Assembly: GCA_028532985.1 (NCBI GenBank)
Contig: JANCIK010000003.1
Span: forward strand, 1,870,001-1,934,000
Length of the DNA stretch: 64,000 nucleotides
Direction: 5' to 3'
DNA from: Stropharia rugosoannulata
Taxonomy: Eukaryota > Basidiomycota > Agaricomycetes > Agaricales > Strophariaceae
In this document: positions 1 through 64,000 of the stretch, in pieces
Position numbering within the stretch: position 1 is the stretch's first letter
Layout: every line of letters starts with the position of its first letter
The notes under the pieces: model-generated
The model's input: only the letters and a program-made list of their open reading frames with translations
Database searches by the model: none
Told to the model about the DNA's origin: nothing
Position numbers and translations under genes: made by a program

Positions 1-80
1 GTACCATCATCAACGAAGGATAGGAGCGTCGTGTCAACGTTCACGGCTCATAGGTCATATATCTTCATAATAGGAGATAC

Positions 81-2045
81 TTAAATGGATGATAAAACAG
101 GGGAGAGGGCGGAGCCTTGGCCGCACCCAACGTCCGCCTGTTTAGGACCAGAAGAGTTGTTGTTCCAGAGGTACGATGTAACTCTGTCAACAAGGTAAGA
201 GGCAAAGAATTTCGTCACGATGTGAGGAAAGCCGAGCCTTGCAAGGGTCGCCAACAGAAACTCATGGTTGAGCGACGGAAAGAACTGTGCAATGTCGAAT
301 GCCACCACGCTAGTCTTGAGCCCCCTGGCCCATCCTGCGCGAACAAGATGGGTAAGGTAGACTCCTGCATCTTCTGTAGAACGCTGGCGGATACCGCCAA
401 ACTGGTTCAGGTGGACAAGGTCGAGTTTGATCATATCAAACTGGAAGCGATTGGCAAGAAGCTTTTCAAGAAGTTTACCAAGGGTATTCAGGAGGACAAT
501 TGGCCTGAAGTCCTTTGGAGTTGTGTAGGAGGGTTTGTTGGGTTTAGGGATAACCACAGAAACCGATTCCTTAAAGTGTTTAGGCCAATGGGAAGCATGA
601 ATGCACCCATTAGCCAACGCTGGGATCACGCTGCGACAAGAGTCGTTACGAATAATCCTTTTTAAGTGCCGCCATGTAACATGGTCAGGCCCAGGAGATG
701 AATTGTTAGAACAAGACGCAAGTGCGTCAGTCAGTTCTAGCTGAGAGAAGTTGACCCATTCCCTCACAGGGACCTGGTCCATTTCTTCAAGAATAGAAAC
801 ATCACAAACACGGTCAGAGGCCGCATTATATGTGTTGTGGAGTGTGTCCCAAAGATCTGGGAGATCATGACATGGGGAGCCATTATAAAGAATAGACTCA
901 CAGGGGGGGTTTTTACGCTGTTGGATCCAATTCATGAGATCCCACGGACGTTTCTTAGATTCAGAGATTTCCTTGATGCGGTTATCAAAGAAAACATGTT
1001 TAGCGCGTCTGGTGTTAGCACGGAACTTTCTCCAATTTGTAGCAGAGTGATCAGCTTTGTACAAATCGAGGGCATCTTGGCAACCCCAATCCCACCAGGG
1101 TTTGGAGTGAGGGACAATGCGGGCCTCGACAGCATGATTGTTCCATGCTGTGGAGAAGGCATCAGCAATAGCCGAAGCACATGCGTCCACCTGAGCCAGA
1201 GTATCAATAGTGCAGCTGAGTACACTTATTGATTCCATAATATCTGTGAGGAAGGCCTCTTCAGCCTCCGACCCAGGTTTGAGAGACTTTCTGAGGGGGT
1301 CAGAAATAGTGAGAGAGAGGGGCAATGACACCGCTAAAGGGCAGTGGTCAGAGGCCAGTTTGAGGTCTTCGACTCGCTCCACAAGACACGTGAGTGAGTC
1401 GGAAGTAGGGATGAATATCAGATCAATGACTGATGGGGAAAGCCTCGCATTGCGCGAGACAAAAGTGGGTCCTGGGTTGCGGAAGCGACCCAGGCTGAGT
1501 GTAAAGGTGGCTGCCATATCGAGCAGCCGGTCAGCAGCACTTCTGTGATGGGTCACATTAGGGTCCCATTCACGAGAGTGACAGTTGAAGTCCCCGCCCA
1601 TGTAACACAGGTCGATGGGAAGATTGAGGTCATCTAGAAGACGAACAGCGGAATGACGCTCATCATTGTACACGTTGAGCAAATTAAAGGATGCTCCCTG
1701 ATGAAATAGAGAGACAAGAAGTAAATCACGATGATTGATCAAGTCAGATCTCATTGTGGGACGCAGTGTGGACAATTGGTTGGCGATGTAGGCCATGACC
1801 CGAGGCGGGCCTTCACTGTCAGGGGGGCATACCATAGGCACCCAGTTAGGGTTGTGCGGTGTGCCGGTAACATCATCACTGTCTGGGTTAGACGTTGATG
1901 GAGTGGATCTTACAGTCTGCCAGGCAGGTTCTTGTATAAATATTAAATCATACTTGTTATGGCATAGATTTAGAAGTACATCAATAAGCAAATAGTTCTT
2001 CGCTACATTGAAAGATAGAACCCTAAGACTCTCCGGCCCTCTCAT
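81..2045 (-). pseudogene. L1 ORF2: endonuclease plus reverse transcriptase, truncated by a nonsense codon
   Basis: The N-terminal third is an exonuclease-endonuclease-phosphatase type endonuclease: LSFNVAKN, an IQEP box, GGDFNCHS and the terminal SDHCPLAV motif. RT begins around SVVIPKPNKPSYTTPKDFRP (thumb/finger blocks) and runs through the AFDIAQFFPS palm box with one catalytic aspartate and the GCGQGSALSPVL block. A TAA at 81-83 replaces the TAT of the L3 copy, and the FVDD box follows directly in the same frame at 1-80, so the stop truncates the polymerase before its catalytic aspartates. The start codon overlaps the ORF1 stop as ATGA (2042-2045), the usual termination-reinitiation layout of two-ORF LINEs. 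Confidence 0.88.
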
Positions 2046-2932
2046 TGAGCTGGACAGGGGGAGTTAGAAAGTTTACACTGGCTCGCATTTGGGGTGCGTA
2101 CCTGGGCATATTTAGCAGTGATCCATTCAGGATCATAGCAGTGGCACCAGAAGGGACAATGCCTTCTGTCAGTAGCACTATGGTCCCCCTTGCAGTTGGG
2201 GCACCTTGGCGCATGTGGGCAGTCGTTGCCTTTAGGAGTGGGCGGGACGGGGGGGTTGGCTTTGGGATTCCCTTTGCAGGGGCCGCAGAGCTGACGATGA
2301 GAGGCTGCATCATGCGGACCACTGCAATGAGGGCAGTATACATGGAATGCACGACATGCCGATGTTGGATGGCCCCACCTATAGCAACGAGTGCAAAGTG
2401 AGACGCCGACGCGGGCCCTCGCTGCCATGATGCGGCAGGAGCGGCCTTTGATCATAATGGTGCGCCCGATAAGGCGCTTTGCGCAGGTGCCCTGTTGGGA
2501 ATCCCAGACCTCAAAGTATGCAGTTGAGTTAGAACTGGCTTTAGAGACCCTGTCAAGTCGGACGGATGACAGGAGCTTGAAGTCAGGAGCGAGGGGAGAA
2601 GCCTTCATGGCCTTATCGACCTCGTCGGGGGTAACCTTCACCATTGTAAAGGGCGAAGCGAAGGTGGGGACATCGACGATCTTAAGATAAGACCACGACT
2701 GGGGAAGGTCAACCACATATTTCATACCCGCCCAAGGCGAGTTGCGGAACATGGGTTCGAAGCTCCAATACAATGCGTCCAGCGTATGAGCGTTGGGCAC
2801 CTCGTTTGTGGCAAGGGACCAGCCTTCGTATGCGACGGAGGCAGAGAGGACCCGGAATTTAGACTTCTCGGCAATGAAGACTGTATTAGCCGCCGAGACA
2901 AGCAAGTCAAGGCTGAGATTATGTGATTGCGG
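2042..2932 (-). pseudogene. L1 ORF1, 3' half, with zinc knuckles
   Basis: C-terminal half of the LINE ORF1 nucleic-acid-binding protein. It carries a clear CCHC knuckle (CTRCYRWGHPTSAC) followed by two looser Cys/His clusters (CPHCSGPHDAAS... and CPNCKGDHSATD...). In the family this protein coats the RNA and forms the ribonucleoprotein. The solo LTR breaks the coding sequence at 2932; the LTR edge adds a short false N-terminus to the open frame. In L3 this knuckle region has been deleted, so L1 is the only copy here that shows it. Confidence 0.85.
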
Positions 2933-3324
2933 TGATAGGGCACCTAAGTGCCTGGCCATGAATTTTTGCGATTTTACTATAAATCCTATCATTTCAGTAG
3001 TCTAGACTATTAAAGTCGTATTAAAGACTTCAGTATGACCCAATGAGGGACAGAGAATAACGAAGACAAGTGTAGACCTCCACTTAATCAATTAAGCGGG
3101 CTATTTTAACTATAAGCGAAACCACACTAAAAGCTTAAGTAAAAGTGACGGCGGTAACTGTCCACGTTAAAGAACTTAACTGAAGAGTAAACCAAGAGAC
3201 TTTAAACAAGCAGGTTAATAAGCCTTTACGGTTGGACTTAGTCGCAGGACCAGTATGGCTTATAAGCGCATCTGACCGGCTTAAAGTTAGAATAATAATA
3301 AGCCCGGCATAAAGGAGAGCACAG

Positions 3325-3810
3325 GTACGCTTTGCATTTAACCCGGTATAATTATACCGGGCTAAATATAAAGTTACTGCCCAAGAAATACACTTAGTAA
3401 TGTCGTCAATTTCGAGGAAGTCAGATAAGCGGGTTAAACAGAGTACAAAGGCAGAGGCATTATACCGGGTTAAATTATACCAGGTTAAATGACACCAACC
3501 ATAACGAAGAAACTCGACTAGAGACTATAGCGGGTCAGTCTTCTAAAAACCAGCCATCGAAAACGAGAGATTAGGAAAAGCAAATCATTATGCCGGGTTA
3601 TTTAACTCGAGTAATTATACCGGGCTATTTGACTTAGGCATTATACCGGGCTAAATGACTTAGTCGTTATACCGGGCTGTTTGATTGAACGTTATACCGG
3701 GTTAATTAGCAAAGGTCAATAAACCGGGCTAATAAACTTAGACAGTTCTACCGGGCTAATTAGCGGGGCCTCGTACTGGCCATACAGAGGGAATATAGCG
3801 GGCTATTTGG
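3325..3810. repeat. Dispersed TACCGGGCTA-type word array in solo LTR A
   Basis: At least a dozen close variants of TACCGGG(C/T)TAAAT occur in under 500 bases, for example near 3345, 3353, 3465, 3594, 3619, 3643, 3667, 3693, 3721, 3749 and 3793. Spacing is irregular (about 20-40 bases) and the words are mostly in one orientation, with a palindromic pair near 3345-3365. The intervening bases differ, so this is a dispersed word array and not a tandem satellite or CRISPR array. It could serve as clustered protein-binding sites in the U3 region. Confidence 0.8.
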
Positions 3811-4323
3811 CAGGAGCCTGATAGACCCTGAAAAGCGGGTACAGTCGGAGGCGAGATGACTCACCAGTGGGGTAACTCTGTCCCGGCTTACATTCCAAAA
3901 AGCCAAGGCGTAGTAAAACTGACTGTACTCAGGAGGCAGACAGACGCCCAGGCACCGAAAGACGGTTTAACCGTTCTAAAAATAGGCTCGTTCCTGACAA
4001 GCTTTCAGAATCTATCCTTTTTCAGTTATTTCAAATTCTTACTCCACTCATCTAGAACGACTAAAATGTAATTAAACGGGCAGAACCGTATGGACCTACA
4101 AACCAATCGGGTGCGAGGTTTTAGTAGAGAACACCTCCGGGCGCCTACGAAAACCCGTCTCCCAGAAACGTATAAATACCCCAGCATGTAACGTAGAATG
4201 GCAGGTTCCCCCGAGTAGATTTACCTAGAGTGAATATATACGGTTAAAGTCCTCACTGCGAGTTTAGAGAGAGTTCAAAAGCTTTTGACAGATTACTTGA
4301 CTAAGTCTTGAGTCTGGAAGCAG

Positions 4324-4484
4324 TTTTGCAGGCAATGTTTAACGTATACCTGGAGCGGTTTAATTTTGCAGGCAGTGTCGTCGCGCACATACCTGGAGCG
4401 GTTATTTTGCAGGCAACACTACGTGTATACCTGGAGCGGTTATTTTGCAGGCAGTGTCGTCGTGCACATACCTGGAGCGGTTAA
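4324..4484 (+). repeat. Four tandem copies of a ~40 bp unit in solo LTR A
   Basis: Units begin TTTTGCAGGCA at 4324, 4364, 4405 and 4443 (periods 40, 41, 38). Each ends in ATACCTGGAGCGGTT. Units 2 and 4 resemble each other more than units 1 and 3 do (GTGTCGTCG core), so a higher-order two-unit duplication is likely. Confidence 0.85.
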
Positions 4485-4818
4485 ACAGTTTTCAGTTCTC
4501 TTTCTGATCGTCGTGTCAGACTAAGTCTCATTCAAGCACCTTGCGTTATACGCACACAAACTACACTTATCACACTACACTACCACGCCCCTTGGGCTGA
4601 GTCTTTGTGTTAAGAAAACGTTTACCCGGCTTATATTATAAAAGACAACTGTGTCTTTCTTTTGTACATAGACCCCCGACTTTGCATTAAAGAAGCATTT
4701 GTTTGAGATTGGTTGTGTGTTTTTGTGGTTGTTGGTTGTGTTGTGTTAGATCATTTCTAGCAGGACATACAAACGGGCCATCACTGAGCACTTGACCAGA
4801 CCCAAACAAGGTCCTTCA

Positions 4819-5799
4819 GCGGGCCCTTGGATGGCTCTGCAAACGTGAGAAATGCCTGCTTTCGGGTAGGACCGGCAGCAGTGTAGGAAGGAATCCCTCG
4901 CTTGCGCTTGGGTTGAGAGCCAGAGGCTTGCTGCTGGATCTCAATAATCTGGCGAGCAGGAGTGTTGGGAAGGGCCTGAGCGAGCTGAACAAGCCCAGCC
5001 GGGCCTTTACCAATGTTGGTGGGGGGGGGGACGCGACCTGGCAGCAGCCGAGTAGGACTTACGGGGCTTAGTCGCGAGGTTAATGGCCGGCAGCATGGGA
5101 GGCCGCTGATACGGGCGGACGGGCCTGGAGGGCCGTGGGTTGATATTACCGGTTGCCCAGCCCCTAAACAGGCCCGGGGTCTCGGTCTCGGCATCTGATG
5201 GCTCCTCGGACTGGGCCGCGGCCGGAGCCGAGGGAGGGGGAGGAACGGCGGAAGCCGGGGGGGCAAGAGATGCGGTGGGGGCCCCTTCGCTATCAGAGGT
5301 GGTGTCCATCGCAGCTTGAGGTTGAGCCCAAGGGATGCTGGAAGCCCTGTTGACAAGGCCGAGCAGTGCAAGGCAGAGATCGTTTGGGTTACAAGCCTCA
5401 TTTTCGTAATTGTCCCAGTTGGAATTGAGTTCGAGCCAGGCCGTGGTCTCGTTCAGGGCATGCACAATAGCTTCGAGGTCCAAATTTGCAGTTTCATCGG
5501 TGCAGACGAGATTAAGGAATTGAGGCATGGGCAGAGAGGAGCCCGACCCCCCCCCCGGAGGAGGAGGTGGGCAGAGAGGAAGAGCGGTCGTCGCCACAAG
5601 CCGTCTGAGCATTGTTTTCGTCGGAAGAATCAGAGTCGTCGTCCTTGGGAGTATCTGTAGGAGGTCCAGATGCAAGCCTCGAACTCGATCGAGGGTTGGA
5701 GGGGTTGGGAAGGGAGCTCGAGCACGAGGTAGGAGAAGCAGCAGCCGAGGACCCCCTGGAAGATCCACGGCCGCAGCCAGCTCCTCCTGTGGGAGGCAT
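4819..5799 (-). pseudogene. L1 ORF1, 5' half, frameshifted
   Basis: N-terminal half of LINE ORF1, starting at the ATG at 5799 (MPPTGGAGCGRGSS). It is low complexity and Gly/Ser/Pro rich. The frame is lost at a run of ten C (plus strand, about 5547-5556) and again at a run of ten G near 5021-5030, where L3 has nine. The conserved middle (NLVCTDETANLDLEAIVHAL) is readable in the second frame. The stretch 5800-5933 is the 5' UTR. The solo LTR cuts the gene at 4818. Confidence 0.8.
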
Positions 5800-5933
5800 A
5801 GGACTAGAGTGAGTAAGAACTCAAATGTGTACTGTGATCAGAGATCGGGTCTGGTGGAGAGGAGTGTTGGTCGATGTGAAGAGTGGTGAGCTAGACTGCA
5901 CAGCCACCAGATGGGAGTACTGGAAAGAGAAGC

Positions 5934-6216
5934 ACTACCTCTGAATGCTGAGCTCTGGCATCGTCGTTGCGGACATCATAGCCATGCACACATCAACAAG
6001 CTGCTTTCCAAGGACCTGGTCACTGGCATGCTCGTAACATCGAAAGAGCAACCAGATCCGATTTGCAAACCATGCTTAGCTGGCAAGATGACATCTGGCA
6101 CATTTCCGAGCTCAACTCGCAAATCGACGAAACTGCTTGAATTGGTGCATTCTGACTTGCATGGTCCGCTCTCAGTGCCTACACCTGAGGGACATCGCTA
6201 CTGGATCACATTCATT
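5934..6216 (+). pseudogene. Copia pol fragment (pre-integrase and start of integrase)
   Basis: The open frame reads the HHCC zinc region of a Copia integrase (LWHRRCGHHSHAHINKLL ... ICKPCLAGK) up to the first catalytic block YWITFI, just before its aspartates. It matches 17713-17999 almost base for base. It is bounded on the left by the L1 5' end and on the right by the truncated 5' end of L2. Together with the Copia on the far side of L2, it looks like one flank of the site into which L2 inserted. Confidence 0.85.
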
Positions 6217-6659
6217 GAAACCCAATAAACCCTCCTACACAACTCCAAAGGACTTCAGACCACTCGTCCTCCTGAATACCCTTGGTAAATTTCTCGAAAA
6301 GCTTCTTGCCAATCGCTTCCAGTTTGATATGATCAAACTCGACCTTGTCCACCCGAACCAATTTGGCGGTATCCGCCAGCGTTCTACGGAAGATGCAGGA
6401 GTCTACCTCACCCATCTTGTTCGCGCAGGATGGGCCAGGGGGCTCAAGACTAGCGTGGTGGCATTCGACATTGCACAGTTCTTTCCGTCGCTCAACCATG
6501 AGTTTCTGTTGGCGACCCTTGCAAGGCTCGGCTTTCCTCACATCGTGACGAAATTCTTTGCCTCTTACCTTGTTGACAGAGTTACATCGTACCTCTGGAA
6601 CAACAACTCTTCTGGTCCTAAACAGGCGGACGTTGGGTGCGGCCAAGGCTCCGCCCTCT
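6217..6659 (+). pseudogene. L2 LINE, first part: RT fragment
   Basis: Plus-strand LINE RT fragment from KPSYTTPKDFRP through the AFDIAQFFPS palm box to GCGQGSAL. It is 5'-truncated at 6217. It stops at 6659 where a Copia LTR begins, and resumes at 15101 after an 8.4 kb insertion with a CCTCT duplication (6655-6659 and 15101-15105). The two parts join into one continuous LINE. Confidence 0.92.
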
Positions 6660-6863
6660 TGTTGAAAGCAGACTGCTTACAGGCGCAGAGAGCGAACCTA
6701 ACTCACACAGAGATGGTGGTGGTAAGAGATTAAGAGGCATCTACACTAGTACATGCCTTATATACTACCATAAGCGAGATTAACTATATATGGAGCATAC
6801 TAATTATAGTACGCGATATCTAATCTACTGCTGATGGTCAGTCCAATCCTATGTAATCTAACA
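6660..6863 (-). repeat. 3' LTR of Copia-1 (204 bp)
   Basis: On the minus strand it reads TGTTAGATTACATAGG ... CTTTCAACA. Five LTRs of this family occur in the window (here, 8389-8589, 10035-10237, 14900-15100, 21615-21818), each about 200 bp. A TATATAA box sits mid-LTR. The PPT is adjacent at 6864-6873. Confidence 0.92.
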
Positions 6864-6911
6864 CTCCCCCGTGACCAAGGCAGTCTCTATACTACAGTAT
6901 ATACACTATGG

Positions 6912-8388
6912 TCAAACTCCCATGTGAGAGCGACAGTAATCTACTTTTGCTGCAGAGAGCGGTTTGGTGAGAATGTCAGCCACCTGTTGTGTTGTGGGTA
7001 TAAACGAGGGTGTAATGACTCTGTTCTGTACAGTGTTGCGTAACCAGTAGAAACGAAGGTCGAGGTGCTTCATGCGTCCGTGGTGCTCTGGGTTCTTTGA
7101 TACACTGATAGCAGACTGGTTGTCAATGTGCAGTGTGGAGGGAACCGGAATCGTGTAGCCAAACTCGCGCAGAATGTTGTGCATCCAGGAGATCTCCTTG
7201 CCAGCCTCAACTGCAGCCACAAACTCAGCTTCAGTGGTAGAGAGCATCACAATGCTTTGCAACTTGCTAGACCAGCTAATTGCACCACCAGCCATGAGAA
7301 CGACGTATCCACCTGTAGAGCATCCAGTGTCCTTGCAATCGCCATGTGCAGCATCACAGTAAGTTGTGAACAGATCTGTACCAAGCAAACCAGAGTAAAC
7401 CAGCTTGTACTCAAGTGTTCCTTTCAGATACTTGAACAAGTGCTTGACTGCTGTCCAGTGCTGCGGTCCAGGATTGCTGTTAAAGCATGCAAGGTAAGAC
7501 ACAGTGTGTGCAATGTCAGGACGTGTCATTGTAGCGAGATACTGGAGAGAACCAATGGCGCTGAGGTAGGGAACATTTTGCATGAACTCAATGTCGTCAG
7601 AGCTGCTAGGTGCCATTGCACGAGTGAGGACAGTGCCAGCTGACATGGGAGTGGTAACAGGAATTGCATCTTGCATACTGTAACGTTCAAGCATGTCCAG
7701 AATGAACTGGCACTAGTGAAGCAAAATCTTGCGTTTGCTGCGATCCCTGGTTATGCCAACACCTAGTAGAAACTCTGTTGCACCAAGATCCCTGCATTTG
7801 AAGCGTTCACCGAGTTGCTTCACAGCACGGTCAATGGATGAAGTCGATTTGGATGCAAATGTGATGTCGTCAATGTAGATAGACACGAAAATGCGAACTG
7901 TGCCATCTGAGTAGATGTACACTGACCTGTCTGCTTCCACACACTTGAAACCCATATCAGTGAGAACTGAATGCAACTTTGTGTTCCATTGCCTAGCTGA
8001 TTGCTTGAGACTGTAAAGTGACTTGCACAACTTGCAGACCTTGTTTGGTGCGCCTTCATGGAATCCCTCAGGCTGCAGCATGTAGATGTCCTCATCCAAG
8101 TCGCCATTGGTGAATGCAGACAAAATGTCCACAGAGCATAGCTCAAGGTCCTCTGCAGCTGCAATAGCCAGTATCATGCGCAAGGTTGCTGGACGGAAGG
8201 TGGGAGCAAAGACTTCGGTGTAATCGACTCCAGGACGCTGACTGTAGCCCTTTGCGACGATACGAGCCTTGTAACGCTCCACAGTGCCATCTGCGTGACG
8301 CTTGACCTTGAAGACCCAACCAGAACCAATAGCCTTTGCACCAGGTGGCAAGTCAACGATTTCCCATGTGTTGTTCTGCAGCAGTGTG
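6912..8388 (-). pseudogene. Copia-1 pol, RT and RNase H part
   Basis: Read 5' to 3' on the minus strand: RT with AFTNGDLDED and the catalytic YIDD box, an in-frame TAG at 7713-7715 (ILLH*CQFILDML), then the remaining RT and a Copia RNase H (YCDAAHGDCKDTGC, STTEAEFVAA, HIDNQSA), ending at 6912. The gene is cut on its 5' side at 8388 in the block NNTWEIV. The TAG replaces a glutamine codon expected from the family and is shared by all four RT copies in this window. Confidence 0.9.
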
Positions 8389-10034
8389 TGTTAGATTACA
8401 TAGGATTGGACTGACCATCAGCAGTAGATTAGATATCGCGTACTATAATTAGTACGCTCCATATATAGTTAATCTCGCTTATGGTAGTATATAAGGCATG
8501 TACTAGTGTAGATGCCTCTTAATCTCTTACCACCATCTCTGTGTGAGTTAGGTTTGCTCTCTGCGCCTGTAAGCAGTCTGCTTTCAACAGGTTATGAGCC
8601 CTGCACTCTGAGCATCCTACTCATCACTACTCTACTGTCCTTTCTCCACTGAGTGGCTTGGTATTCAACCTAACACTCATCGTCGTTCGTTTTGCCTCGT
8701 TTTTTCGTGAGCACGACTGCCACGTCACGACCGTCGTTCTGGTACCACCTGCGTTCCACCAGCTTAACGGTTATCGAGCAATCCGCTTCTCTTGGTTTTA
8801 GGTCAATAGCACTCTCTTGGTATTCACCAGAGACTTCGCTCCCCGGGCTTCCCTGTTCATCGAAACACGTGGTTCTTTCGAGCACCTCATCGTTACACGT
8901 GCCTCTCGTCACTTGCCCACTCACAGGTCATCGCGCTTAGCCGTTCACTCGCAATTCACTGTTCTTCACCAGAGTGCTCAACTCCGTCCAATTGACACTC
9001 TCAAACAGTTTTGCTCACTGCACTAGCACATCGTCACTGTTGTTCGCACAACTCGATCACACACGTTCCGCATCATTGAACTATACCTTCGTTCAATCTC
9101 GTGTCAATCGGTTCAGTGCTGCTCGTGCAATCGACGTTTTACTGCAAGTGCTGAACTCGGCCTAATTGTGATACTGCAAGTGTTCTGCCCACTGCTCGTG
9201 CATTTCAGCGCAGCTTGTCTCGCAACTTTGCCACATCGTTTGCGCCATTCTCAGCTACCACCTCATACCATATCACGTTGTTTACCACTTCGCTTCACCT
9301 GCAACCATGAGTTTCTTCGCAACACCTGAGTTTGACAAACTGAGCACTGTCAACTACCAACTCTGGTCTTGCAACATGAAGGCATGGTTACGCTCTCAGG
9401 CGCTATGGCGTTTGGTTACAGGTGAATGCAAGCGTCCTGTGCTCTCTCTCACACCGTCTATGGCTCAGATCGAGGCACACAACGCATGGACAAGCAAGTC
9501 GACTGCTGCTGCTGGCTACATCCACAGTCATGTTCAGAACAAGCTGAAATCACACTTGGCTCACATTCTGCATGACCCAGTTAGCATGTGGTCAACTCTG
9601 GCAGCTGTTGGTCAAATGGCACACTCTGCTTCGCCCTCAGCACGGTGCAACTAGCCATATGACACCTCATCGAGACTGGATTGTGGAGTACAAACCTCAC
9701 TGTGTCCCAATTCGTCTTGCAGATGATTCTATTGTCTACTCTGAGGGTGTTGGCAATGTGGTGTTCCACCCAGTCATCAATGGCAAGAAAGCAGACGCAG
9801 TGGTCATCAAACGCATTCTGCATGTCCCCAAGTTGTGCAACAACCTGCTTGCATGCCTATACCTCACCAAGCGCTCTGGCATCCTGATTGAGATCGATGC
9901 AAAGAAGATGTACTTTAACTGCTCTGGCAAGACCATCTTCACTGCAACTATCAATGCAATGCACTCTGCCATTCTAGATGGTCTCACTTGTCCCATTTGC
10001 GAATCTGCGTGCTCTGCTTCGTCGTCGTCCACTC
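8389..10034 (+). mobile_element. Copia-4: plus-strand Copia piece with 5' LTR
   Basis: It has a 5' LTR (8389-8589), then a PBS beginning GGTTATGAGCCCTGC at 8590, a 717-base untranslated leader with no credible gene (8590-9306), and gag. It ends at 10034 where the next LTR starts. The PBS matches the 5' half of initiator tRNA-Met, as in Ty5 and Drosophila copia priming. No matching 3' LTR of this copy is seen. Confidence 0.85.
9307..10034 (+). pseudogene. Copia-4 gag fused by deletion to protease/pre-integrase
   Basis: Gag starts MSFFATPEFDKLSTVNY with the usual Copia gag opening (NYQLWSCNMKAWL) and runs about 115 codons. The sequence then jumps into the protease just after its catalytic DSG (GATSHMTPHRDW) and continues to the GAG-pre-integrase segment (VPKLCNNLLACLYLT). 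The zinc knuckle and the protease aspartate are lost and the frame changes at about 9645. This deletion derivative cannot make a working polyprotein. Confidence 0.85.
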
Positions 10035-12751
10035 TGTTAGATTACATAGGCAATCATCACCATCAGCAGTTAAGATTAGATAGTGCGGACTATAATTAGT
10101 TCGCTCCACATTTAGCTTAGTTCGCTTCTGGTAGTATATATAGCATGTACTAGTGTAGATGCCTGTTAATCTATTACCACTACCATCCCACCTGAGTTAG
10201 GGGCGCTCTCTGTGCCTATAAGCGTCCGCTTTTAACAGGTTATGAGCCCTGCGCTCTGAGCAGTCCCTACTCATTGCTACTCTCTCTTATTCTCACTCTC
10301 CTTTCACCTGGGTGGCTTGGTACTTAACCTAACACTCATTCGCGCTCGTTTCGCCTCGTTGTTTCACGAGCAGGACCGCCACGTCACGACTGTCGTTCTC
10401 GTACCACTCTCGTTCCGCCAGCTCAATTGGTCCTCGCGCAATTCGCTCTTTTTCTTTACAGGTCCTCTGCACTCTCTTGGTTTCACCAGAGACTGCTTCA
10501 GCTTTGGGCTTCCCAGAGCTGTCCGCTCTTTTGCGCTTTTAGGGCTTCCCTGATCGTCGCCCCACTCCGTTCTTTCGAGGATCCACTCTCCATACGATCC
10601 CCTCGCTGCCTGCCGACTGCCACGTCACTACGCTCCGTCGTTCTTCCGCAATCGACCAGTCTTCACCAGAGTGCTCAACTCCTCGAGTTAGGACCTCGAA
10701 ATTTGTTCAGCTCACTGCGACCTCGCATCGACGTCGACTCCGTTGCAACTCAGCATACCATTCCCTTCATCATCGATACATCGAGCCCCCAAGTCTCATC
10801 TCGATCGGTTGCATCGTTGTCGAGCAATTCACACTTTAGTACCCAAGTGCTCAACTCCTCGAGTTTGCAACTCCAATTTTGTCGTCGTTGCCACGCCTCG
10901 AGTTCGTCGTCGTTACCCCTATAACTTGGCAGTCCTAGGTTTCGCGTGTTTGACTATCGGTCCACCCACTCTCACGTCGATCGCATCTCCCATCGTTCCG
11001 CAATCATGTCTTCTTCATCAACACCTCAATTCGCCTGACTTGGACACTGATGACTCGGACGCACCAACTGCACCTCCTTCGGCAGGACCAGCACCATCTG
11101 ACTCGTCATCTGACGACGAACACAATGCACCTACTCCCAACTCGCAGAAACCGACCACTGGTGCAAAATCATCGAGTTTACCAAAGTGCTCAACTCTGCC
11201 CAATTCGCATTCTGGGAAATCGCATGTGCATTCCGGTCCAACTGCTGGTCCTAGCAAGTCGAGTCAAGTACCATCGGATAGGGCGTCGAAAGACGAGTCT
11301 GACAGTACCACACCCAAGTTGGAGTCATTGCATCGCATTCCGCAATCATCGAAAACACCAACATGCTCAACTCAACGAGATCAGCATTCTGCCTCAAACG
11401 TGCCCAAACCGCCTTGTACTGTTGCACCTCCCATTCCTGTGGAACCCAAGGTTGTTGCTGAGCCTCTGAGACGCACTACACGTGAATCTCGACCTCCTGG
11501 TGAATGGTGGAAAGTCAAACCTACTGCTGTGCCCCTCCCTCCGTCTACACCGCCTTCTGAGACAGATGACCTTGATAACAACAAACTTGACAGTTACACT
11601 GTTGACGAAGGCTTGGAAGAGGTTCAGTTTGCTGGTGCTGCTACTGTGTCAGATCCCAAGAACTACAAGCAGGCACTCAAGGGCGACAATGCAGACAGAT
11701 GGCGAGATGCAGCAAATGCAGAGTACAACACACTGTTGCAGAACAACACTTGGGAAATTGTCAACTTGCCACCTGGTGCAAAGGCTATTGGTTCTGGTTG
11801 GGTTTTCAAGGTCAAGTGTCATGCAGATGGCACTGTGGAGCGTTACAAGGCTCGTATCGTCGCAAAGGGCTACAGTCAGCGTCCTGGAGTCGATTACACC
11901 GAAGTCTTTGCTCCCACCTTCCGTCCAGCAACCTTGCGCATGATACTGGCTATTGCAGCTGCAGAGGACCTTGAGCTATGCTCTGTGGACATTTTGTCTG
12001 CATTCACCAATGGCGACTTGGATGAGGACATCTACATGCTGCAGCCTGAGGGATTCCATGAAGGCGCACCAAACAAGGTCTGCAAGTTGTGCAAGTCACT
12101 TTACAGTCTCAAGCAATCAGCTAGGCAATGGAACACAAAGTTGCATTCAGTTCTCACTGATATGGGTTTCAAGTGTGTGGAAGCAGACAGGTCAGTGTAC
12201 ATCTACTCAGATGGCACAGTTCGCATTTTCGTGTCTATCTACATTGACGACATCACATTTGCATCCAAATCGACTTCATCCATTGACCATGCTGTGAAGC
12301 AACTCAGTGAACGCTTCAAATGCAGGGATCTTGGTGCAACAGAGTTTCTACTAGGTGTTGGCATAACCAGGGATCGCAGCAAACGCAAGATTTTGCTTCA
12401 CTAGTGCCAGTTCATTCTGGACATGCTTGAACGTTACAGTATGCAAGATGCAATTCCTGTTACCACTCCCATGTCAGCTGGCACTGTCCTCACTCGTGCA
12501 ATGGCACCTAGCAGTTCTGACGACATTGAGTTCATGCGAAACGTTCCCTACCTCAGCGCCATCGGTTCCCTTCAGTATCTCGCCACAATGACACGTCCTG
12601 ACATTGCACACACTGTGTCTTACCTCGCACGCTTTAACAGCAATCCTGGACCGCAGCACTGGACAGCAGTCAAGCACTTGTTCAAGTATCTGAAAGAAAC
12701 ACTTGAGTACAAGTTGGTTTACTCTGGTTCACTTGGTACAGATCTGTTCAG
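10035..12751 (+). mobile_element. Copia-5: internally deleted Copia with 5' LTR
   Basis: LTR at 10035-10237, PBS GGTTATGAGCCCTGCGC at 10238-10254, leader 10238-11005 (no gene seen), gag start at 11006, then a direct jump to the integrase-RT linker. It is truncated at 12751 inside RNase H, where Copia-1 gag resumes on the other strand. The leader and gag start belong to a different subfamily from Copia-4; the same leader recurs at 20904-21395. Confidence 0.85.
11006..12751 (+). pseudogene. Copia-5 gag start joined to RT
   Basis: Nine gag codons (MSSSSTPQF) are followed by a junction near 11030 into the Ser/Pro-rich linker (TDDSDAPTAPPSAG) between integrase and RT. RT is then complete: WVFKVKCHADGTVERYKARIVAKG, AFTNGDLDED, YIDDITFAS. 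The shared TAG lies at 12402-12404, after which the frame reopens and ends abruptly at SLGTDLF. Integrase, protease and most of gag are missing. Confidence 0.87.
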
Positions 12752-13005
12752 ACGCCAAACCTGCATACTCGACGATTTGCAATGTCTCCTCTGCTGGGGG
12801 CGAAGCAGAGTGTGCCATTTGACCAATAGCTGCCAGAGTCGACCACATGCTAACTGGGTCATGCAGAGTGTGAGCTAAGTGTGATTTCAGCTTGTTCTGA
12901 ACATGACTGTGGATGTAGCCAGCAGCAGCCATCGACTTGCTTGTCCATGCGTCGTGTGCCTCGATCTCAGCCATAGACGGCGTAAGAGAGAGCAGAGGAC
13001 ACTTG

Positions 13006-14057
13006 CATCAGGAAAATCACTTTTTGGAAAAGAGACTTTTTGAGACATCTATGTGTCTCTTGGGAAATTTAGTGTCTTTTTGAGACATCAATATGTCTTT
13101 TGGTGAAATTTTTGTCTTTTTTATACTTTTAAAGGTCTCCTAGAGACTTTAGGGAAATATGTAATTCTTCCAATGTCTTTTTAGGTCTTTTTATGTCTTT
13201 TAAAGTCTTTCAATTTTTCTAAGCATTTAAATGTATTGGTGTAATTGGGTAAATCTTTTTATGTCTCTGAAAGATATTAAAAATGTCTTATAAAGTGTAT
13301 TAAAAAGCTACAAAAAGACTCAAAAAGACATTTAAAGACATTAAAACCTGGGAAAAAATTGACTTATAAATAGCTATTGTTAACTATTCTTATAATCTAC
13401 ATTGTAGGTCTTATATAAAATACATCTGAACATGACTAAATTCAATGACTTGTGATGTAATAAATTAATGTAGTCTAGAGCATTACCATCATATTTGACC
13501 TGCAGTTAGTCTATATACACAGGCACATGGTGTAGGGGAAAGTATGCTGGTTTTAAGTCATGCATGAAGCTGTTGGTTCAATTCCTGGCTAATGCAAATT
13601 ATTTCCACAACATAAGTTCCCCTTCCCATTGTACCCAAGTTGATGTGATGGTTTATTTGCCATTGTATGGTTATGTAATGTGCTGACTAATATAGTTACT
13701 TCATGACAAATCTTAAGTACAATTTAAATATATCTAATTACCTACTTACAAACACTTACAAATACAATCTAATCTATGTAGTAGTGATTTGGCTAAGATG
13801 AGGTCATGTTTTTAATGTTTTTATAAAGCAAAAATGTGACATTAAAAGACATTTAGAGACATCTAGAGACATTATAAACACATAAAAAGACATTAAAGAG
13901 ACTCCTAGAGACATAAAAAAGTCTTTAAAAGTTTGATACCTGGAGACTTTGCTTTAAAAGTCTCCTAGAGACCCAGGTCTCCTGGGGTCTTTTTAAGTCT
14001 TTTTAAGTCTTTTTAAAAATTTAAAAGACTTTTTTCAAAAAAGTCTTTTTCCTGATG
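13006..14057. mobile_element. MITE-1: AT-rich non-autonomous element (1052 bp)
   Basis: Terminal inverted repeats CATCAGGAAAA ... TTTTCCTGATG interrupt Copia gag; TG is repeated at both ends (13004-13005, 14058-14059), though the exact TIR/duplication boundary is ambiguous by a few bases. There is no open frame. Both arms are packed with AAAGAC/GTCTTT words and with GTCTC...GAGAC inverted pairs. The centre holds a tRNA-like pol III promoter. A second copy, inverted, starts at 63865. The superfamily cannot be assigned from TIR and duplication alone. Confidence 0.8.
13521..13596 (+). other. tRNA-like relic with intact A and B boxes inside MITE-1
   Basis: TGGTGTAGGGG (13528-13538) fits the A-box consensus TRGYNNARNNG fully, and GGTTCAATTCC (13575-13585) fits the B box GGTTCRANNCC fully. 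They are 47 bases apart start to start, about tRNA spacing. The acceptor, anticodon and T stems pair poorly, so this is not a functional tRNA gene. It is best read as a tRNA-derived internal pol III promoter. Confidence 0.65.
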
Positions 14058-14882
14058 TGCATTCACCAGTAACCAGACACCATAGCTCCTGAGAGCGTAA
14101 CCATGCTTTCATGTTGCAAGACCAGAGTTGGTAGTTGGCAGTGCTCAGTTTGTCAAACTGAGGTGTTGCAAAGAAACTCATGGTTGCAGGTGAAGCGAAA
14201 TGGTGAACGACGTGAAGTGGTATGAGGTGATAGCTGAGAGTGGCGCAAACGATGTGGCAAAGTTGCAAGACGAGCTGGGCTAAAATGCACGAGCAGTGGG
14301 CTAAGCACTTGCAGTATCACAATTAGGCCGAGTTGAGCACTTGCAGTAAAATGTCGATTGCACGAGCAGCAGTGAACCGATTGACACGAGACTGTGCAAG
14401 AGGGTAGTTCAAAGATGCGGAACGTGTGTGATCGAGTTGTGCGAACGACAGTGACGATGTGCGAGTGCAGTGAGCAAAACTGTTTGAGAGTGTCAATTGG
14501 ACAGAGTTGAGCACTCTGGTGAAGAACAGTGAATTGCAAGTGAACGGCTGATCGTGATGACCTGTGAAGGGGCAAGTGACGAGAGACACGTGTAACGATG
14601 AGGTCCTCGAAAGAACCACATGTTTCGACGATCAGGGAAGCCCGGGGAGCGAAGTCTCTGGTGAACACCAAGAGAGTGCTATTGACCTAAAACCAAAAGA
14701 AGCGGATTGCTCGATAACCGTGCAAGCTGGTGGAACGCAGGTGGTACCAGAACGACGGTCGTGACATGGCAGTCGTGCTCACGAAAAAACGAGGCAAAAC
14801 GAACGACAATGAGTGTTAGGTTAAGTACCAAGCCACTCAGTGGAGAAAGGACAGTAGGGAAGTGATGAGTAGGATGCTCAGA

Positions 14883-15100
14883 GTGCAGGGCTCATAACCT
14901 GTTGAAAGCAGACTGCTTACAGGTGCAGAGAGCAAACCTAACTCACACAGAGATGGTGGTAAGAGATTAAGAGGCATCTACACTAGTACATGCCTTATAT
15001 ACTACCATAAGCGAGATTAACTATATATGGAGCGTACTAAATATAGTACGCGATATCTAATCTACTGCTGATGGTCAGTCCAATCCTATGTAATCTAACA
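14883..15100 (-). repeat. 5' LTR and PBS of Copia-1
   Basis: LTR 14900-15100 (201 bp), the same family as the other four. On the minus strand it is followed at once by GGTTATGAGCCCTGC (14885-14899), complementary to the 3' end of a 5'-half initiator tRNA-Met (…GCAGGGCUCAUAACC). The CCTCT target duplication follows at 15101-15105. Confidence 0.88.
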
Positions 15101-17075
15101 CCTCTCCCCCGTTTTATCATCCATTTAAGTATCTCCTATTATGAAGATATATGACCTATGTGCTGTGAACATTGACACAACGCTCCTATCCTTCGTTGAT
15201 GATGGTACCCTAGTTACTCAATCGGGTAATCTGGGCACCAACAATGTTATTCTCAAGGCTGGCTACGCCTACCTTGTCGACTTATTTACTGCTGCTGGAC
15301 TTCATATGGAACACAACAAGTCCGAGCTGTTTCACTTCTCTCGGTCGAGAGACGGCTTCAACCCTCCTCTGGACACTGGGTTCGCCCCGTTCACCGGAAA
15401 TACCCCACTCACCCCTAAGCCCATTTGGCGCTATCTGGGGTTCTTCTTCGATCGTGAGCTTAGATTTCACGAGCATGTCCGCTTTTATGCCACCAAGGCA
15501 TTGACCATGGTGAAAGCCATGGGCATGCTTGGTAACTCTGCCAGAGGCTTGTCTCCTAAACAAAGATGCCTCCTCTACCGGTCGTGCATCCTACCTATTG
15601 TGACGTACGGCTACAAACTTTGGTATTACAAGTCTGCCCCCATGGAGGGCATCTTGAAAAACCTTACTAGCATGCAGTGCAGAGCAGCTGTATGGATCAC
15701 AGGTGCTTTTCACACCTTGCCTACTGGCGGCGTTCAGGCCATTGCCGGCCTCATGCCAATTCACCTCCACCTTCGTAAACTGAGACTCCGGTCTGTTTAC
15801 CGTGTGGCAACATTGTCGGACACTCATCCTACAAGATCCCTATTGTCGGATCCATATGCCAAAAGTAGCGACCCCCACTACCATGCTTTATTTCGCATCC
15901 CTGAACGTGTTCGCAAGAAACTCAGGGGCAGCATCCCAGATATCCAAATCGACCTTCCTTACATGACTGAGACTTTCTCTCTGTGCGCGGATGAGGCTCA
16001 GCCTGGTAAGCGGCTCTTGGATTTATTTCCTAACCGCATACATTTCCGTCCTAGATCTGAATATGTCCCTGTTGAACACAAGGACGTATCTGATTTTGAC
16101 GGCGACCTTGTCGCGTACCACGAGTGGATTCGTCTCCACATCGAAAATGCACGTCAAAAACATTATAACTCCATCTGCAAGAAAGCAGAGGAGACCCATG
16201 ATGCAATCTTGATTGGCACGGATGCTTCGGTTCCGGCCAGCAAGCTGCACCAAGCCCTCGCGGGTGCGGTGCTATATCAAAATGGCGTATGTATTGATGA
16301 TGTCAAGTACGTCGCCAGTAATGTCCTTGCTCCTGATGCTGAGCTCGCGGCTATTCGTTATGCTATTGTCCGGGCACTTCAATGAGACAATTGCACTAAT
16401 ATTCATTTGTTCACAGATTCTCTTTCTTCTGCTAGGAGAGCCCTGGACCCATCTATCCACTCTGGCCAAGGTCACTCCTTGGCTGTCTGTCGCGTCTTAG
16501 GCGAATGGTTCTCTAAGGACCCTTCGCACTCTATTACATTTGTCGATGTCCCATCCAAATTGGAGTGGGGCATTCACCATGAAGCTCACCTTTTATTAAA
16601 GGCTCAACCCCGGGTACTTGGCAGGTACCAGGACTCTTCCTTGGACAGCTGTCGCAAAGCGGTAGCTGATCAACAATTACGGGCCTGGCATCAACTGTTC
16701 TTTCGAGATACAGATCACGCAGGACATAACTTCCTCCAACTCGACTCTATCAATGGAGAGCACCGTATCAAGCCATCTTACGCCAAGGGCGGATCTTGGC
16801 TCTCATCTTGTGGGGATTCTATTTTGCTCACATCACACATGACCCGTTGCCTACTAGGGCATGCGCCTATCGGCGCTTACTTTAAGCGCTTTAATATCGA
16901 TGAAAAGTACTCCTGTGACTGTGGGGTCCTCCTCCAGACCAGGCAACATCTGTTTGAGTGCCCGTTACTCAAGCACTCCTACGACGGTGTTCCGACTTAC
17001 CTCCCTATGCTTCTCAAATTCTTGCGAGACAACCCTACTGTCTTTGCTAACTCTCCCCCCGCTGGGGTTGGATAA
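15101..17075 (+). pseudogene. L2 ORF2, RT core and RNase H, two nonsense codons
   Basis: It carries the same TAA as L1 before SPIMKIYDL, then the SFVDDGT catalytic box, and a C-terminal RNase H (IGTDASVP, ELAAIRYAI, TDSLSSAR, HHEAH). A second stop, TGA at 16383-16385, replaces CGA (Arg in L3 and L4), a CpG transition. The end carries a Cys/His cluster (CDCGVLLQTRQHLFEC) typical of LINE C-termini. Sharing the TAA with L1 but not L3 makes L1 and L2 sister copies. Confidence 0.9.
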
Positions 17076-17523
17076 CAGCTTTGGAGGCCTTGCAGTGATT
17101 GTGATGATTGCCAGCCACGGCCAGCTTTGGCGTTAATGGCATGCACCCCATCAGCCTGATCCCCGTCCTTAAATGGTGCATGATGAGTGACTGTTGGGGC
17201 TTTCCAGGTCTCATCACCAGAAGGGTTTCAGACAAAGCCTGTAGGTGCGGTGCATGGTGAGCTATGACTGGGTGCTTCGGCCATCACAGAGTAAGGAGCC
17301 TCCTCTAGCTTTTCTGACACAATGCACTAGCCTGCATGTCTTGTCCTTGTCTGTCGCGTTACTTGCTTGCCTTGTTCCACACGATGCATTTCACCCGGGG
17401 AGTATGTTTCCCCTTCTACTGTAGGTAGTATTCTGTGATGTATTTCGCAGCGCGGACTGTGTTCAGACACCGTGTAATAAATTGGTGCAAGCCATGATTC
17501 CAAAGAAAGAAAAAAAAAAAAAA
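15101..17523 (+). mobile_element. L2 LINE, second part, with poly(A) tail
   Basis: Continuation of the LINE begun at 6217. It includes the RT catalytic domain, connection, RNase H, a 3' UTR (17076-17501, no gene) and an A-rich tail ending in 15 A (about 17502-17523). The tail abuts Copia sequence at ACCTGCTTGC, inside the pre-integrase region. The same tail-to-Copia junction is present in inverted form at 30557/30558, so the two loci share one insertion event. Confidence 0.92.
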
Positions 17524-20500
17524 GACCTGCTTGCGTGTCTGTACCTCACAAAGCACTCTGGCATCTTGATTGAGATCGATGCAAAGAAGATGTACTTCAA
17601 CCGCTCAGGCAAGACCATCTTCACCGCAACTATCAATGCATCACACTCTGCCATTCTGGATGGTCTCACACGTCCCATTTGCAAATCTGCATGCTCTGCT
17701 TCGTCATCGTCAACTCTACCCCTCAATGCAGAGCTCTGGCATTGTCGTTGCGGACATCACAGCCATGCACACATCAACAAGCTGCTTTCCAAGGACCTGG
17801 TCACTGGCATGCTTGTAACGTCGAAAGAGCAACCAGATCTGATTTGCAAACCATGCTTAGCTGGCAAGATGACATCTGGCACATTTCCGAGCTCAACTCG
17901 CAAATCGACGAAACCGCTTGAATTGGTGCATTCTGACTTGCATGGTCCGCTCTCAGTGCCTACACCTGAGAGACATCGCTACTGGATCACATTCATCGAC
18001 GACTGCACTCACCTGCATGCTGTCATGTTCCTAAAGCGCAAGTCGGATGCATTTGATGCATTCAAGGTGTACAAGGCATATGCAGAGAACCAGCTGAATG
18101 CGAAAATCAAGGCAATGCAGGATGACAAGGCTGGTGAATACATGTCAAACGAGTTTATACGGTTTATGGAGCAATGCAGCATTCACATACGACACAGCAC
18201 ACGCAATCGGCCTCAGCAGAATGGTGTTGCTGAACGTGCCAATCGCACTATTGCTGAGCACGTCACTGCAATGCTGGTAGAGGCAAAGCTCCCACTCTCG
18301 TTCTGGCAACTTGCAGTTTTTGCTTACATTCACGTGTGGAACAGGCTCCCTATGTCGTCTCTGACTGACTCTGTTCCCTACACTGCATGGCATGGCAAGA
18401 AACCCGATATGAGCCATCTCCGTGTTTTTGGTTGTGCTGTGTATGTCTTTGTGCAGAGAGACAAATGCAAGTCACTGCAACCACACATTGAGAAGTGCAT
18501 TTTCGTCGGTTATCCTACAGGCTACAAAGGCTGGCAGTTCTACAATCCATCCACTAAGAAGTATGTGATCTCGGAACGTGCTATCTTTGATGAACACAGA
18601 TTTCCTGGTTTGAAGGTCACTTCACCAATCAACCTGTTTCCAAAGGGCATGCCTTCACACTTCTCAGATGTGCCAGATTCTGGGGGGGATTCAACTGCTG
18701 CCTATTTGCCTGATTTGGACACTGATGACTCGGACGCACCAACTGCACCTCCTTCGGCAGGACCAGCACCATCTGACTCGTCATCTGACGACGAACACAA
18801 TGCACCTACTCCCAACTCGCAGAAACCGACCACTGGTGCAAAATCATCGAGTTTACCAAAGTGCTCAACTCTGCCCAATTCGCATTCTGGGAAATCGCAT
18901 GTGCATTCCGGTCCAACTGCTAGTCCCAGCAAGTCGAGTCAAGTACCATCGGATAGGGCGTCGAAAGACGAGTCTGACAGTACCACAGTCAAGTTGGAGT
19001 CATCGCATCGCATTCCGCAATCGTCGAAAACACCAACATGCTCAACTTGACAAGATCAGCATTCTGCTCCAAACGTGCCCCAACTGCCTCATACTGTTGC
19101 ACCTCCCATTCCTGTGGAACCCAAGGTCGTTGCTGAGCCTCTGAGACGCACTACACGTGAATCTCGTCCTCCTGGCGAATGGTGGAAAGTCAAACCTGCT
19201 GCTGTACCCCTCCCGCCGTCTACACCGCCTTCTGAGACAGATGACCTTGATAACGACAAACTTGACAGTTACACTGTTGATGAAGGCTTGGAAGAGGTTC
19301 AGTTTGCTGGTGCTGCTACTGTGTCAGATCCCAAGAACTACAAGCAGGCACTCAAGGGCGACAATGCAGACAGATGGCGAGATGCAGCAAATGCAGAGTA
19401 CAACACACTGTTGCAGAACAACACTTGGGAAATTGTCAACTTGCCACCTGGTGCAAAGGCTATTGGTTCTGGTTGGGTTTTCAAGGTCAAGTGTCATGCA
19501 GATGGCACTGTGGAGCGTTACAAGGCTCGTATCGTCGCAAAGGGCTACAGTCAGCGTCCTGGAGTCGATTACACCGAAGTCTTTGCTCCCACCTTCCGTC
19601 CAGCAACCTTGCGCATGATACTGGCTATTGCAGCTGCAGAGGACCTTGAGCTATGCTCTGTGGACATTTTGTCTGCATTCACCAATGGCGACTTGGATGA
19701 GGACATCTACATGCTGCAGCCTGAGGGATTCCATGAAGGCGCACCAAACAAGGTCTGCAAGTTGTGCAAGTCACTTTACAGTCTCAAGCAATCAGCTAGG
19801 CAATGGAACACAAAGTTGCATTCAGTTCTCACTGATATGGGTTTCAAGTGTGTGGAAGCAGACAGGTCAGTGTACATCTACTCAGATGGCACAGTTCGCA
19901 TTTTCGTGTCTATCTACATTGACGACATCACATTTGCATCCAAATCGACTTCATCCATTGACCATGCTGTGAAGCAACTCAGTGAACGCTTCAAATGCAG
20001 GGATCTTGGTGCAACAGAGTTTCTACTAGGTGTTGGCATAACCAGGGATCGCAGCAAACGCAAGATTTTGCTTCACTAGTGCCAGTTCATTCTGGACATG
20101 CTTGAACGTTACAGTATGCAAGATGCAATTCCTGTTACCACTCCCATGTCAGCTGGCACTGTCCTCACTCGTGCAATGGCACCTAGCAGCTCTGACGACA
20201 TTGAGTTCATGCAAAATGTTCCCTACCTCAGCGCCATTGGTTCTCTCCAGTATCTCGCTACAATGACACGTCCTGACATTGCACACACTGTGTCTTACCT
20301 TGCATGCTTTAACAGCAATCCTGGACCGCAGCATTGGACAGCAGTCAAGCACTTGTTCAAGTATCTGAAAGGAACACTTGAGTACAAGTTGGTTTACTCT
20401 GGTTCACTTGGTACAGATCTGTTCACAACTTACTGTGATGCTGCACACGGTGATTGCAAGGACACTGGATGCTCTACAGGTGGATATGTTGTTCTCATGG

Positions 20501-20858
20501 CTGGTGGTGCAATTAGCTGGTCTAGCAAGTTGCAGAGCATTGTGACGCTCTCTACCACTGAAGCTGAGTTTGTTGCTGCTGTTGAGGCTGGCAAGGAGAT
20601 CTCCTGGATGCGCAATATACTTCGCGAGTTTGGCTACACGATTCCGGTTCCCTCCACACTGCACATTGACAATCAGTCTGCTATCAGTGTATCGAAGAAC
20701 CCAGAGCACCACAGACGTATGAAGCACCTCGACCTTCGCTTTTACTGGCTATGCAACGCTGTACAGAACAGAGTTATTACACCCTCGTTTATACCCACAA
20801 CACAACAGGTGGCTGACATTCTTACCAAACCACTCTCTGCATCGAAAGTAGATTACTG
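16260..20858 (+). repeat. Left arm of a 4.6 kb inverted repeat
   Basis: It pairs with 27229-31821 in opposite orientation (4599 versus 4593 bp). Content: the LINE 3' part with poly(A), then Copia pre-integrase to near the end of RNase H. From about 16.75 kb onward the arms differ at only a few positions, including two 3-base indels (near 18686 and 20171). Upstream of that point the LINE portion differs at roughly one base in ten. Confidence 0.92.
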
Positions 20859-20880
20859 TCGCTCTCACATGGGAGTTTGA
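17525..20880 (+). pseudogene. Copia-2 pol: integrase, RT and RNase H
   Basis: Most complete plus-strand Copia pol here. Integrase: HHCC zinc region (HCRCGHHSHAH ... ICKPC), TFIDDCTH, DDKAGEY and NGVAERANR supply the DDE triad. A Ser/Pro linker follows, broken by a TGA at 19048-19050 (STQ R region of Copia-5). RT has AFTNGDLDED and YIDD; the shared TAG is at 20077-20079; RNase H follows (YCDAAHG, STTEAEF, HIDNQSA) to the stop at 20878-20880. Gag and protease are missing because L2 occupies the 5' side. At least two stops make it non-functional. Confidence 0.92.
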
Positions 20881-20903
20881 CCATAGTGTATATACTACAG
20901 TGT

Positions 20904-21614
20904 AAGAGCTGTCCGCTCTTTTGCGTTTTTAGGGCTTCCCTGATCGTCGCCCCACTCCGTTCTTTCGAGGATCAACTCTTCATACAACCCCCTCGTTGCC
21001 TGCCGACTGCCACATCACTACACTCCATCGTTCTTCCGCAATCGACCGGTCTTCACCAGAGTGCTGAACCCCTCGAGTTAAGACCTCAAAATTCGTTCAG
21101 CTCACTGCGACCTCGCATCGACGTCGACTCCGTTGCAACTCAGCATACCGCTTCCTTCATCATCGATACATCGAGCCCCCAACTCTCATCTCGATCGGTT
21201 GCATCGTTGTTGAGCAATTCACACTTTAGTACCCAAGTGCGCAATTCCTCGAGTTTGCAACTACAATTTTGTTGTCGTTGCCACGTCCCGAGTTCATCAT
21301 TGTTACCCCTATAACTTGGCAGTCCTAGGTTTCGCGTGTTCGACTATCGGTCCACCAACTCTCACGTCGATCGCATCTCTCATTGTTCCGCAATCATGTC
21401 TTCTTCATCAACACCTCAATTCCCCAAATTGAACTCTGTCAACTATCCATCATGGTCTGCATCCATGAAGGCCTGGCTTTGTTCTCAGGGTGTTTGGCGC
21501 ATCGTTTCTGGTGAATCTACCAAACCCAGACTGTCCTCACCGCCTACTGCAGCTGAGGATGCAAGGTCGTCTGCACAACAGGGTGCATCGCAAAAGCAAG
21601 GGAAATCAAGGGGT
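20904..21614 (+). pseudogene. Copia leader and gag start (Copia-5 subfamily)
   Basis: After 22 bases of normal Copia 3' flank, the sequence switches at about 20904 to the leader seen at 10520-11005. Gag starts at the ATG at 21396 (MSSSSTPQFPKLNSVNYPSWSA) and runs 73 codons with a deletion after PPTAAE. It ends where a minus-strand LTR starts at 21615. It shows the fuller gag N-terminus of the subfamily truncated in Copia-5. Confidence 0.82.
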
Positions 21615-21818
21615 TGTTGAAAGCAGACTGCTTACAGGCGCAGAGAGCGAACATAACTCACACAGAGATGATGGTGGTAAGAGATTAAGAGGCATCTACA
21701 CTAGTACATGCCTTATATACTACCATAAGCAAGATTAACTATATATGGAGCGTACTAATTATAGTATGCAATATCTAATCTACTGCTGATGGTCAAGTCC
21801 AATCCATGTAATCTAACA
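21615..21818 (-). repeat. 3' LTR of Copia-3 (204 bp)
   Basis: Same LTR family as 6660-6863, minus orientation. It interrupts the gag of the plus-strand Copia to its left. The 5' LTR partner is absent from the window, so no target duplication can be checked. Confidence 0.9.
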
Positions 21819-22348
21819 CTCCCCCATGACCAAGGCAGTCTCTATACTACAGTATATACACTATGGTCAAACTCCCATGTGAGAGCAACAGTAATCTACT
21901 TTCTTTTTTTTTTTTTTTTTTGTAATCATGGCTTGCGCCAATTTATTACGCGGTGTCCGAACACAGTCCGCGCTGCGAAATACATCACAGAATACTACCT
22001 ACAGTAGAAGGGGAAACATACTCCCCAGGTGAAACGCAACGCGTGGAACAGGGCAAAGCAGGTAACGCGTCAGACAAGGACAAGACACGCAGACAAGCGC
22101 GTCATGTTAGAAAAGCTAGAGGAGGCTCCTTACTCTGTGATGGCCGAAGCACCCAGTCATGGTTCACCATGCACCGCATCTAAAGGCTTTGTCTGAAACC
22201 CTTCTGTTGATGAGACCTGGAAAGCCCCAACAGTCACTCATCATGCACCATTTAAGGACGGGGATCAGGCTGGTGGGGTGCACGCCATTAACGCCAAAGC
22301 TGGCCGTGGCTGGCAATCATCACAATCACTGCAAGGCCTCCAAAGCTG

Positions 22349-25300
22349 TTATCCAACCCCAGCGGGGGGAGAGTTAGCAAAGACAGTAGGGTTGTCTCGC
22401 AAGAATTTGAGAAGCGTAGGGAGGTAAGTCGGAACACCGTCGTAGGAGTGCTTGAGTAACGGGCACTCAAACAGATGTTGCCTGGTCTGGAGGAGAACCC
22501 CGCAGTCACAGGAGTACTTTTCGTCAATGTTAAAGCGCTTAAAGTAAGTGCCGATAGGCGCATGCCCTAGTAGGCAACGGGTCATGCACGATGTGAGCGA
22601 AATAGAATCCCCACAAGATGAGAGCCAAGATCCGCCCTTGGCGTATGATGGCTTGATACGGTGTTCTCCATCGATAGAGTCGAGTTGGAGGAAGTTATGT
22701 CCTGCGTGATCTGTATCTCGAAAGAACAGTTGATGCCAGGCCCGTAATTGTTGATCAGCTACCGCTTTGCGACAGCTGTCCAAGGAAGAGTCCTGGTACC
22801 TGCCAAGTACCCGGGGTTGAGCCTTTAATAAAAGGTGAGCTTCATGGTGAATGCCCCACTCCGATTTGGATGGGACATCGACAAACGTAATGGAGTGCGA
22901 AGGGTCCTTAGAGAACCATTCACCTAAGATGCGGCAGACAGCCAAGGAATGACCTTGGACGGAGTGGATAGAAGGGTCCAGGGCTCTCTTAGCAGAAGAG
23001 AGAGAGTCCGTGAACAAGTGAATGTTAGTGCAATTGTCTCGTTGAAGTGCCCGGACAATAGCATAACGAATGGCTGCAAGCTCCGTGTCAGGAGCAAGGA
23101 CATTACCGGCGACGTACTTGACATCATCAATACGTACGCCATTTTGATATAGCACCGCACCCGCGAGGGCTTGGTGAAGCTTGCTGGCAGGAACAGAAGC
23201 ATCCGTGCCAATCAAGACTGCGTCATGGATCTCCTCTGCTTTCTTGCGGATGGAGTTATAATGTTTATGACGCGCATTTTCGATGTGGAGACGAATCCAC
23301 TCGTGGTATGCGACAAGGTTGCCGTCAAAATCAGATACGTCCTTGTGTTCAACAGGGACATACTCAGATCTTGGACGGAAATGTATGTGGTTAGGAAATA
23401 AATCCAAGAGCCACTTTCCAGGCTGAGCCTCATCCGCGCACAGAGAGAAAGTCTCAGTCATGAAAGGAAGGTCGATTTGAATATCTGCGATACAGCCCCT
23501 GAGCTTCTCGTGAATGCGTTCAGGGATACGAAATAAAGCATGGTAGTGAGGATCGCTACTCTTGGCATATGGATCTGATAACATGGCTCTTGTAGGATGG
23601 GTGTCCGACAACGTTGCCACGCGGTAAACAGACCGGAGTCTCAGTTTACGAAGGTGGAGGTGAATTGGCATGAGTCCAGCAATGGCCTGGACGCCGCCAG
23701 TAGGAGAGGTGCGAAAAGCGCCTGTGATCCATACAGCTGCTCTGCGCTGCATGCTAGTAAGGTTTTTCAAGATACCCTCCATGGGGGCAGACTTGTAATA
23801 CCAAAGTTTGTAGCCGTACGTCGCAATAGGTAGGACGCACGACCGATAAAGGAGGCGTCTCTGTTTAGGAGACAAGCCTCTGGCAGAGTTACCAAGCATG
23901 CCCATGGCTTTCACCGTGGTCAATGCCTTGGTGGCATAAAAGCGGACATGCTCGTGAAATCTAAGCTCACGATCGAAGAAGAACCCCAGATAGCGCCAAA
24001 TGGGCTTAGGGGTGAGTGGGGTATTTCCGGTGAACGGGGCGAACCCAGTGTCCAGAGGAGGGTTGAAGCCGTCTCTCGACCGAGAGAAGTGAAACAGCTC
24101 GGACTTGTTGTGTTCCATATGAAGTCCAGCAGCAGTAAATAAGTCGACAAGGTAGGCGTAGCCAGCCTTGAGAATAACATTGTTGGTGCCCAGATTACCC
24201 AATTGAGTAACTAGGGTACCATCATCAACGAAGGATAGGAGCGTTGTGTCAATGTTCACAGCACATAGGTCATATATCTTCATAATAGGGGATATATAAA
24301 TGGAGGATAAAACAGGGGAGAGGGCGGAGCCTTGGCTGCACCCAACGTCCACCTGCTTAGGACCAGAAGAGTTGTTGTTCCAGAGGTACGATGTAACTCT
24401 GTCAACAAGATAAGAGGCAAAGAATTTCGTCACGATGTGAGGAAAGCCGAGCCTTGCAAGGGTCGCCAACAAAAACTCATGGTTGAGCGACAGAAAGAAC
24501 TGTGCGATGTCGAACACCACCACACTAGTCTTGAGCCCCCTGGCCCATCCTGCGCGAACAAGATGGGTAAGGTAGACCCCTGCATCTTCCGTAGAACACT
24601 GGCAGATACCGCCAAACTGGTTCGGGTGGACAAGGTCAAGTTTGATCATATCAAACTGGAAACGATTGGCAAGAAGCTTTTCGAGGAGTTTACCAAGGGT
24701 GTTCAGGAGGACAATTGGCCTGAAGTCCTTTGGAGTTGTGTAGGAGGGTTTATTGGGTTTAGGGATTACCACAGAAACCGATTCCTTAAAATGTTTAGGC
24801 CAATGGGAAGCACGAATGCACCCATTAGCCAAAGCTAGGATCATGCTGCGACAAGAGTCGTTACGAATAATCCTTTTTAAGTGCCGCCATGTAACATGGT
24901 CAGGCCCAGGAGATGAATTGTTAGAACAAGACGCAAGTGTGTCAGTCAGTTCTAGCTGAGAGAAGTTGACCCATTCCCTCACAGGGACCTGGTCCATTTC
25001 TTCAAGAATAGAAACATCACAAACAAGGTCAGAGGCTGCATTATATGTGTTGTGGAGTGCGTCCCAAAGATCTGGGAGATCATGACATGGGGAGCCATTA
25101 TAAAGAATAGACTCACAGGGGGGGTTTTTACGCTGTTGGATCCAATTCATGAGATCCCACGGACGTTTCTTAGATTCAGAGATTTCCTTGATGCGGTTAT
25201 CAAAGAAAACATGTTTAGCGCGCCTGGTGTTAGCACGGAACTTTCTCCAATTTGTAGCAGAGTGATCAGCTTTGTACAAATCGAGGGCATCTTGGCAACC

Positions 25301-25692
25301 CCAATCCCACCAGGGTTTGGAGTGAGGGACAATACGGGCCTCGACAGCATGATTGTTCCATGCTGTGGAGAAGGCATCAGCAATAGCCGAAGCACATGCA
25401 TCCACCTGAGCCGGAGTATCAATAGTGCAGCTGACTGCGCTTATTGAATCCATAATATCTGTGAGGAAGGCCTCTTCGGCCTCCGACCCAGGTTTGAGAG
25501 ATTTTCTGAGGGGGTCAGAAATGGTTAGAGAGAGGGGCAATGACACTGCTAAAGGGCAGTGGTCAGAGGCCAGTTTGAGGTCTTCGACTTGCTCCACAAG
25601 ACACGTGAGTGAGTCGGAAGTAGGGATGAATATCAGATCAATGACTGATGGGGAAAGCCTCGCATTGCGCGAGACAAAAGTGGGTCCTGGGT
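22349..25692 (-). pseudogene. L3 ORF2: partial endonuclease, RT and RNase H
   Basis: Longest LINE reading frame in the window, uninterrupted for over 1100 codons. It starts in the endonuclease at NPGPTFVSRN because of the deletion and keeps the SDHCPLAV end of that domain. RT is complete (AFDIAQFF equivalent, GCSQGSALSPVL, FVDDGT), then RNase H (IGTDASVP, ELAAIRYAI, TDSLSSAK, HHEAH) and the C-terminal CDCG...HLFEC cluster. RT and RNase H look intact, but the lost endonuclease should block ordinary target-primed insertion. Confidence 0.9.
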
Positions 25693-27090
25693 TAGTATGC
25701 AGTTGAGTTAGAACTGGCTTTAGAGACCCTGTCAAGTCGGACGGATGACAGGAGCTTGAAGTCAGGAGCAAGGGGAGAAGCCTTCATGGCCTTATCGACC
25801 TCGTCGGGGGTAACCTTCACCATTGTAAAGGGCGAAGCGAAGGTGGGGACGTCGACGATCTTAAGATAAGACCACGACTGGGGAAGGTCAACCACATATT
25901 TCATACCCGCCCAAGGCGAGTTGCGGAACATGGGTTCGAAGCTCCAATACAATGCGTCCAGCGTATGAGCGTTGGGCACCTCGTTTGTGGCAAGGGACCA
26001 GCCTTCGTATGCGACGGAGGCAGAGAGGACCCGGAATTTAGACTTCTCGGCAATGAAGACTGTATTAGCTGCCGAGACAAGCAAGTCAAGGCTGAGATTA
26101 TGTGATTGCGGGCCCTTGGATGGCTCCGCAAACGTGAGAAATGCCTGCTTTCGGGTAGGACCGGCAGCAGTGTAGGAAGGAATCCCTTGCTTACGCTTGG
26201 GTTGAGAGCCAGAGGCTTGCTGCTGGATCTCAATGATCTGGCAAGCAGGAATGTTGGGAAGGGCCTGAGCGAGCTGTACAAGCCCAGCCGGGCCTTTACC
26301 AATGTTGGTGGGGGGGGGACGCGACCTGGCCGCAGCCGAGTAGGACTTACGGGGCTTAGTCGCGAGGTTGATGGCCGGCGGCATGGGAGGCCGCTGGTAC
26401 GGATGGACGGGCCTGGAGGGCCGTGGGTTGACATTACCGGTAGGCTGGGCCCGTTTAGGGGCCGGGGTCTCGGTCTCGGCGTCCGATGGCTCCTCAGCCT
26501 GGGCCACAGCCGGAGCCGAGGGAGGGGGAGGAACGGCAGAAGCCGGGGGGGCAAGAGATGCAGTGGGGGCCCCTTTGCTATCAGAGGTGGTGTCCATTGC
26601 CGCTTGAGGTTGAGCCCAAGGGATCCCGGAAGCCCTGTTGACAAGGCCGAGCAGCGCGAGGCGGAGATCGTTTGGGTTACGAGCCTCATTTTCATAATTG
26701 TCCCAGTTGGAATTGAGGTCGAGCCAGGCCGTGGTCTCGTTCAGGGCATGCACAATAGCTTCGAGGTCCAAATTTGCAGTTTCATCAGTGCAGACAAGAT
26801 TAAGGAATTGAGGCATGGGCAGAGAGGAACCCGACCCCCCCCCCGGAGGAGGAGGAGGCAGGCAGAGAGGAAGAGCGGTCGTCGCCACGAGCCGTCTGAG
26901 CGTCGTCTTCATCGGAAGAGTTGGAATCGTCGTCCTTGGGAGTATCCGTAGGAGGTCCAGATGCCAACCTCGAGCTGGATCGAGGGTTGGAGGGGTTGGG
27001 AAGGGAGCTCGAGCAAGAGGTAGGAGAAGCGGCAGCCGAGGACCCCCTAGAAGATCCACGGCCGCGGCCAGCTCCTCCTTTGGGAGGCAT
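25693..27090 (-). pseudogene. L3 ORF1, frameshifted and missing its zinc knuckles
   Basis: It starts at the ATG at 27090 (MPPKGGAGRGRGSSRG). A ten-C run (plus strand, about 26835-26844) shifts the frame after about 85 codons; the rest reads MPQFLNLVCTDETANLDLE and onward through SKFRVLSASVAYEGWSLATN to NSTAY, where the deletion junction joins ORF2. The same ten-base run occurs in L1. At 26108-26111 it holds the empty target (GCGG) of solo LTR A. 27091-27224 is the 5' UTR. Confidence 0.85.
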
Positions 27091-27228
27091 AAGACTAGGT
27101 TGAGTATGAACTCAGATGTGTACTGCGATCAGAGATCGGGTCTGGTGGAGAGGAGTGTTGGTCGATGTGAAGAGTGGTGAGCTAGACTGCACAGCCACCA
27201 GATGGGAGTACCGGAAAGAGAAGCGATG

Positions 27229-30200
27229 CAGTAATCTACTTTCGCTGCAGAGAGTGGTTTGGTAAGAATGTCAGCCACCTGTTGTGTTGTGGGTATAAAC
27301 GAGGGTGTAATAACTCTGTTCTGTACAGCGTTGCATAGCCAGTAAAAGCGAAGGTCGAGGTGCTTCATACGTCTGTGGTGCTCTGGGTTCTTCGATACAC
27401 TGATAGCAGACTGATTGTCAATGTGCAGTGTGGAGGGAACCGGAATCGTGTAGCCAAACTCGCGAAGTATATTGCGCATCCAGGAGATCTCCTTGCCAGC
27501 CTCAACAGCAGCAACAAACTCAGCTTCAGTGGTAGAGAGCGTCACAATGCTCTGCAACTTGCTAGACCAGCTAATTGCACCACCAGCCATGAGAACAACA
27601 TATCCACCTGTAGAGCATCCAGTGTCCTTGCAATCACCGTGTGCAGCATCACAGTAAGTTGTGAACAGATCTGTACCAAGTGAACCAGAGTAAACCAACT
27701 TGTACTCAAGTGTTCCTTTCAGATACTTGAACAAGTGCTTGACTGCTGTCCAATGCTGCGGTCCAGGATTGCTGTTAAAGCATGCAAGGTAAGACACAGT
27801 GTGTGCAATGTCAGGACGTGTCATTGTAGCGAGATACTGGAGAGAACCAATGGCGCTGAGGTAGGGAACATTTTGCATGAACTCAATGTCGTCAGAGCTG
27901 CTAGGTGCCATTGCAGTGAGGACAGTGCCAGCTGACATGGGAGTGGTAACAGGAATTGCATCTTGCATACTGTAACGTTCAAGCATGTCCAGAATGAACT
28001 GGCACTAGTGAAGCAAAATCTTGCGTTTGCTGCGATCCCTGGTTATGCCAACACCTAGTAGAAACTCTGTTGCACCAAGATCCCTGCATTTGAAGCGTTC
28101 ACTGAGTTGCTTCACAGCATGGTCAATGGATGAAGTCGATTTGGATGCAAATGTGATGTCGTCAATGTAGATAGACACGAAAATGCGAACTGTGCCATCT
28201 GAGTAGATGTACACTGACCTGTCTGCTTCCACACACTTGAAACCCATATCAGTGAGAACTGAATGCAACTTTGTGTTCCATTGCCTAGCTGATTGCTTGA
28301 GACTGTAAAGTGACTTGCACAACTTGCAGACCTTGTTTGGTGCGCCTTCATGGAATCCCTCAGGCTGCAGCATGTAGATGTCCTCATCCAAGTCGCCATT
28401 GGTGAATGCAGACAAAATGTCCACAGAGCATAGCTCAAGGTCCTCTGCAGCTGCAATAGCCAGTATCATGCGCAAGGTTGCTGGACGGAAGGTGGGAGCA
28501 AAGACTTCGGTGTAATCGACTCCAGGACGCTGACTGTAGCCCTTTGCGACGATACGAGCCTTGTAACGCTCCACAGTGCCATCTGCATGACACTTGACCT
28601 TGAAAACCCAACCAGAACCAATAGCCTTTGCACCAGGTGGCAAGTCGACGATTTCCCATGTGTTGTTCTGCAGCAGTGTGTTGTACTCTGCATTTGCTGC
28701 ATCTCGCCATCTGTCTGCATTGTCGCCCTTGAGTGCCTGCTTGTAGTTCTTGGGATCTGACACAGTAGCAGCACCAGCAAACTGAACCTCTTCCAAGCCT
28801 TCATCAACAGTGTAACTGTCAAGTTTGTCGTTATCAAGGTCATCTGTCTCAGAAGGCGGTGTAGACGGCGGGAGGGGTACAGCAGCAGGTTTGACTTTCC
28901 ACCATTCGCCAGGAGGACGAGATTCACGTGTAGTGCGTCTCAGAGGCTCAGCAACGACCTTGGGTTCCACAGGAATGGGAGGTGCAACAGTATGAGGCAG
29001 TTGGGGCACGTTTGGAGCAGAATGCTGATCTTGTCAAGTTGAGCATGTTGGTGTTTTCGACGATTGCGGAATGCGATGCGATGACTCCAACTTGACTGTG
29101 GTACTGTCAGACTCGTCTTTCGACGCCCTATCCGATGGTACTTGACTCGACTTGCTGGGACTAGCAGTTGGACCGGAATGCACATGCGATTTCCCAGAAT
29201 GCGAATTGGGCAGAGTTGAGCACTTTGGTAAACTCGATGATTTTGCACCAGTGGTCGGTTTCTGCGAGTTGGGAGTAGGTGCATTGTGTTCGTCGTCAGA
29301 TGACGAGTCAGATGGTGCTGGTCCTGCCGAAGGAGGTGCAGTTGGTGCGTCCGAGTCATCAGTGTCCAAATCAGGCAAATAGGCAGCAGTTGAATCCCCA
29401 GAATCTGGCACATCTGAGAAGTGTGAAGGCATGCCCTTTGGAAACAGGTTGATTGGTGAAGTGACCTTCAAACCAGGAAATCTGTGTTCATCAAAGATAG
29501 CACGTTCCGAGATCACATACTTCTTAGTGGATGGATTGTAGAACTGCCAGCCTTTGTAGCCTGTAGGATAACCGACGAAAATGCACTTCTCAATGTGTGG
29601 TTGCAGTGACTTGCATTTGTCTCTCTGCACAAAGACATACACAGCACAACCAAAAACACGGAGATGGCTCATATCGGGTTTCTTGCCATGCCATGCAGTG
29701 TAGGGAACAGAGTCAGTCAGAGACGACATAGGGAGCCTGTTCCACACGTGAATGTAAGCAAAAACTGCAAGTTGCCAGAACGAGAGTGGGAGCTTTGCCT
29801 CTACCAGCATTGCAGTGACGTGCTCAGCAATAGTGCGATTGGCACGTTCAGCAACACCATTCTGCTGAGGCCGATTGCGTGTGCTGTGTCGTATGTGAAT
29901 GCTGCATTGCTCCATAAACCGTATAAACTCGTTTGACATGTATTCACCAGCCTTGTCATCCTGCATTGCCTTGATTTTCGCATTCAGCTGGTTCTCTGCA
30001 TATGCCTTGTACACCTTGAATGCATCAAATGCATCCGACTTGCGCTTTAGGAACATGACAGCATGCAGGTGAGTGCAGTCGTCGATGAATGTGATCCAGT
30101 AGCGATGTCTCTCAGGTGTAGGCACTGAGAGCGGACCATGCAAGTCAGAATGCACCAATTCAAGCGGTTTCGTCGATTTGCGAGTTGAGCTCGGAAATGT

Positions 30201-30557
30201 GCCAGATGTCATCTTGCCAGCTAAGCATGGTTTGCAAATCAGATCTGGTTGCTCTTTCGACGTTACAAGCATGCCAGTGACCAGGTCCTTGGAAAGCAGC
30301 TTGTTGATGTGTGCATGGCTGTGATGTCCGCAACGACAATGCCAGAGCTCTGCATTGAGGGGTAGAGTTGACGATGACGAAGCAGAGCATGCAGATTTGC
30401 AAATGGGACGTGTGAGACCATCCAGAATGGCAGAGTGTGATGCATTGATAGTTGCGGTGAAGATGGTCTTGCCTGAGCGGTTGAAGTACATCTTCTTTGC
30501 ATCGATCTCAATCAAGATGCCAGAGTGCTTTGTGAGGTACAGACACGCAAGCAGGTC
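27229..30557 (-). pseudogene. Copia-3 pol: integrase, RT and RNase H
   Basis: Inverted near-copy of 17525-20858. It has the same domain order, the same TGA in the linker (at 29034-29036), the same TAG in RT (28005-28007) and the same catalytic boxes. It differs by a few substitutions and two 3-base indels (GGG in the linker near 29391, CGT near 27914). It reads out of L4 at 30557. Confidence 0.92.
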
Positions 30558-31821
30558 TTTTTTTTTTTTTTCTTTCTTTGGAATCATGGCTTGCACCAAT
30601 TTATTACACGGTGTCTGAACACAGTCCGCGCTGCGAAATACATCACAGAATACTACCTACAGTAGAAGGGGAAACATACTCCCCGGGTGAAATGCATCGT
30701 GTGGAACAAGGCAAGCAAGTAACGCGACAGACAAGGACAAGACATGCAGGCTAGTGCATTGTGTCAGAAAAGCTAGAGGAGGCTCCTTACTCTGTGATGG
30801 CCGAAGCACCCAGTCATAGCTCACCATGCACCGCACCTACAGGCTTTGTCTGAAACCCTTCTGGTGATGAGACCTGGAAAGCCCCAACAGTCACTCATCA
30901 TGCACCATTTAAGGACGGGGATCAGGCTGATGGGGTGCATGCCATTAACGCCAAAGCTGGCCGTGGCTGGCAATCATCACAATCACTGCAAGGCCTCCAA
31001 AGCTGTTATCCAACCCCAGCGGGGGGAGAGTTAGCAAAGACAGTAGGGTTGTCTCGCAAGAATTTGAGAAGCATAGGGAGGTAAGTCGGAACACCGTCGT
31101 AGGAGTGCTTGAGTAACGGGCACTCAAACAGGTGTTGCCTGGTCTGGAGGAGGACCCCACAGTCACAGGAGTACTTTTCATCGATATTAAAGCGCTTAAA
31201 GTAAGCGCCGATAGGCGCATGCCCTAGTAGGCAACGGGTCATGTGTGATGTGAGCAAAATAGAATCCCCACAAGATGAGAGCCAAGATCCGCCCTTGGCG
31301 TAAGATGGCTTGATACGGTGCTCTCCATCGATAGAGTCGAGTTGGAGGAAATTATGTCCTGCATGATCTGTATCTCGAAAGAACAGCTGATGCCAGGCCC
31401 GTAATTGTTGGTCAGCAGCTGCTTTACGGCAGCTGTCTAAAGAAGAATCCTGGTACCTGCCGAGTACCCGGGGTTGGGCCTTTAATAGAAGGTGAGCTTC
31501 ATGATGAATGCCCCACTCCGATTTGGATGGGACATCGACAAACGTAATCGAGTGCGAGGGGTCCTTGGAGAACCATTCGCCTAAGATGCGACAGACAGCC
31601 AAGGAGTGACCTTGGCCGGAGTGAATGGAAGGGTCAAGGGCTCTCTTAGCAGCAGATAGAGAGTCCGTGAATAAATGTATGTTAGTGCAGTTGTCCCGTT
31701 GCAGAGCACGGACAATAGCGTAGCGAATGGCTGCAAGCTCTGCATCAGGGGCGAGGACCTTACCGGCGACGTATTTGACATCATCAATGCGTACGCCGTT
31801 TTGATATAGCACCGCGCCCGC
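30558..31821 (-). mobile_element. L4: LINE 3' fragment with RNase H
   Basis: Poly(A) as a T run at 30558-30571, 3' UTR to 31005, then RNase H and the C-terminal Cys/His cluster (31006-31821). The 5' side is cut by the Gypsy LTR at 31822, just upstream of the GAVLYQNGVRIDD block. The 3' UTR is base-identical, as far as I can read, with that of L2. Confidence 0.9.
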
Positions 31822-33032
31822 TGAGAGGTCTACTGCGTAGCTAGACTCGAAATCGCGAAACACAACACACACACACCCAGCGGAGCGAGATCCTATCCCT
31901 TAGATCGAGCGAACGCCCTCAACTAAATGGCTAGTATAATCTATGCTCTGCTCTGGTTCCCGTTCTGGGCGTGCGATGCGCGCACCTCGTGTCCTCTAGT
32001 CTTTGTAACAGCAAATAGTGCCTGCAAGTTCGTTTGTAAGGAGGGGTTTAATTCTAGTAAATCTCGGATAGAGCCCGGTTGCTAGTGGCATGCGCAAGGC
32101 AAAATGATAAATGAAAATAAGTTGTTTTTAGCGAACGGCTTCGCTGCGTGCACTTCCGGGTCCGGTGACCTCGTACGATGCGCAGACTCTCCAAAGTCCA
32201 ACAATCCAAGACTCTCCAAAGTCTTTCACCCGGCGGTGCAGTCTCACAGTCTAAACACTACAGTGCGAGTTTCCGTACACGGTTGTACTGACTCCTCACT
32301 GAGCTCTCCAAATGACCCGGTGGCCAGAAGCTATCCAAAACTCCTATGATTCACAAACACTTCACAGTTAAAACCCTAACAAAAGCTAAACACAGCCCGC
32401 TGACAGCCTGGGACGGAACCCAGCACACAGATCTAGTGGGTAGACAATTGCTTAATTACTATAGACAAGGATACAGGTTTATATGCGATGCACGCATGTG
32501 TACTAATAATAAGGTAAAGTAAATACTAGCAACGCGCGGCCAAAGGTCCGCGCATCGCATCCGGGCTTCCCTTCGAGTGTCCTGATCCCTTGGCATTCGC
32601 TGTGCGCATGTCGTTTGTTCCCTCGGGCTTTTGCGCGTCTTTTGATGCGCACCGCCACGGTCACATGATGTGTGGACTTAGGCAAATTCTGCCTTTGCGA
32701 TGCGCGCACATGAGATGCGCGCACAGCCCTTCACACCGCCCTTGGTACTTGCTCAGCTGTACTCACACCGCACTTCGCTGGTGCTTAACCGTTCTACGCC
32801 TCTCCAATCGCTCGCACGGATGACCAGACTATGCACTTTAGGCTGTGCAGCTCGCTGACCGATCTCTCTCGCAATACGGTGCGCGCAGGCGCTTATAGTC
32901 GTAAAGCGCGCTGATAGCTATAGACTATGAGTCAGGCTCCACTCTAGTCCCTCTGTGTTTTCCCCGCGCGCAGCTGTCCCACCAATGGGACTTCAGACTG
33001 TTTACACCCGTAGCCGAAAAGCAGCCCTGTCA
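31822..33032 (-). repeat. 3' LTR of the Gypsy element (1211 bp)
   Basis: Plus strand starts TGAGAGGTC and ends GCCCTGTCA, so TG...CA termini on either strand. It contains several TGCGCGCA words (for example near 31974, 32698, 32712, 32879). It matches 61044-62253 along its length with scattered substitutions and 1-base indels. No gene is seen in it. Confidence 0.88.
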
Positions 33033-33044
33033 TCTCCCCCCCAC
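33033..33044 (-). promoter_or_regulatory. Polypurine tract of the Gypsy element
   Basis: Minus strand GTGGGGGGGAGA lies directly next to the LTR terminus TGACAGGG. This is the expected position of the plus-strand primer. A similar 45-base module occurs at about 50329-50373. Confidence 0.8.
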
Positions 33045-33582
33045 TAAAATCTTGACTGTCCTCAGTCAACTTCAGATGCGCGCATCGCATCCTCGATAGC
33101 AATTCACCAGGCTTCCCTACTCTCGTATTTATAGCCCAGCTACTGCCTTATGTGGTCCATTACGGCGCCTCTGTCCGAGTCACTATCTCTATCCATCCTC
33201 TTGGCTTCCTTTTCAGGTATCCCCACCCGATTTTTCTTGACTAGCTTATTTTAGGCAGCCGCCACCGCACTCGTATGCGCACCGTACTTCCCGCCGACTT
33301 CCTTCTTGGGTCATCTGCCTAGTCAGGTCTTTTCTTTTCCTTTTCTGAACCTTGCTGGACCTTCTTTTGTCGTTACACTGTTCTAGCATATTGCCGGTAA
33401 GTTTACTCGACATGCGCTCATCGCCGTCTGCTTCTCTCATACTCCAAAAATTTCCTTCGCCATTTCTCCAAACTTATATAAACCTCCCTGAATTCTTTTC
33501 AGCCCATCTCTCCTCTTCTTACCCTGCCCTTCCTGCTGCTTCCCCTCTTTTCTAACTTACCGTGGCATCTCATCGCGATTTC
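33045..33582 (+). promoter_or_regulatory. Upstream region of G1, with TATA box
   Basis: A 538-base stretch without a gene. It contains a TGCGCGCA palindrome in GATGCGCGCATC (about 33074-33085) and a TATATAAA box at 33475-33482, roughly 100 bases upstream of the G1 ATG. It reads as the promoter and 5' UTR of the antisense gene G1. Confidence 0.55.
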
Positions 33583-35588
33583 ATGGCTTTCAACCAGCGC
33601 AGCTCCCTCCGCAAGCAGAAGACAGCCGCCCGCGAGCGCGAACAATCCGATCATTTCCATCTCCTTCGCCCTGCCCTCGCCCACTATGATACGCTGGAGG
33701 ATCTGAGCGCGCGCACCGAGCTGTCTCCAGATGACACTGCTCGATTCCACTCCGTGCACGAACAGTTCGGGTTCGCGCTTGAACAGCACCTTCTTGCCTT
33801 CCCTGCCGACGCCTCTCACCATGCGGGTACGCGCGAGCTCATCCTCCTCCTCTCGCTGCTCGTGTTCGAAGATGACGACCCCGTGTACGGCTGGTCTGCC
33901 TCAGACCCCACTCAGCGCACCGTATGGTATACAGAGTCCGATCTTGAGCCCGTAAGTAATTATCCCTTCTTGTTTGCTGCGCTGCGCTCATGGTCTCTTA
34001 GCTGCCATCTTATAAGCGCGCGTTTCTCACCGCGTTTCCTCCCTCCTGGTCCCCTGGGTCTCTACCTGAGCCCTGCATTCAATACATCCCTTTCGAGACA
34101 AGCGACCGCGATGTGGAGATGACTGGCCCAGAGGTGGAGGCAGTGGTTCCTCCCGCAACTGTACCTGCACCCCCTCCAGTGCCCTCGCGCGCCTCGTCCA
34201 CGCCCCCGCCTCCTTCTCCTTCGCCGGAACCTCCTGCGCGCACCTCCCCGGTCCCGCCTGTTCCTGCTCCCGCAGCGCCTGCCAAACGTAAGCGCGCATC
34301 GCTTGTGCCAATCTCCTCCTTGCCAGTTCCCCCAGTCCCTAAGGCAAAGCGTACGCGCACCGTAGCCGCCACCCCTGGTAACGTCTCCCTTTTAATTGGT
34401 CTTCACTTTTTGCTTAATACCTTTTTAGAAATCCAGGAGGCTGTGGCTGGCCCATCCCGCGTGCACGCATCTGCGCCCGCCTCCTCTTCTCGTGCGTGCA
34501 CCCACGTTGCGCCCTTTCAACCTTCGTCGAGCAGAGTGACCGAGCTTGCGTGTCTCGAGGGCGTGGATTCCTCCAAGGTGGAGTATGAGTCCACCTACCC
34601 CGTTTACAACCTGCTCCCTGGCGTCTACTCCGCTTCGCTCGCGGTAGCTGGCAAGCCCCTTCCTGATGCCATTACTATGGCTCAACTGCCTTCTGAGGGG
34701 CAGTTAGGCGCTGCCGTCGTGGTACGTCTTTCTTCTCCCACTTCACTCTTCTCTTTCCTGACTTATTCTTTTTATTATTATTTATTTTACCCTACAGCCT
34801 GGTTTTGCGTGTTCTCTGTGCGATCATTCCCCCAGTACCTCCAAGTCGGCCCCTCACAAGCTCTTTTGTCTCCTGCGCGGTCCTGGCAGGAAGTGCGCCA
34901 GCTGCCGCTTGGGCAATCAAGGCCCTTGTCTGCAGGCTATGACTGGGCCCGAGTTGGATCGCGCTCTCGAGGGGTCGTCTGGTTGGCATCGAACTTCGCC
35001 CCGCGGTGCGCGCATTTCCACTCCTTGTTTTCCTTCGACTTATCTTCTTTTCTAGAACTTCGCGCTGCCTTCGATCGTCTCGAGGCTTTCGGTCAGCAGG
35101 CGCACGCTCTTGAGGAATCGCGTCGCAGCTTACAGAGGCTCTATTTTGCTGAGCTGATTCAGTTGGTCCAGCTCGCCCAGGCCATGGCTGCTACCATGCC
35201 TACGAACGTCATTATCGGGTCTCGTTTCTCTGATTGCGAGACTTTCGATGCGCTGCGCTCCATGAATCTCGACAACCTCTGCACCGCGTACAACGCGCTC
35301 TGTCAGCCTCTTGACCCCGACCAGCCTATCGAATTCACTCCTCTGTCCTCCTTCTTCGACCCCGCGCATCCCCGACACGATCCCGCTACCTTTATGCCTG
35401 CTCCTCCTCCCTCTACTGCTTCCAAGGTCCGCGCACCGGCTTCTTCTAAAGCCAAGTCGTCCAAGGGCAAAGGCAAAGGTAAAGGTAAAGCTCCTGCCCG
35501 TCCCTACAAATCCTCCTCTGTGGTCATCAAAGATTTGAATCCCGAGGTATCTGCTGAGGAAGAAGATGGCGACAATATGGAGGCTTAG
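33583..35588 (+). CDS. G1: Cys-cluster, coiled-coil protein encoded antisense to the Gypsy element
   Basis: Five-exon model: 33583-33951, 34071-34377, 34429-34721, 34798-35005, 35056-35588; GT-AG introns, 1710 coding bases, 569 aa. N-terminal helical region, then a Pro-rich and basic stretch (KRKRAS, KAKRTR), then two Cys modules: C328-x2-C331-x15-C347 and C356-x2-C359-x7-C367. After that come a coiled-coil-like segment (DRLEAFGQQAHALEESRRSL) and a Lys/Gly-rich then acidic tail. The paired CxxC modules resemble fungal zinc clusters and suggest DNA binding; I do not recognise a named family. K1 in the KDZ element has the same layout. Because it is antisense to the genomic RNA, its introns survive retrotransposition. 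The donor of intron 4 is GTGCGCGC. Confidence 0.7.
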
Positions 35589-35919
35589 TCTTGCTGCAGG
35601 GCACGCATCTTGGCGCTTGTTTTCTCTTTATTATATTCCCTTCTTGTCCTCTTCCTTACTATTCTATCTAGCATATGTAGAATAGCTTTTGTTTACTATT
35701 ATATGCTTCTAATTACTTTCTTGTCTCTTTCCTGTGTGATTTTAAGTTCTCTCTGCCTCTTTAAGATGTCTACTAGCCTGGTTTCTTTTGAGTGGGTACC
35801 AGTGCCATGCGTGCATATGACCAATTTCCCTTTGCTTGTATCTGCCCACTAACTTCTGCTCCTGTCTTTCTACAGTGGGCGAGCATAAGTGCGATGCGCG
35901 CATCTAAAAGATGCGCATA
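35589..35919. other. Intergenic stretch between G1 and the KDZ element
   Basis: 331 bases, T-rich, consistent with the G1 3' UTR. It holds GATGCGCGCATC near 35891-35902 and a second GATGCGCAT just before the KDZ end. No gene is seen. The last seven bases GCGCATA (35913-35919) are repeated with one mismatch after the KDZ element. Confidence 0.6.
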
Positions 35920-36382
35920 CACATAGGACAGTGCCTGGGTACCGTAATCTATAGTGCTACAGTGAACTATTATTATACCGTAGATCACGGAGTTATTTTG
36001 AGCCATTGCAGAACTAGTATACTACCGTGTCACACGGGACTAATAGCTTTCTAGTATATTACCGTGTTTTACGGGGCCATTGTCGACAAATGGTGATGGT
36101 CGTCAGGGCAAGATCAACCGGCGGTTCTCTATGTCGAGCGGCGGTGTCAAATGGCAGATGGGCTGTGCTAGACCGGCGATTTCGATCGTTGACCAGCGCT
36201 ATTCAAATTCAATATACTACTATTTTTCAGGGGACCAGTGTGAGGCTAGTATATTACCGTGGTTCATGGCTGATTTTGAACAAATGATTGTATGAAAACC
36301 GGCAGTGCATGATGAGAATCGCCGGTCTGGAATAATAAATGGTATGGGACCATAAATTAATATACTACTATACATCACGGGA
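35920..36382 (+). repeat. Left TIR of the KDZ element
   Basis: Pairs with 49767-50230 with only scattered differences. It contains modules of AGTATA(C/T)TACCGTG followed by CACGG or ACGGGG, giving short palindromes, plus ACCGGCGG and its variant ACCGGCGA. Confidence 0.9.
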
Positions 36383-36900
36383 CCAGTGTGAGGCTAGTAT
36401 ATTACCGTGATTCACGGCTGATTTTGAACAAATGATTGTATGAAAACCGGCGGTGCATGATGAGAATCGCCGGTCTGGAATAATAAATGGTATGGGACCA
36501 TAAATTAATATACTACTATACATCACGGGACCAGTGTGAGGCTATTATATTACCGTGGTTCATGGCTGATTTTGAACTAATGATTGTATGAAAACCGGCG
36601 GTGGACGCTGAGAATCGCCGGTCTGGGATAATGAATGGTCTGGGACCATAAATTAAGATACTCCTATACATCTGTGAGTCTGGTATATTACAATGGTATA
36701 TGGGCTCATGTTGCACATATGATTGTTGGAAATTGGAAACCAGAGGTGTTGTATACATCGCCGGTCTCAGGTGATCAATGTTCATACTCATGAAATGAAT
36801 ATACTACTATGCATAATGGGACCGTTGCAAGTGTAGTATATGACTATTAGCCAGCATAATAACAATATTATAGACCATTACAATTGAGGCCATACCTGCC
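36211..36900 (+). repeat. Subterminal ~148 bp tandem repeats of the KDZ element
   Basis: Units begin AATATACTAC (or a variant) at 36211, 36359, 36507, 36656 and 36798 (periods 148, 148, 149, 142). Each holds ATTACCGTG, an ACCGGCGG-type word and a GAATCGCCGGTCTGG word. The copies decay inward. The right end has only about one unit, so the array expanded on the left side after the TIRs formed. Confidence 0.88.
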
Positions 36901-37252
36901 CAGATTATCGTACAACAATATTATGCACCGCCGGTCTAACTGAGACCGGCGATGTGTTTTGGCTAAAGGTATATACCTAATTATTATGCTATGGTAGCCC
37001 ACACCAGTGACAAATTTTTTATAAAAATGCACATTATTGATATGCACCGGCGGTTTTACTAAGACCGGCGATGTCCAGATGTTGCCTTTGGTTTTGAAAA
37101 GCTGAAGTCTGTTGATTGCTTTGCGTGGGAATGTTGACTATTATTTGTAGATGGTTGAACTTTATAATAGCGCACAGCCATCAACGGAACATTTCTCTTC
37201 TCTCCCACACCCCACGTCCTCTTCTTCTCAATAATTCCCTTTACCTTTCTTC
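36901..37252 (+). other. K1 upstream region
   Basis: 352 bases without a gene. It contains four more motif words (about 36929, 36945, 37046, 37063) in head-to-head pairs (CCGCCGGT ... ACCGGCG). It ends in a pyrimidine-rich stretch just upstream of the K1 ATG, typical of a fungal core promoter. Confidence 0.5.
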
Positions 37253-39515
37253 ATGGCTTCGTCTCACAGCAACCTTGAAATCCGAGACGCAATCATCGCA
37301 TTCCATCACAACTGTGTGCGAATTTGGGAGGGAGGGAGCCAACTGTTTTTGAAGGAGAGGTCCAGACTTTGGAAGTCCTTGGTGAGTTTTTTTGTTACAT
37401 GCTCTATGTTTAGTTTACTGACCATTCATTAACAATAGGTTGAACTTCAAGTCCGCAAGCAGTCGGCTGCTGGGCGCACTGTAGGGCTCACGCTCTACAA
37501 CTATGTGCGCAAGCTGTTGTCCAAGGACGCGAATTCCGATGGCCGAGATGCAGACAACGTGCGCTGGGATGCATTCAAGGAGATGGTGGAGACGGGGCTA
37601 TACGTCCTACGGAGGCAGGAGCAGGGGAAGGTGGAAGTGGATATAGGCAGCATGCCTATCATTGGTGAGTAATAAATATTATAACCTTTTGTTCATTTCT
37701 GACACATTCTTAGTCAATCGACCGGTGACTGTCGGGGTGAAGCCTGCACCGCCGGTCAAGGCTGCACCGGCGGCCAAAGCAACAGAGGCGAAGAAGGCCT
37801 CCCCACCCCCCCCTGTGCCTGCCTCTCCCCCTCCCGCACCACCTGCCCCTGTCGCCGCCAAGGCGAAGTCATCGAAAATCGCGACACAGGAGAAGACACC
37901 GTCCCCCACGGGCGCACACCCAGCAGCGTTCAAAGACGTTGTTGAGGTCGTCGTGGCGCTGCCTTTGCAGAAGGTGCCGAAGCAGAAGAAGGCGAAGGCG
38001 ACCGCCGGTGTCAAGGCCAGCGAGAAGGAGGCCACTGTCAAGCCCAAGGCCAAGAATGCGAAGGGGCCAGCCACCAGGCCGCCGGTGGCTGGCCCGTCTA
38101 GACAACCGGCGGCAACAAAATCGCATGAATTCGTCGTGGACACGGACGATGAAAGCGAATACGAGGACGACGAGGACGAGGAGGAAGAGGTACAGCGTCC
38201 CACGAAGAAGGGCAAGGGCAAGGCGACCCAGAGCGAGCCAGAGGCGAGGACAGCGGCGTCGAGGAAATCGAGGCAAGTGGACGATGACAGCGAGTCCGAT
38301 GGGAAACCAGCGGCCAAGGGCAAGGGGAAGGCATGCGCGCGATCTACCGCGTCTAAGGGGCGGATGCCCGCCGATTGCTACAAGACCAAGACGCCTTGTT
38401 GGTCTTGTATCAATCGCGGCACACCCTGCTACGTCGAGTCCCCGGAGCATGAGAAGGAAATGCGGGAGAACCCCGTCAGGGCTTGTAGTACATGTCAATA
38501 CATGTACAAGAAGCCCTGCCTCAAGACGCCGGGCGCCATGACACTGGGCGACAAAGTCGCCCCCTGGGACCACCACCTGAGTCGCTACGTCGACGAGGAC
38601 CGCAAGAAAGTCTTCGCGGACGCCGAGAACGTCGGGGATGTCATTATGATGACGTTGGAGCAAACGCGAGTGATCACCTGCAACGTCGAGCGCGGATTCG
38701 ACGACGCAACAACAGACGTTCGGGCGCTTCAGCGCCAGAACCAGGAGCTCTCGAAGACGCTCGAGAAGACAACGGAGGCGGTCGAGGAACTGACGACGAT
38801 ACGGGCTGATGCGCAGGACCTGACAGACAAGGTCCAGGAGTTGAAGGTGGTGGTTGAGGGGCATGGGCGAGCCCTGACGGAGTTGATGGAGGGACAGCGG
38901 GCTCTGAGGAGCCTGCTGGAGCAGGTCGTCGCACAGACGTCACAGCCGAAGTCAAGGTCAATGACGCCGTTCGACATCCAAGTCCCTCGGAAGACGCCAC
39001 TGCTGGTGTCGACTGGACTGCCGGCCACATCAGGACCACCGGCCCCCACTCCCCCTCCTTTATCGCCTTCACCGGTCCCGCACCATCCACCTGCCCTGTC
39101 TCCATCCCCTGCCCATTCCCCTTCGCCTGTCCCTTCTCGCCCACCTGCCCCCTCCGCCCAAGATCTCATCGAGGTGCGCACACCGCCTCCTGAGTCCCCA
39201 GAACACGAAGAAGAAGACGAGGAGAACGTGGGCACTGACAGCGACACGCCTATGGTCGTGGCTGCAGAGTCGCCCACCGAGCAGGGGGATGGGAAGGCTG
39301 AGGGGGGAGACAATGACGAGGGTGCCAGCAAGGAGGATGAGCTGGACTCGGTGTCGCAGGTTGAGGCGCCTGTGAAGAAGACGAGGAGTCAGAGGGGGAA
39401 GGGTGGAGGAAAGAGCAAGACAGCAGGGACGACCGCCGGTGCCAAGCGAGGGAATGAGGGTGAGGAGAACGAGGAGCCACCGGCGAAGCACACTCGCACC
39501 AAAGGCCGCCGGTGA
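37253..39515 (+). CDS. K1: KDZ-borne Cys-cluster, coiled-coil protein
   Basis: Exons 37253-37381, 37439-37664, 37714-39515; 2157 coding bases, 718 aa, clean GT-AG introns. A short helical N-terminus precedes a long Ala/Pro/Lys-rich disordered region with an acidic patch (DDEDEEEE) and basic patches. Two Cys modules follow: C347-x2-C350-x6-C357 and C376-x2-C379-x6-C386 (PCWSCINRGTPC and ACSTCQYMYKKPC), similar to halves of fungal zinc clusters. A coiled coil comes next (LQRQNQELSKTLEKTTEAVEE...), then a Pro-rich stretch and a basic C-terminus (KHTRTKGRR). I do not know a named family. It is the first gene after the left TIR and a candidate for binding the element-wide word. The layout matches G1 of the host Gypsy element. 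Confidence 0.75.
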
Positions 39516-39868
39516 CATCCTCCTTGCATCTCGATTTTTTTTTGTCTGTATATACCGCCCCTTGAAGTTAGATCAAGGGCAATTTAATGTATCAGTATAT
39601 CTTGAAACTTTGACTTCAGAAGTCAAAGTAAAATTAATTTTTTGTCATTTGCTTGTAAACATCAGTCTGAGTGAAGTCAGGTAAAAATATACATTGATGC
39701 AAAATGTGTGAAGTCCTTAATATGCAAAGTTGCAAATTGTGGCCGGCGGCGTCATGTCAGGTTAGAAGTTAATTTAAATGTATCACAATATATCTATCCC
39801 TAGGTAACTTTATGTACATTTTCGACTGATTGTGACATGTGAGACCGGCGGTGAGACCGGCGGTTTCA
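39516..39868. other. Convergent intergenic region K1/K2
   Basis: 353 AT-rich bases between the 3' ends of K1 (+) and K2 (-). No gene is seen. It contains CCGGCGG words at about 39742 and two in tandem near 39843-39862. Confidence 0.5.
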
Positions 39869-42226
39869 TTATTTCCCCGATCGTCTATTTGTTGAAGATT
39901 TTTTGTGGCCACTGTTGTGGTCAGTCGAGGCTGGTCGGCGCGAGGCTAGGCGAGCTGAATGGCGCATGCCGTGAGCATTGTCAACATGTTCCCTTAACTT
40001 TGGTCGTCCTCGGTGCCTCTTGACTTCAACCACATTCTCGATATCCGAGACCGCCGGTCTTGAAGCAATTCGTCTGGAAGACCGGCGTTCACTTTCTCCA
40101 TCTCCATTCTTGCTGTGTGAGCGTCCTCTGGAAACAGTCTTGTGTTTTGTCTGCTTTGTTCCTCCTTCCTTTGCATCAGGTTTGACAATTCTTACCCTTG
40201 ACTGATTTCTATCCCTTGTATTCGATATATCCCGCAGTCCAGGGGGTCTGCCTTTCTGGGCACGGAATGTATTTCTTCTGCTGGGTCCTTCATCTTTGCT
40301 GTCAGACCGGCGGTTGTCATCTGATCCTGATGCAGATGTTAACTGCCGGTCTCTTAATTCTTCCACCTTGTCTGACTGGTCCTCCACATCTGAATCATGT
40401 TCCGAAACTGATTCTTTCTTCTTACCCTTACGATTCTTGAGAATAAACTTTTTTGCAATGAATCTTGACCTGGATCTAATCCTATTAGTTATTTGTCTAG
40501 GCCGGCAGTCCACATTGTCTTCAGATATGGATGACTCCTTGTGCTTGAGTCTCGTCAGGGGTGCTGGACTTCCTGACATATTGTCATCATCTGATGGCCG
40601 CCGATCGAGAATCATGACCGGCAGTGCATCACTATCCTGCGACTTTGTGGTGATAGAGTCATCAGTGTAGACTTCTGCCATTTGTTGAAGGTCAGCCAAA
40701 CTGATATCATCCTCTCTATTCATCCCGAGGTCTGGGTCTGGTATAGCGAATGATGTGAATAACTCTTCAGGGTACATCTGAGGCACCGGTTCAACAGCGC
40801 CATTAGGAATGGCATGAAATTTGAAGGGAATTTCATTTGCCGCTTGGCGCCAGCGGATGAGATTGAGAATATCAAATGCTGTTGACCTGTTATATGATGA
40901 AGGGTCCCGAAACGAGATGCCATGAGGCATGTAGAGAGGGTCGACGAAGTCCTGCCAATTGTGCTTGTTTTTGATTGATGTGTACGGTGGGCCCCTGGAT
41001 GATTTCGTTGCTAGTGCTACTCAATCAGGTACATACATTAATTGTCAAATTACATTAAAAACATATACACATACCGAAGTGCAATCCGTAGTACTTGCAG
41101 ATCATCCCCTGCATGACCCTGAGACTTTCTTTGCGTCCCTTTGGATTATAGGCAGGCATCCAGGGCATCCCTGATGGATGAGAGCTGGCCTGGTGTTCTA
41201 CAGATTCGGCACCGGCGGCCTCGCCACGCTTGAGAGCAGTGATGTGCTCAATGTATTTTATGTAACTGGTCCTAATTGCTGTGTAGCTATTCGGATCAAA
41301 TTCTTGAAAGCTGGGAAAATTCATTGGCGCATTAGGCTGCACTACCTGGGTATCGTAGCTGACCGGCGGTCAGGAACATTCATGTCAACTGCAGAGATGC
41401 TCACATTGTGAATGTAGCATGTCCGTCTGGTTTATCAAAAGTTGTGATCCAGAGTGATCTCACACCCATGCTCTCAAACATTTTCCTATCCACTTCACGA
41501 CAAATGTCTGAACAGTGCTTCACAGCTTGTCTATACAGTCTCTTAGTAATGGACCGGCGGTGTAATCAAAAACTGACTTGGCTTGAACCTCTGGTGGCAC
41601 ACCCTTCGCTTTCCATTCCATCACCTCCATTTTGATTGCATCTCGTTCCTCATCTGTCAGCATCTCCTTAATATACTTCTTTGCCCCTGCATAATATTTG
41701 ATCCAGGAACGGCTACTGTAACCGCCGGCCCCACCGCCGGCCTCATCATCCGCGACCCTGTCGTCGTCACCATCAGATTCCTGATCACTCCCACCCAGTG
41801 CCTTTCGTGCACAGCGCTTTGCTTCCTCTTCAATCTCCTTGCCTTTACGTGCAATGACAACAGAGTCAAAGGTAACATCCATGTTAAAACCTTTAATTTT
41901 CATGCGCCTCGACATCTTAGCATTATTCTTGAACCAATTGCATATTGACTGTTACAGCATTAGGCGTTACATTGCATACATTGCTTGGGGCATACCCTTT
42001 TTTTCTTCTTCCATTCCTCTTGCATCTTTTCATCGAAATTGGGATTACTTTTTTTGTATTGTGATCCCCACAATGCTTTGATCATTTTGATGACCTTTTC
42101 AGCGAGGAAAGTGCCCTTCCGCTCTTTGACCTGTGCACGATATCCCTCGACATGATCCCTCAAAATCTCCAACTCCTTCGCTGTCCATATCTGTGTAGAG
42201 GCCGGGGTTTCTTCTGGTGTAGGCAT
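39869..42226 (-). CDS. K2: KDZ-borne protein with AT-hook-like motifs
   Basis: Five exons on the minus strand: 42226-41996, 41948-41578, 41539-41405, 41358-41075, 41016-39869; 2169 coding bases, 722 aa. Introns are 38-58 bases and each model junction keeps frame. The N-terminus (IWTAKELEILRDHVEGYRAQ ... WKKKKRSICNWFKNNAKM) looks like a helical domain seen with basidiomycete transposons, but I cannot name it. The middle is acidic (SDQESDGDDDRVADDE). The C-terminal third is Arg/Ser-rich with RGRPK and KGRPPG, matching AT-hook cores, so DNA binding is likely. CCGGCGG words lie inside several introns and exons. The role in transposition is unknown. Confidence 0.72.
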
Positions 42227-42384
42227 TATGGGGAAAGGGATGAAAAAATAGACCGATGCATTCCTGCTTATAAGTAGATTAAAATAGATACATTTATTGA
42301 TAACGACATGAGGCAGAACACATGTGCCATTGGTTTCTTAATATAAGGTCGAACACTGAATGCACACGCAACTGTCTACTCCCA

Positions 42385-45300
42385 ATGTGCCGTGTCCGTA
42401 TAACCCAGCACAATGTTCCAAATCAAGCTGGTGGCATCCAGATAGAAGAGCGGGACCATAGAGGAAAGGTCATTACAAAGAAGCACAAACGTGGTGGGGA
42501 ACCCATTGCAGAGAATGTAGCACCGACTATTCCTGCTATTCCTGCTATTCCAGATGTTCCACCAGGCTTTGAACCACAGGAAGTACCTGACCGTCTAGAC
42601 TATGCTGGAGATATAACTGAGGATCAGGTTATCGAAAACCTACAAAACTTGGATTTACCAGTATACAGAGGCAAGGTATGTTATATCACCCACATGAATT
42701 GCACACTGCATATATTAAATTGTGCAGTCGCAAAACGATTTTCTTAGAGAATGGCTGGTCAGAAGGGATACCCACTTGAAGATTGTGATGGCATCTCATG
42801 CACCTGCCAGAGGGATCGATACATGCAATGCTTGCAATGCACCTGCTGCCAAATGGAAGTGTAAGGCATGCTTTGGAGGACGACTCTTATGCATGACATG
42901 TTGCCGGCGGACTCATGATTTCATGCCATTTCATCGTATTCTTCGTTGGGATGGTAGTGCTTTCACACCGGCGGCACTATGGCAAGTTGGTGTAAAGCTT
43001 CATCTTGGCCATCAAGGAAATAGATGTCCTAATACAATGGTCGACTACAACAACGTACAGGAAATGCAAGAGGGAGAATATGGCGATGAACATGAAAATG
43101 ATCTCTGCCGGGCTTACAATGCCGGTCTGCAACCCGAAGCTGAGGAAGTCGCTGATGAATACATCAATGAAGACACAATTGTCTTTGATATTGATGTTAC
43201 TTACCCTCGAGTCTTACCGAGGCCAGCCCAAAATGATACCCATGGTAATCCATTTGTCACAATTGTCGAGGTGAATGGCATTCATCACCTGCCGGCTGTC
43301 AAATGTCACTGCAACAATCAGCCGCCGGAGGATAGCCAATACATGCAGCTGGCACTATTCCCAACCTCCTTTGATGTGATCAAGACTGTATTCACATTTG
43401 CTGTTCTTCGGGACTTCAGGCTGTCTAACCTGGAGTGCAAGACATCTGCATATCAGTATTACATGAAGCTCCGCCGGTTGACCTGCCCTGCCTTCCCACA
43501 GGCAGTATTGGATCGATATCATGAGCTCCGCCGGCTCAGTAGACAATTTCGGAACATGAAGATGTGGACCATGCATGGCAGAGCACATGGGCTATGGCGA
43601 CCAGAACCTGATCCACCTGTTGAGCCAGAAGTGCACATTCTTGCTGATAATGAAATACCAAATGAGGATATTATGCCTCCACCAGTTGCAGAACAGTCTG
43701 AATCAGACAGTGAAGATGGGGCAAGTGAAGACGCCGCCGGTGGCACCGCCGGAGGGATTAAAACGACACCATCGATGTACGGCAATATACTGGCTCTATT
43801 TTGCCCTGCTTGTCCTCAACCAGAAATTAACCTCCCTGAAGACTGGAAAGAGAATGACAAGAAGTTTCTTTTTATTCGCAAGTACTGTGCTGATGGGAAT
43901 TTCAAGGCTGACCATTTAAATCAAAAGAATGCCCATGATGATATTGATCTGACAGCCGGCCAGGCATTCATGACAGCCGCCGGTCCATACCAGGAGCATT
44001 TGAAGGATGCCAAAAAATATTCCAGGAAATTCAAGGAGCCGCCGACTTGCCATTCTCATCGTGCCCAGCTTGACAGTGAAAAGGTTGTTTCTGGCCGCCG
44101 GGTCAGAGGGATTGGTGTACAGGCATGTGCAAGACACAGCTGCTTCTGTCCAGGCAGCCTTGTTGACTTCGAATTGGGTGAACGTCAAATGTGCATGGAC
44201 TACAGTATTTCTGAAGCACTCAAGCATACCAACACCGGCGGCATCGAGACTGTCATGTTCATTTATGACATTATGTGTCAGTTCTACAAGAATATGACTA
44301 GGCGATTTCGACTAATGAAGGGTCTCACTTGGCCACAAAGACTTCGATGCATACGCGCAGTGGGTCTCTGGCATGTACATGGCCACAAGACGGAATGTCT
44401 ATATAGATGGGCATCTACCTATATCCCTGGTGTTGGCATGGTAGACGGAGAAATCCTGGAAACCCTGTGGAGCCTGCTAAACAAGACATCTCGCAGTGTT
44501 CGGACTGCAACCGCCGGCCATAGAGCTGAAGTACTCGATGATCACATGGGCGATTCTAATTGGAAGAAGACGGTCAATATGCCATCTACAATCATCAAGA
44601 AATATATTCGAGCAGTGAATCAAGAAATTGATGCTATTGTGTACTATAATGATATTACTGCAAGTATGCCGGCGGATAAACTGCCAGAATGGTTGGAACA
44701 GATCGAGGCTGCTGAACGCCGCCGAGATGAGGACCCAGAAGCAATGGACATTTATCGACCGGCTGTTCAGAAGGCTGCAACAATGCAAGAAATTGAGGTG
44801 CAGCTTTCAGAGAATGAAATTCGAAACGGAGAGACCGGTGGTCGAGCTGTATGGCTCTCACAGGGTATTCAAGCTGAACAATTGCAGTGAGTATCAATCA
44901 TTATTACCAGCCAATTTATTCATTATTTAGAAATGAATTGCGGTCCCATGTCCGCCGTATGCCTGGAGACCCAACAGTGGCTCAGCGTCAGGATCTTGTA
45001 TGCCGCCGGCACACACTTCGCAAGCAGCTGGACAAATTTTCTCGCAATGCAGTTGACATCATGGGCATTGATATTTTGAATTCTTTCAATGATGAACATG
45101 ATGTTCCCATCCTGGATGGTGCACAAACGGATGAAGAAGCAGAGGTGGCCAATGAAGAAGTCAGTAATGCTGACCCAGAAAGGCAGCTAATGGCATTCCC
45201 TTCTGAAATCACCGAAGAGATTTTGACATCCGCCGGTGCATCTGCCCAGGATAAATCTATGCTCCGCCGGTTACAGAAAACAGAGCTAAAGATCAGAAAA

Positions 45301-46085
45301 GCTCATGCTGATGATTTATTGGAATCTATTCGTGGAGAAATCATTCAGAAATCTTGGCTATATGCATTTGATGTCAGGAGGACAGATGGTGCACATCACA
45401 CCAGAGCTCAGGATCGTGTGGTCGTGTTGGCACAGGCAACCAGTACACACTGGCGGAAATATAATGAAAACAGATTGTCAATGCTACGCCTTGCAAAGGA
45501 TGACACTGATAGGGCTGCCATTGAACAACAATTCCCCATCATGTCAAAAGCTGATACAAATACTAGTGCATCAATAACTGAACCGAATGCAAGGGGGGGT
45601 AGCAGTTCTCGAATGGCTTGGATATGGAGAATAGAACATAATATGGATCCGCCGGATGATAATCCGCTGGTCGCAGGAAATCTCAATCGCGAAAGAATCA
45701 ATGATTGTAAGTTTTATTGATATTCATCAAGCTGTGCCTAAATACAATTGTAGTCTATCGAATTCATTAGCTACGAGCAAGAGCACAGAAAATGCGCTGG
45801 GAGGAAGAGGTTGTTCTATGTCAGCATGAAATGGACTGGACAGTCCGGTTCTATGTGCATATGGCAAATATGTGGAAAGACCGGCGGAATGTCTGGGCAG
45901 ATGCAGTAACCGCCATTCAAAACCCATCAAATGACGCCGCCGGCCAATTCAACGCTCACCCACTAGGTTTCCAGGCTTATGCACAGGCACAGATCAACTT
46001 ATGGAATGAATTAGGTAGGGTAGCAGATGCTAGATTTAGTAAGGCACATGTACATTATATAAGCCACTGGTATCATGTGGCCTGA
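42385..46085 (+). CDS. K3: CxC2-KDZ transposase
   Basis: Exons 42385-42675, 42728-44886, 44931-45706, 45778-46085; 3534 coding bases, 1177 aa. N-terminal CxC2 cysteine cluster: C130, C133, C142, C145, C152, C155, then H160 and H164 (CNACNAP ... CCRRTHDFMPFH), the zinc domain typical of KDZ transposases. A long RNase H-fold catalytic region follows with candidate acids D495 (FKADHL), D611 (YDIMCQF) and E672/E675 (DGEILETLW). A CHSH...CARHSCFCPG cluster sits between them. The C-terminal helical domain continues to 46085. It cuts and pastes the element through its TIRs in the nucleus. No stops or frameshifts. The acceptor of intron 3 (ACGAG) was chosen because it alone keeps frame. Confidence 0.88.
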
Positions 46086-46184
46086 GGAATGAATACATGT
46101 GACCTTATCAATCAACCATCTCTGCACTGTTGATCTTGTCTTTCATTTTTACCTCCACGGCTACTCAAACTCCTTCTCATCACA

Positions 46185-48224
46185 ATGTCTTCTTCAAACA
46201 CCAACCCCATGCCGATCCTCGATGAAGATGCCCGCATCGATCATGTGCAGTGCAACCTGCTTCTTTACCTCTGCATGTTTCGCATCCGCTGTGGCCTCAG
46301 ATACTCGATCACTGGTGGCGAGCTTCGCCATGATAACCCCTATGCCCGCCTGCTTATGAAGGAGATAGTGAGTTTTATCTATTGATTATTGCTTCACAGT
46401 TAACAGTTCTATTCAGGAATTCACATTGATTCACATTTCAACATGTGTAATGAAAGGATACCGAATGAGGCAGCCGTATCTACTTGATCAGTTGGCCATC
46501 AACGGTTACGGCATCGCCCGCCGGCCAAATGGCATTCTGATTCCGCCGGCCTACAACCCGGAGTTCATGAGAAAAGAAGATGTCCTGCTAATGTCAATGA
46601 CGGAGACAACGCCTATTTGGTGGCTCGCACCAGTGGATGATATCGAGGACTACCAAGTCACCGCCGATTCCATCCGCCACCACTTCGAGATACTTCTAAC
46701 TTTCATGATAGATTTCCACGACAACATGCACCAAATGCCAGATCTCCCTGGCAGTCCAGTGCCATGGGTCGAGATTCCAGGACTCGCAGCAAGGCCGGCG
46801 GGGTCCAACCCAACACTCGATCAAGTTTGTGAATCCTGCTTGAAGAAGGATGAAAAGTTAGAATGGCTTGAATTTTATTTCAAGATGTTGAAGGGTGAGT
46901 TCGAACGGGGACAGCGAGGTGGGCCTCAAGAGCCCAGGGAGAGCATATGGGAGAACCTTCGACCGCCGGGCAAGAACACCTACACCTATCCCCCCCAGGA
47001 ACCTCTCCCCGGAATCGCAGGACGCAACTGTCTCTTGCCGCGATTCATCAGCCCACTGCCAGAAGACAGCAGTCCTAGTCCCTCGGTTGGGTCATCATCT
47101 CAGGGAAGCTCCACGATGTCGGATGAATTCTCGAATTCACCCGCCGGTCCTACGACAGCCCCACGCACATTCCAACTTCGTTCAGGCGTGGCCTCTGTCG
47201 AAGAGCTGGCTGCATACATCGCCGGGAAGCCATTCGCCAATGGCAGATTAATAATCAATGACCCAGTGCAGCAAAGGCCTGTCGCGGATACCCACATTGG
47301 CAAAGGGAAGGGGCGAGAAATCACCATTGCGACAATCATGAATGAGCCAACGACCGCCGGTGGTGACATCGCCGGTCCATCAAATATCCAGCCAGACTTG
47401 GATGAAGACGAGCCGCCAATGGAGGTCCCAGTCGCAGAGGACGTGGATGATGAAGGTGAAGGAACCGAAGAGGATGAAGGGGACAACGAAGCAGATGAAC
47501 ATGAATCTGCGTGCACAACAGATGGTGAGGAGACCGATGATGAAGATGAACCCCCGATGGACGTACTGGCGGACAAGGTGGTCTTGCCTGCGAGACCCCT
47601 CCCCAAATGCAATGTCACCAAACCTGGATGGGCCTCTGCCATAGAAATGGAGGCTTACCGGGCTAGCCTGGAGGGGAGACGACCCCCAATGCGGAGGACA
47701 CCCACTCCACAATTGGTCGACACAACACTCCCGATCCAGAGGGAGCTTGATTTGCAGGCCGCCGGTCTCATTGGGCAAAGGCCACAACTTGGAGATGGGA
47801 TGCCTGACGGCAATACCCCGCATCAACCCATCGATTTGATGGCCGATGACAATGAAGAGGCCGGGACGCCCATGGAAATCAGTGATGGGGAAGATGAGCC
47901 CTCGATTTCAACAATTGTCGCCGCCGGTCATAAAGCACTCGAACAGATTGATGAGGATGATGAGGCCCCCATGGAGGTTCCCGCACCAGGAGATGATACA
48001 CTTCATCTCCTGCAAAATGAGAGTGGGGATGAAGATTCACCACCGATGTGTAAGTCTTAATATTTATGACAGATTCGAGCTGTACTAACAACCGGCGGTG
48101 TGGCCGGCGGCATTTAGATGTCCACACCGATGACGATGACTCGGACAATAGCTCGGTATGCACATCACTTCCTTCTACCTGGAGCCCCAACTCAGACTCC
48201 TCTACTTCTGATGATGATGATTAG
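46185..48224 (+). CDS. K4: KDZ-borne acidic protein with PPMEV-type repeats
   Basis: Exons 46185-46367, 46417-48049, 48118-48224; 1923 coding bases, 640 aa. The first ~200 residues look folded (YLLDQLAINGYGIARRP ... WWLAPVDDIEDYQ). The rest is disordered and acidic, with at least four spaced repeats of (D/E)-x-PPMEV or close variants (EPPMEVP, EPPMDVL, APMEVPA, TPMEIS), ending in SSTSDDDD. Such repeats often serve as short binding motifs. I recognise no family. It is in tandem with K3, 99 bases after its stop, suggesting co-regulation. CCGCCGGT words are embedded in the coding sequence and read as Ala-Gly or Thr-Ala-Gly. Confidence 0.7.
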
Positions 48225-48400
48225 GATGCAGATGCAGATGGGGAACCAGACTCAGACGTCTAGGCAGGCAACATCCCATTTTCGATCCATTGCACCGCCG
48301 GTCCCCTTCTTCATGTTGTATCATCATCTCGTCTTCTTGTTAATTAGTTTTTTGTATTTCCCCGTTTGCCCAATTTTTGTTATGTACAAATACAATTTAA

Positions 48401-49700
48401 TCATTTTATGCTTTTAAACATATTCACATTAGGCCAAGTGCTATGAGTATTTGTATAGTCTGCCATTGTAGACTTTGAGTGAAAGACAAGACAAGTCCGA
48501 TCCCCTTTACAGTATGCACTGTGAACAACTACCCTGCTCGATAGGGCAACTATTGTTCCGGGCCGATAATGAAGATCCAAGCCCAATCCAGGCAGTGACA
48601 TTGTCCCCTTCTGATAAGTCCCCAAACTGATGACAATGTCGAACATCGAGTGACTGCTGCCGGTGTCACGATGCGGTGGTGAGTCTCTGTTGTTGATCAC
48701 TGTGAGCACGCCAAAAGGCACATTCCAGTGTTCCAATAGACTCTTCAGCTCTTGTCCATGCCGAACCTGGTCCGGGTGTTCACCTAGCCATGTCAGCATC
48801 CTGAGACCGGCGGCGTATTGGCTAGGATTAACCACACTTAGTAGACCACCCACAAGGGCAAAGAACATATGTTGTTGTCGAAGCCATGTAACACCGGCGG
48901 CCTTACGGATATTTTTGCTGACAACTGGCGGTAACGACATCTGGACACATTCATCAACTCTTGTATTTACAATTATAGATAGACCTACCCCATAGCCCAT
49001 TTCAAACCATGCTAAGGCAAGACTCACATTTCCTGGCTTCCTCCAGGCTGCCTTCTGATGATAATTGGCCAGGCCACCTCTCCAGTCTGAATTATTTCTT
49101 GTGGTCTTCATTAATGGGGTCAGTTGATCTAAATTCTCCCATAGACCGTACTGGCCGGCGGTCAGACGGTCAGACCTCATTGTGCACAACAATTGTCATC
49201 ACCTATCTGCATATACGACATCATGGCATTAGGTAGATACCATACCAAAATATTCCCATCCCTATCTGTTACAATGCACGGTGTCTTAATGTATCTCTCC
49301 TCCATAAATATAGGCGGAAACTTCTTCAACATTTTTTTCTCAACAGCCTCATTCTTGCCAGTCTGTTTATTTGTCAAGCTCTGAATGTAGTCATGTACAT
49401 TCCATATAGTTGAATCTAGCATATATCAGTAATGTCCTTTAAAACACAGGTAAGTCCAGGCTCACATTGGTTTTGATATGCCATAACTAGTGTATCAACA
49501 ATATCATTACATTCCCATATTAATTGTGCAGCCCATGACGATGGGGGGGAATTAATTTTAGTCTGATTAATGCGGCAACGGACAGATGTCTGTATGAATG
49601 AGGATACAGAGGCTGTCAGATCAATAGGACTATTGTCAGAAGTGGGTTGCATGGTGGTTGAGAAGAAAGGTGTCAACGAACAGGCCACAGGAAAATTCAT
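48401..49700 (-). CDS. K5: TET/JBP-like 2-oxoglutarate/Fe(II) dioxygenase
   Basis: Exons 49700-49466, 49415-49217, 49175-48401; about 402 aa from the ATG at 49700 (the frame is open a little further upstream). TET/JBP signatures: ILVWYLPN, then the iron ligands H-x-D in PPHRDTG (about residues 313-315), the LPGLGLDLHYRPGTIVALSSRVV strand pair, the distal His in VVHSA (about 363) and the 2-oxoglutarate Arg in GDRTCLVF (about 371). The family oxidises 5-methylcytosine; basidiomycete copies are frequently linked to KDZ transposons. All predicted catalytic residues are present. Convergent with K4. A likely role is removal of methylation from the element's own CpGs. Confidence 0.85.
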
Positions 49701-49766
49701 GTCTTCCACATCTTGCCTTGTGCATACCGGCGGTCTCGATAGACAAATTTAGAATAATTTACAATA

Positions 49767-50230
49767 GTCCCGTGATGTATAGTAGTATATTAATTTATGG
49801 TCCCATACCATTTATTATTCCAGACCGGCGATTCTCATCATGCACTGCCGGTTTTCATACAATCATTTGTTCAAAATCAGCCATGAACCACGGTAATATA
49901 CTAGCCTCACACTGGTCCCCTGAAAAATAGTAGTATATTGAATTTGAATAGCGCTGGTCAACGATCGAAATCGCCGGTCTAGCACAGCCCATCTGCCATT
50001 TGACACCACCGCTCGACATAGAGAACCGCCGGTTGATCTTGCCCTGACGACCATCACCATTTGTCGACAATGGCCCCGTAAAACACGGTAATATACTAGA
50101 AAGCTATTAGTCCCGTGTGACACGGTAGTATACTAGTTCTGCAATGGCTCAAAATAACTCCGTGATCTACGGTATAATAATAGTTCACTGTAGCACTATA
50201 GATTACAGTACCCAGGCACTGTCCTATGTG
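49767..50230 (-). repeat. Right TIR of the KDZ element
   Basis: Inverted partner of 35920-36382, including one subterminal unit. It ends CACTGTCCTATGTG at 50230, followed by GCACATA. Confidence 0.9.
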
Positions 50231-50328
50231 GCACATATGCGTATATGCCAGCCCTCTGCTATTTCTGACCTTTTTGCATTATTTCCTTATCTCCTTAAGC
50301 TCCTAGATCTATCTCTACTTGGCTAGGC

Positions 50329-50373
50329 CATCTCTCCCCCCACTATAAATTCAACTGTCCCCAGTTGACAGAT
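50329..50373 (+). promoter_or_regulatory. C-rich module and TATA box upstream of G2
   Basis: CATCTCTCCCCCCACTATAAA with TATAAA at 50344-50349, about 40 bases before the G2 ATG. The module, including the downstream (C/T)TTGACTGTCC-like half, resembles the PPT and flank at 33033-33075. It could be a promoter element shared by G1 and G2, or a second PPT. Confidence 0.5.
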
Positions 50374-50388
50374 TCTCTGCCTTCTGCT

Positions 50389-50868
50389 ATGGCTCTCCGA
50401 TATCAGCGCACCGCTGTGGCTCGCCAATTTACTGCTATATTGAGACAACTCGCTGTTCATGCGGAGCTCGCAGAGGACTGCAACAACGGCCCTTTTCACT
50501 TTCCTCTACAATCTGCTCAGTCCCTCGTGTGCGCATTGGTAACTTCTCAATTTCCTGCAAGTGCTCCCTCTGCTGACGTTTTCCTCCAGGATCGGATTAC
50601 ACTGCCTTTGCGTTTTATCGACTTCAACTGCCAATTCCTGCCTTTAGTCATGACGATCGTGTTTCACGAAGGCCGCGCTCAGCGCAGATTTAGCGATGAT
50701 CATTTCGATGCGCGCATGCTCAGTAATGCCGCTCTTCACCTTCTCGATCGCTACAGCCATCTTGGCATGCCTTTTCACAACCTCCCACCTTCTGAGCCAG
50801 CAGGACCCACTGTTCTAGACGTAGATCCCGACGCCGCCCTTGTAGTAGATGATATTAGCTACGATTGA
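50389..50868 (+). CDS. G2: small antisense gene of the Gypsy element, unknown function
   Basis: Exons 50389-50538 and 50590-50868 (51-base GT-AG intron; the frame also stays open through it); 142 aa. Basic N-terminus (MALRYQRTAVARQFTAILRQ), hydrophobic middle, acidic C-terminus (DVDPDAALVVDDISYD). It shares with G1 the general start of a basic helix (both begin MA-). I recognise no family. A frame opening at 50849 and running into G3 suggests G2 and G3 might be one gene joined through a short intron. Confidence 0.5.
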   Translation: MALRYQRTAVARQFTAILRQLAVHAELAEDCNNGPFHFPLQSAQSLVCALVTSQFPASAPSADVFLQDRITLPLRFIDFNCQFLPLVMTIVFHEGRAQRRFSDDHFDARMLSNAALHLLDRYSHLGMPFHNLPPSEPAGPTVLDVDPDAALVVDDISYD

Positions 50869-50917
50869 GCCCGTGCACCTTTCTGATGGACGGTCTTGTA
50901 ATATATATGGTCCAGCA

Positions 50918-51487
50918 ATGACCCTGTCTCTTATCATCATGCCCTCCCTTAATACCGAAAGTAATCTCCTTCAGCGCACGAGGTCCGATCCTTCCTTCCT
51001 GCGCTTAGCTGCTCTACCCAAGCGGGCACTAGCTGATATTCCGCTCGATGACCTTGAGCGCGTCTGCCGCATCTACATAGGCGCCCTTCATTTTATTCTT
51101 GAGGCTGCGACTGAACCGCTGCTTCCCATGACCATCTGCCTAGACATGATGCGTCATGTTCAAGACCATGCGGTGCGCGCATGTCCCCATTCTCCAGCCT
51201 TTTCGTGCGCGGCTCTGACATCCTTGTAGCGGGCTCTGGCACTGACCGACGCTACCTGCCACTTGCCCTGCATCTCGCACTTGTGCGCTCAGCTTCACTA
51301 TAGCGAGCTCGTCCTGCGCTTGTGTGGTACTACTGATGCAGAGCGCTACGGCACCCTTCCTCACTCTGAACACTTCCAACAACTTCACTATGCTGCCCAG
51401 GTCTTTTATCAGGAGGAATTCTTTCCTGTAGGCCTCTTCTTCTCATGCGCTGCGCTGACCCTGACCATCACTTCTTAGGATGTTTAA
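50918..51487 (+). CDS. G3: antisense gene of the Gypsy element, unknown function
   Basis: Exons 50918-51172, 51230-51427, 51479-51487; about 153 aa. Helix-rich (LDDLERVCRIYIGALHFILEA ... HFQQLHYAAQVFYQEEFFP). The donor of intron 1 is GTGCGCGC, the element's private word. It may continue from G2, giving one longer protein. No recognised domain. Confidence 0.45.
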
Positions 51488-51980
51488 TTCCCGAACTGAC
51501 ACTCTGCTGTCTTTTCATTGATAACTATCTATACTCATAGCTAGCATCTATTCCTTGGTACATGTGTCATGACCCTGTATTTGAAATAAGACTGTCAGGT
51601 AACATTGTTATGCACTTTCGGCATCAATCCCAAAGCAGACATCATTTTCCCAAACGGGGAAAGACCTGCATCTCTTTTGATGCGTGCACCCTTTTGCTGT
51701 GATGCGCGCACGATCCTCCCACCTCTTGTCGCTATATGGGCTCTTGTATTCAGGTCCCCTCCATCCCACTCAATCTCCGTGAATGTAACGTCAGACAGGT
51801 GTAGCCTTGTGCTATGACCCATCTGGACCTTTTGTTGAGTCCCTCTTTTCTTAACTCCTTGGGCCTGCTGCTCAGTCACCAGCTGCGCGCAGCGCTGATC
51901 ATCTCAGTGAATGCTATATAAGCGCTCGCCGTCTCTGTATGAGCGCATCGCATCTTATTCCTACTTTCTCAACCACCACT
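51488..51980 (+). promoter_or_regulatory. G3-G4 intergenic region with TATA box
   Basis: 493 bases without a gene. It contains TGCGCGCA near 51703, CTGCGCGCAGCGC near 51883 and a TATATAA box at 51915-51921, 60 bases before the G4 ATG. It reads as the G4 promoter. Confidence 0.5.
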
Positions 51981-53324
51981 ATGGCTACTACTCATGCTCC
52001 TCTTTTCAACTTCACCAATGTCAAGCATCAGCTCTCGCTGATCCAGGACATTCATGGGTTGGCCTCTGCTACTCCTGCGAATTATACCGGCAGCCTGGAG
52101 CTGCTTGCTGTCGATTTGGTGCGCGCATCGCGCGGTTCCCTTGTTGTATGTTACTGATTTTGTCTGGCACGATTGCAGAACCGCTGGCGCAATGCACATG
52201 GCGGTATCACTCGCGTTATAAACAACAATGAAGCTATCGAGATACTCAATGAGACTCGCGCCATATATACGTCGCTCGAGGCTGACCACCACATTCGCTC
52301 CTTCTCCCCTGCTGCCAATGCATTTATCAACTTGCATGAACAAGTCCTCAAGGCTAAGGCTGCCGCTTCTCGTCAGCGCACCCATACCCCTACTGGACCG
52401 GTATGTTCATCTTCCTTCCCTAACCCTTTCTAGACTTAATCTCCCTTTTGGTGCGCGCAGCACAACGTTCGCATTCTTACGCGTCCCACAACTGCGGACC
52501 TTGAGACCGCCTCCGCGCCTGGAGGTACTACATCTCCTGACTCTGACGATGACAAGGTGTGGCTAACCTTGGTTTCTTTACCAGACATCACTAACATGCA
52601 ACTTTACATGCTTCTCAAAAAGATGGCCCTCGACGATAAAGTTGAAGCCGCGACTGAGGGAGGTCCTCCCAGCACGCAGCATACACCTGAGCCGAGTCCT
52701 AACAAGAAGCGCGCCGCGCCTCCTGATACTCCTAAACAGGTGTGTGTTTGACCCGTCTCCGCTGTGCGCACTTAGATTCTTATAGAAATACCAGCGCGAG
52801 CGCGGAGACACTCCTGGTTACCGTTCTCGTCCCCTTGGTCGAGGCATGACTTATCGTCAGACCGAGCTTCGTTGCTCATTCCGTGACGCCGCCGCAGGTG
52901 AAGCCTCTCCTAAGAAAGCCAGGCTGGGCTCGGAGGGCGTTCCTACGTTCCCTGACTCTCCTTTTATTATGCAAGGTGCGCACACCGCACCACTCTCTTA
53001 CTAATCTTTTCTAACCCTTCTTCCTCAGGCACTTCTCTCGTTTTGGACAATGACAAGGTCAATGCTTGTCTCGATGCCGCCGCTAACCTCCTTAAGGAGC
53101 CCCTTAATACAGGTAACCCTTCCGAGTTGGTGACGTGCCGCCTCATTGGTGATTTACAAGCAGAGATCATTTGTGATCTCCACAAGGTCGACTTCATCCT
53201 CAAGCGCCGCGCACTCCTCGTCGAGCAGCTTGTCATCTTGCAGTGCAGCCTCGACATTACTGGCGTTACTGCCACCGAGGACAAACCTGTTGAATATCAC
53301 ATGTTCATGGACTTCCGGTGCTAA
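51981..53324 (+). CDS. G4: antisense gene of the Gypsy element, unknown function
   Basis: Exons 51981-52118, 52179-52400, 52461-52739, 52786-52975, 53029-53324; 1125 coding bases, 374 aa, all phases consistent. Helical N-terminal part (NVKHQLSLIQDIHGLAS ... EILNETRAIYTSLEADHHI), a Ser/Pro/Lys-rich middle with a basic patch (SPNKKRAAPP), and a C-terminal helical domain (LVLDNDKVNACLDAAANLLK ... VDFILKRRALLVEQLVILQ). No recognised domain. Two donors (52119 GTGCGCGC, 52976 GTGCGCAC) and one acceptor (GTGCGCGCAG at 52451-52460) coincide with the private word. Five consistent exons argue for a real gene. Confidence 0.6.
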
Positions 53325-53697
53325 CACGTACATACAAAGCTTACCATCACGATGTATCCTAAATTAGACCTTGACCAGAATACACACATTCTTCCCTCGC
53401 ACGCCCGAGCCCAGGCGCTTTGTGTCCATTCCCACACCAGGATGGCTGGTTAGTCAATCTGTTTGGACGACCCCTTGCACCTGCAACACCAGCAGTGTGC
53501 CGTACACCCCCTTTCCAGGCCCCTATCTCAGCAACAGTGACGAGCTGTTTCTAACAAAACCTGCCCAGTAGATAGCCTGACTCAAGTGTGTGCTGCGCGC
53601 CTTAAAGGGGCGTCTGTAGCTAGCTCTTTTTGTATTCCCATCTTATTTACCCAATATATTATATTGTGGTCGCTTTCTTCCTACGATGCTCGCCTCC
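53325..53697. other. Convergent region between G4 and Gypsy pol
   Basis: 373 bases between the G4 stop (+) and the pol stop (-). T-rich toward the right, no gene seen; probably 3' UTR of G4 on one strand and the end of the sense transcript on the other. Confidence 0.5.
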
Positions 53698-56600
53698 CTA
53701 AGTGTCTTCTTCGCCCCAGTCATCATCGTCTTCTTCATCTTCTTCCACTGTAAGCACACCGCTACCCGAGGGTACACTGGGCTCATCAAAGATATAATCT
53801 TTGGGAATAGCTGGCTCATAGTCCGGCGCCTCTAACATTTTAGCTAGGTTCTCCTTGGTCTGATCAATTATATCATCCAAACCGTCCAGTAAGTGCAGCT
53901 GCCTCCGTGCAAAGTAAGGAATGAGGCTGAACGCTGCCACCTTATCCTTCAACACAGAGCCATCCATCTCTGCCACTAAGTATGCTCCACCATCTTTTCG
54001 TGCAATAATGATGTAAGGCCCGTTCCACCGTGCGAGCATCTTACGGTTCAGACTGGATTCTATGCCCGAGTTCCTCATTAGCACTACATCTCCTGGCTTA
54101 AACACATAGTCACGGATTTTAGCCGAGTGCTTCTTTTCAAATGCCCTGATCGCATCTCTTTTCGTCTTTGATACTTGTGCGTGCATCTCCTCTACTGTGT
54201 CGCGATGTTTGGCTAGTGCACGTGCGCGATACCCTACTAACTCCTCTGTAGTCAGTACGCGATCTGGTAGTTTCACCAGCCAAGTCGCTTCCGCTATGTC
54301 AAAGGGTAGTATGGGGTGCACGCCCGTCACCATGAAGAATGGGGAACACCCAAATCCTCGTCGTACGGTGATACGGTCAGCCCACAACACATGGTAGAAG
54401 AATCTACTCCAACGCTTGTGCGCGCCCTCTGTCCCTCCACATGCTTTCCACAACATCTGTCTTATGTCCCAATGGGGACGCTCTATTTTTCCATTCGCTT
54501 GCGAGTTGTACGCGGAGATAGTAATCCCTGTAATCCCATACTTCTTTTCTAAATACTTGAGCGCTGCGCGGAACAGTCCACCGTTATCTGTGATGATTTC
54601 TTGTAGACAGCCCCAACGGCAGATAATGTCCTCGAATATCCACTGCGCTATCGCACGGGCATTCTCTTTCTTTAACGGCCGTCCTTCCGCCCATGAGCTC
54701 AGCGCACATCTTCCGTGCACTATGTAATTATATCCATTGGAGGCCAGGGACATGTGCATAGTGTCCGCGTGTAATTGCTGGAAGATAGACGGTGTGTGTG
54801 TTTCGGTGCGCGGGATCTGGATGATCGTCTTCTGCCTTAACTGACAGACATGACATGTTTTCACATACCAGTAGACATCCCTTTCCAACTCAGGCCACCA
54901 GAAGCGCTCAGCTAGCAATTTGCGCGTAGCGTACGCTCCTCTGTGCCCCAAGCTGTCATGCGCTGAGCGCAGCATGCATGTCCGCTGCGCCTGATCTATC
55001 ACCAACTTATGAGCGTCATCTATGGATCTCCGGTACATCCGCCCATCCTTGTCTAAGAAGAAGTTACGAGCATTCCTCGTAAAGTTCTGATATTCTCGCT
55101 CCATCATGCCTTTAGGCCTAGTGGTTGGATTCTGCAACCAGTAGCGTATCATCGGCAATTTCTCATCCATATCTTTTCCTGCAGATGTCCTGTTGCGCTC
55201 ATCGTACTCCTCATCCTCCAGATCCTCTATTCTGGAGTCGGGTATCGTATGTGCTAGTATGAATTTCTCTAAATACTCGTGCTGCGCGAGCAGCACACTC
55301 TCTTTCTGTATGAAGTCCCGCACGGCCCGCTTTTCCGCTTCCGTCTCTTTCCGTGCGTGCTCGAGCTCCTGCTGGAAACAGCCTATAGAGCGCGCTTCTG
55401 GTAACTTGCGCACAGTGGGACCTTCAAACAACTCGTTGAGGAGTCCTGTATATAGATACCCTCCGCGATCATCGATCTGTTCCTTGAATTCCTCAAAGTC
55501 CAGGGGATCTGGGTCATCTTCATAGACTTTCTCATATTCGAGCGGTCCCACTTCCTGATCATCATCTTCTTCGGAGTGCGTGTATGCCTCATCTCCAGGT
55601 TGCCCTTCCCTACGTGATAAACCATCTGCTCCAAAGGTTTTGCCCGCAACATGTTTCAACTGGAAGTGATACATAAGTATTTTATCTATCCAGTGATTAA
55701 TAGTCGCATTAGGGCCCATGCCCAGATTATCCAACATGCCCTTCAAGTATTTGGCATCCGTTTCCACCACCAGCTTGCGCGCACCGATGAGCCAATAATA
55801 ACAGGCTTGTAGCGCACGTAAGAGTCCATACAACTCCCGTTTGGGCTGTGAGAAACGCTGCTCGCGTTCCGTTAACAGTATTGATCCGAAGCGCGCATAT
55901 ACCCTCTTCTTCGAATCTTGTGGGTCCTGCTGGTAAATATAGAATCCTACTGCTCGCCATGATGTGTCTACAGCCAAAGTAATCGGCCCTGGCAATGTGT
56001 AATCCAGTGGTTTCACGCAATGTGCGTTGCGCGCACCGTCTTTCAACGAGTCCATGCTAGCTTGCTGAGCGGGCCCCCACTCAAAGGGCTCTTTCCCACG
56101 CAATAGCCGCTGTATGTGCTCTGCTTGCTTCGCATAGTCTGAGATGTAAATACGGAGCAGACCCATTGTACCCATGAATGCGCGCACATCACTGATGTTC
56201 TTGCATGGCCCCCAATTGAGGATCACATGCACTTTATCAGGTGCTGGCCTTCGCCCTTCGTATGTGCACAAGTGCCCCACCACTACGATCTCAGCCACGC
56301 ACAGTATGGACTTCTTTCCACTAAATGTTCCTCCTGAGTACTTCATGCGCTGCACGATTCTGTTGACATTCAACATGTGTTCCCATACAAATCTCCTTAT
56401 TCCCTTATTCTCTGGTATTGTCTCATATCCTCCTCCTTCTAACTCGTAGCGCGTTTTAGGTCCCCTAATAGGTACATCGTCTATATAGGGCTCGGTAACT
56501 TCAGGTATTTCATCGCGTAATATATATGCGACATCCTCGTGAAAGATGGGCACGGAATTCGTCCATCCCATAGGTAGGGTTACTAAGCGCAGCGCACCGA

Positions 56601-57633
56601 ACGGCGTCTGGAATGTAGTCAAGTCTCTAGAGGACTCAGCTAACAGCCGCTCATCGTACCCAACATACAAGTCCAGGATGCTGCCACATGTGCGCCCCGC
56701 AAAGTGTTCTGCTAGACTCTCCGCTGCTGGAGGTAGTCCTGAATGTGCAATGGTTACCGCATTTAACGGTTCAAGACTGTGCACAATTCTGAACGAGACC
56801 CCGTCTTTCTTGGTCACTGTAAACCAGCGCGACCGGTACGATGAGCTCGAGGGCTCATACGTGCCTGCGCGAATCTTGGTGGCGATGAATTCACATACGC
56901 GCTCATACATCCCAGGTGGTATCGGAATGTTCTTCAATACCCAAGGCGTGTGCTCTACAGTGGGAATGTCTACTGGAGGGAAGAAGTCCATACGGAATCT
57001 ACCCTTCTCTGTGTCATCCCACGCGAACACCTCGTTCTGCTGCATGAAAACTTGATGCACCAACTTGCGCTCCTCAGGCCACAGGAAATCCCCTTCATGC
57101 GCCTTGTCAATTCCCTCCATGCGCTCAGCGGTGTACCGACCTGTAGGTACGAAGTCTGGTGGATGTGGTGACAATTGCAGCATGTCCTTTAGTGGGTCTC
57201 CTTTTATCTCCCTCACTATTCTAAACTTCTCTGGTAAATCTTGATAGACGGGCCTGACTTTCTCAGCCACTGGCTTATACTTCTTTCCTGCGAGCACCGT
57301 AACGGTTGTGGCATTCTTGCCAGTCAAGCGCTTACGCGTTACTCCTTGTTTCTTACTAGGGACCTGTTCCTCGTGCGATGCGCGGAACTGCCCTCTAGGC
57401 TCTCCCTTGACTACTTCCTCTTTGCGCCATTCGCGCTGCTGAAAATACTTGTATATTCTTTCTTTTTCATCATCCTCCATCTTAGCTTCATGTACTGCTT
57501 GAGCCATGTATACATCCCTGAGCTCAGCGCTCCCAAACCGCTTCTTATTCTTTGGTAGTGCGTACCCCGCTATCTCTATTTTCCCCGTGCGATCATCTCT
57601 ATCAAACATCAATGCGACCTCTCCTTGACGCAT
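53698..57633 (-). CDS. pol: Ty3/Gypsy Pol: reverse transcriptase, RNase H, integrase
   Basis: 1311 codons from the ATG at 57633, no stops. RT: LPMGWTNSVPIFHEDVAY and the catalytic YIDD (EPYIDDVPI). RNase H: LAVDTSWRAVGFYIYQ, KRELYGLLRAL, VVETDAKYL. Integrase: HHCC zinc finger (HDSLGHRGAYATRKLL ... CHVCQLRQ), the DDE triad in LHADTMH, ITDNGG and NGKIERPH, and a C-terminal GPY/F-like module (MLARWNGPYIII) used for target or chromatin interaction. No chromodomain is obvious; the tail is acidic. The start overlaps the protease stop as TGATG (57631-57635), implying termination-reinitiation. It looks catalytically complete. Confidence 0.93.
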   Translation of the reverse strand: MRQGEVALMFDRDDRTGKIEIAGYALPKNKKRFGSAELRDVYMAQAVHEAKMEDDEKERIYKYFQQREWRKEEVVKGEPRGQFRASHEEQVPSKKQGVTRKRLTGKNATTVTVLAGKKYKPVAEKVRPVYQDLPEKFRIVREIKGDPLKDMLQLSPHPPDFVPTGRYTAERMEGIDKAHEGDFLWPEERKLVHQVFMQQNEVFAWDDTEKGRFRMDFFPPVDIPTVEHTPWVLKNIPIPPGMYERVCEFIATKIRAGTYEPSSSSYRSRWFTVTKKDGVSFRIVHSLEPLNAVTIAHSGLPPAAESLAEHFAGRTCGSILDLYVGYDERLLAESSRDLTTFQTPFGALRLVTLPMGWTNSVPIFHEDVAYILRDEIPEVTEPYIDDVPIRGPKTRYELEGGGYETIPENKGIRRFVWEHMLNVNRIVQRMKYSGGTFSGKKSILCVAEIVVVGHLCTYEGRRPAPDKVHVILNWGPCKNISDVRAFMGTMGLLRIYISDYAKQAEHIQRLLRGKEPFEWGPAQQASMDSLKDGARNAHCVKPLDYTLPGPITLAVDTSWRAVGFYIYQQDPQDSKKRVYARFGSILLTEREQRFSQPKRELYGLLRALQACYYWLIGARKLVVETDAKYLKGMLDNLGMGPNATINHWIDKILMYHFQLKHVAGKTFGADGLSRREGQPGDEAYTHSEEDDDQEVGPLEYEKVYEDDPDPLDFEEFKEQIDDRGGYLYTGLLNELFEGPTVRKLPEARSIGCFQQELEHARKETEAEKRAVRDFIQKESVLLAQHEYLEKFILAHTIPDSRIEDLEDEEYDERNRTSAGKDMDEKLPMIRYWLQNPTTRPKGMMEREYQNFTRNARNFFLDKDGRMYRRSIDDAHKLVIDQAQRTCMLRSAHDSLGHRGAYATRKLLAERFWWPELERDVYWYVKTCHVCQLRQKTIIQIPRTETHTPSIFQQLHADTMHMSLASNGYNYIVHGRCALSSWAEGRPLKKENARAIAQWIFEDIICRWGCLQEIITDNGGLFRAALKYLEKKYGITGITISAYNSQANGKIERPHWDIRQMLWKACGGTEGAHKRWSRFFYHVLWADRITVRRGFGCSPFFMVTGVHPILPFDIAEATWLVKLPDRVLTTEELVGYRARALAKHRDTVEEMHAQVSKTKRDAIRAFEKKHSAKIRDYVFKPGDVVLMRNSGIESSLNRKMLARWNGPYIIIARKDGGAYLVAEMDGSVLKDKVAAFSLIPYFARRQLHLLDGLDDIIDQTKENLAKMLEAPDYEPAIPKDYIFDEPSVPSGSGVLTVEEDEEDDDDWGEEDT

Positions 57634-58901
57634 CAAATCATCGAGGATTGAAAATCCTGATCTGTGCTAGGGTTTTCCGTTGTGCCAGGGTCCTGCAATT
57701 TAGGTTCGCATTGCACAATCTTGGGACCGCACCCTCGGTTATAGGTGGGTACTACCAGCTTGCGCTGTGTGTTGGGATCAGTGAGCGTAAACTCAACCGT
57801 TCCATCGCCGCGCATCTTCACATTGCTCTCCGTGAGGATCTCGAACGGCCGGCCCAAGAGTACCTCGTAAGCCGCTGCGCTGATGACATGCACTTGTAAA
57901 TACACTGTCAGTCCGTTAAACACAAATGGTACGTTGCGCGCTAAGCCCTTGGTGGATTCCACCTGCTTATTCGCGCTCTGCATCCGTATAGTGAAGTCCG
58001 GGTCCCAACTAAGTCCTAAGCGCTCAGCGGTGTCCTGCGCCATTGACACAATCTGCGACCCACTGTCGAGCAACGTCTCCGCGTGTCCCTTGCCGTTGAT
58101 GAACGGAAATACCGCCTTTAGATGGTGCGATTCGCGCGCCACAATAAGTCCCTTAGGCTTTTCGCCTGGCTGCAGAGTCGAGACGTACTGCTCGTACGGG
58201 TCTTCCATGATGATGGTCCCCGGTTGCAGTCCGCTGCGCTCATCTGAGCAAGTAAGGAAAGTGGCCACTGGTAGCTCATCCATCTGCATAAATTCCTCTT
58301 CCTCTTCTTCCTCTGCTAGCTGCGCGATAGCTTCATCTACCTCGCGCTCTTCTTCATCGTAGTCTAATTGTAGTACGCGCATCGTGTTTAAATCCAATGG
58401 TACCTTTCTTGGTACTATGCGCTCAACGAACTTTCTTCTGAAACCTGCAGTCGATATGCCTAACAACTGGCCCTGCGTGATCTCGATCTTCTGATTTTCT
58501 AAGTGTTTGAGGACTGCGTCAGCCTGTGCCTCATCTTCGATAGGTGCGCGCAGCTTATAGGCTGGCTTCCTCTTCTCTACTACAGGTATGGGCTCTTCCC
58601 TAACCTTAGGTTTTACTTTCTCTGGTACGCGCAGCGGAGGTACCATTACATATGGCACTGCTGCTGGTCGTGCACTAGGCCCAGCCTTTGCAGGAACCTC
58701 AAACACTACTTTCTTCTTCACTGGTGCGCTGTGCGCACCTTGCTCCTCCACTACCTCTCGCAACTCTTCTTCCTCATCATCACTCGCGTCCTCAACTGAT
58801 GCTCTGGGTATATTTCTGATTGGTAACTTCTTATTTGCGCCCTCCGGGTTCTTGGGTTTATCAGAGCCGCTACGCATAACTCTGCCTGCGTTTCCCTTCA
58901 T
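57633..58901 (-). CDS. Gypsy aspartic protease on its own frame
   Basis: 422 codons from the ATG at 58901. N-terminal ~230 residues are charged and Pro-rich without a clear domain. The retropepsin-like part has LLDSGSQIVSMAQD (catalytic DSG), a flap-like region and VLLGRPFEIL near the end. It processes Gag and Pol. The gag stop (58907-58909) lies five bases upstream of this ATG, and the stop overlaps pol as TGATG, so three polyprotein units are arranged for serial reinitiation rather than one fused frame. Confidence 0.85.
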   Translation of the reverse strand: MKGNAGRVMRSGSDKPKNPEGANKKLPIRNIPRASVEDASDDEEEELREVVEEQGAHSAPVKKKVVFEVPAKAGPSARPAAVPYVMVPPLRVPEKVKPKVREEPIPVVEKRKPAYKLRAPIEDEAQADAVLKHLENQKIEITQGQLLGISTAGFRRKFVERIVPRKVPLDLNTMRVLQLDYDEEEREVDEAIAQLAEEEEEEEFMQMDELPVATFLTCSDERSGLQPGTIIMEDPYEQYVSTLQPGEKPKGLIVARESHHLKAVFPFINGKGHAETLLDSGSQIVSMAQDTAERLGLSWDPDFTIRMQSANKQVESTKGLARNVPFVFNGLTVYLQVHVISAAAYEVLLGRPFEILTESNVKMRGDGTVEFTLTDPNTQRKLVVPTYNRGCGPKIVQCEPKLQDPGTTENPSTDQDFQSSMI

Positions 58902-58906
58902 CAGAC

Positions 58907-60859
58907 TCAATCGAAACCCTGACTGAGCGCAGCGTCGCGTTCGGCTTTCATAGTCGCTATTAGCTGACGCTGTTCCTCTATCACTTCCTCAGGTGTCTTC
59001 GCCGATGCGTGCTCCTTCAGGAACGCCTTCTTACTTTCCAACTCTTGTTGAAGCGTGCGTATCTGCTCCTCATAGGTCTCGTCCAAGGAACTGGCTGGTT
59101 GGTACATCTGCGAGTATACCATGCTAGGAGGCATACCCATGTATGAAGGGTGGACAGGTGCCATATACGCTTGCTGCGCGGGCTGCCCGTTCTTCTTATG
59201 CCATTCGTCGACGCGCTCTTTAATCGCGCGCGAAGGGTCCCAAGGTATCGATGACCCATCAGGTAGCTGTAAGCGCCCCGCCTCCGTGATGACAATCCTC
59301 CCCGCTGACAAGTCTTGCTGCCGTATGATGCACTCAGCCACCACATGTCCCGTCTGCTTGCAGTAGAAGCAACGGGGCTCCGGGCGTTGTTGGTATTGGA
59401 AAGGCCTAGGCGGCGGTCCACCGAAACCAGGTGCGCTCATGGGCATCATGGGGGCTACTGGTTGCACAGGCACCGACATCGGTGCGGCGCACGCAGCCAT
59501 GACATTGCGAATAATGTCCTCCAACTCCTTCTTACTCGACTCCTTCGACTTCGCCACTGTCTTCTCTACTAACGATAAGGTATCCTTGAAGGAGGCGACG
59601 AACCCTTTCAGGTCCTCAATCTCTCCGTGCAGCGAACCAACATCTGCAGCCTCAGTCTTGATGGCGGGCACCGGCATAAGTCCATCAGTGCTATCGCGCC
59701 CTAGGCTCAGCGTAGTGCTTGGGTTCTTGGTGCGGGCCATTTGTTCCGCCATCTCGGCTACTTGTTTGAGAGGGTACATGTCCTCGGTGCGCGCTTCTAC
59801 CGTCACCCCAGTAGGTGCGGTGAACTGTATATTGTGCTCAGTCAAGAACTTGTCGAACGATGCATGCGTCGTGTAATCAATGTCCAGTTTATTAAACAAT
59901 CGATCCCTGAACCCCACAGTGAGACTATTAGTGAAGTAAGTCACCAAGGTATGATTCGCGAGCAAGGTAGGCACCTTCGTGAGCTTAGCGGCCTCGGCCA
60001 AGAATGCGCGCTTGAAGTCCAGCAACACCTGGAGGTCTTCCTCCGAGATGTGCTGATTCTCCTTGCAGAGCTTCTTGAGCCGCGCAATGGACCCTGTCTG
60101 AATGCTGATCACCTCCGGGTACTCGTTGAGAATCATTTTCTTGAGCTCCGCGTACCCCTTGGTATCATAACCTGGTAAATTCTTCCACTCCTCCGCCGTC
60201 TGCATGGGTACATATTTGATTACATATCCTCTCTTCTCATTGTCCTCCGTCACCTCCGCGCGCTTAAACCAATCCTCCAGGTCCTCGAAGTACCGCGGCA
60301 GCTCATCGCGCTCTGCAGCAGGATCGAAGCTCGGCGCGCCGCGCGCACCGCGTACTGGCATGGACATATCCTTAGGCATAGTTTCTGGTTCTCGTGGGGG
60401 TGAATTCCGTTCGCTTTCTGAAAGATCTGACAAGTCTCCTTCAAATATATCTCTCGCTACGCGCTCTGCCTCACTTTCGCTATTTTCCGCCGTGCGCTGC
60501 GCGGATGTCTTAGCAGTCCCAAATACTTCCGAGAATGGAGGAGGGGTGTCTTGGGTAGCTTGGCTATCAGAAGTACCGAATGGTGCGGTTTCAAGTGTAA
60601 TATCACCGTCCACTAATTGGTCTTCTGATTCAATGCCAGATGGTGGTCCCCAAAATCCACTAGTCCCTACTCTTAATTCCGAGTCGCTTTCGGTGAGCGC
60701 ACCTGGGATGCGCTGCGCTAATCCCTGAGTCTCGATCTGCAACTGCGCTTCCTCCCTCGCTCTTTTCTTTGCTTTTCTGTCTCGCGTCAGTGTAATTACC
60801 AACAGCTCTACCAGCTCAGCGTTTTTCTTGCTCCTCGTGGTTCTCTCGCGTGAAGGCAC
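58907..60859 (-). CDS. gag: Gypsy Gag with zinc knuckle
   Basis: Capsid-like part APSFDPAAERDELPRYFEDLEDWFK ... with a C-terminal CCHC knuckle (CFYCKQTGHVVAEC) for RNA packaging and a short coiled coil after it. The open frame runs upstream without an ATG: the frame start given here is a GTG, and the frame stays open to about 60970. The first in-frame ATG is at 60379 (MPKDMSMPVRGARGAP), which resembles other fungal Gag starts. The upstream ~160 codons are acidic and Ser-rich and look coding, so a non-AUG start or a spliced leader is possible. Confidence 0.85.
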   Translation of the reverse strand: MPSRERTTRSKKNAELVELLVITLTRDRKAKKRAREEAQLQIETQGLAQRIPGALTESDSELRVGTSGFWGPPSGIESEDQLVDGDITLETAPFGTSDSQATQDTPPPFSEVFGTAKTSAQRTAENSESEAERVARDIFEGDLSDLSESERNSPPREPETMPKDMSMPVRGARGAPSFDPAAERDELPRYFEDLEDWFKRAEVTEDNEKRGYVIKYVPMQTAEEWKNLPGYDTKGYAELKKMILNEYPEVISIQTGSIARLKKLCKENQHISEEDLQVLLDFKRAFLAEAAKLTKVPTLLANHTLVTYFTNSLTVGFRDRLFNKLDIDYTTHASFDKFLTEHNIQFTAPTGVTVEARTEDMYPLKQVAEMAEQMARTKNPSTTLSLGRDSTDGLMPVPAIKTEAADVGSLHGEIEDLKGFVASFKDTLSLVEKTVAKSKESSKKELEDIIRNVMAACAAPMSVPVQPVAPMMPMSAPGFGGPPPRPFQYQQRPEPRCFYCKQTGHVVAECIIRQQDLSAGRIVITEAGRLQLPDGSSIPWDPSRAIKERVDEWHKKNGQPAQQAYMAPVHPSYMGMPPSMVYSQMYQPASSLDETYEEQIRTLQQELESKKAFLKEHASAKTPEEVIEEQRQLIATMKAERDAALSQGFD

Positions 60860-61022
60860 CGTTCCAAAGGATGGTCTGGCTTCTTCTGGCTCGGCGAGCG
60901 ATGAAGGCGCAGGAAATTTGCCTCGCTTGTTACTCGTCCCCGTTTTATTTGAAATTTTTGTAATTTATTGTAATAGGCGCAAGCCGTAGTTCCCGAAACA
61001 CTAATTGAGATTTCTGAACCTT

Positions 61023-61041
61023 CCCCTCGCGGTGGGCTCCA
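61023..61041 (-). promoter_or_regulatory. Primer binding site of the Gypsy element
   Basis: Minus strand TGGAGCCCACCGCGAGGGG, two bases after the 5' LTR. It starts with TGG, as expected for pairing with a tRNA CCA end. I cannot name the tRNA. The stretch from here to the gag frame (60860-61022) is the short leader. Confidence 0.7.
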
Positions 61042-61043
61042 GA

Positions 61044-62253
61044 TGAGAGGTCTACTGCGTAGCTAGACTCGAAATCGCGAAACACAAACACACACACACC
61101 CAGCGGAGCGAGATCCTATCCCTTATATCGAGCGAATGCCCTCAACTAAATGGTAGTATAATCTATGCTCTGCTCTGGTCCCCGTTTCTGGGCGTGCGAT
61201 GCGTGCACCTCGTGTCCTCTAGTCTTTGTAACAGCAAGTAGTGCCTGCAAGTTCGTTTGTAAGGAGGGGTTTAATTCTAGTAAATCTCGGATAGAGCCCG
61301 GTTGCTAGTGGCATGCGCAAGGCAAAATGATAAATGAAATAAGTTGTTTTTAGCGAACGGCTTTGCTGCGCGCACTTCCGGGTCCGGTGACCTCGTACGA
61401 TGCGCAGACTCTCCAAAGTCCAACAAATCCAAGACTCTCCAAAGTCTTTCACCCGGCAGTGCAGTCTCACAGTCTAAACACTACAGTGCGAGTTTCTGTA
61501 CACGGTTGTACTGACTCCTCACTGAGCTCTCCAAATGACCCGGTGGCCAGAAGCTATCCAAAACTCCTATGATTCACAAATACTTCACAGTTAAAACCCT
61601 AACAAAAGCTAAACACAGCCCGCTGATGGCCTGGGACAGAACCCAGCACACAGATCTAGTGGGTAGACAATTGCTTGAATTACTATAGCCAAGGATACAG
61701 GTTTATATGCGATGCGCGCATGTGTACTAATCGTAAGGTAAAGTAAATACTAGCAACGCGTGGCCAAAGGTCCGCGCATCGCATCCGGGCTTCCCTCTAG
61801 TGTTCCAGCCCCTTGGCATTCGCTGCGCGCGTGTCGTTTGTTCCCTCGGGCTTTTGCGCGTCTTTTGATGCGCGCTGCCACGGTCACATGATGTGTGGAC
61901 TTAGGCAAATTCTGCCTTTGCGATGCGCGCACATGAGATGCGCGCACAGCCCTTCACACCGCCCTTGGTACTCGCTCAGCTGTACTCACACCGCACTTCG
62001 CTGGTGCTTAACCGTTCTACGCCTCTCCGATCGCTCGCACGGATGACCAGACTATGCACTTTAGGCTGTGCAGCTCGCTGACCGATCTCTCTCGCAATGC
62101 GGTGCGCGCAGGCGCTTATAGTCATAAAGCGCGCTGATAGCTATAGACTATGAGTCAGGCTCCACTCTAGTCCCTCTGTGTTTCCCGCGCGCAGCTGTCC
62201 CGCCACTGGGACTTCAGACTGTTTACACCCATAGCCAAAAAGCAGCCCTCTCA
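61044..62253 (-). repeat. 5' LTR of the Gypsy element (1210 bp)
   Basis: Starts TGAGAGGTC and ends GCCCTCTCA on the plus strand. It matches 31822-33032, with differences of a few percent. It has TGCGCGCA words at matching places (for example 61708, 61923, 61937, 62103). The right flank is solo-LTR B. Confidence 0.9.
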
Positions 62254-63255
62254 ACGGTTAAACCGTCTTTTGGTGCCTGGGTGCCTGTCTGCCTCCTGAT
62301 TACAGTCAGCTTTACTATGCCTTGGCTTTTTGGAATGTAAGCCAGGACAGAGTTACCCCACTGGTGAGTCACCTCACCTCCGACCATACCTGCTTTTTAG
62401 GGTCTATCAGGCTCCTGCCAAATAGCCTGCTATATTCCCTCTGTATGGCTGGTACAAGGTTTTGCTAGTTAGCCCAGTAGAATTGTCTAGGTCTATTAAC
62501 CCGGCTTATTGACCTTTGGCTAATTAGCCCAGTACAATGTTTGCATCAAGCAGCCCATTATAATGCCTAAGTCAAATAGCCTGGTATAATTACTTGAGTT
62601 AAATAACCCGGCATAATGATCTGCTTTTCCTAGTCTCTTGTTTTCAATGGCTAGTTTTTAGATGACTGACCCGCTATAAATTCCTTGTTGAGTTTCGTCA
62701 TTATGGTTGGTGTCATTTAGCCTGGTATAATTTAACTTGGTATAATGCCTTTGTCTTTGCACTCTGTTTAACCCACTTATCTGACTTCCTTGAAATTGAA
62801 GACATTACTAGTGTATTTCTTGGGTAGTAACTTTACATTTAGCCTGGTATAATTATACTGGGTTAAATGCAAAGCATACCTCTGCTCTCCATTGTGCTGG
62901 GCTTATTATTATTTTAACTTTAAGCCGGTCAGACATGCTTATCAGCCATACTGGTCCTGCAACTAAGTCCAACCTTAATGGTTTATTAACCCACTTGTTT
63001 AAAGTCCCCTGTTTACTTTTCCGTTAAGTCCTTTATCATGAACAGTTACTGTCATCACTTTTACTTAAGCTTTCAGTGTAGTTTCGCTTATAGTTAAAAT
63101 AGCCTGCTTGATTGATTAAGTGGAGGTTTACACTTGTCTTCGTCATTCTCTGTCACTCATTGGGTAATATGACTTTGGTAGTCTAGACTATTGAAATGAT
63201 AGGATTTATAGTAAAATCGCAATATTTCATGGCTAGGCACTTAGGTGCCCTATCA
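62254..63255 (-). mobile_element. Solo LTR B: truncated, CpG-depleted copy of LTR A
   Basis: Reverse-complement relative of 2933-3974. The terminus TGATAGGGCACC is at 63255; the other end is cut by the Gypsy LTR at 62253. Compared with copy A nearly every CpG is now TpG or CpA (for example CCCGGT to CCCAGT or CCTGGT, GGGCGT to GGGTGC, TACGCC to TATGCC). No gene is seen. Confidence 0.85.
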
Positions 63256-63862
63256 CCACATGCTATCTCATCAACATCACAACCTCATCATCCACTGGAA
63301 CCACTCCTTTCAAGATCATGCATGGTTGCAAACCCAACTTGTCACATCTATGTATCTGGGGATTGTGCTGTTTTGCTCACATTCCTTTGGAATAGCAATC
63401 CAAGCTTGGCATTAAATCTGTTGAATGTCTATTCATGGGATACCCACCTGGTGGATGCAGCTATTGTGTTTGCAATATTAAAACAGGTCATTTCTTTGAC
63501 TCCACTAACATTATCTTTGACGAAAATATACCCTATAGACTAGCTCATATTCTGCCTGCAACTCCCATAGATTTTGCCTTGCTTCCTTTCTTGCCATTGG
63601 TCCTTGCTCAACTTTCTGCCAATTTAAATATGTCTGATACTGCTTCTGCTCAGACATCTACAGCTGCTGCATCACCCCTTCTTGAGAATATCCCTTCAGA
63701 TACTATTCCTCCCATACTTGTCCAGCCTCCAACTCCTTCATCCTCCCTTCCATCAACTCAGTCCTCAGTTGCCTCTCCTGCACCTACTGTCAGAAGCCAA
63801 CCTGTTCTTCCTGTGTGAGCCTCCTCTCATGAGTGTCACCACATGGAGAAAGGTGCTTTCCT
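63256..63862 (+). pseudogene. Copia integrase C-terminus of a third subfamily
   Basis: From about 63405 to the stop at 63818 the frame reads KLGIKSVECLFMGYPPGG ... TGHFFDSTNIIFDENIPYR, the conserved end of a Copia integrase, then a Ser/Pro/Thr linker as in other Copia pol proteins. The upstream part (63273-63404) is frameshifted (CAVLLTFLW resembling the GCAVYVHIP block). It is clearly distinct from the Copia copies elsewhere in the window. Confidence 0.75.
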
Positions 63863-63864
63863 TG

Positions 63865-64000
63865 CATCAGGAAAAAGACTTTTTTGAAAAAAGTCTTTTA
63901 AATTTTTAAAAAGACTTAAAAAGACTTAAAAAAACCCCAGGAGACCTGGGTCTCTAGGAGACTTTTAAAGCAAAGTCTCCAGGTATCAAACTTTTAAAGA
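63865..64000 (-). mobile_element. MITE-2: second copy of the MITE, cut by the window edge
   Basis: It starts CATCAGGAAAAAGACTTTTT and is almost identical for 136 bases to the reverse complement of the right end of MITE-1 (13922-14057), so it is inserted in the opposite orientation. The preceding bases (CTTG) again end in TTG. Confidence 0.88.

Follow-up and report, generated by a model that had tools for sequence, protein, structure and literature searches.

A CCGSCGG word array, a putative self-recognition code, in a Kyakuja-type KDZ transposon of Stropharia rugosoannulata

Results

The element and its genes

The window (the whole 64,000-nucleotide stretch of DNA that was analysed) contains an element whose bounds, 35920-50230, are set by terminal inverted repeats (TIRs) of 470 bp, the arms of which are 99% complementary. 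The bounds given in the initial annotation (36100..50050) were slightly short. The features are listed below, in window coordinates.

35920..36389, + strand: left TIR, 470 nt, starting CACATAGGAC; the flanking 7 bp, GCGCATA, are the target site duplication (TSD)
36100..50050, no strand: array of 56 CCGSCGG words (25 CCGGCGG and 31 CCGCCGG)
36206..36672, + strand: subterminal repeat with a 148-bp period, three overlapping-register copies, each ACCGGC(A/G)GT...ATCGCCGGTCT
37662..39515, + strand: open reading frame (ORF) of the zinc-cluster protein K1, candidate word-binding protein, with weak coiled-coil matches
38397..38519, + strand: six-cysteine cluster of K1, CX2CX6C-X18-CX2CX7C, Zn2Cys6-like, halves apparently in reversed order
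39845..39863, + strand: direct word pair, 12 bp
39869..41915, − strand: K2, two ORF pieces (39869-40930 and 41520-41915), five words, relatives in the word-less clade C
41722..41740, − strand: direct word pair, 12 bp, in K2
42722..44890, + strand: K3, KDZ transposase (PF18758, 150.6 bits) with a CxC2 cluster (PF18803, 76.4 bits)
43734..43752, − strand: direct word pair, 12 bp, within the transposase gene
44887..45720, + strand: K3c, ORF piece downstream of K3, four words
46426..48060, + strand: K4, ORF of an acidic protein, no Pfam match, eight words
48092..48110, + strand: direct word pair, 12 bp
48401..49192, − strand: K5, TET/JBP dioxygenase (PF12851, 58 bits), three words
49761..50230, − strand: right TIR, terminating CCTATGTG; the flanking 7 bp are GCACATA

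The KDZ transposase domain of K3 scores far above the PF18758 cut-off of 26.6 bits, and the termini are of the CA..TG type (CACATAGG..CCTATGTG) by which Kyakuja/KDZ elements are recognised (PMC12730594). The 7-bp TSD, read by eye, matches at 6/7 positions in the window copy and at 7/7 in copy A9. Its sequence places the element among the Kyakuja-type KDZ DNA transposons. The published TET-bearing Kyakuja elements of Agaricomycotina have in common with it the KDZ transposase, the TET/JBP gene, the 7-bp TSD and the CA..TG ends, while two Kyakuja families of Laccaria differ from it in having no TIRs (PMC12730594). The absence of TIRs is a trait of those two families and not of the KDZ superfamily. 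Conservation of the ORF piece K3c extends to A9, B and C and is weak in D2, E and E2.

Counts and distribution of the word

CCGGCGG or CCGCCGG occurs 58 times in the window, and 56 of these occurrences lie inside the element, where 0.9 (order-1 Markov) or 2.3 (order-2) would be expected by chance. The initial annotation had estimated about 55 by eye, with about two expected; it had also described the flanks as free of the word, which is accurate except for two occurrences at 26375 and 32230. Measured over 2-kb pieces, G+C content ranges from 44 to 57% within the element and from 39.5 to 55% in its flanks. The genome as a whole has 4871 words in 47.97 Mb (about one per 9.8 kb), and the word is not commoner there than its reversed control (5060).

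The word is a palindrome, CCG-S-CGG, with RCCGGCGGY as its preferred context. From TIR to TIR its density is 1-6 per kb, both orientations included, with a mean of about one per 250 bases, and it is dispersed except in the 148-bp subterminal repeats and in pairs at 12 bp. All five genes, K1 to K5, contain it, as first annotated, and only the short upstream ORF piece K3n has none. The ORF pieces hold 39 of the 56 words (4.3 per kb) and the remaining 17 lie outside ORFs (3.3 per kb). Coding words had been described as falling in more than one frame, and indeed all three phases are used, including by the 12 words of the K3 transposase.

Direct pairs at exactly 12 bp number 57 genome-wide, against two for the reversed control. 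The five spacings from 7 to 11 sum to 19 (control 15), and the eleven spacings from 13 to 23 to 33 (control 5). The 57 pairs have 17 distinct spacers, and 53 of them lie at most 12 kb from a listed clade A transposase or K1. A nucleosome-like spacing of the words was considered and rejected: an excess of gaps of 130-265 bp, a range picked after inspection of the data, is seen in A1 and A9 and is absent from D, D2, E and E2. A second candidate private word, TGGTGAA (window flank, 8-28 kb), was also discarded, its occurrences being mainly in duplicated repeat contexts.

Selection signature and turnover

The number of coding words was not reproduced by codon-preserving shuffles of the element's ORFs (n = 2000), which gave a mean of 5.7 and a maximum of 14 against the 39 observed. 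The word score is 80 in A1 and 73 in A9, compared with 8-19 for the best 7-mer of the controls (six partly overlapping non-KDZ stretches). These two copies could be aligned over 6.9 kb at 78% identity. Within this stretch 20 of the 28 words of A1 are still words in A9, 16 being the same and 4 flipped, while other 7-mers with two CpGs are kept in 35 of 107 cases; words are thus kept more often (P = 3e-5). Where only the central base differs between A1 and A9, the change is C<->G in 4/4 cases, against a background of 29/108 (27%, P = 0.005). Among copies in general, central substitutions under which the word survives are exclusively C<->G, at six distinct sites, and none is to A or T. Eight words of the stretch are private to A1 and ten to A9. 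For the transposase taken on its own, conservation between A1 and A9 (9/12 words shared, 7-mer background 0.52-0.57) is not significant. All 12 transposase words sit on codons that are aligned in clades B and C, which have no words at these places (2-5 of the 7 letters match), and we conclude from these alignments that the transposase words were gained by substitution.

No recent purifying selection on the words was seen among young copies. Changes affected 56 of 1068 word CpGs in young copies (about 59 expected from context-matched CpGs) and 181 of 728 in old ones (about 205 expected); because the CpGs of existing words decayed about as often as context-matched ones, recent protection of these words is not seen. 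The commonest broken form is CCGGCAG (84 of 170 single-change cells). A special decay of one word CpG was rejected as its explanation, since old copies show a general context effect on C in XCGC contexts: the C of CCGC is changed outside words as well (34/79, compared with 84/181 at the word position). Young copies keep some CpG asymmetry (36/263 vs 9/133; partner C, 1/263 vs 5/133), which may reflect shared ancestry.

Sister KDZ families

KDZ clades A-G were delimited by identity, and outside clade A one or two elements per clade were examined at length. The word is retained, at 10-25 per 5.2 kb, in each of the 12 clade A copies whose transposase match is near full length (L001-L012), as would be expected from the initial annotation. 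In the elements examined, clades D (TCGGCC), E (TCGGCG) and G (TCGGCS) have other words; B, C and F show nothing comparable. The enrichment in D is moderate, with best 7-mer scores of 23 and 18, close to the repeat-driven control value of 19. The transposase cores of clade B have a mild excess of TCGGCG (6-9 against 1.3-1.9) without a gene for a six-cysteine (Cys6) protein of the K1 type. A candidate word of clade F, GAGCGTG (17 vs 2), was lost when counted once per 200-bp bin.

The Cys6 gene and a word are found together in A, D, E and G, and neither is found in B, C and F (Fisher P = 0.029, seven clades). There is no such association between the TET gene and the word (Fisher P = 0.49). In clade B 8/8 transposases, and in clade C 4/5, have a TET gene at most 20 kb away, and CCGGCGG is absent from the B copies examined (5/8) and occurs once in the C copy examined (1/5), where 1.4 would be expected. 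Conversely, words and a Cys6 gene occur in D, E, G and the A9 subclade with no TET match within 20 kb; copy A9 itself has no K5 match, yet contains 65 words. A TET match within 20 kb is found for 16 of the 25 clade A copies. The words therefore track the Cys6 protein K1 and not the 5mC dioxygenase K5.

The K1 zinc-cluster protein

A pattern search found the six cysteines, as two CX2CXnC halves, in A1, A9, D, D2, E and E2. The pattern is also present in three further K1 types; in G it is read with one in-frame stop. Of the 26 matches to the K1 cluster domain in the genome, 21 have a listed clade A transposase within 20 kb. K1 matches no Pfam family above its cut-off. Sub-threshold matches to PF00172 (Zn_clus) were obtained for 7 of 11 domain sequences, the best at 19.1 bits against a cut-off of 21, and none for the window's own K1. 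The model of the domain (pLDDT 63) gave three Foldseek matches, two to Pho7 entries and one to a CBF3 chain, none of them significant, and no match by VIA-align. A profile search of PDB sequences returned no match, and K1 homologues beyond this genome were found neither by protein search nor in viral contigs. No word was found at a decayed K1-like locus on C5 (L055, 36% G+C), which is uninformative.

Zn2Cys6 proteins typically recognise the triplet CGG, and their dimers form by way of a coiled coil that follows the cluster (PMC5559640). CGG is present in all the family words, and the weak coiled-coil matches of K1 are at the corresponding place downstream of its cluster. K1 resembles Pho7, Gal4 and Leu3 in its two CX2CX6-7C halves, its proposed CGG-containing sites and its putative downstream coiled coil (PMC5559640); it differs from them in that the linker of the K1-type domain is longer (14-18 residues), the halves are apparently reversed, the protein is transposon-encoded and matches of K1-type domains to Zn_clus are sub-threshold. 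We consider it probable that K1 binds the CCGSCGG word.

Discussion

The initial annotation had read the words as an address for an element-encoded protein. This is well supported by the 12-bp spacing, the conservation with in-place flips and the independent turnover, and is further backed by the different words of the sister families and the clade-level co-occurrence with the zinc-cluster gene. K1, K2 and K3 had been named as possible binders; K1 fits, while K2 and K3 do not, since they have relatives in the word-less clade C. We consider it somewhat more probable than otherwise that the words make up a binding array, specific to the family and running the length of the element, for its own K1, with protection from silencing as the likeliest, though not the sole, outcome. 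K1 would recognise CCG-S-CGG as a lone word or as two in tandem set 12 bp, roughly a helical turn, apart, and the element would have gathered such sites by selection on point substitutions, at about every 250 bp and in coding DNA as well. In this way K1 would paint hardly any DNA beyond the copies of its own family. Such painting would most likely shield the family from host silencing by CpG methylation and heterochromatin, in the way that VANC shields VANDAL; granted binding by K1, we put this outcome at about even. Families D, E and G would each pair a zinc-cluster protein of their own with a word of their own. Whether the reading extends to a family-by-family code in KDZ elements is similarly balanced: each zinc-cluster-bearing family would encode a diverged, half-swapped Zn2Cys6 protein, the whole sequence, transposase codons included, would have been re-edited into its site array, self-recognition would protect against silencing or self-insertion, and the 5mC dioxygenase would be a separate, interchangeable module.

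DNA uptake sequences of Neisseria and Haemophilus are short self-words that crowd both genes and noncoding DNA and are recognised by a protein of their owner. They follow the same self-word logic, but are bacterial, chromosomal and used for DNA uptake. The VANC proteins of the Arabidopsis VANDAL elements (MULEs), which the initial annotation had brought in for comparison, are similar in logic: a transposon-encoded protein (here the candidate K1) is paired with a short family-specific motif that is repeated in the element's own DNA and differs between related families, with fast turnover (PMC5735166, PMC10398659). Here, too, the motif is family-specific, concentrated in the element and different in related families. 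The systems differ in that VANC motifs are noncoding tandem repeats (PMC5735166, PMC10398659), whereas the present words are scattered and no sparser in coding than in noncoding DNA; the superfamily also differs, and the protein here is a zinc-cluster protein. For VANC, binding and demethylation have been demonstrated (same sources), while here binding and anti-silencing are inferred. The TET gene of Kyakuja elements has been proposed to act by non-targeted oxidation, and a term search of that account found no element-wide word (PMC12730594). Neither a KDZ zinc-cluster gene nor private words running the length of KDZ elements were found reported in the literature searched, which lay mostly outside subscription journals.

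If the K1 reading is true, sequence-specific self-recognition of transposons arose outside plants with a different family of proteins, and its force suffices to shape the codon choice, even the amino acids, of a transposase. It would give a direct cause, separate from the TET gene, for the persistence of KDZ elements in methylating fungi, and would provide paired zinc-cluster domains and words (CCGSCGG, TCGGCC, TCGGCG, TCGGCS) for studying changes of specificity. Scans for private words could then reveal unrecognised DNA-binding partners of mobile elements.

The array of K1 sites might instead serve transposition, a K1 coat letting the transposase recognise, compact or spare the element, for instance as target immunity against self-insertion. 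The similar word density in coding and noncoding DNA, from TIR to TIR, is what an element-wide coat needs, VANDAL anti-silencing works from noncoding sites alone (PMC5735166), and the Cys6 gene is found without a TET gene in D, E, G and the A9 subclade. Related transposases move clades B and C, where both the Cys6 gene and the word are lacking, so the KDZ reaction does not need them, and we regard this role as unlikely. Still less likely is that K1 is not the reader and that the words are bound by the CxC2 cluster of the transposase, by K2 or by a host zinc-cluster protein. CxC2 is a cysteine cluster adjoining KDZ, and host fungi are rich in Zn2Cys6 factors. Against this, clade C (with K2 and K3 relatives) and clade B (with K3 relatives) are without words, and a host reader leaves the different words of three other Cys6-bearing clades unexplained.

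A clade A-specific mutational or gene-conversion process that spreads the word with no binding protein would agree with the decay of existing words in other copies, which is near the context-matched neutral rate. It appears very improbable given the restriction of word-keeping centre changes to C<->G, and several such processes would be needed for the words of D, E and G; patch copying explains neither the 17 different spacers of the 12-bp pairs nor the transposase words arising on aligned codons. Least probable of all is the suggestion, made in the initial annotation, that the word recruits K5, directly or via an adaptor: the word holds two CpGs and many clade A copies have a TET match nearby, but TET and words are doubly dissociated, with TET-bearing B and C copies holding 0 and 1 CCGGCGG and the TET-less D, E, G and A9 subclade being worded.

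Abundance of the word

The KDZ (Kyakuja-type) DNA transposon of the window, copy A1, ends in CA..TG, has a target-site duplication of 7 bp and is bounded by its TIRs:

35920-36389, TIR, 470 bp
49761-50230, TIR, 470 bp

The window holds 58 CCGGCGG/CCGCCGG words (CCG-S-CGG), 56 of which lie between 36118 and 50032, in close agreement with the initial annotation, which had counted about 55 in the element. The flanks, described there as free of the word, are nearly so, with two words (26375 and 32230) in the other ~50 kb. The number expected in the element is 0.9 (order 1 Markov) or 2.3 (order 2 Markov). Genome-wide the word occurs 4871 times in 47.97 Mb and its reversal 5060 times, so that it is no commoner. 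When all 7-mers were scanned with no more than one hit allowed in each 200-bp bin, the score of the word was 80 in A1 and 73 in A9 (a second copy of the same family, clade A; loci L031+L032), while the top 7-mer of any kind reached 8-19 in six non-KDZ control stretches, which overlap in part.

As had been inferred from the sequence, the array is not a protein effect. The ORF pieces (open frames, not full gene models) contain 39 words, against a mean of 5.7 and a maximum of 14 in 2000 shuffles in which synonymous codons were permuted inside each piece, and all three phases are used. The observed count was reached in 0 of 2000 shuffles each for K1 (Cys6 zinc-cluster protein), K3 (transposase), the downstream ORF piece K3c and K4 (acidic protein), in 1 for K2b, 8 for K2a and 85 for K5 (TET/JBP dioxygenase); the short upstream ORF piece K3n has zero words. 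Word density is 4.3/kb in ORF pieces and 3.3/kb outside them.

Two other repeats were observed. The 148-bp subterminal repeats at 36206-36672 and in the TIRs, which may be a transposase binding site, are rich in TAGTATA/TATACTA plus the word (TAGTATA 16 in the element, 0.84 expected). Outside the element (8000-28000), TGGTGAA/TTCACCA is in excess, mostly in duplicated contexts of repeats.

Words of the sister families

The genome contains 81 matches to the window's transposase and 123 to PF18758, which were sorted into clades A-G by identity to the former, not by tree. Clade A has 25 listed loci. As the initial annotation would predict, all 12 near-full-length copies carry the word, at 10-25 per 5.2 kb (22, 23, 24, 25, 24, 19, 16, 14, 23, 23, 10 and 21); the other 14 loci have 1-18, fewest in decayed ones.

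Table. KDZ clades outside A. Values for two elements are separated by a slash; TCGGC and CCGGCGG counts are within bounds, which for TCGGC were chosen after the words had been seen. TET, transposases with a TET match within 20 kb; Cys6, six-cysteine cluster by pattern search of the elements examined; E-type, transposases adjoined by the E-type domain in a genome search.
Clade; loci; elements examined at length; TCGGC observed (expected); CCGGCGG; TET; Cys6; E-type
B; 8; 1 (+ four 5-kb cores); 26 (25.7); 0 in all five copies; 8/8; none; 0/8
C; 5; 1; 33 (24.6); 1; 4/5; none; 0/5
D; 3; 2; 72 (24.6) / 82 (27.8); 0 / 0; none; both; 3/3
E; 4; 2; 99 (23.7) / 93 (29.5); 2 (4 in whole stretch) / 0; none; both; 2/4
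F; 3; 1; 26 (24.6); 1; none; none; 0/3
G; 7 (loose group); 1; 67 (20.8); 0; none; present, one in-frame stop; 6/7

Over whole stretches, TCGGCC is found 42 and 45 times in the two D elements, TCGGCG 61 and 43 times in the two E elements, and both in G (TCGGCG 24, TCGGCC 27). The core TCGGC is close to expectation in the window flanks (42 for 45.3 expected and 11 for 13.0) and depleted in clade A (16 vs 34.3), as CCGGC is in D (10 vs 21.8). The four B cores count against a clean divide between clades, with 6-9 TCGGCG vs 1.3-1.9 expected. In the clade C stretch (L035+L036), 16 copies of GCGCGCA/TGCGCGC cluster at 450-2218, where they probably lie beyond the element's transposase part.

Gain and turnover of words

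All 12 words of the transposase can be aligned with codons in clades B and C; none of these sites is a word there (2-5 of 7 letters match), and the amino acid is often different. The words thus arose by substitution in clade A. Among single-change cells between A1 and other clade A copies, 144 of 170 are CpG transitions. At 6 distinct sites, 18 cells in all, C replaces the central G, so that CCGGCGG becomes its own reverse complement; in none of the single-change cells is the centre A or T, and CCGACGG and CCGTCGG are absent from A1 and A9. Over 6.9 kb (78% identity), 20 of 28 A1 words are also words in A9 (16 the same, 4 flipped), compared with 35 of 107 for other two-CpG 7-mers (P=3e-5), with 8 words private to A1 and 10 to A9. 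A 2.5-kb stretch at 64% identity has 7 words in A1, 11 in A9 and 3 in common, which indicates that density is kept while sites turn over. These changes bear the mark of selection on a palindromic word. Counting against selection today, CpGs in words have decayed among copies about as often as CpGs in the same four-base context.

The decay of CpGs varies with context: in old clade A copies, Cs in XCGC contexts (CCGC, TCGC, ACGC) have changed in 43-47% of cells and those in GCGA, GCGG and ACGA in 14-18%, which suggests a host deamination or methylation preference. A9 contains 22 copies of the variant CCGGCTG against 3 in A1, possibly a specificity shift within the clade.

A candidate reader protein

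Family words and a Cys6 gene are either both present or both absent in each of the 7 clades (defined by identity; Fisher P=0.029), the cluster being present in A1 and A9 as well as in D, E and G. Of the 26 K1-domain matches, 21 have a listed clade A transposase within 20 kb, and the one that lies 19 kb away from a clade C locus is part of a neighbouring A copy; the four clade A copies without a nearby K1 are decayed, with 1-2 words. The E-type domain has 17 genome matches. K1 falls into three types, whose domains share 54-57, 71-80 and 86-99% identity with that of the window element, and the word is the same for all three.

The K1 cluster (CX2CX6C-X18-CX2CX7C) is Zn2Cys6-like in its cysteine pattern. 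Among Pfam families PF00172 matched most often, in 7 of 11 domain sequences and each time below cut-off. In the best Zn_clus alignments of loci L039, L037, L045 and L052 the first cysteine triplet falls on profile positions 15-34 and the second on 1-16, so the halves seem swapped, and a half-swapped zinc cluster in KDZ elements is possible. The predicted domain structure is weak (pLDDT 63); Foldseek matched only two Pho7-DNA entries and a CBF3 chain, not significantly, and VIA-align of the model gave zero matches. Zn2Cys6 proteins are described as typically binding CGG triplets and dimerizing via a coiled coil past the cluster (PMC5559640), and K1 has weak coiled-coil matches there.

A9 and the window element have transposases 92% identical, with K1 at 59%, K2a at 46% and K4 at 50% over matches; other copies have K1 at 54-57% and TET at 63-65%. 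The genes flanking the transposase seem swapped or evolving much faster.

The proposal that a word-binding protein may recruit K5 is not supported, and the array does not follow the dioxygenase: word and TET show no association by clade (Fisher P=0.49), and the three loci of the A9 subclade carry 21-23 words per 5.2 kb with no nearby TET match, nor any K5 match across the full A9 stretch. In clade A, 16 of 25 transposases have TET within 20 kb.

The simplest reading is a family-specific reader protein with a selected, element-wide word: each Cys6-bearing family would encode a protein binding its own CGG-containing word, which selection would have spread across the entire element. The best precedent for the putative role of the bound protein is anti-silencing as in the Arabidopsis VANDAL/VANC system, where motifs differ between related families (PMC5735166, PMC10398659), as KDZ words do. 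VANC sites are described there as noncoding tandem repeats, whereas KDZ words also invade coding DNA, a difference that would also allow a function as a coat or in target immunity. The VANDAL comparison of the initial annotation is apt in its logic; the components, and their extension into coding sequence, differ. No prior description of a KDZ private-word array was found in the literature searched, with partial coverage.

Spacing of words

Neighbouring words form direct pairs with a spacing of exactly 12 bp, 4 of them in A1 and 8 in A9. When words were placed at random, a single trial of 5000 equalled the A1 figure at any spacing, and no trial equalled that of A9. Across the genome, CCGGCGG-N5-CCGGCGG is found 57 times (reversed control 2), the five spacings 7-11 combined 19 times (control 15) and the eleven spacings 13-23 combined 33 times (control 5), 9 of these 33 from one repeated context. 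Many 12-bp pairs are copies of one another, and their 17 different spacers are a better guide to independent origins; for 53 of 57, the distance to a K1 or to a listed clade A transposase is at most 12 kb. The pairs point to a protein that would bind in tandem on one helix face. Clade E words prefer a direct spacing of 7 bp, with 6 and 7 such pairs, and TCGGCNNTCGGC occurs 97 times in the genome (control 60); five short clusters, all at loci of the E family, account for 38 of these.

CCGGCGG-AAATATTCAAAAA-CCGGCGG or a one-letter variant recurs 9 times in the genome (including C3:1847274, C4:2132137 and C5:1707192), most often in facing pairs separated by 2.7-3.9 kb; might these belong to a further element that bears paired words at its ends?
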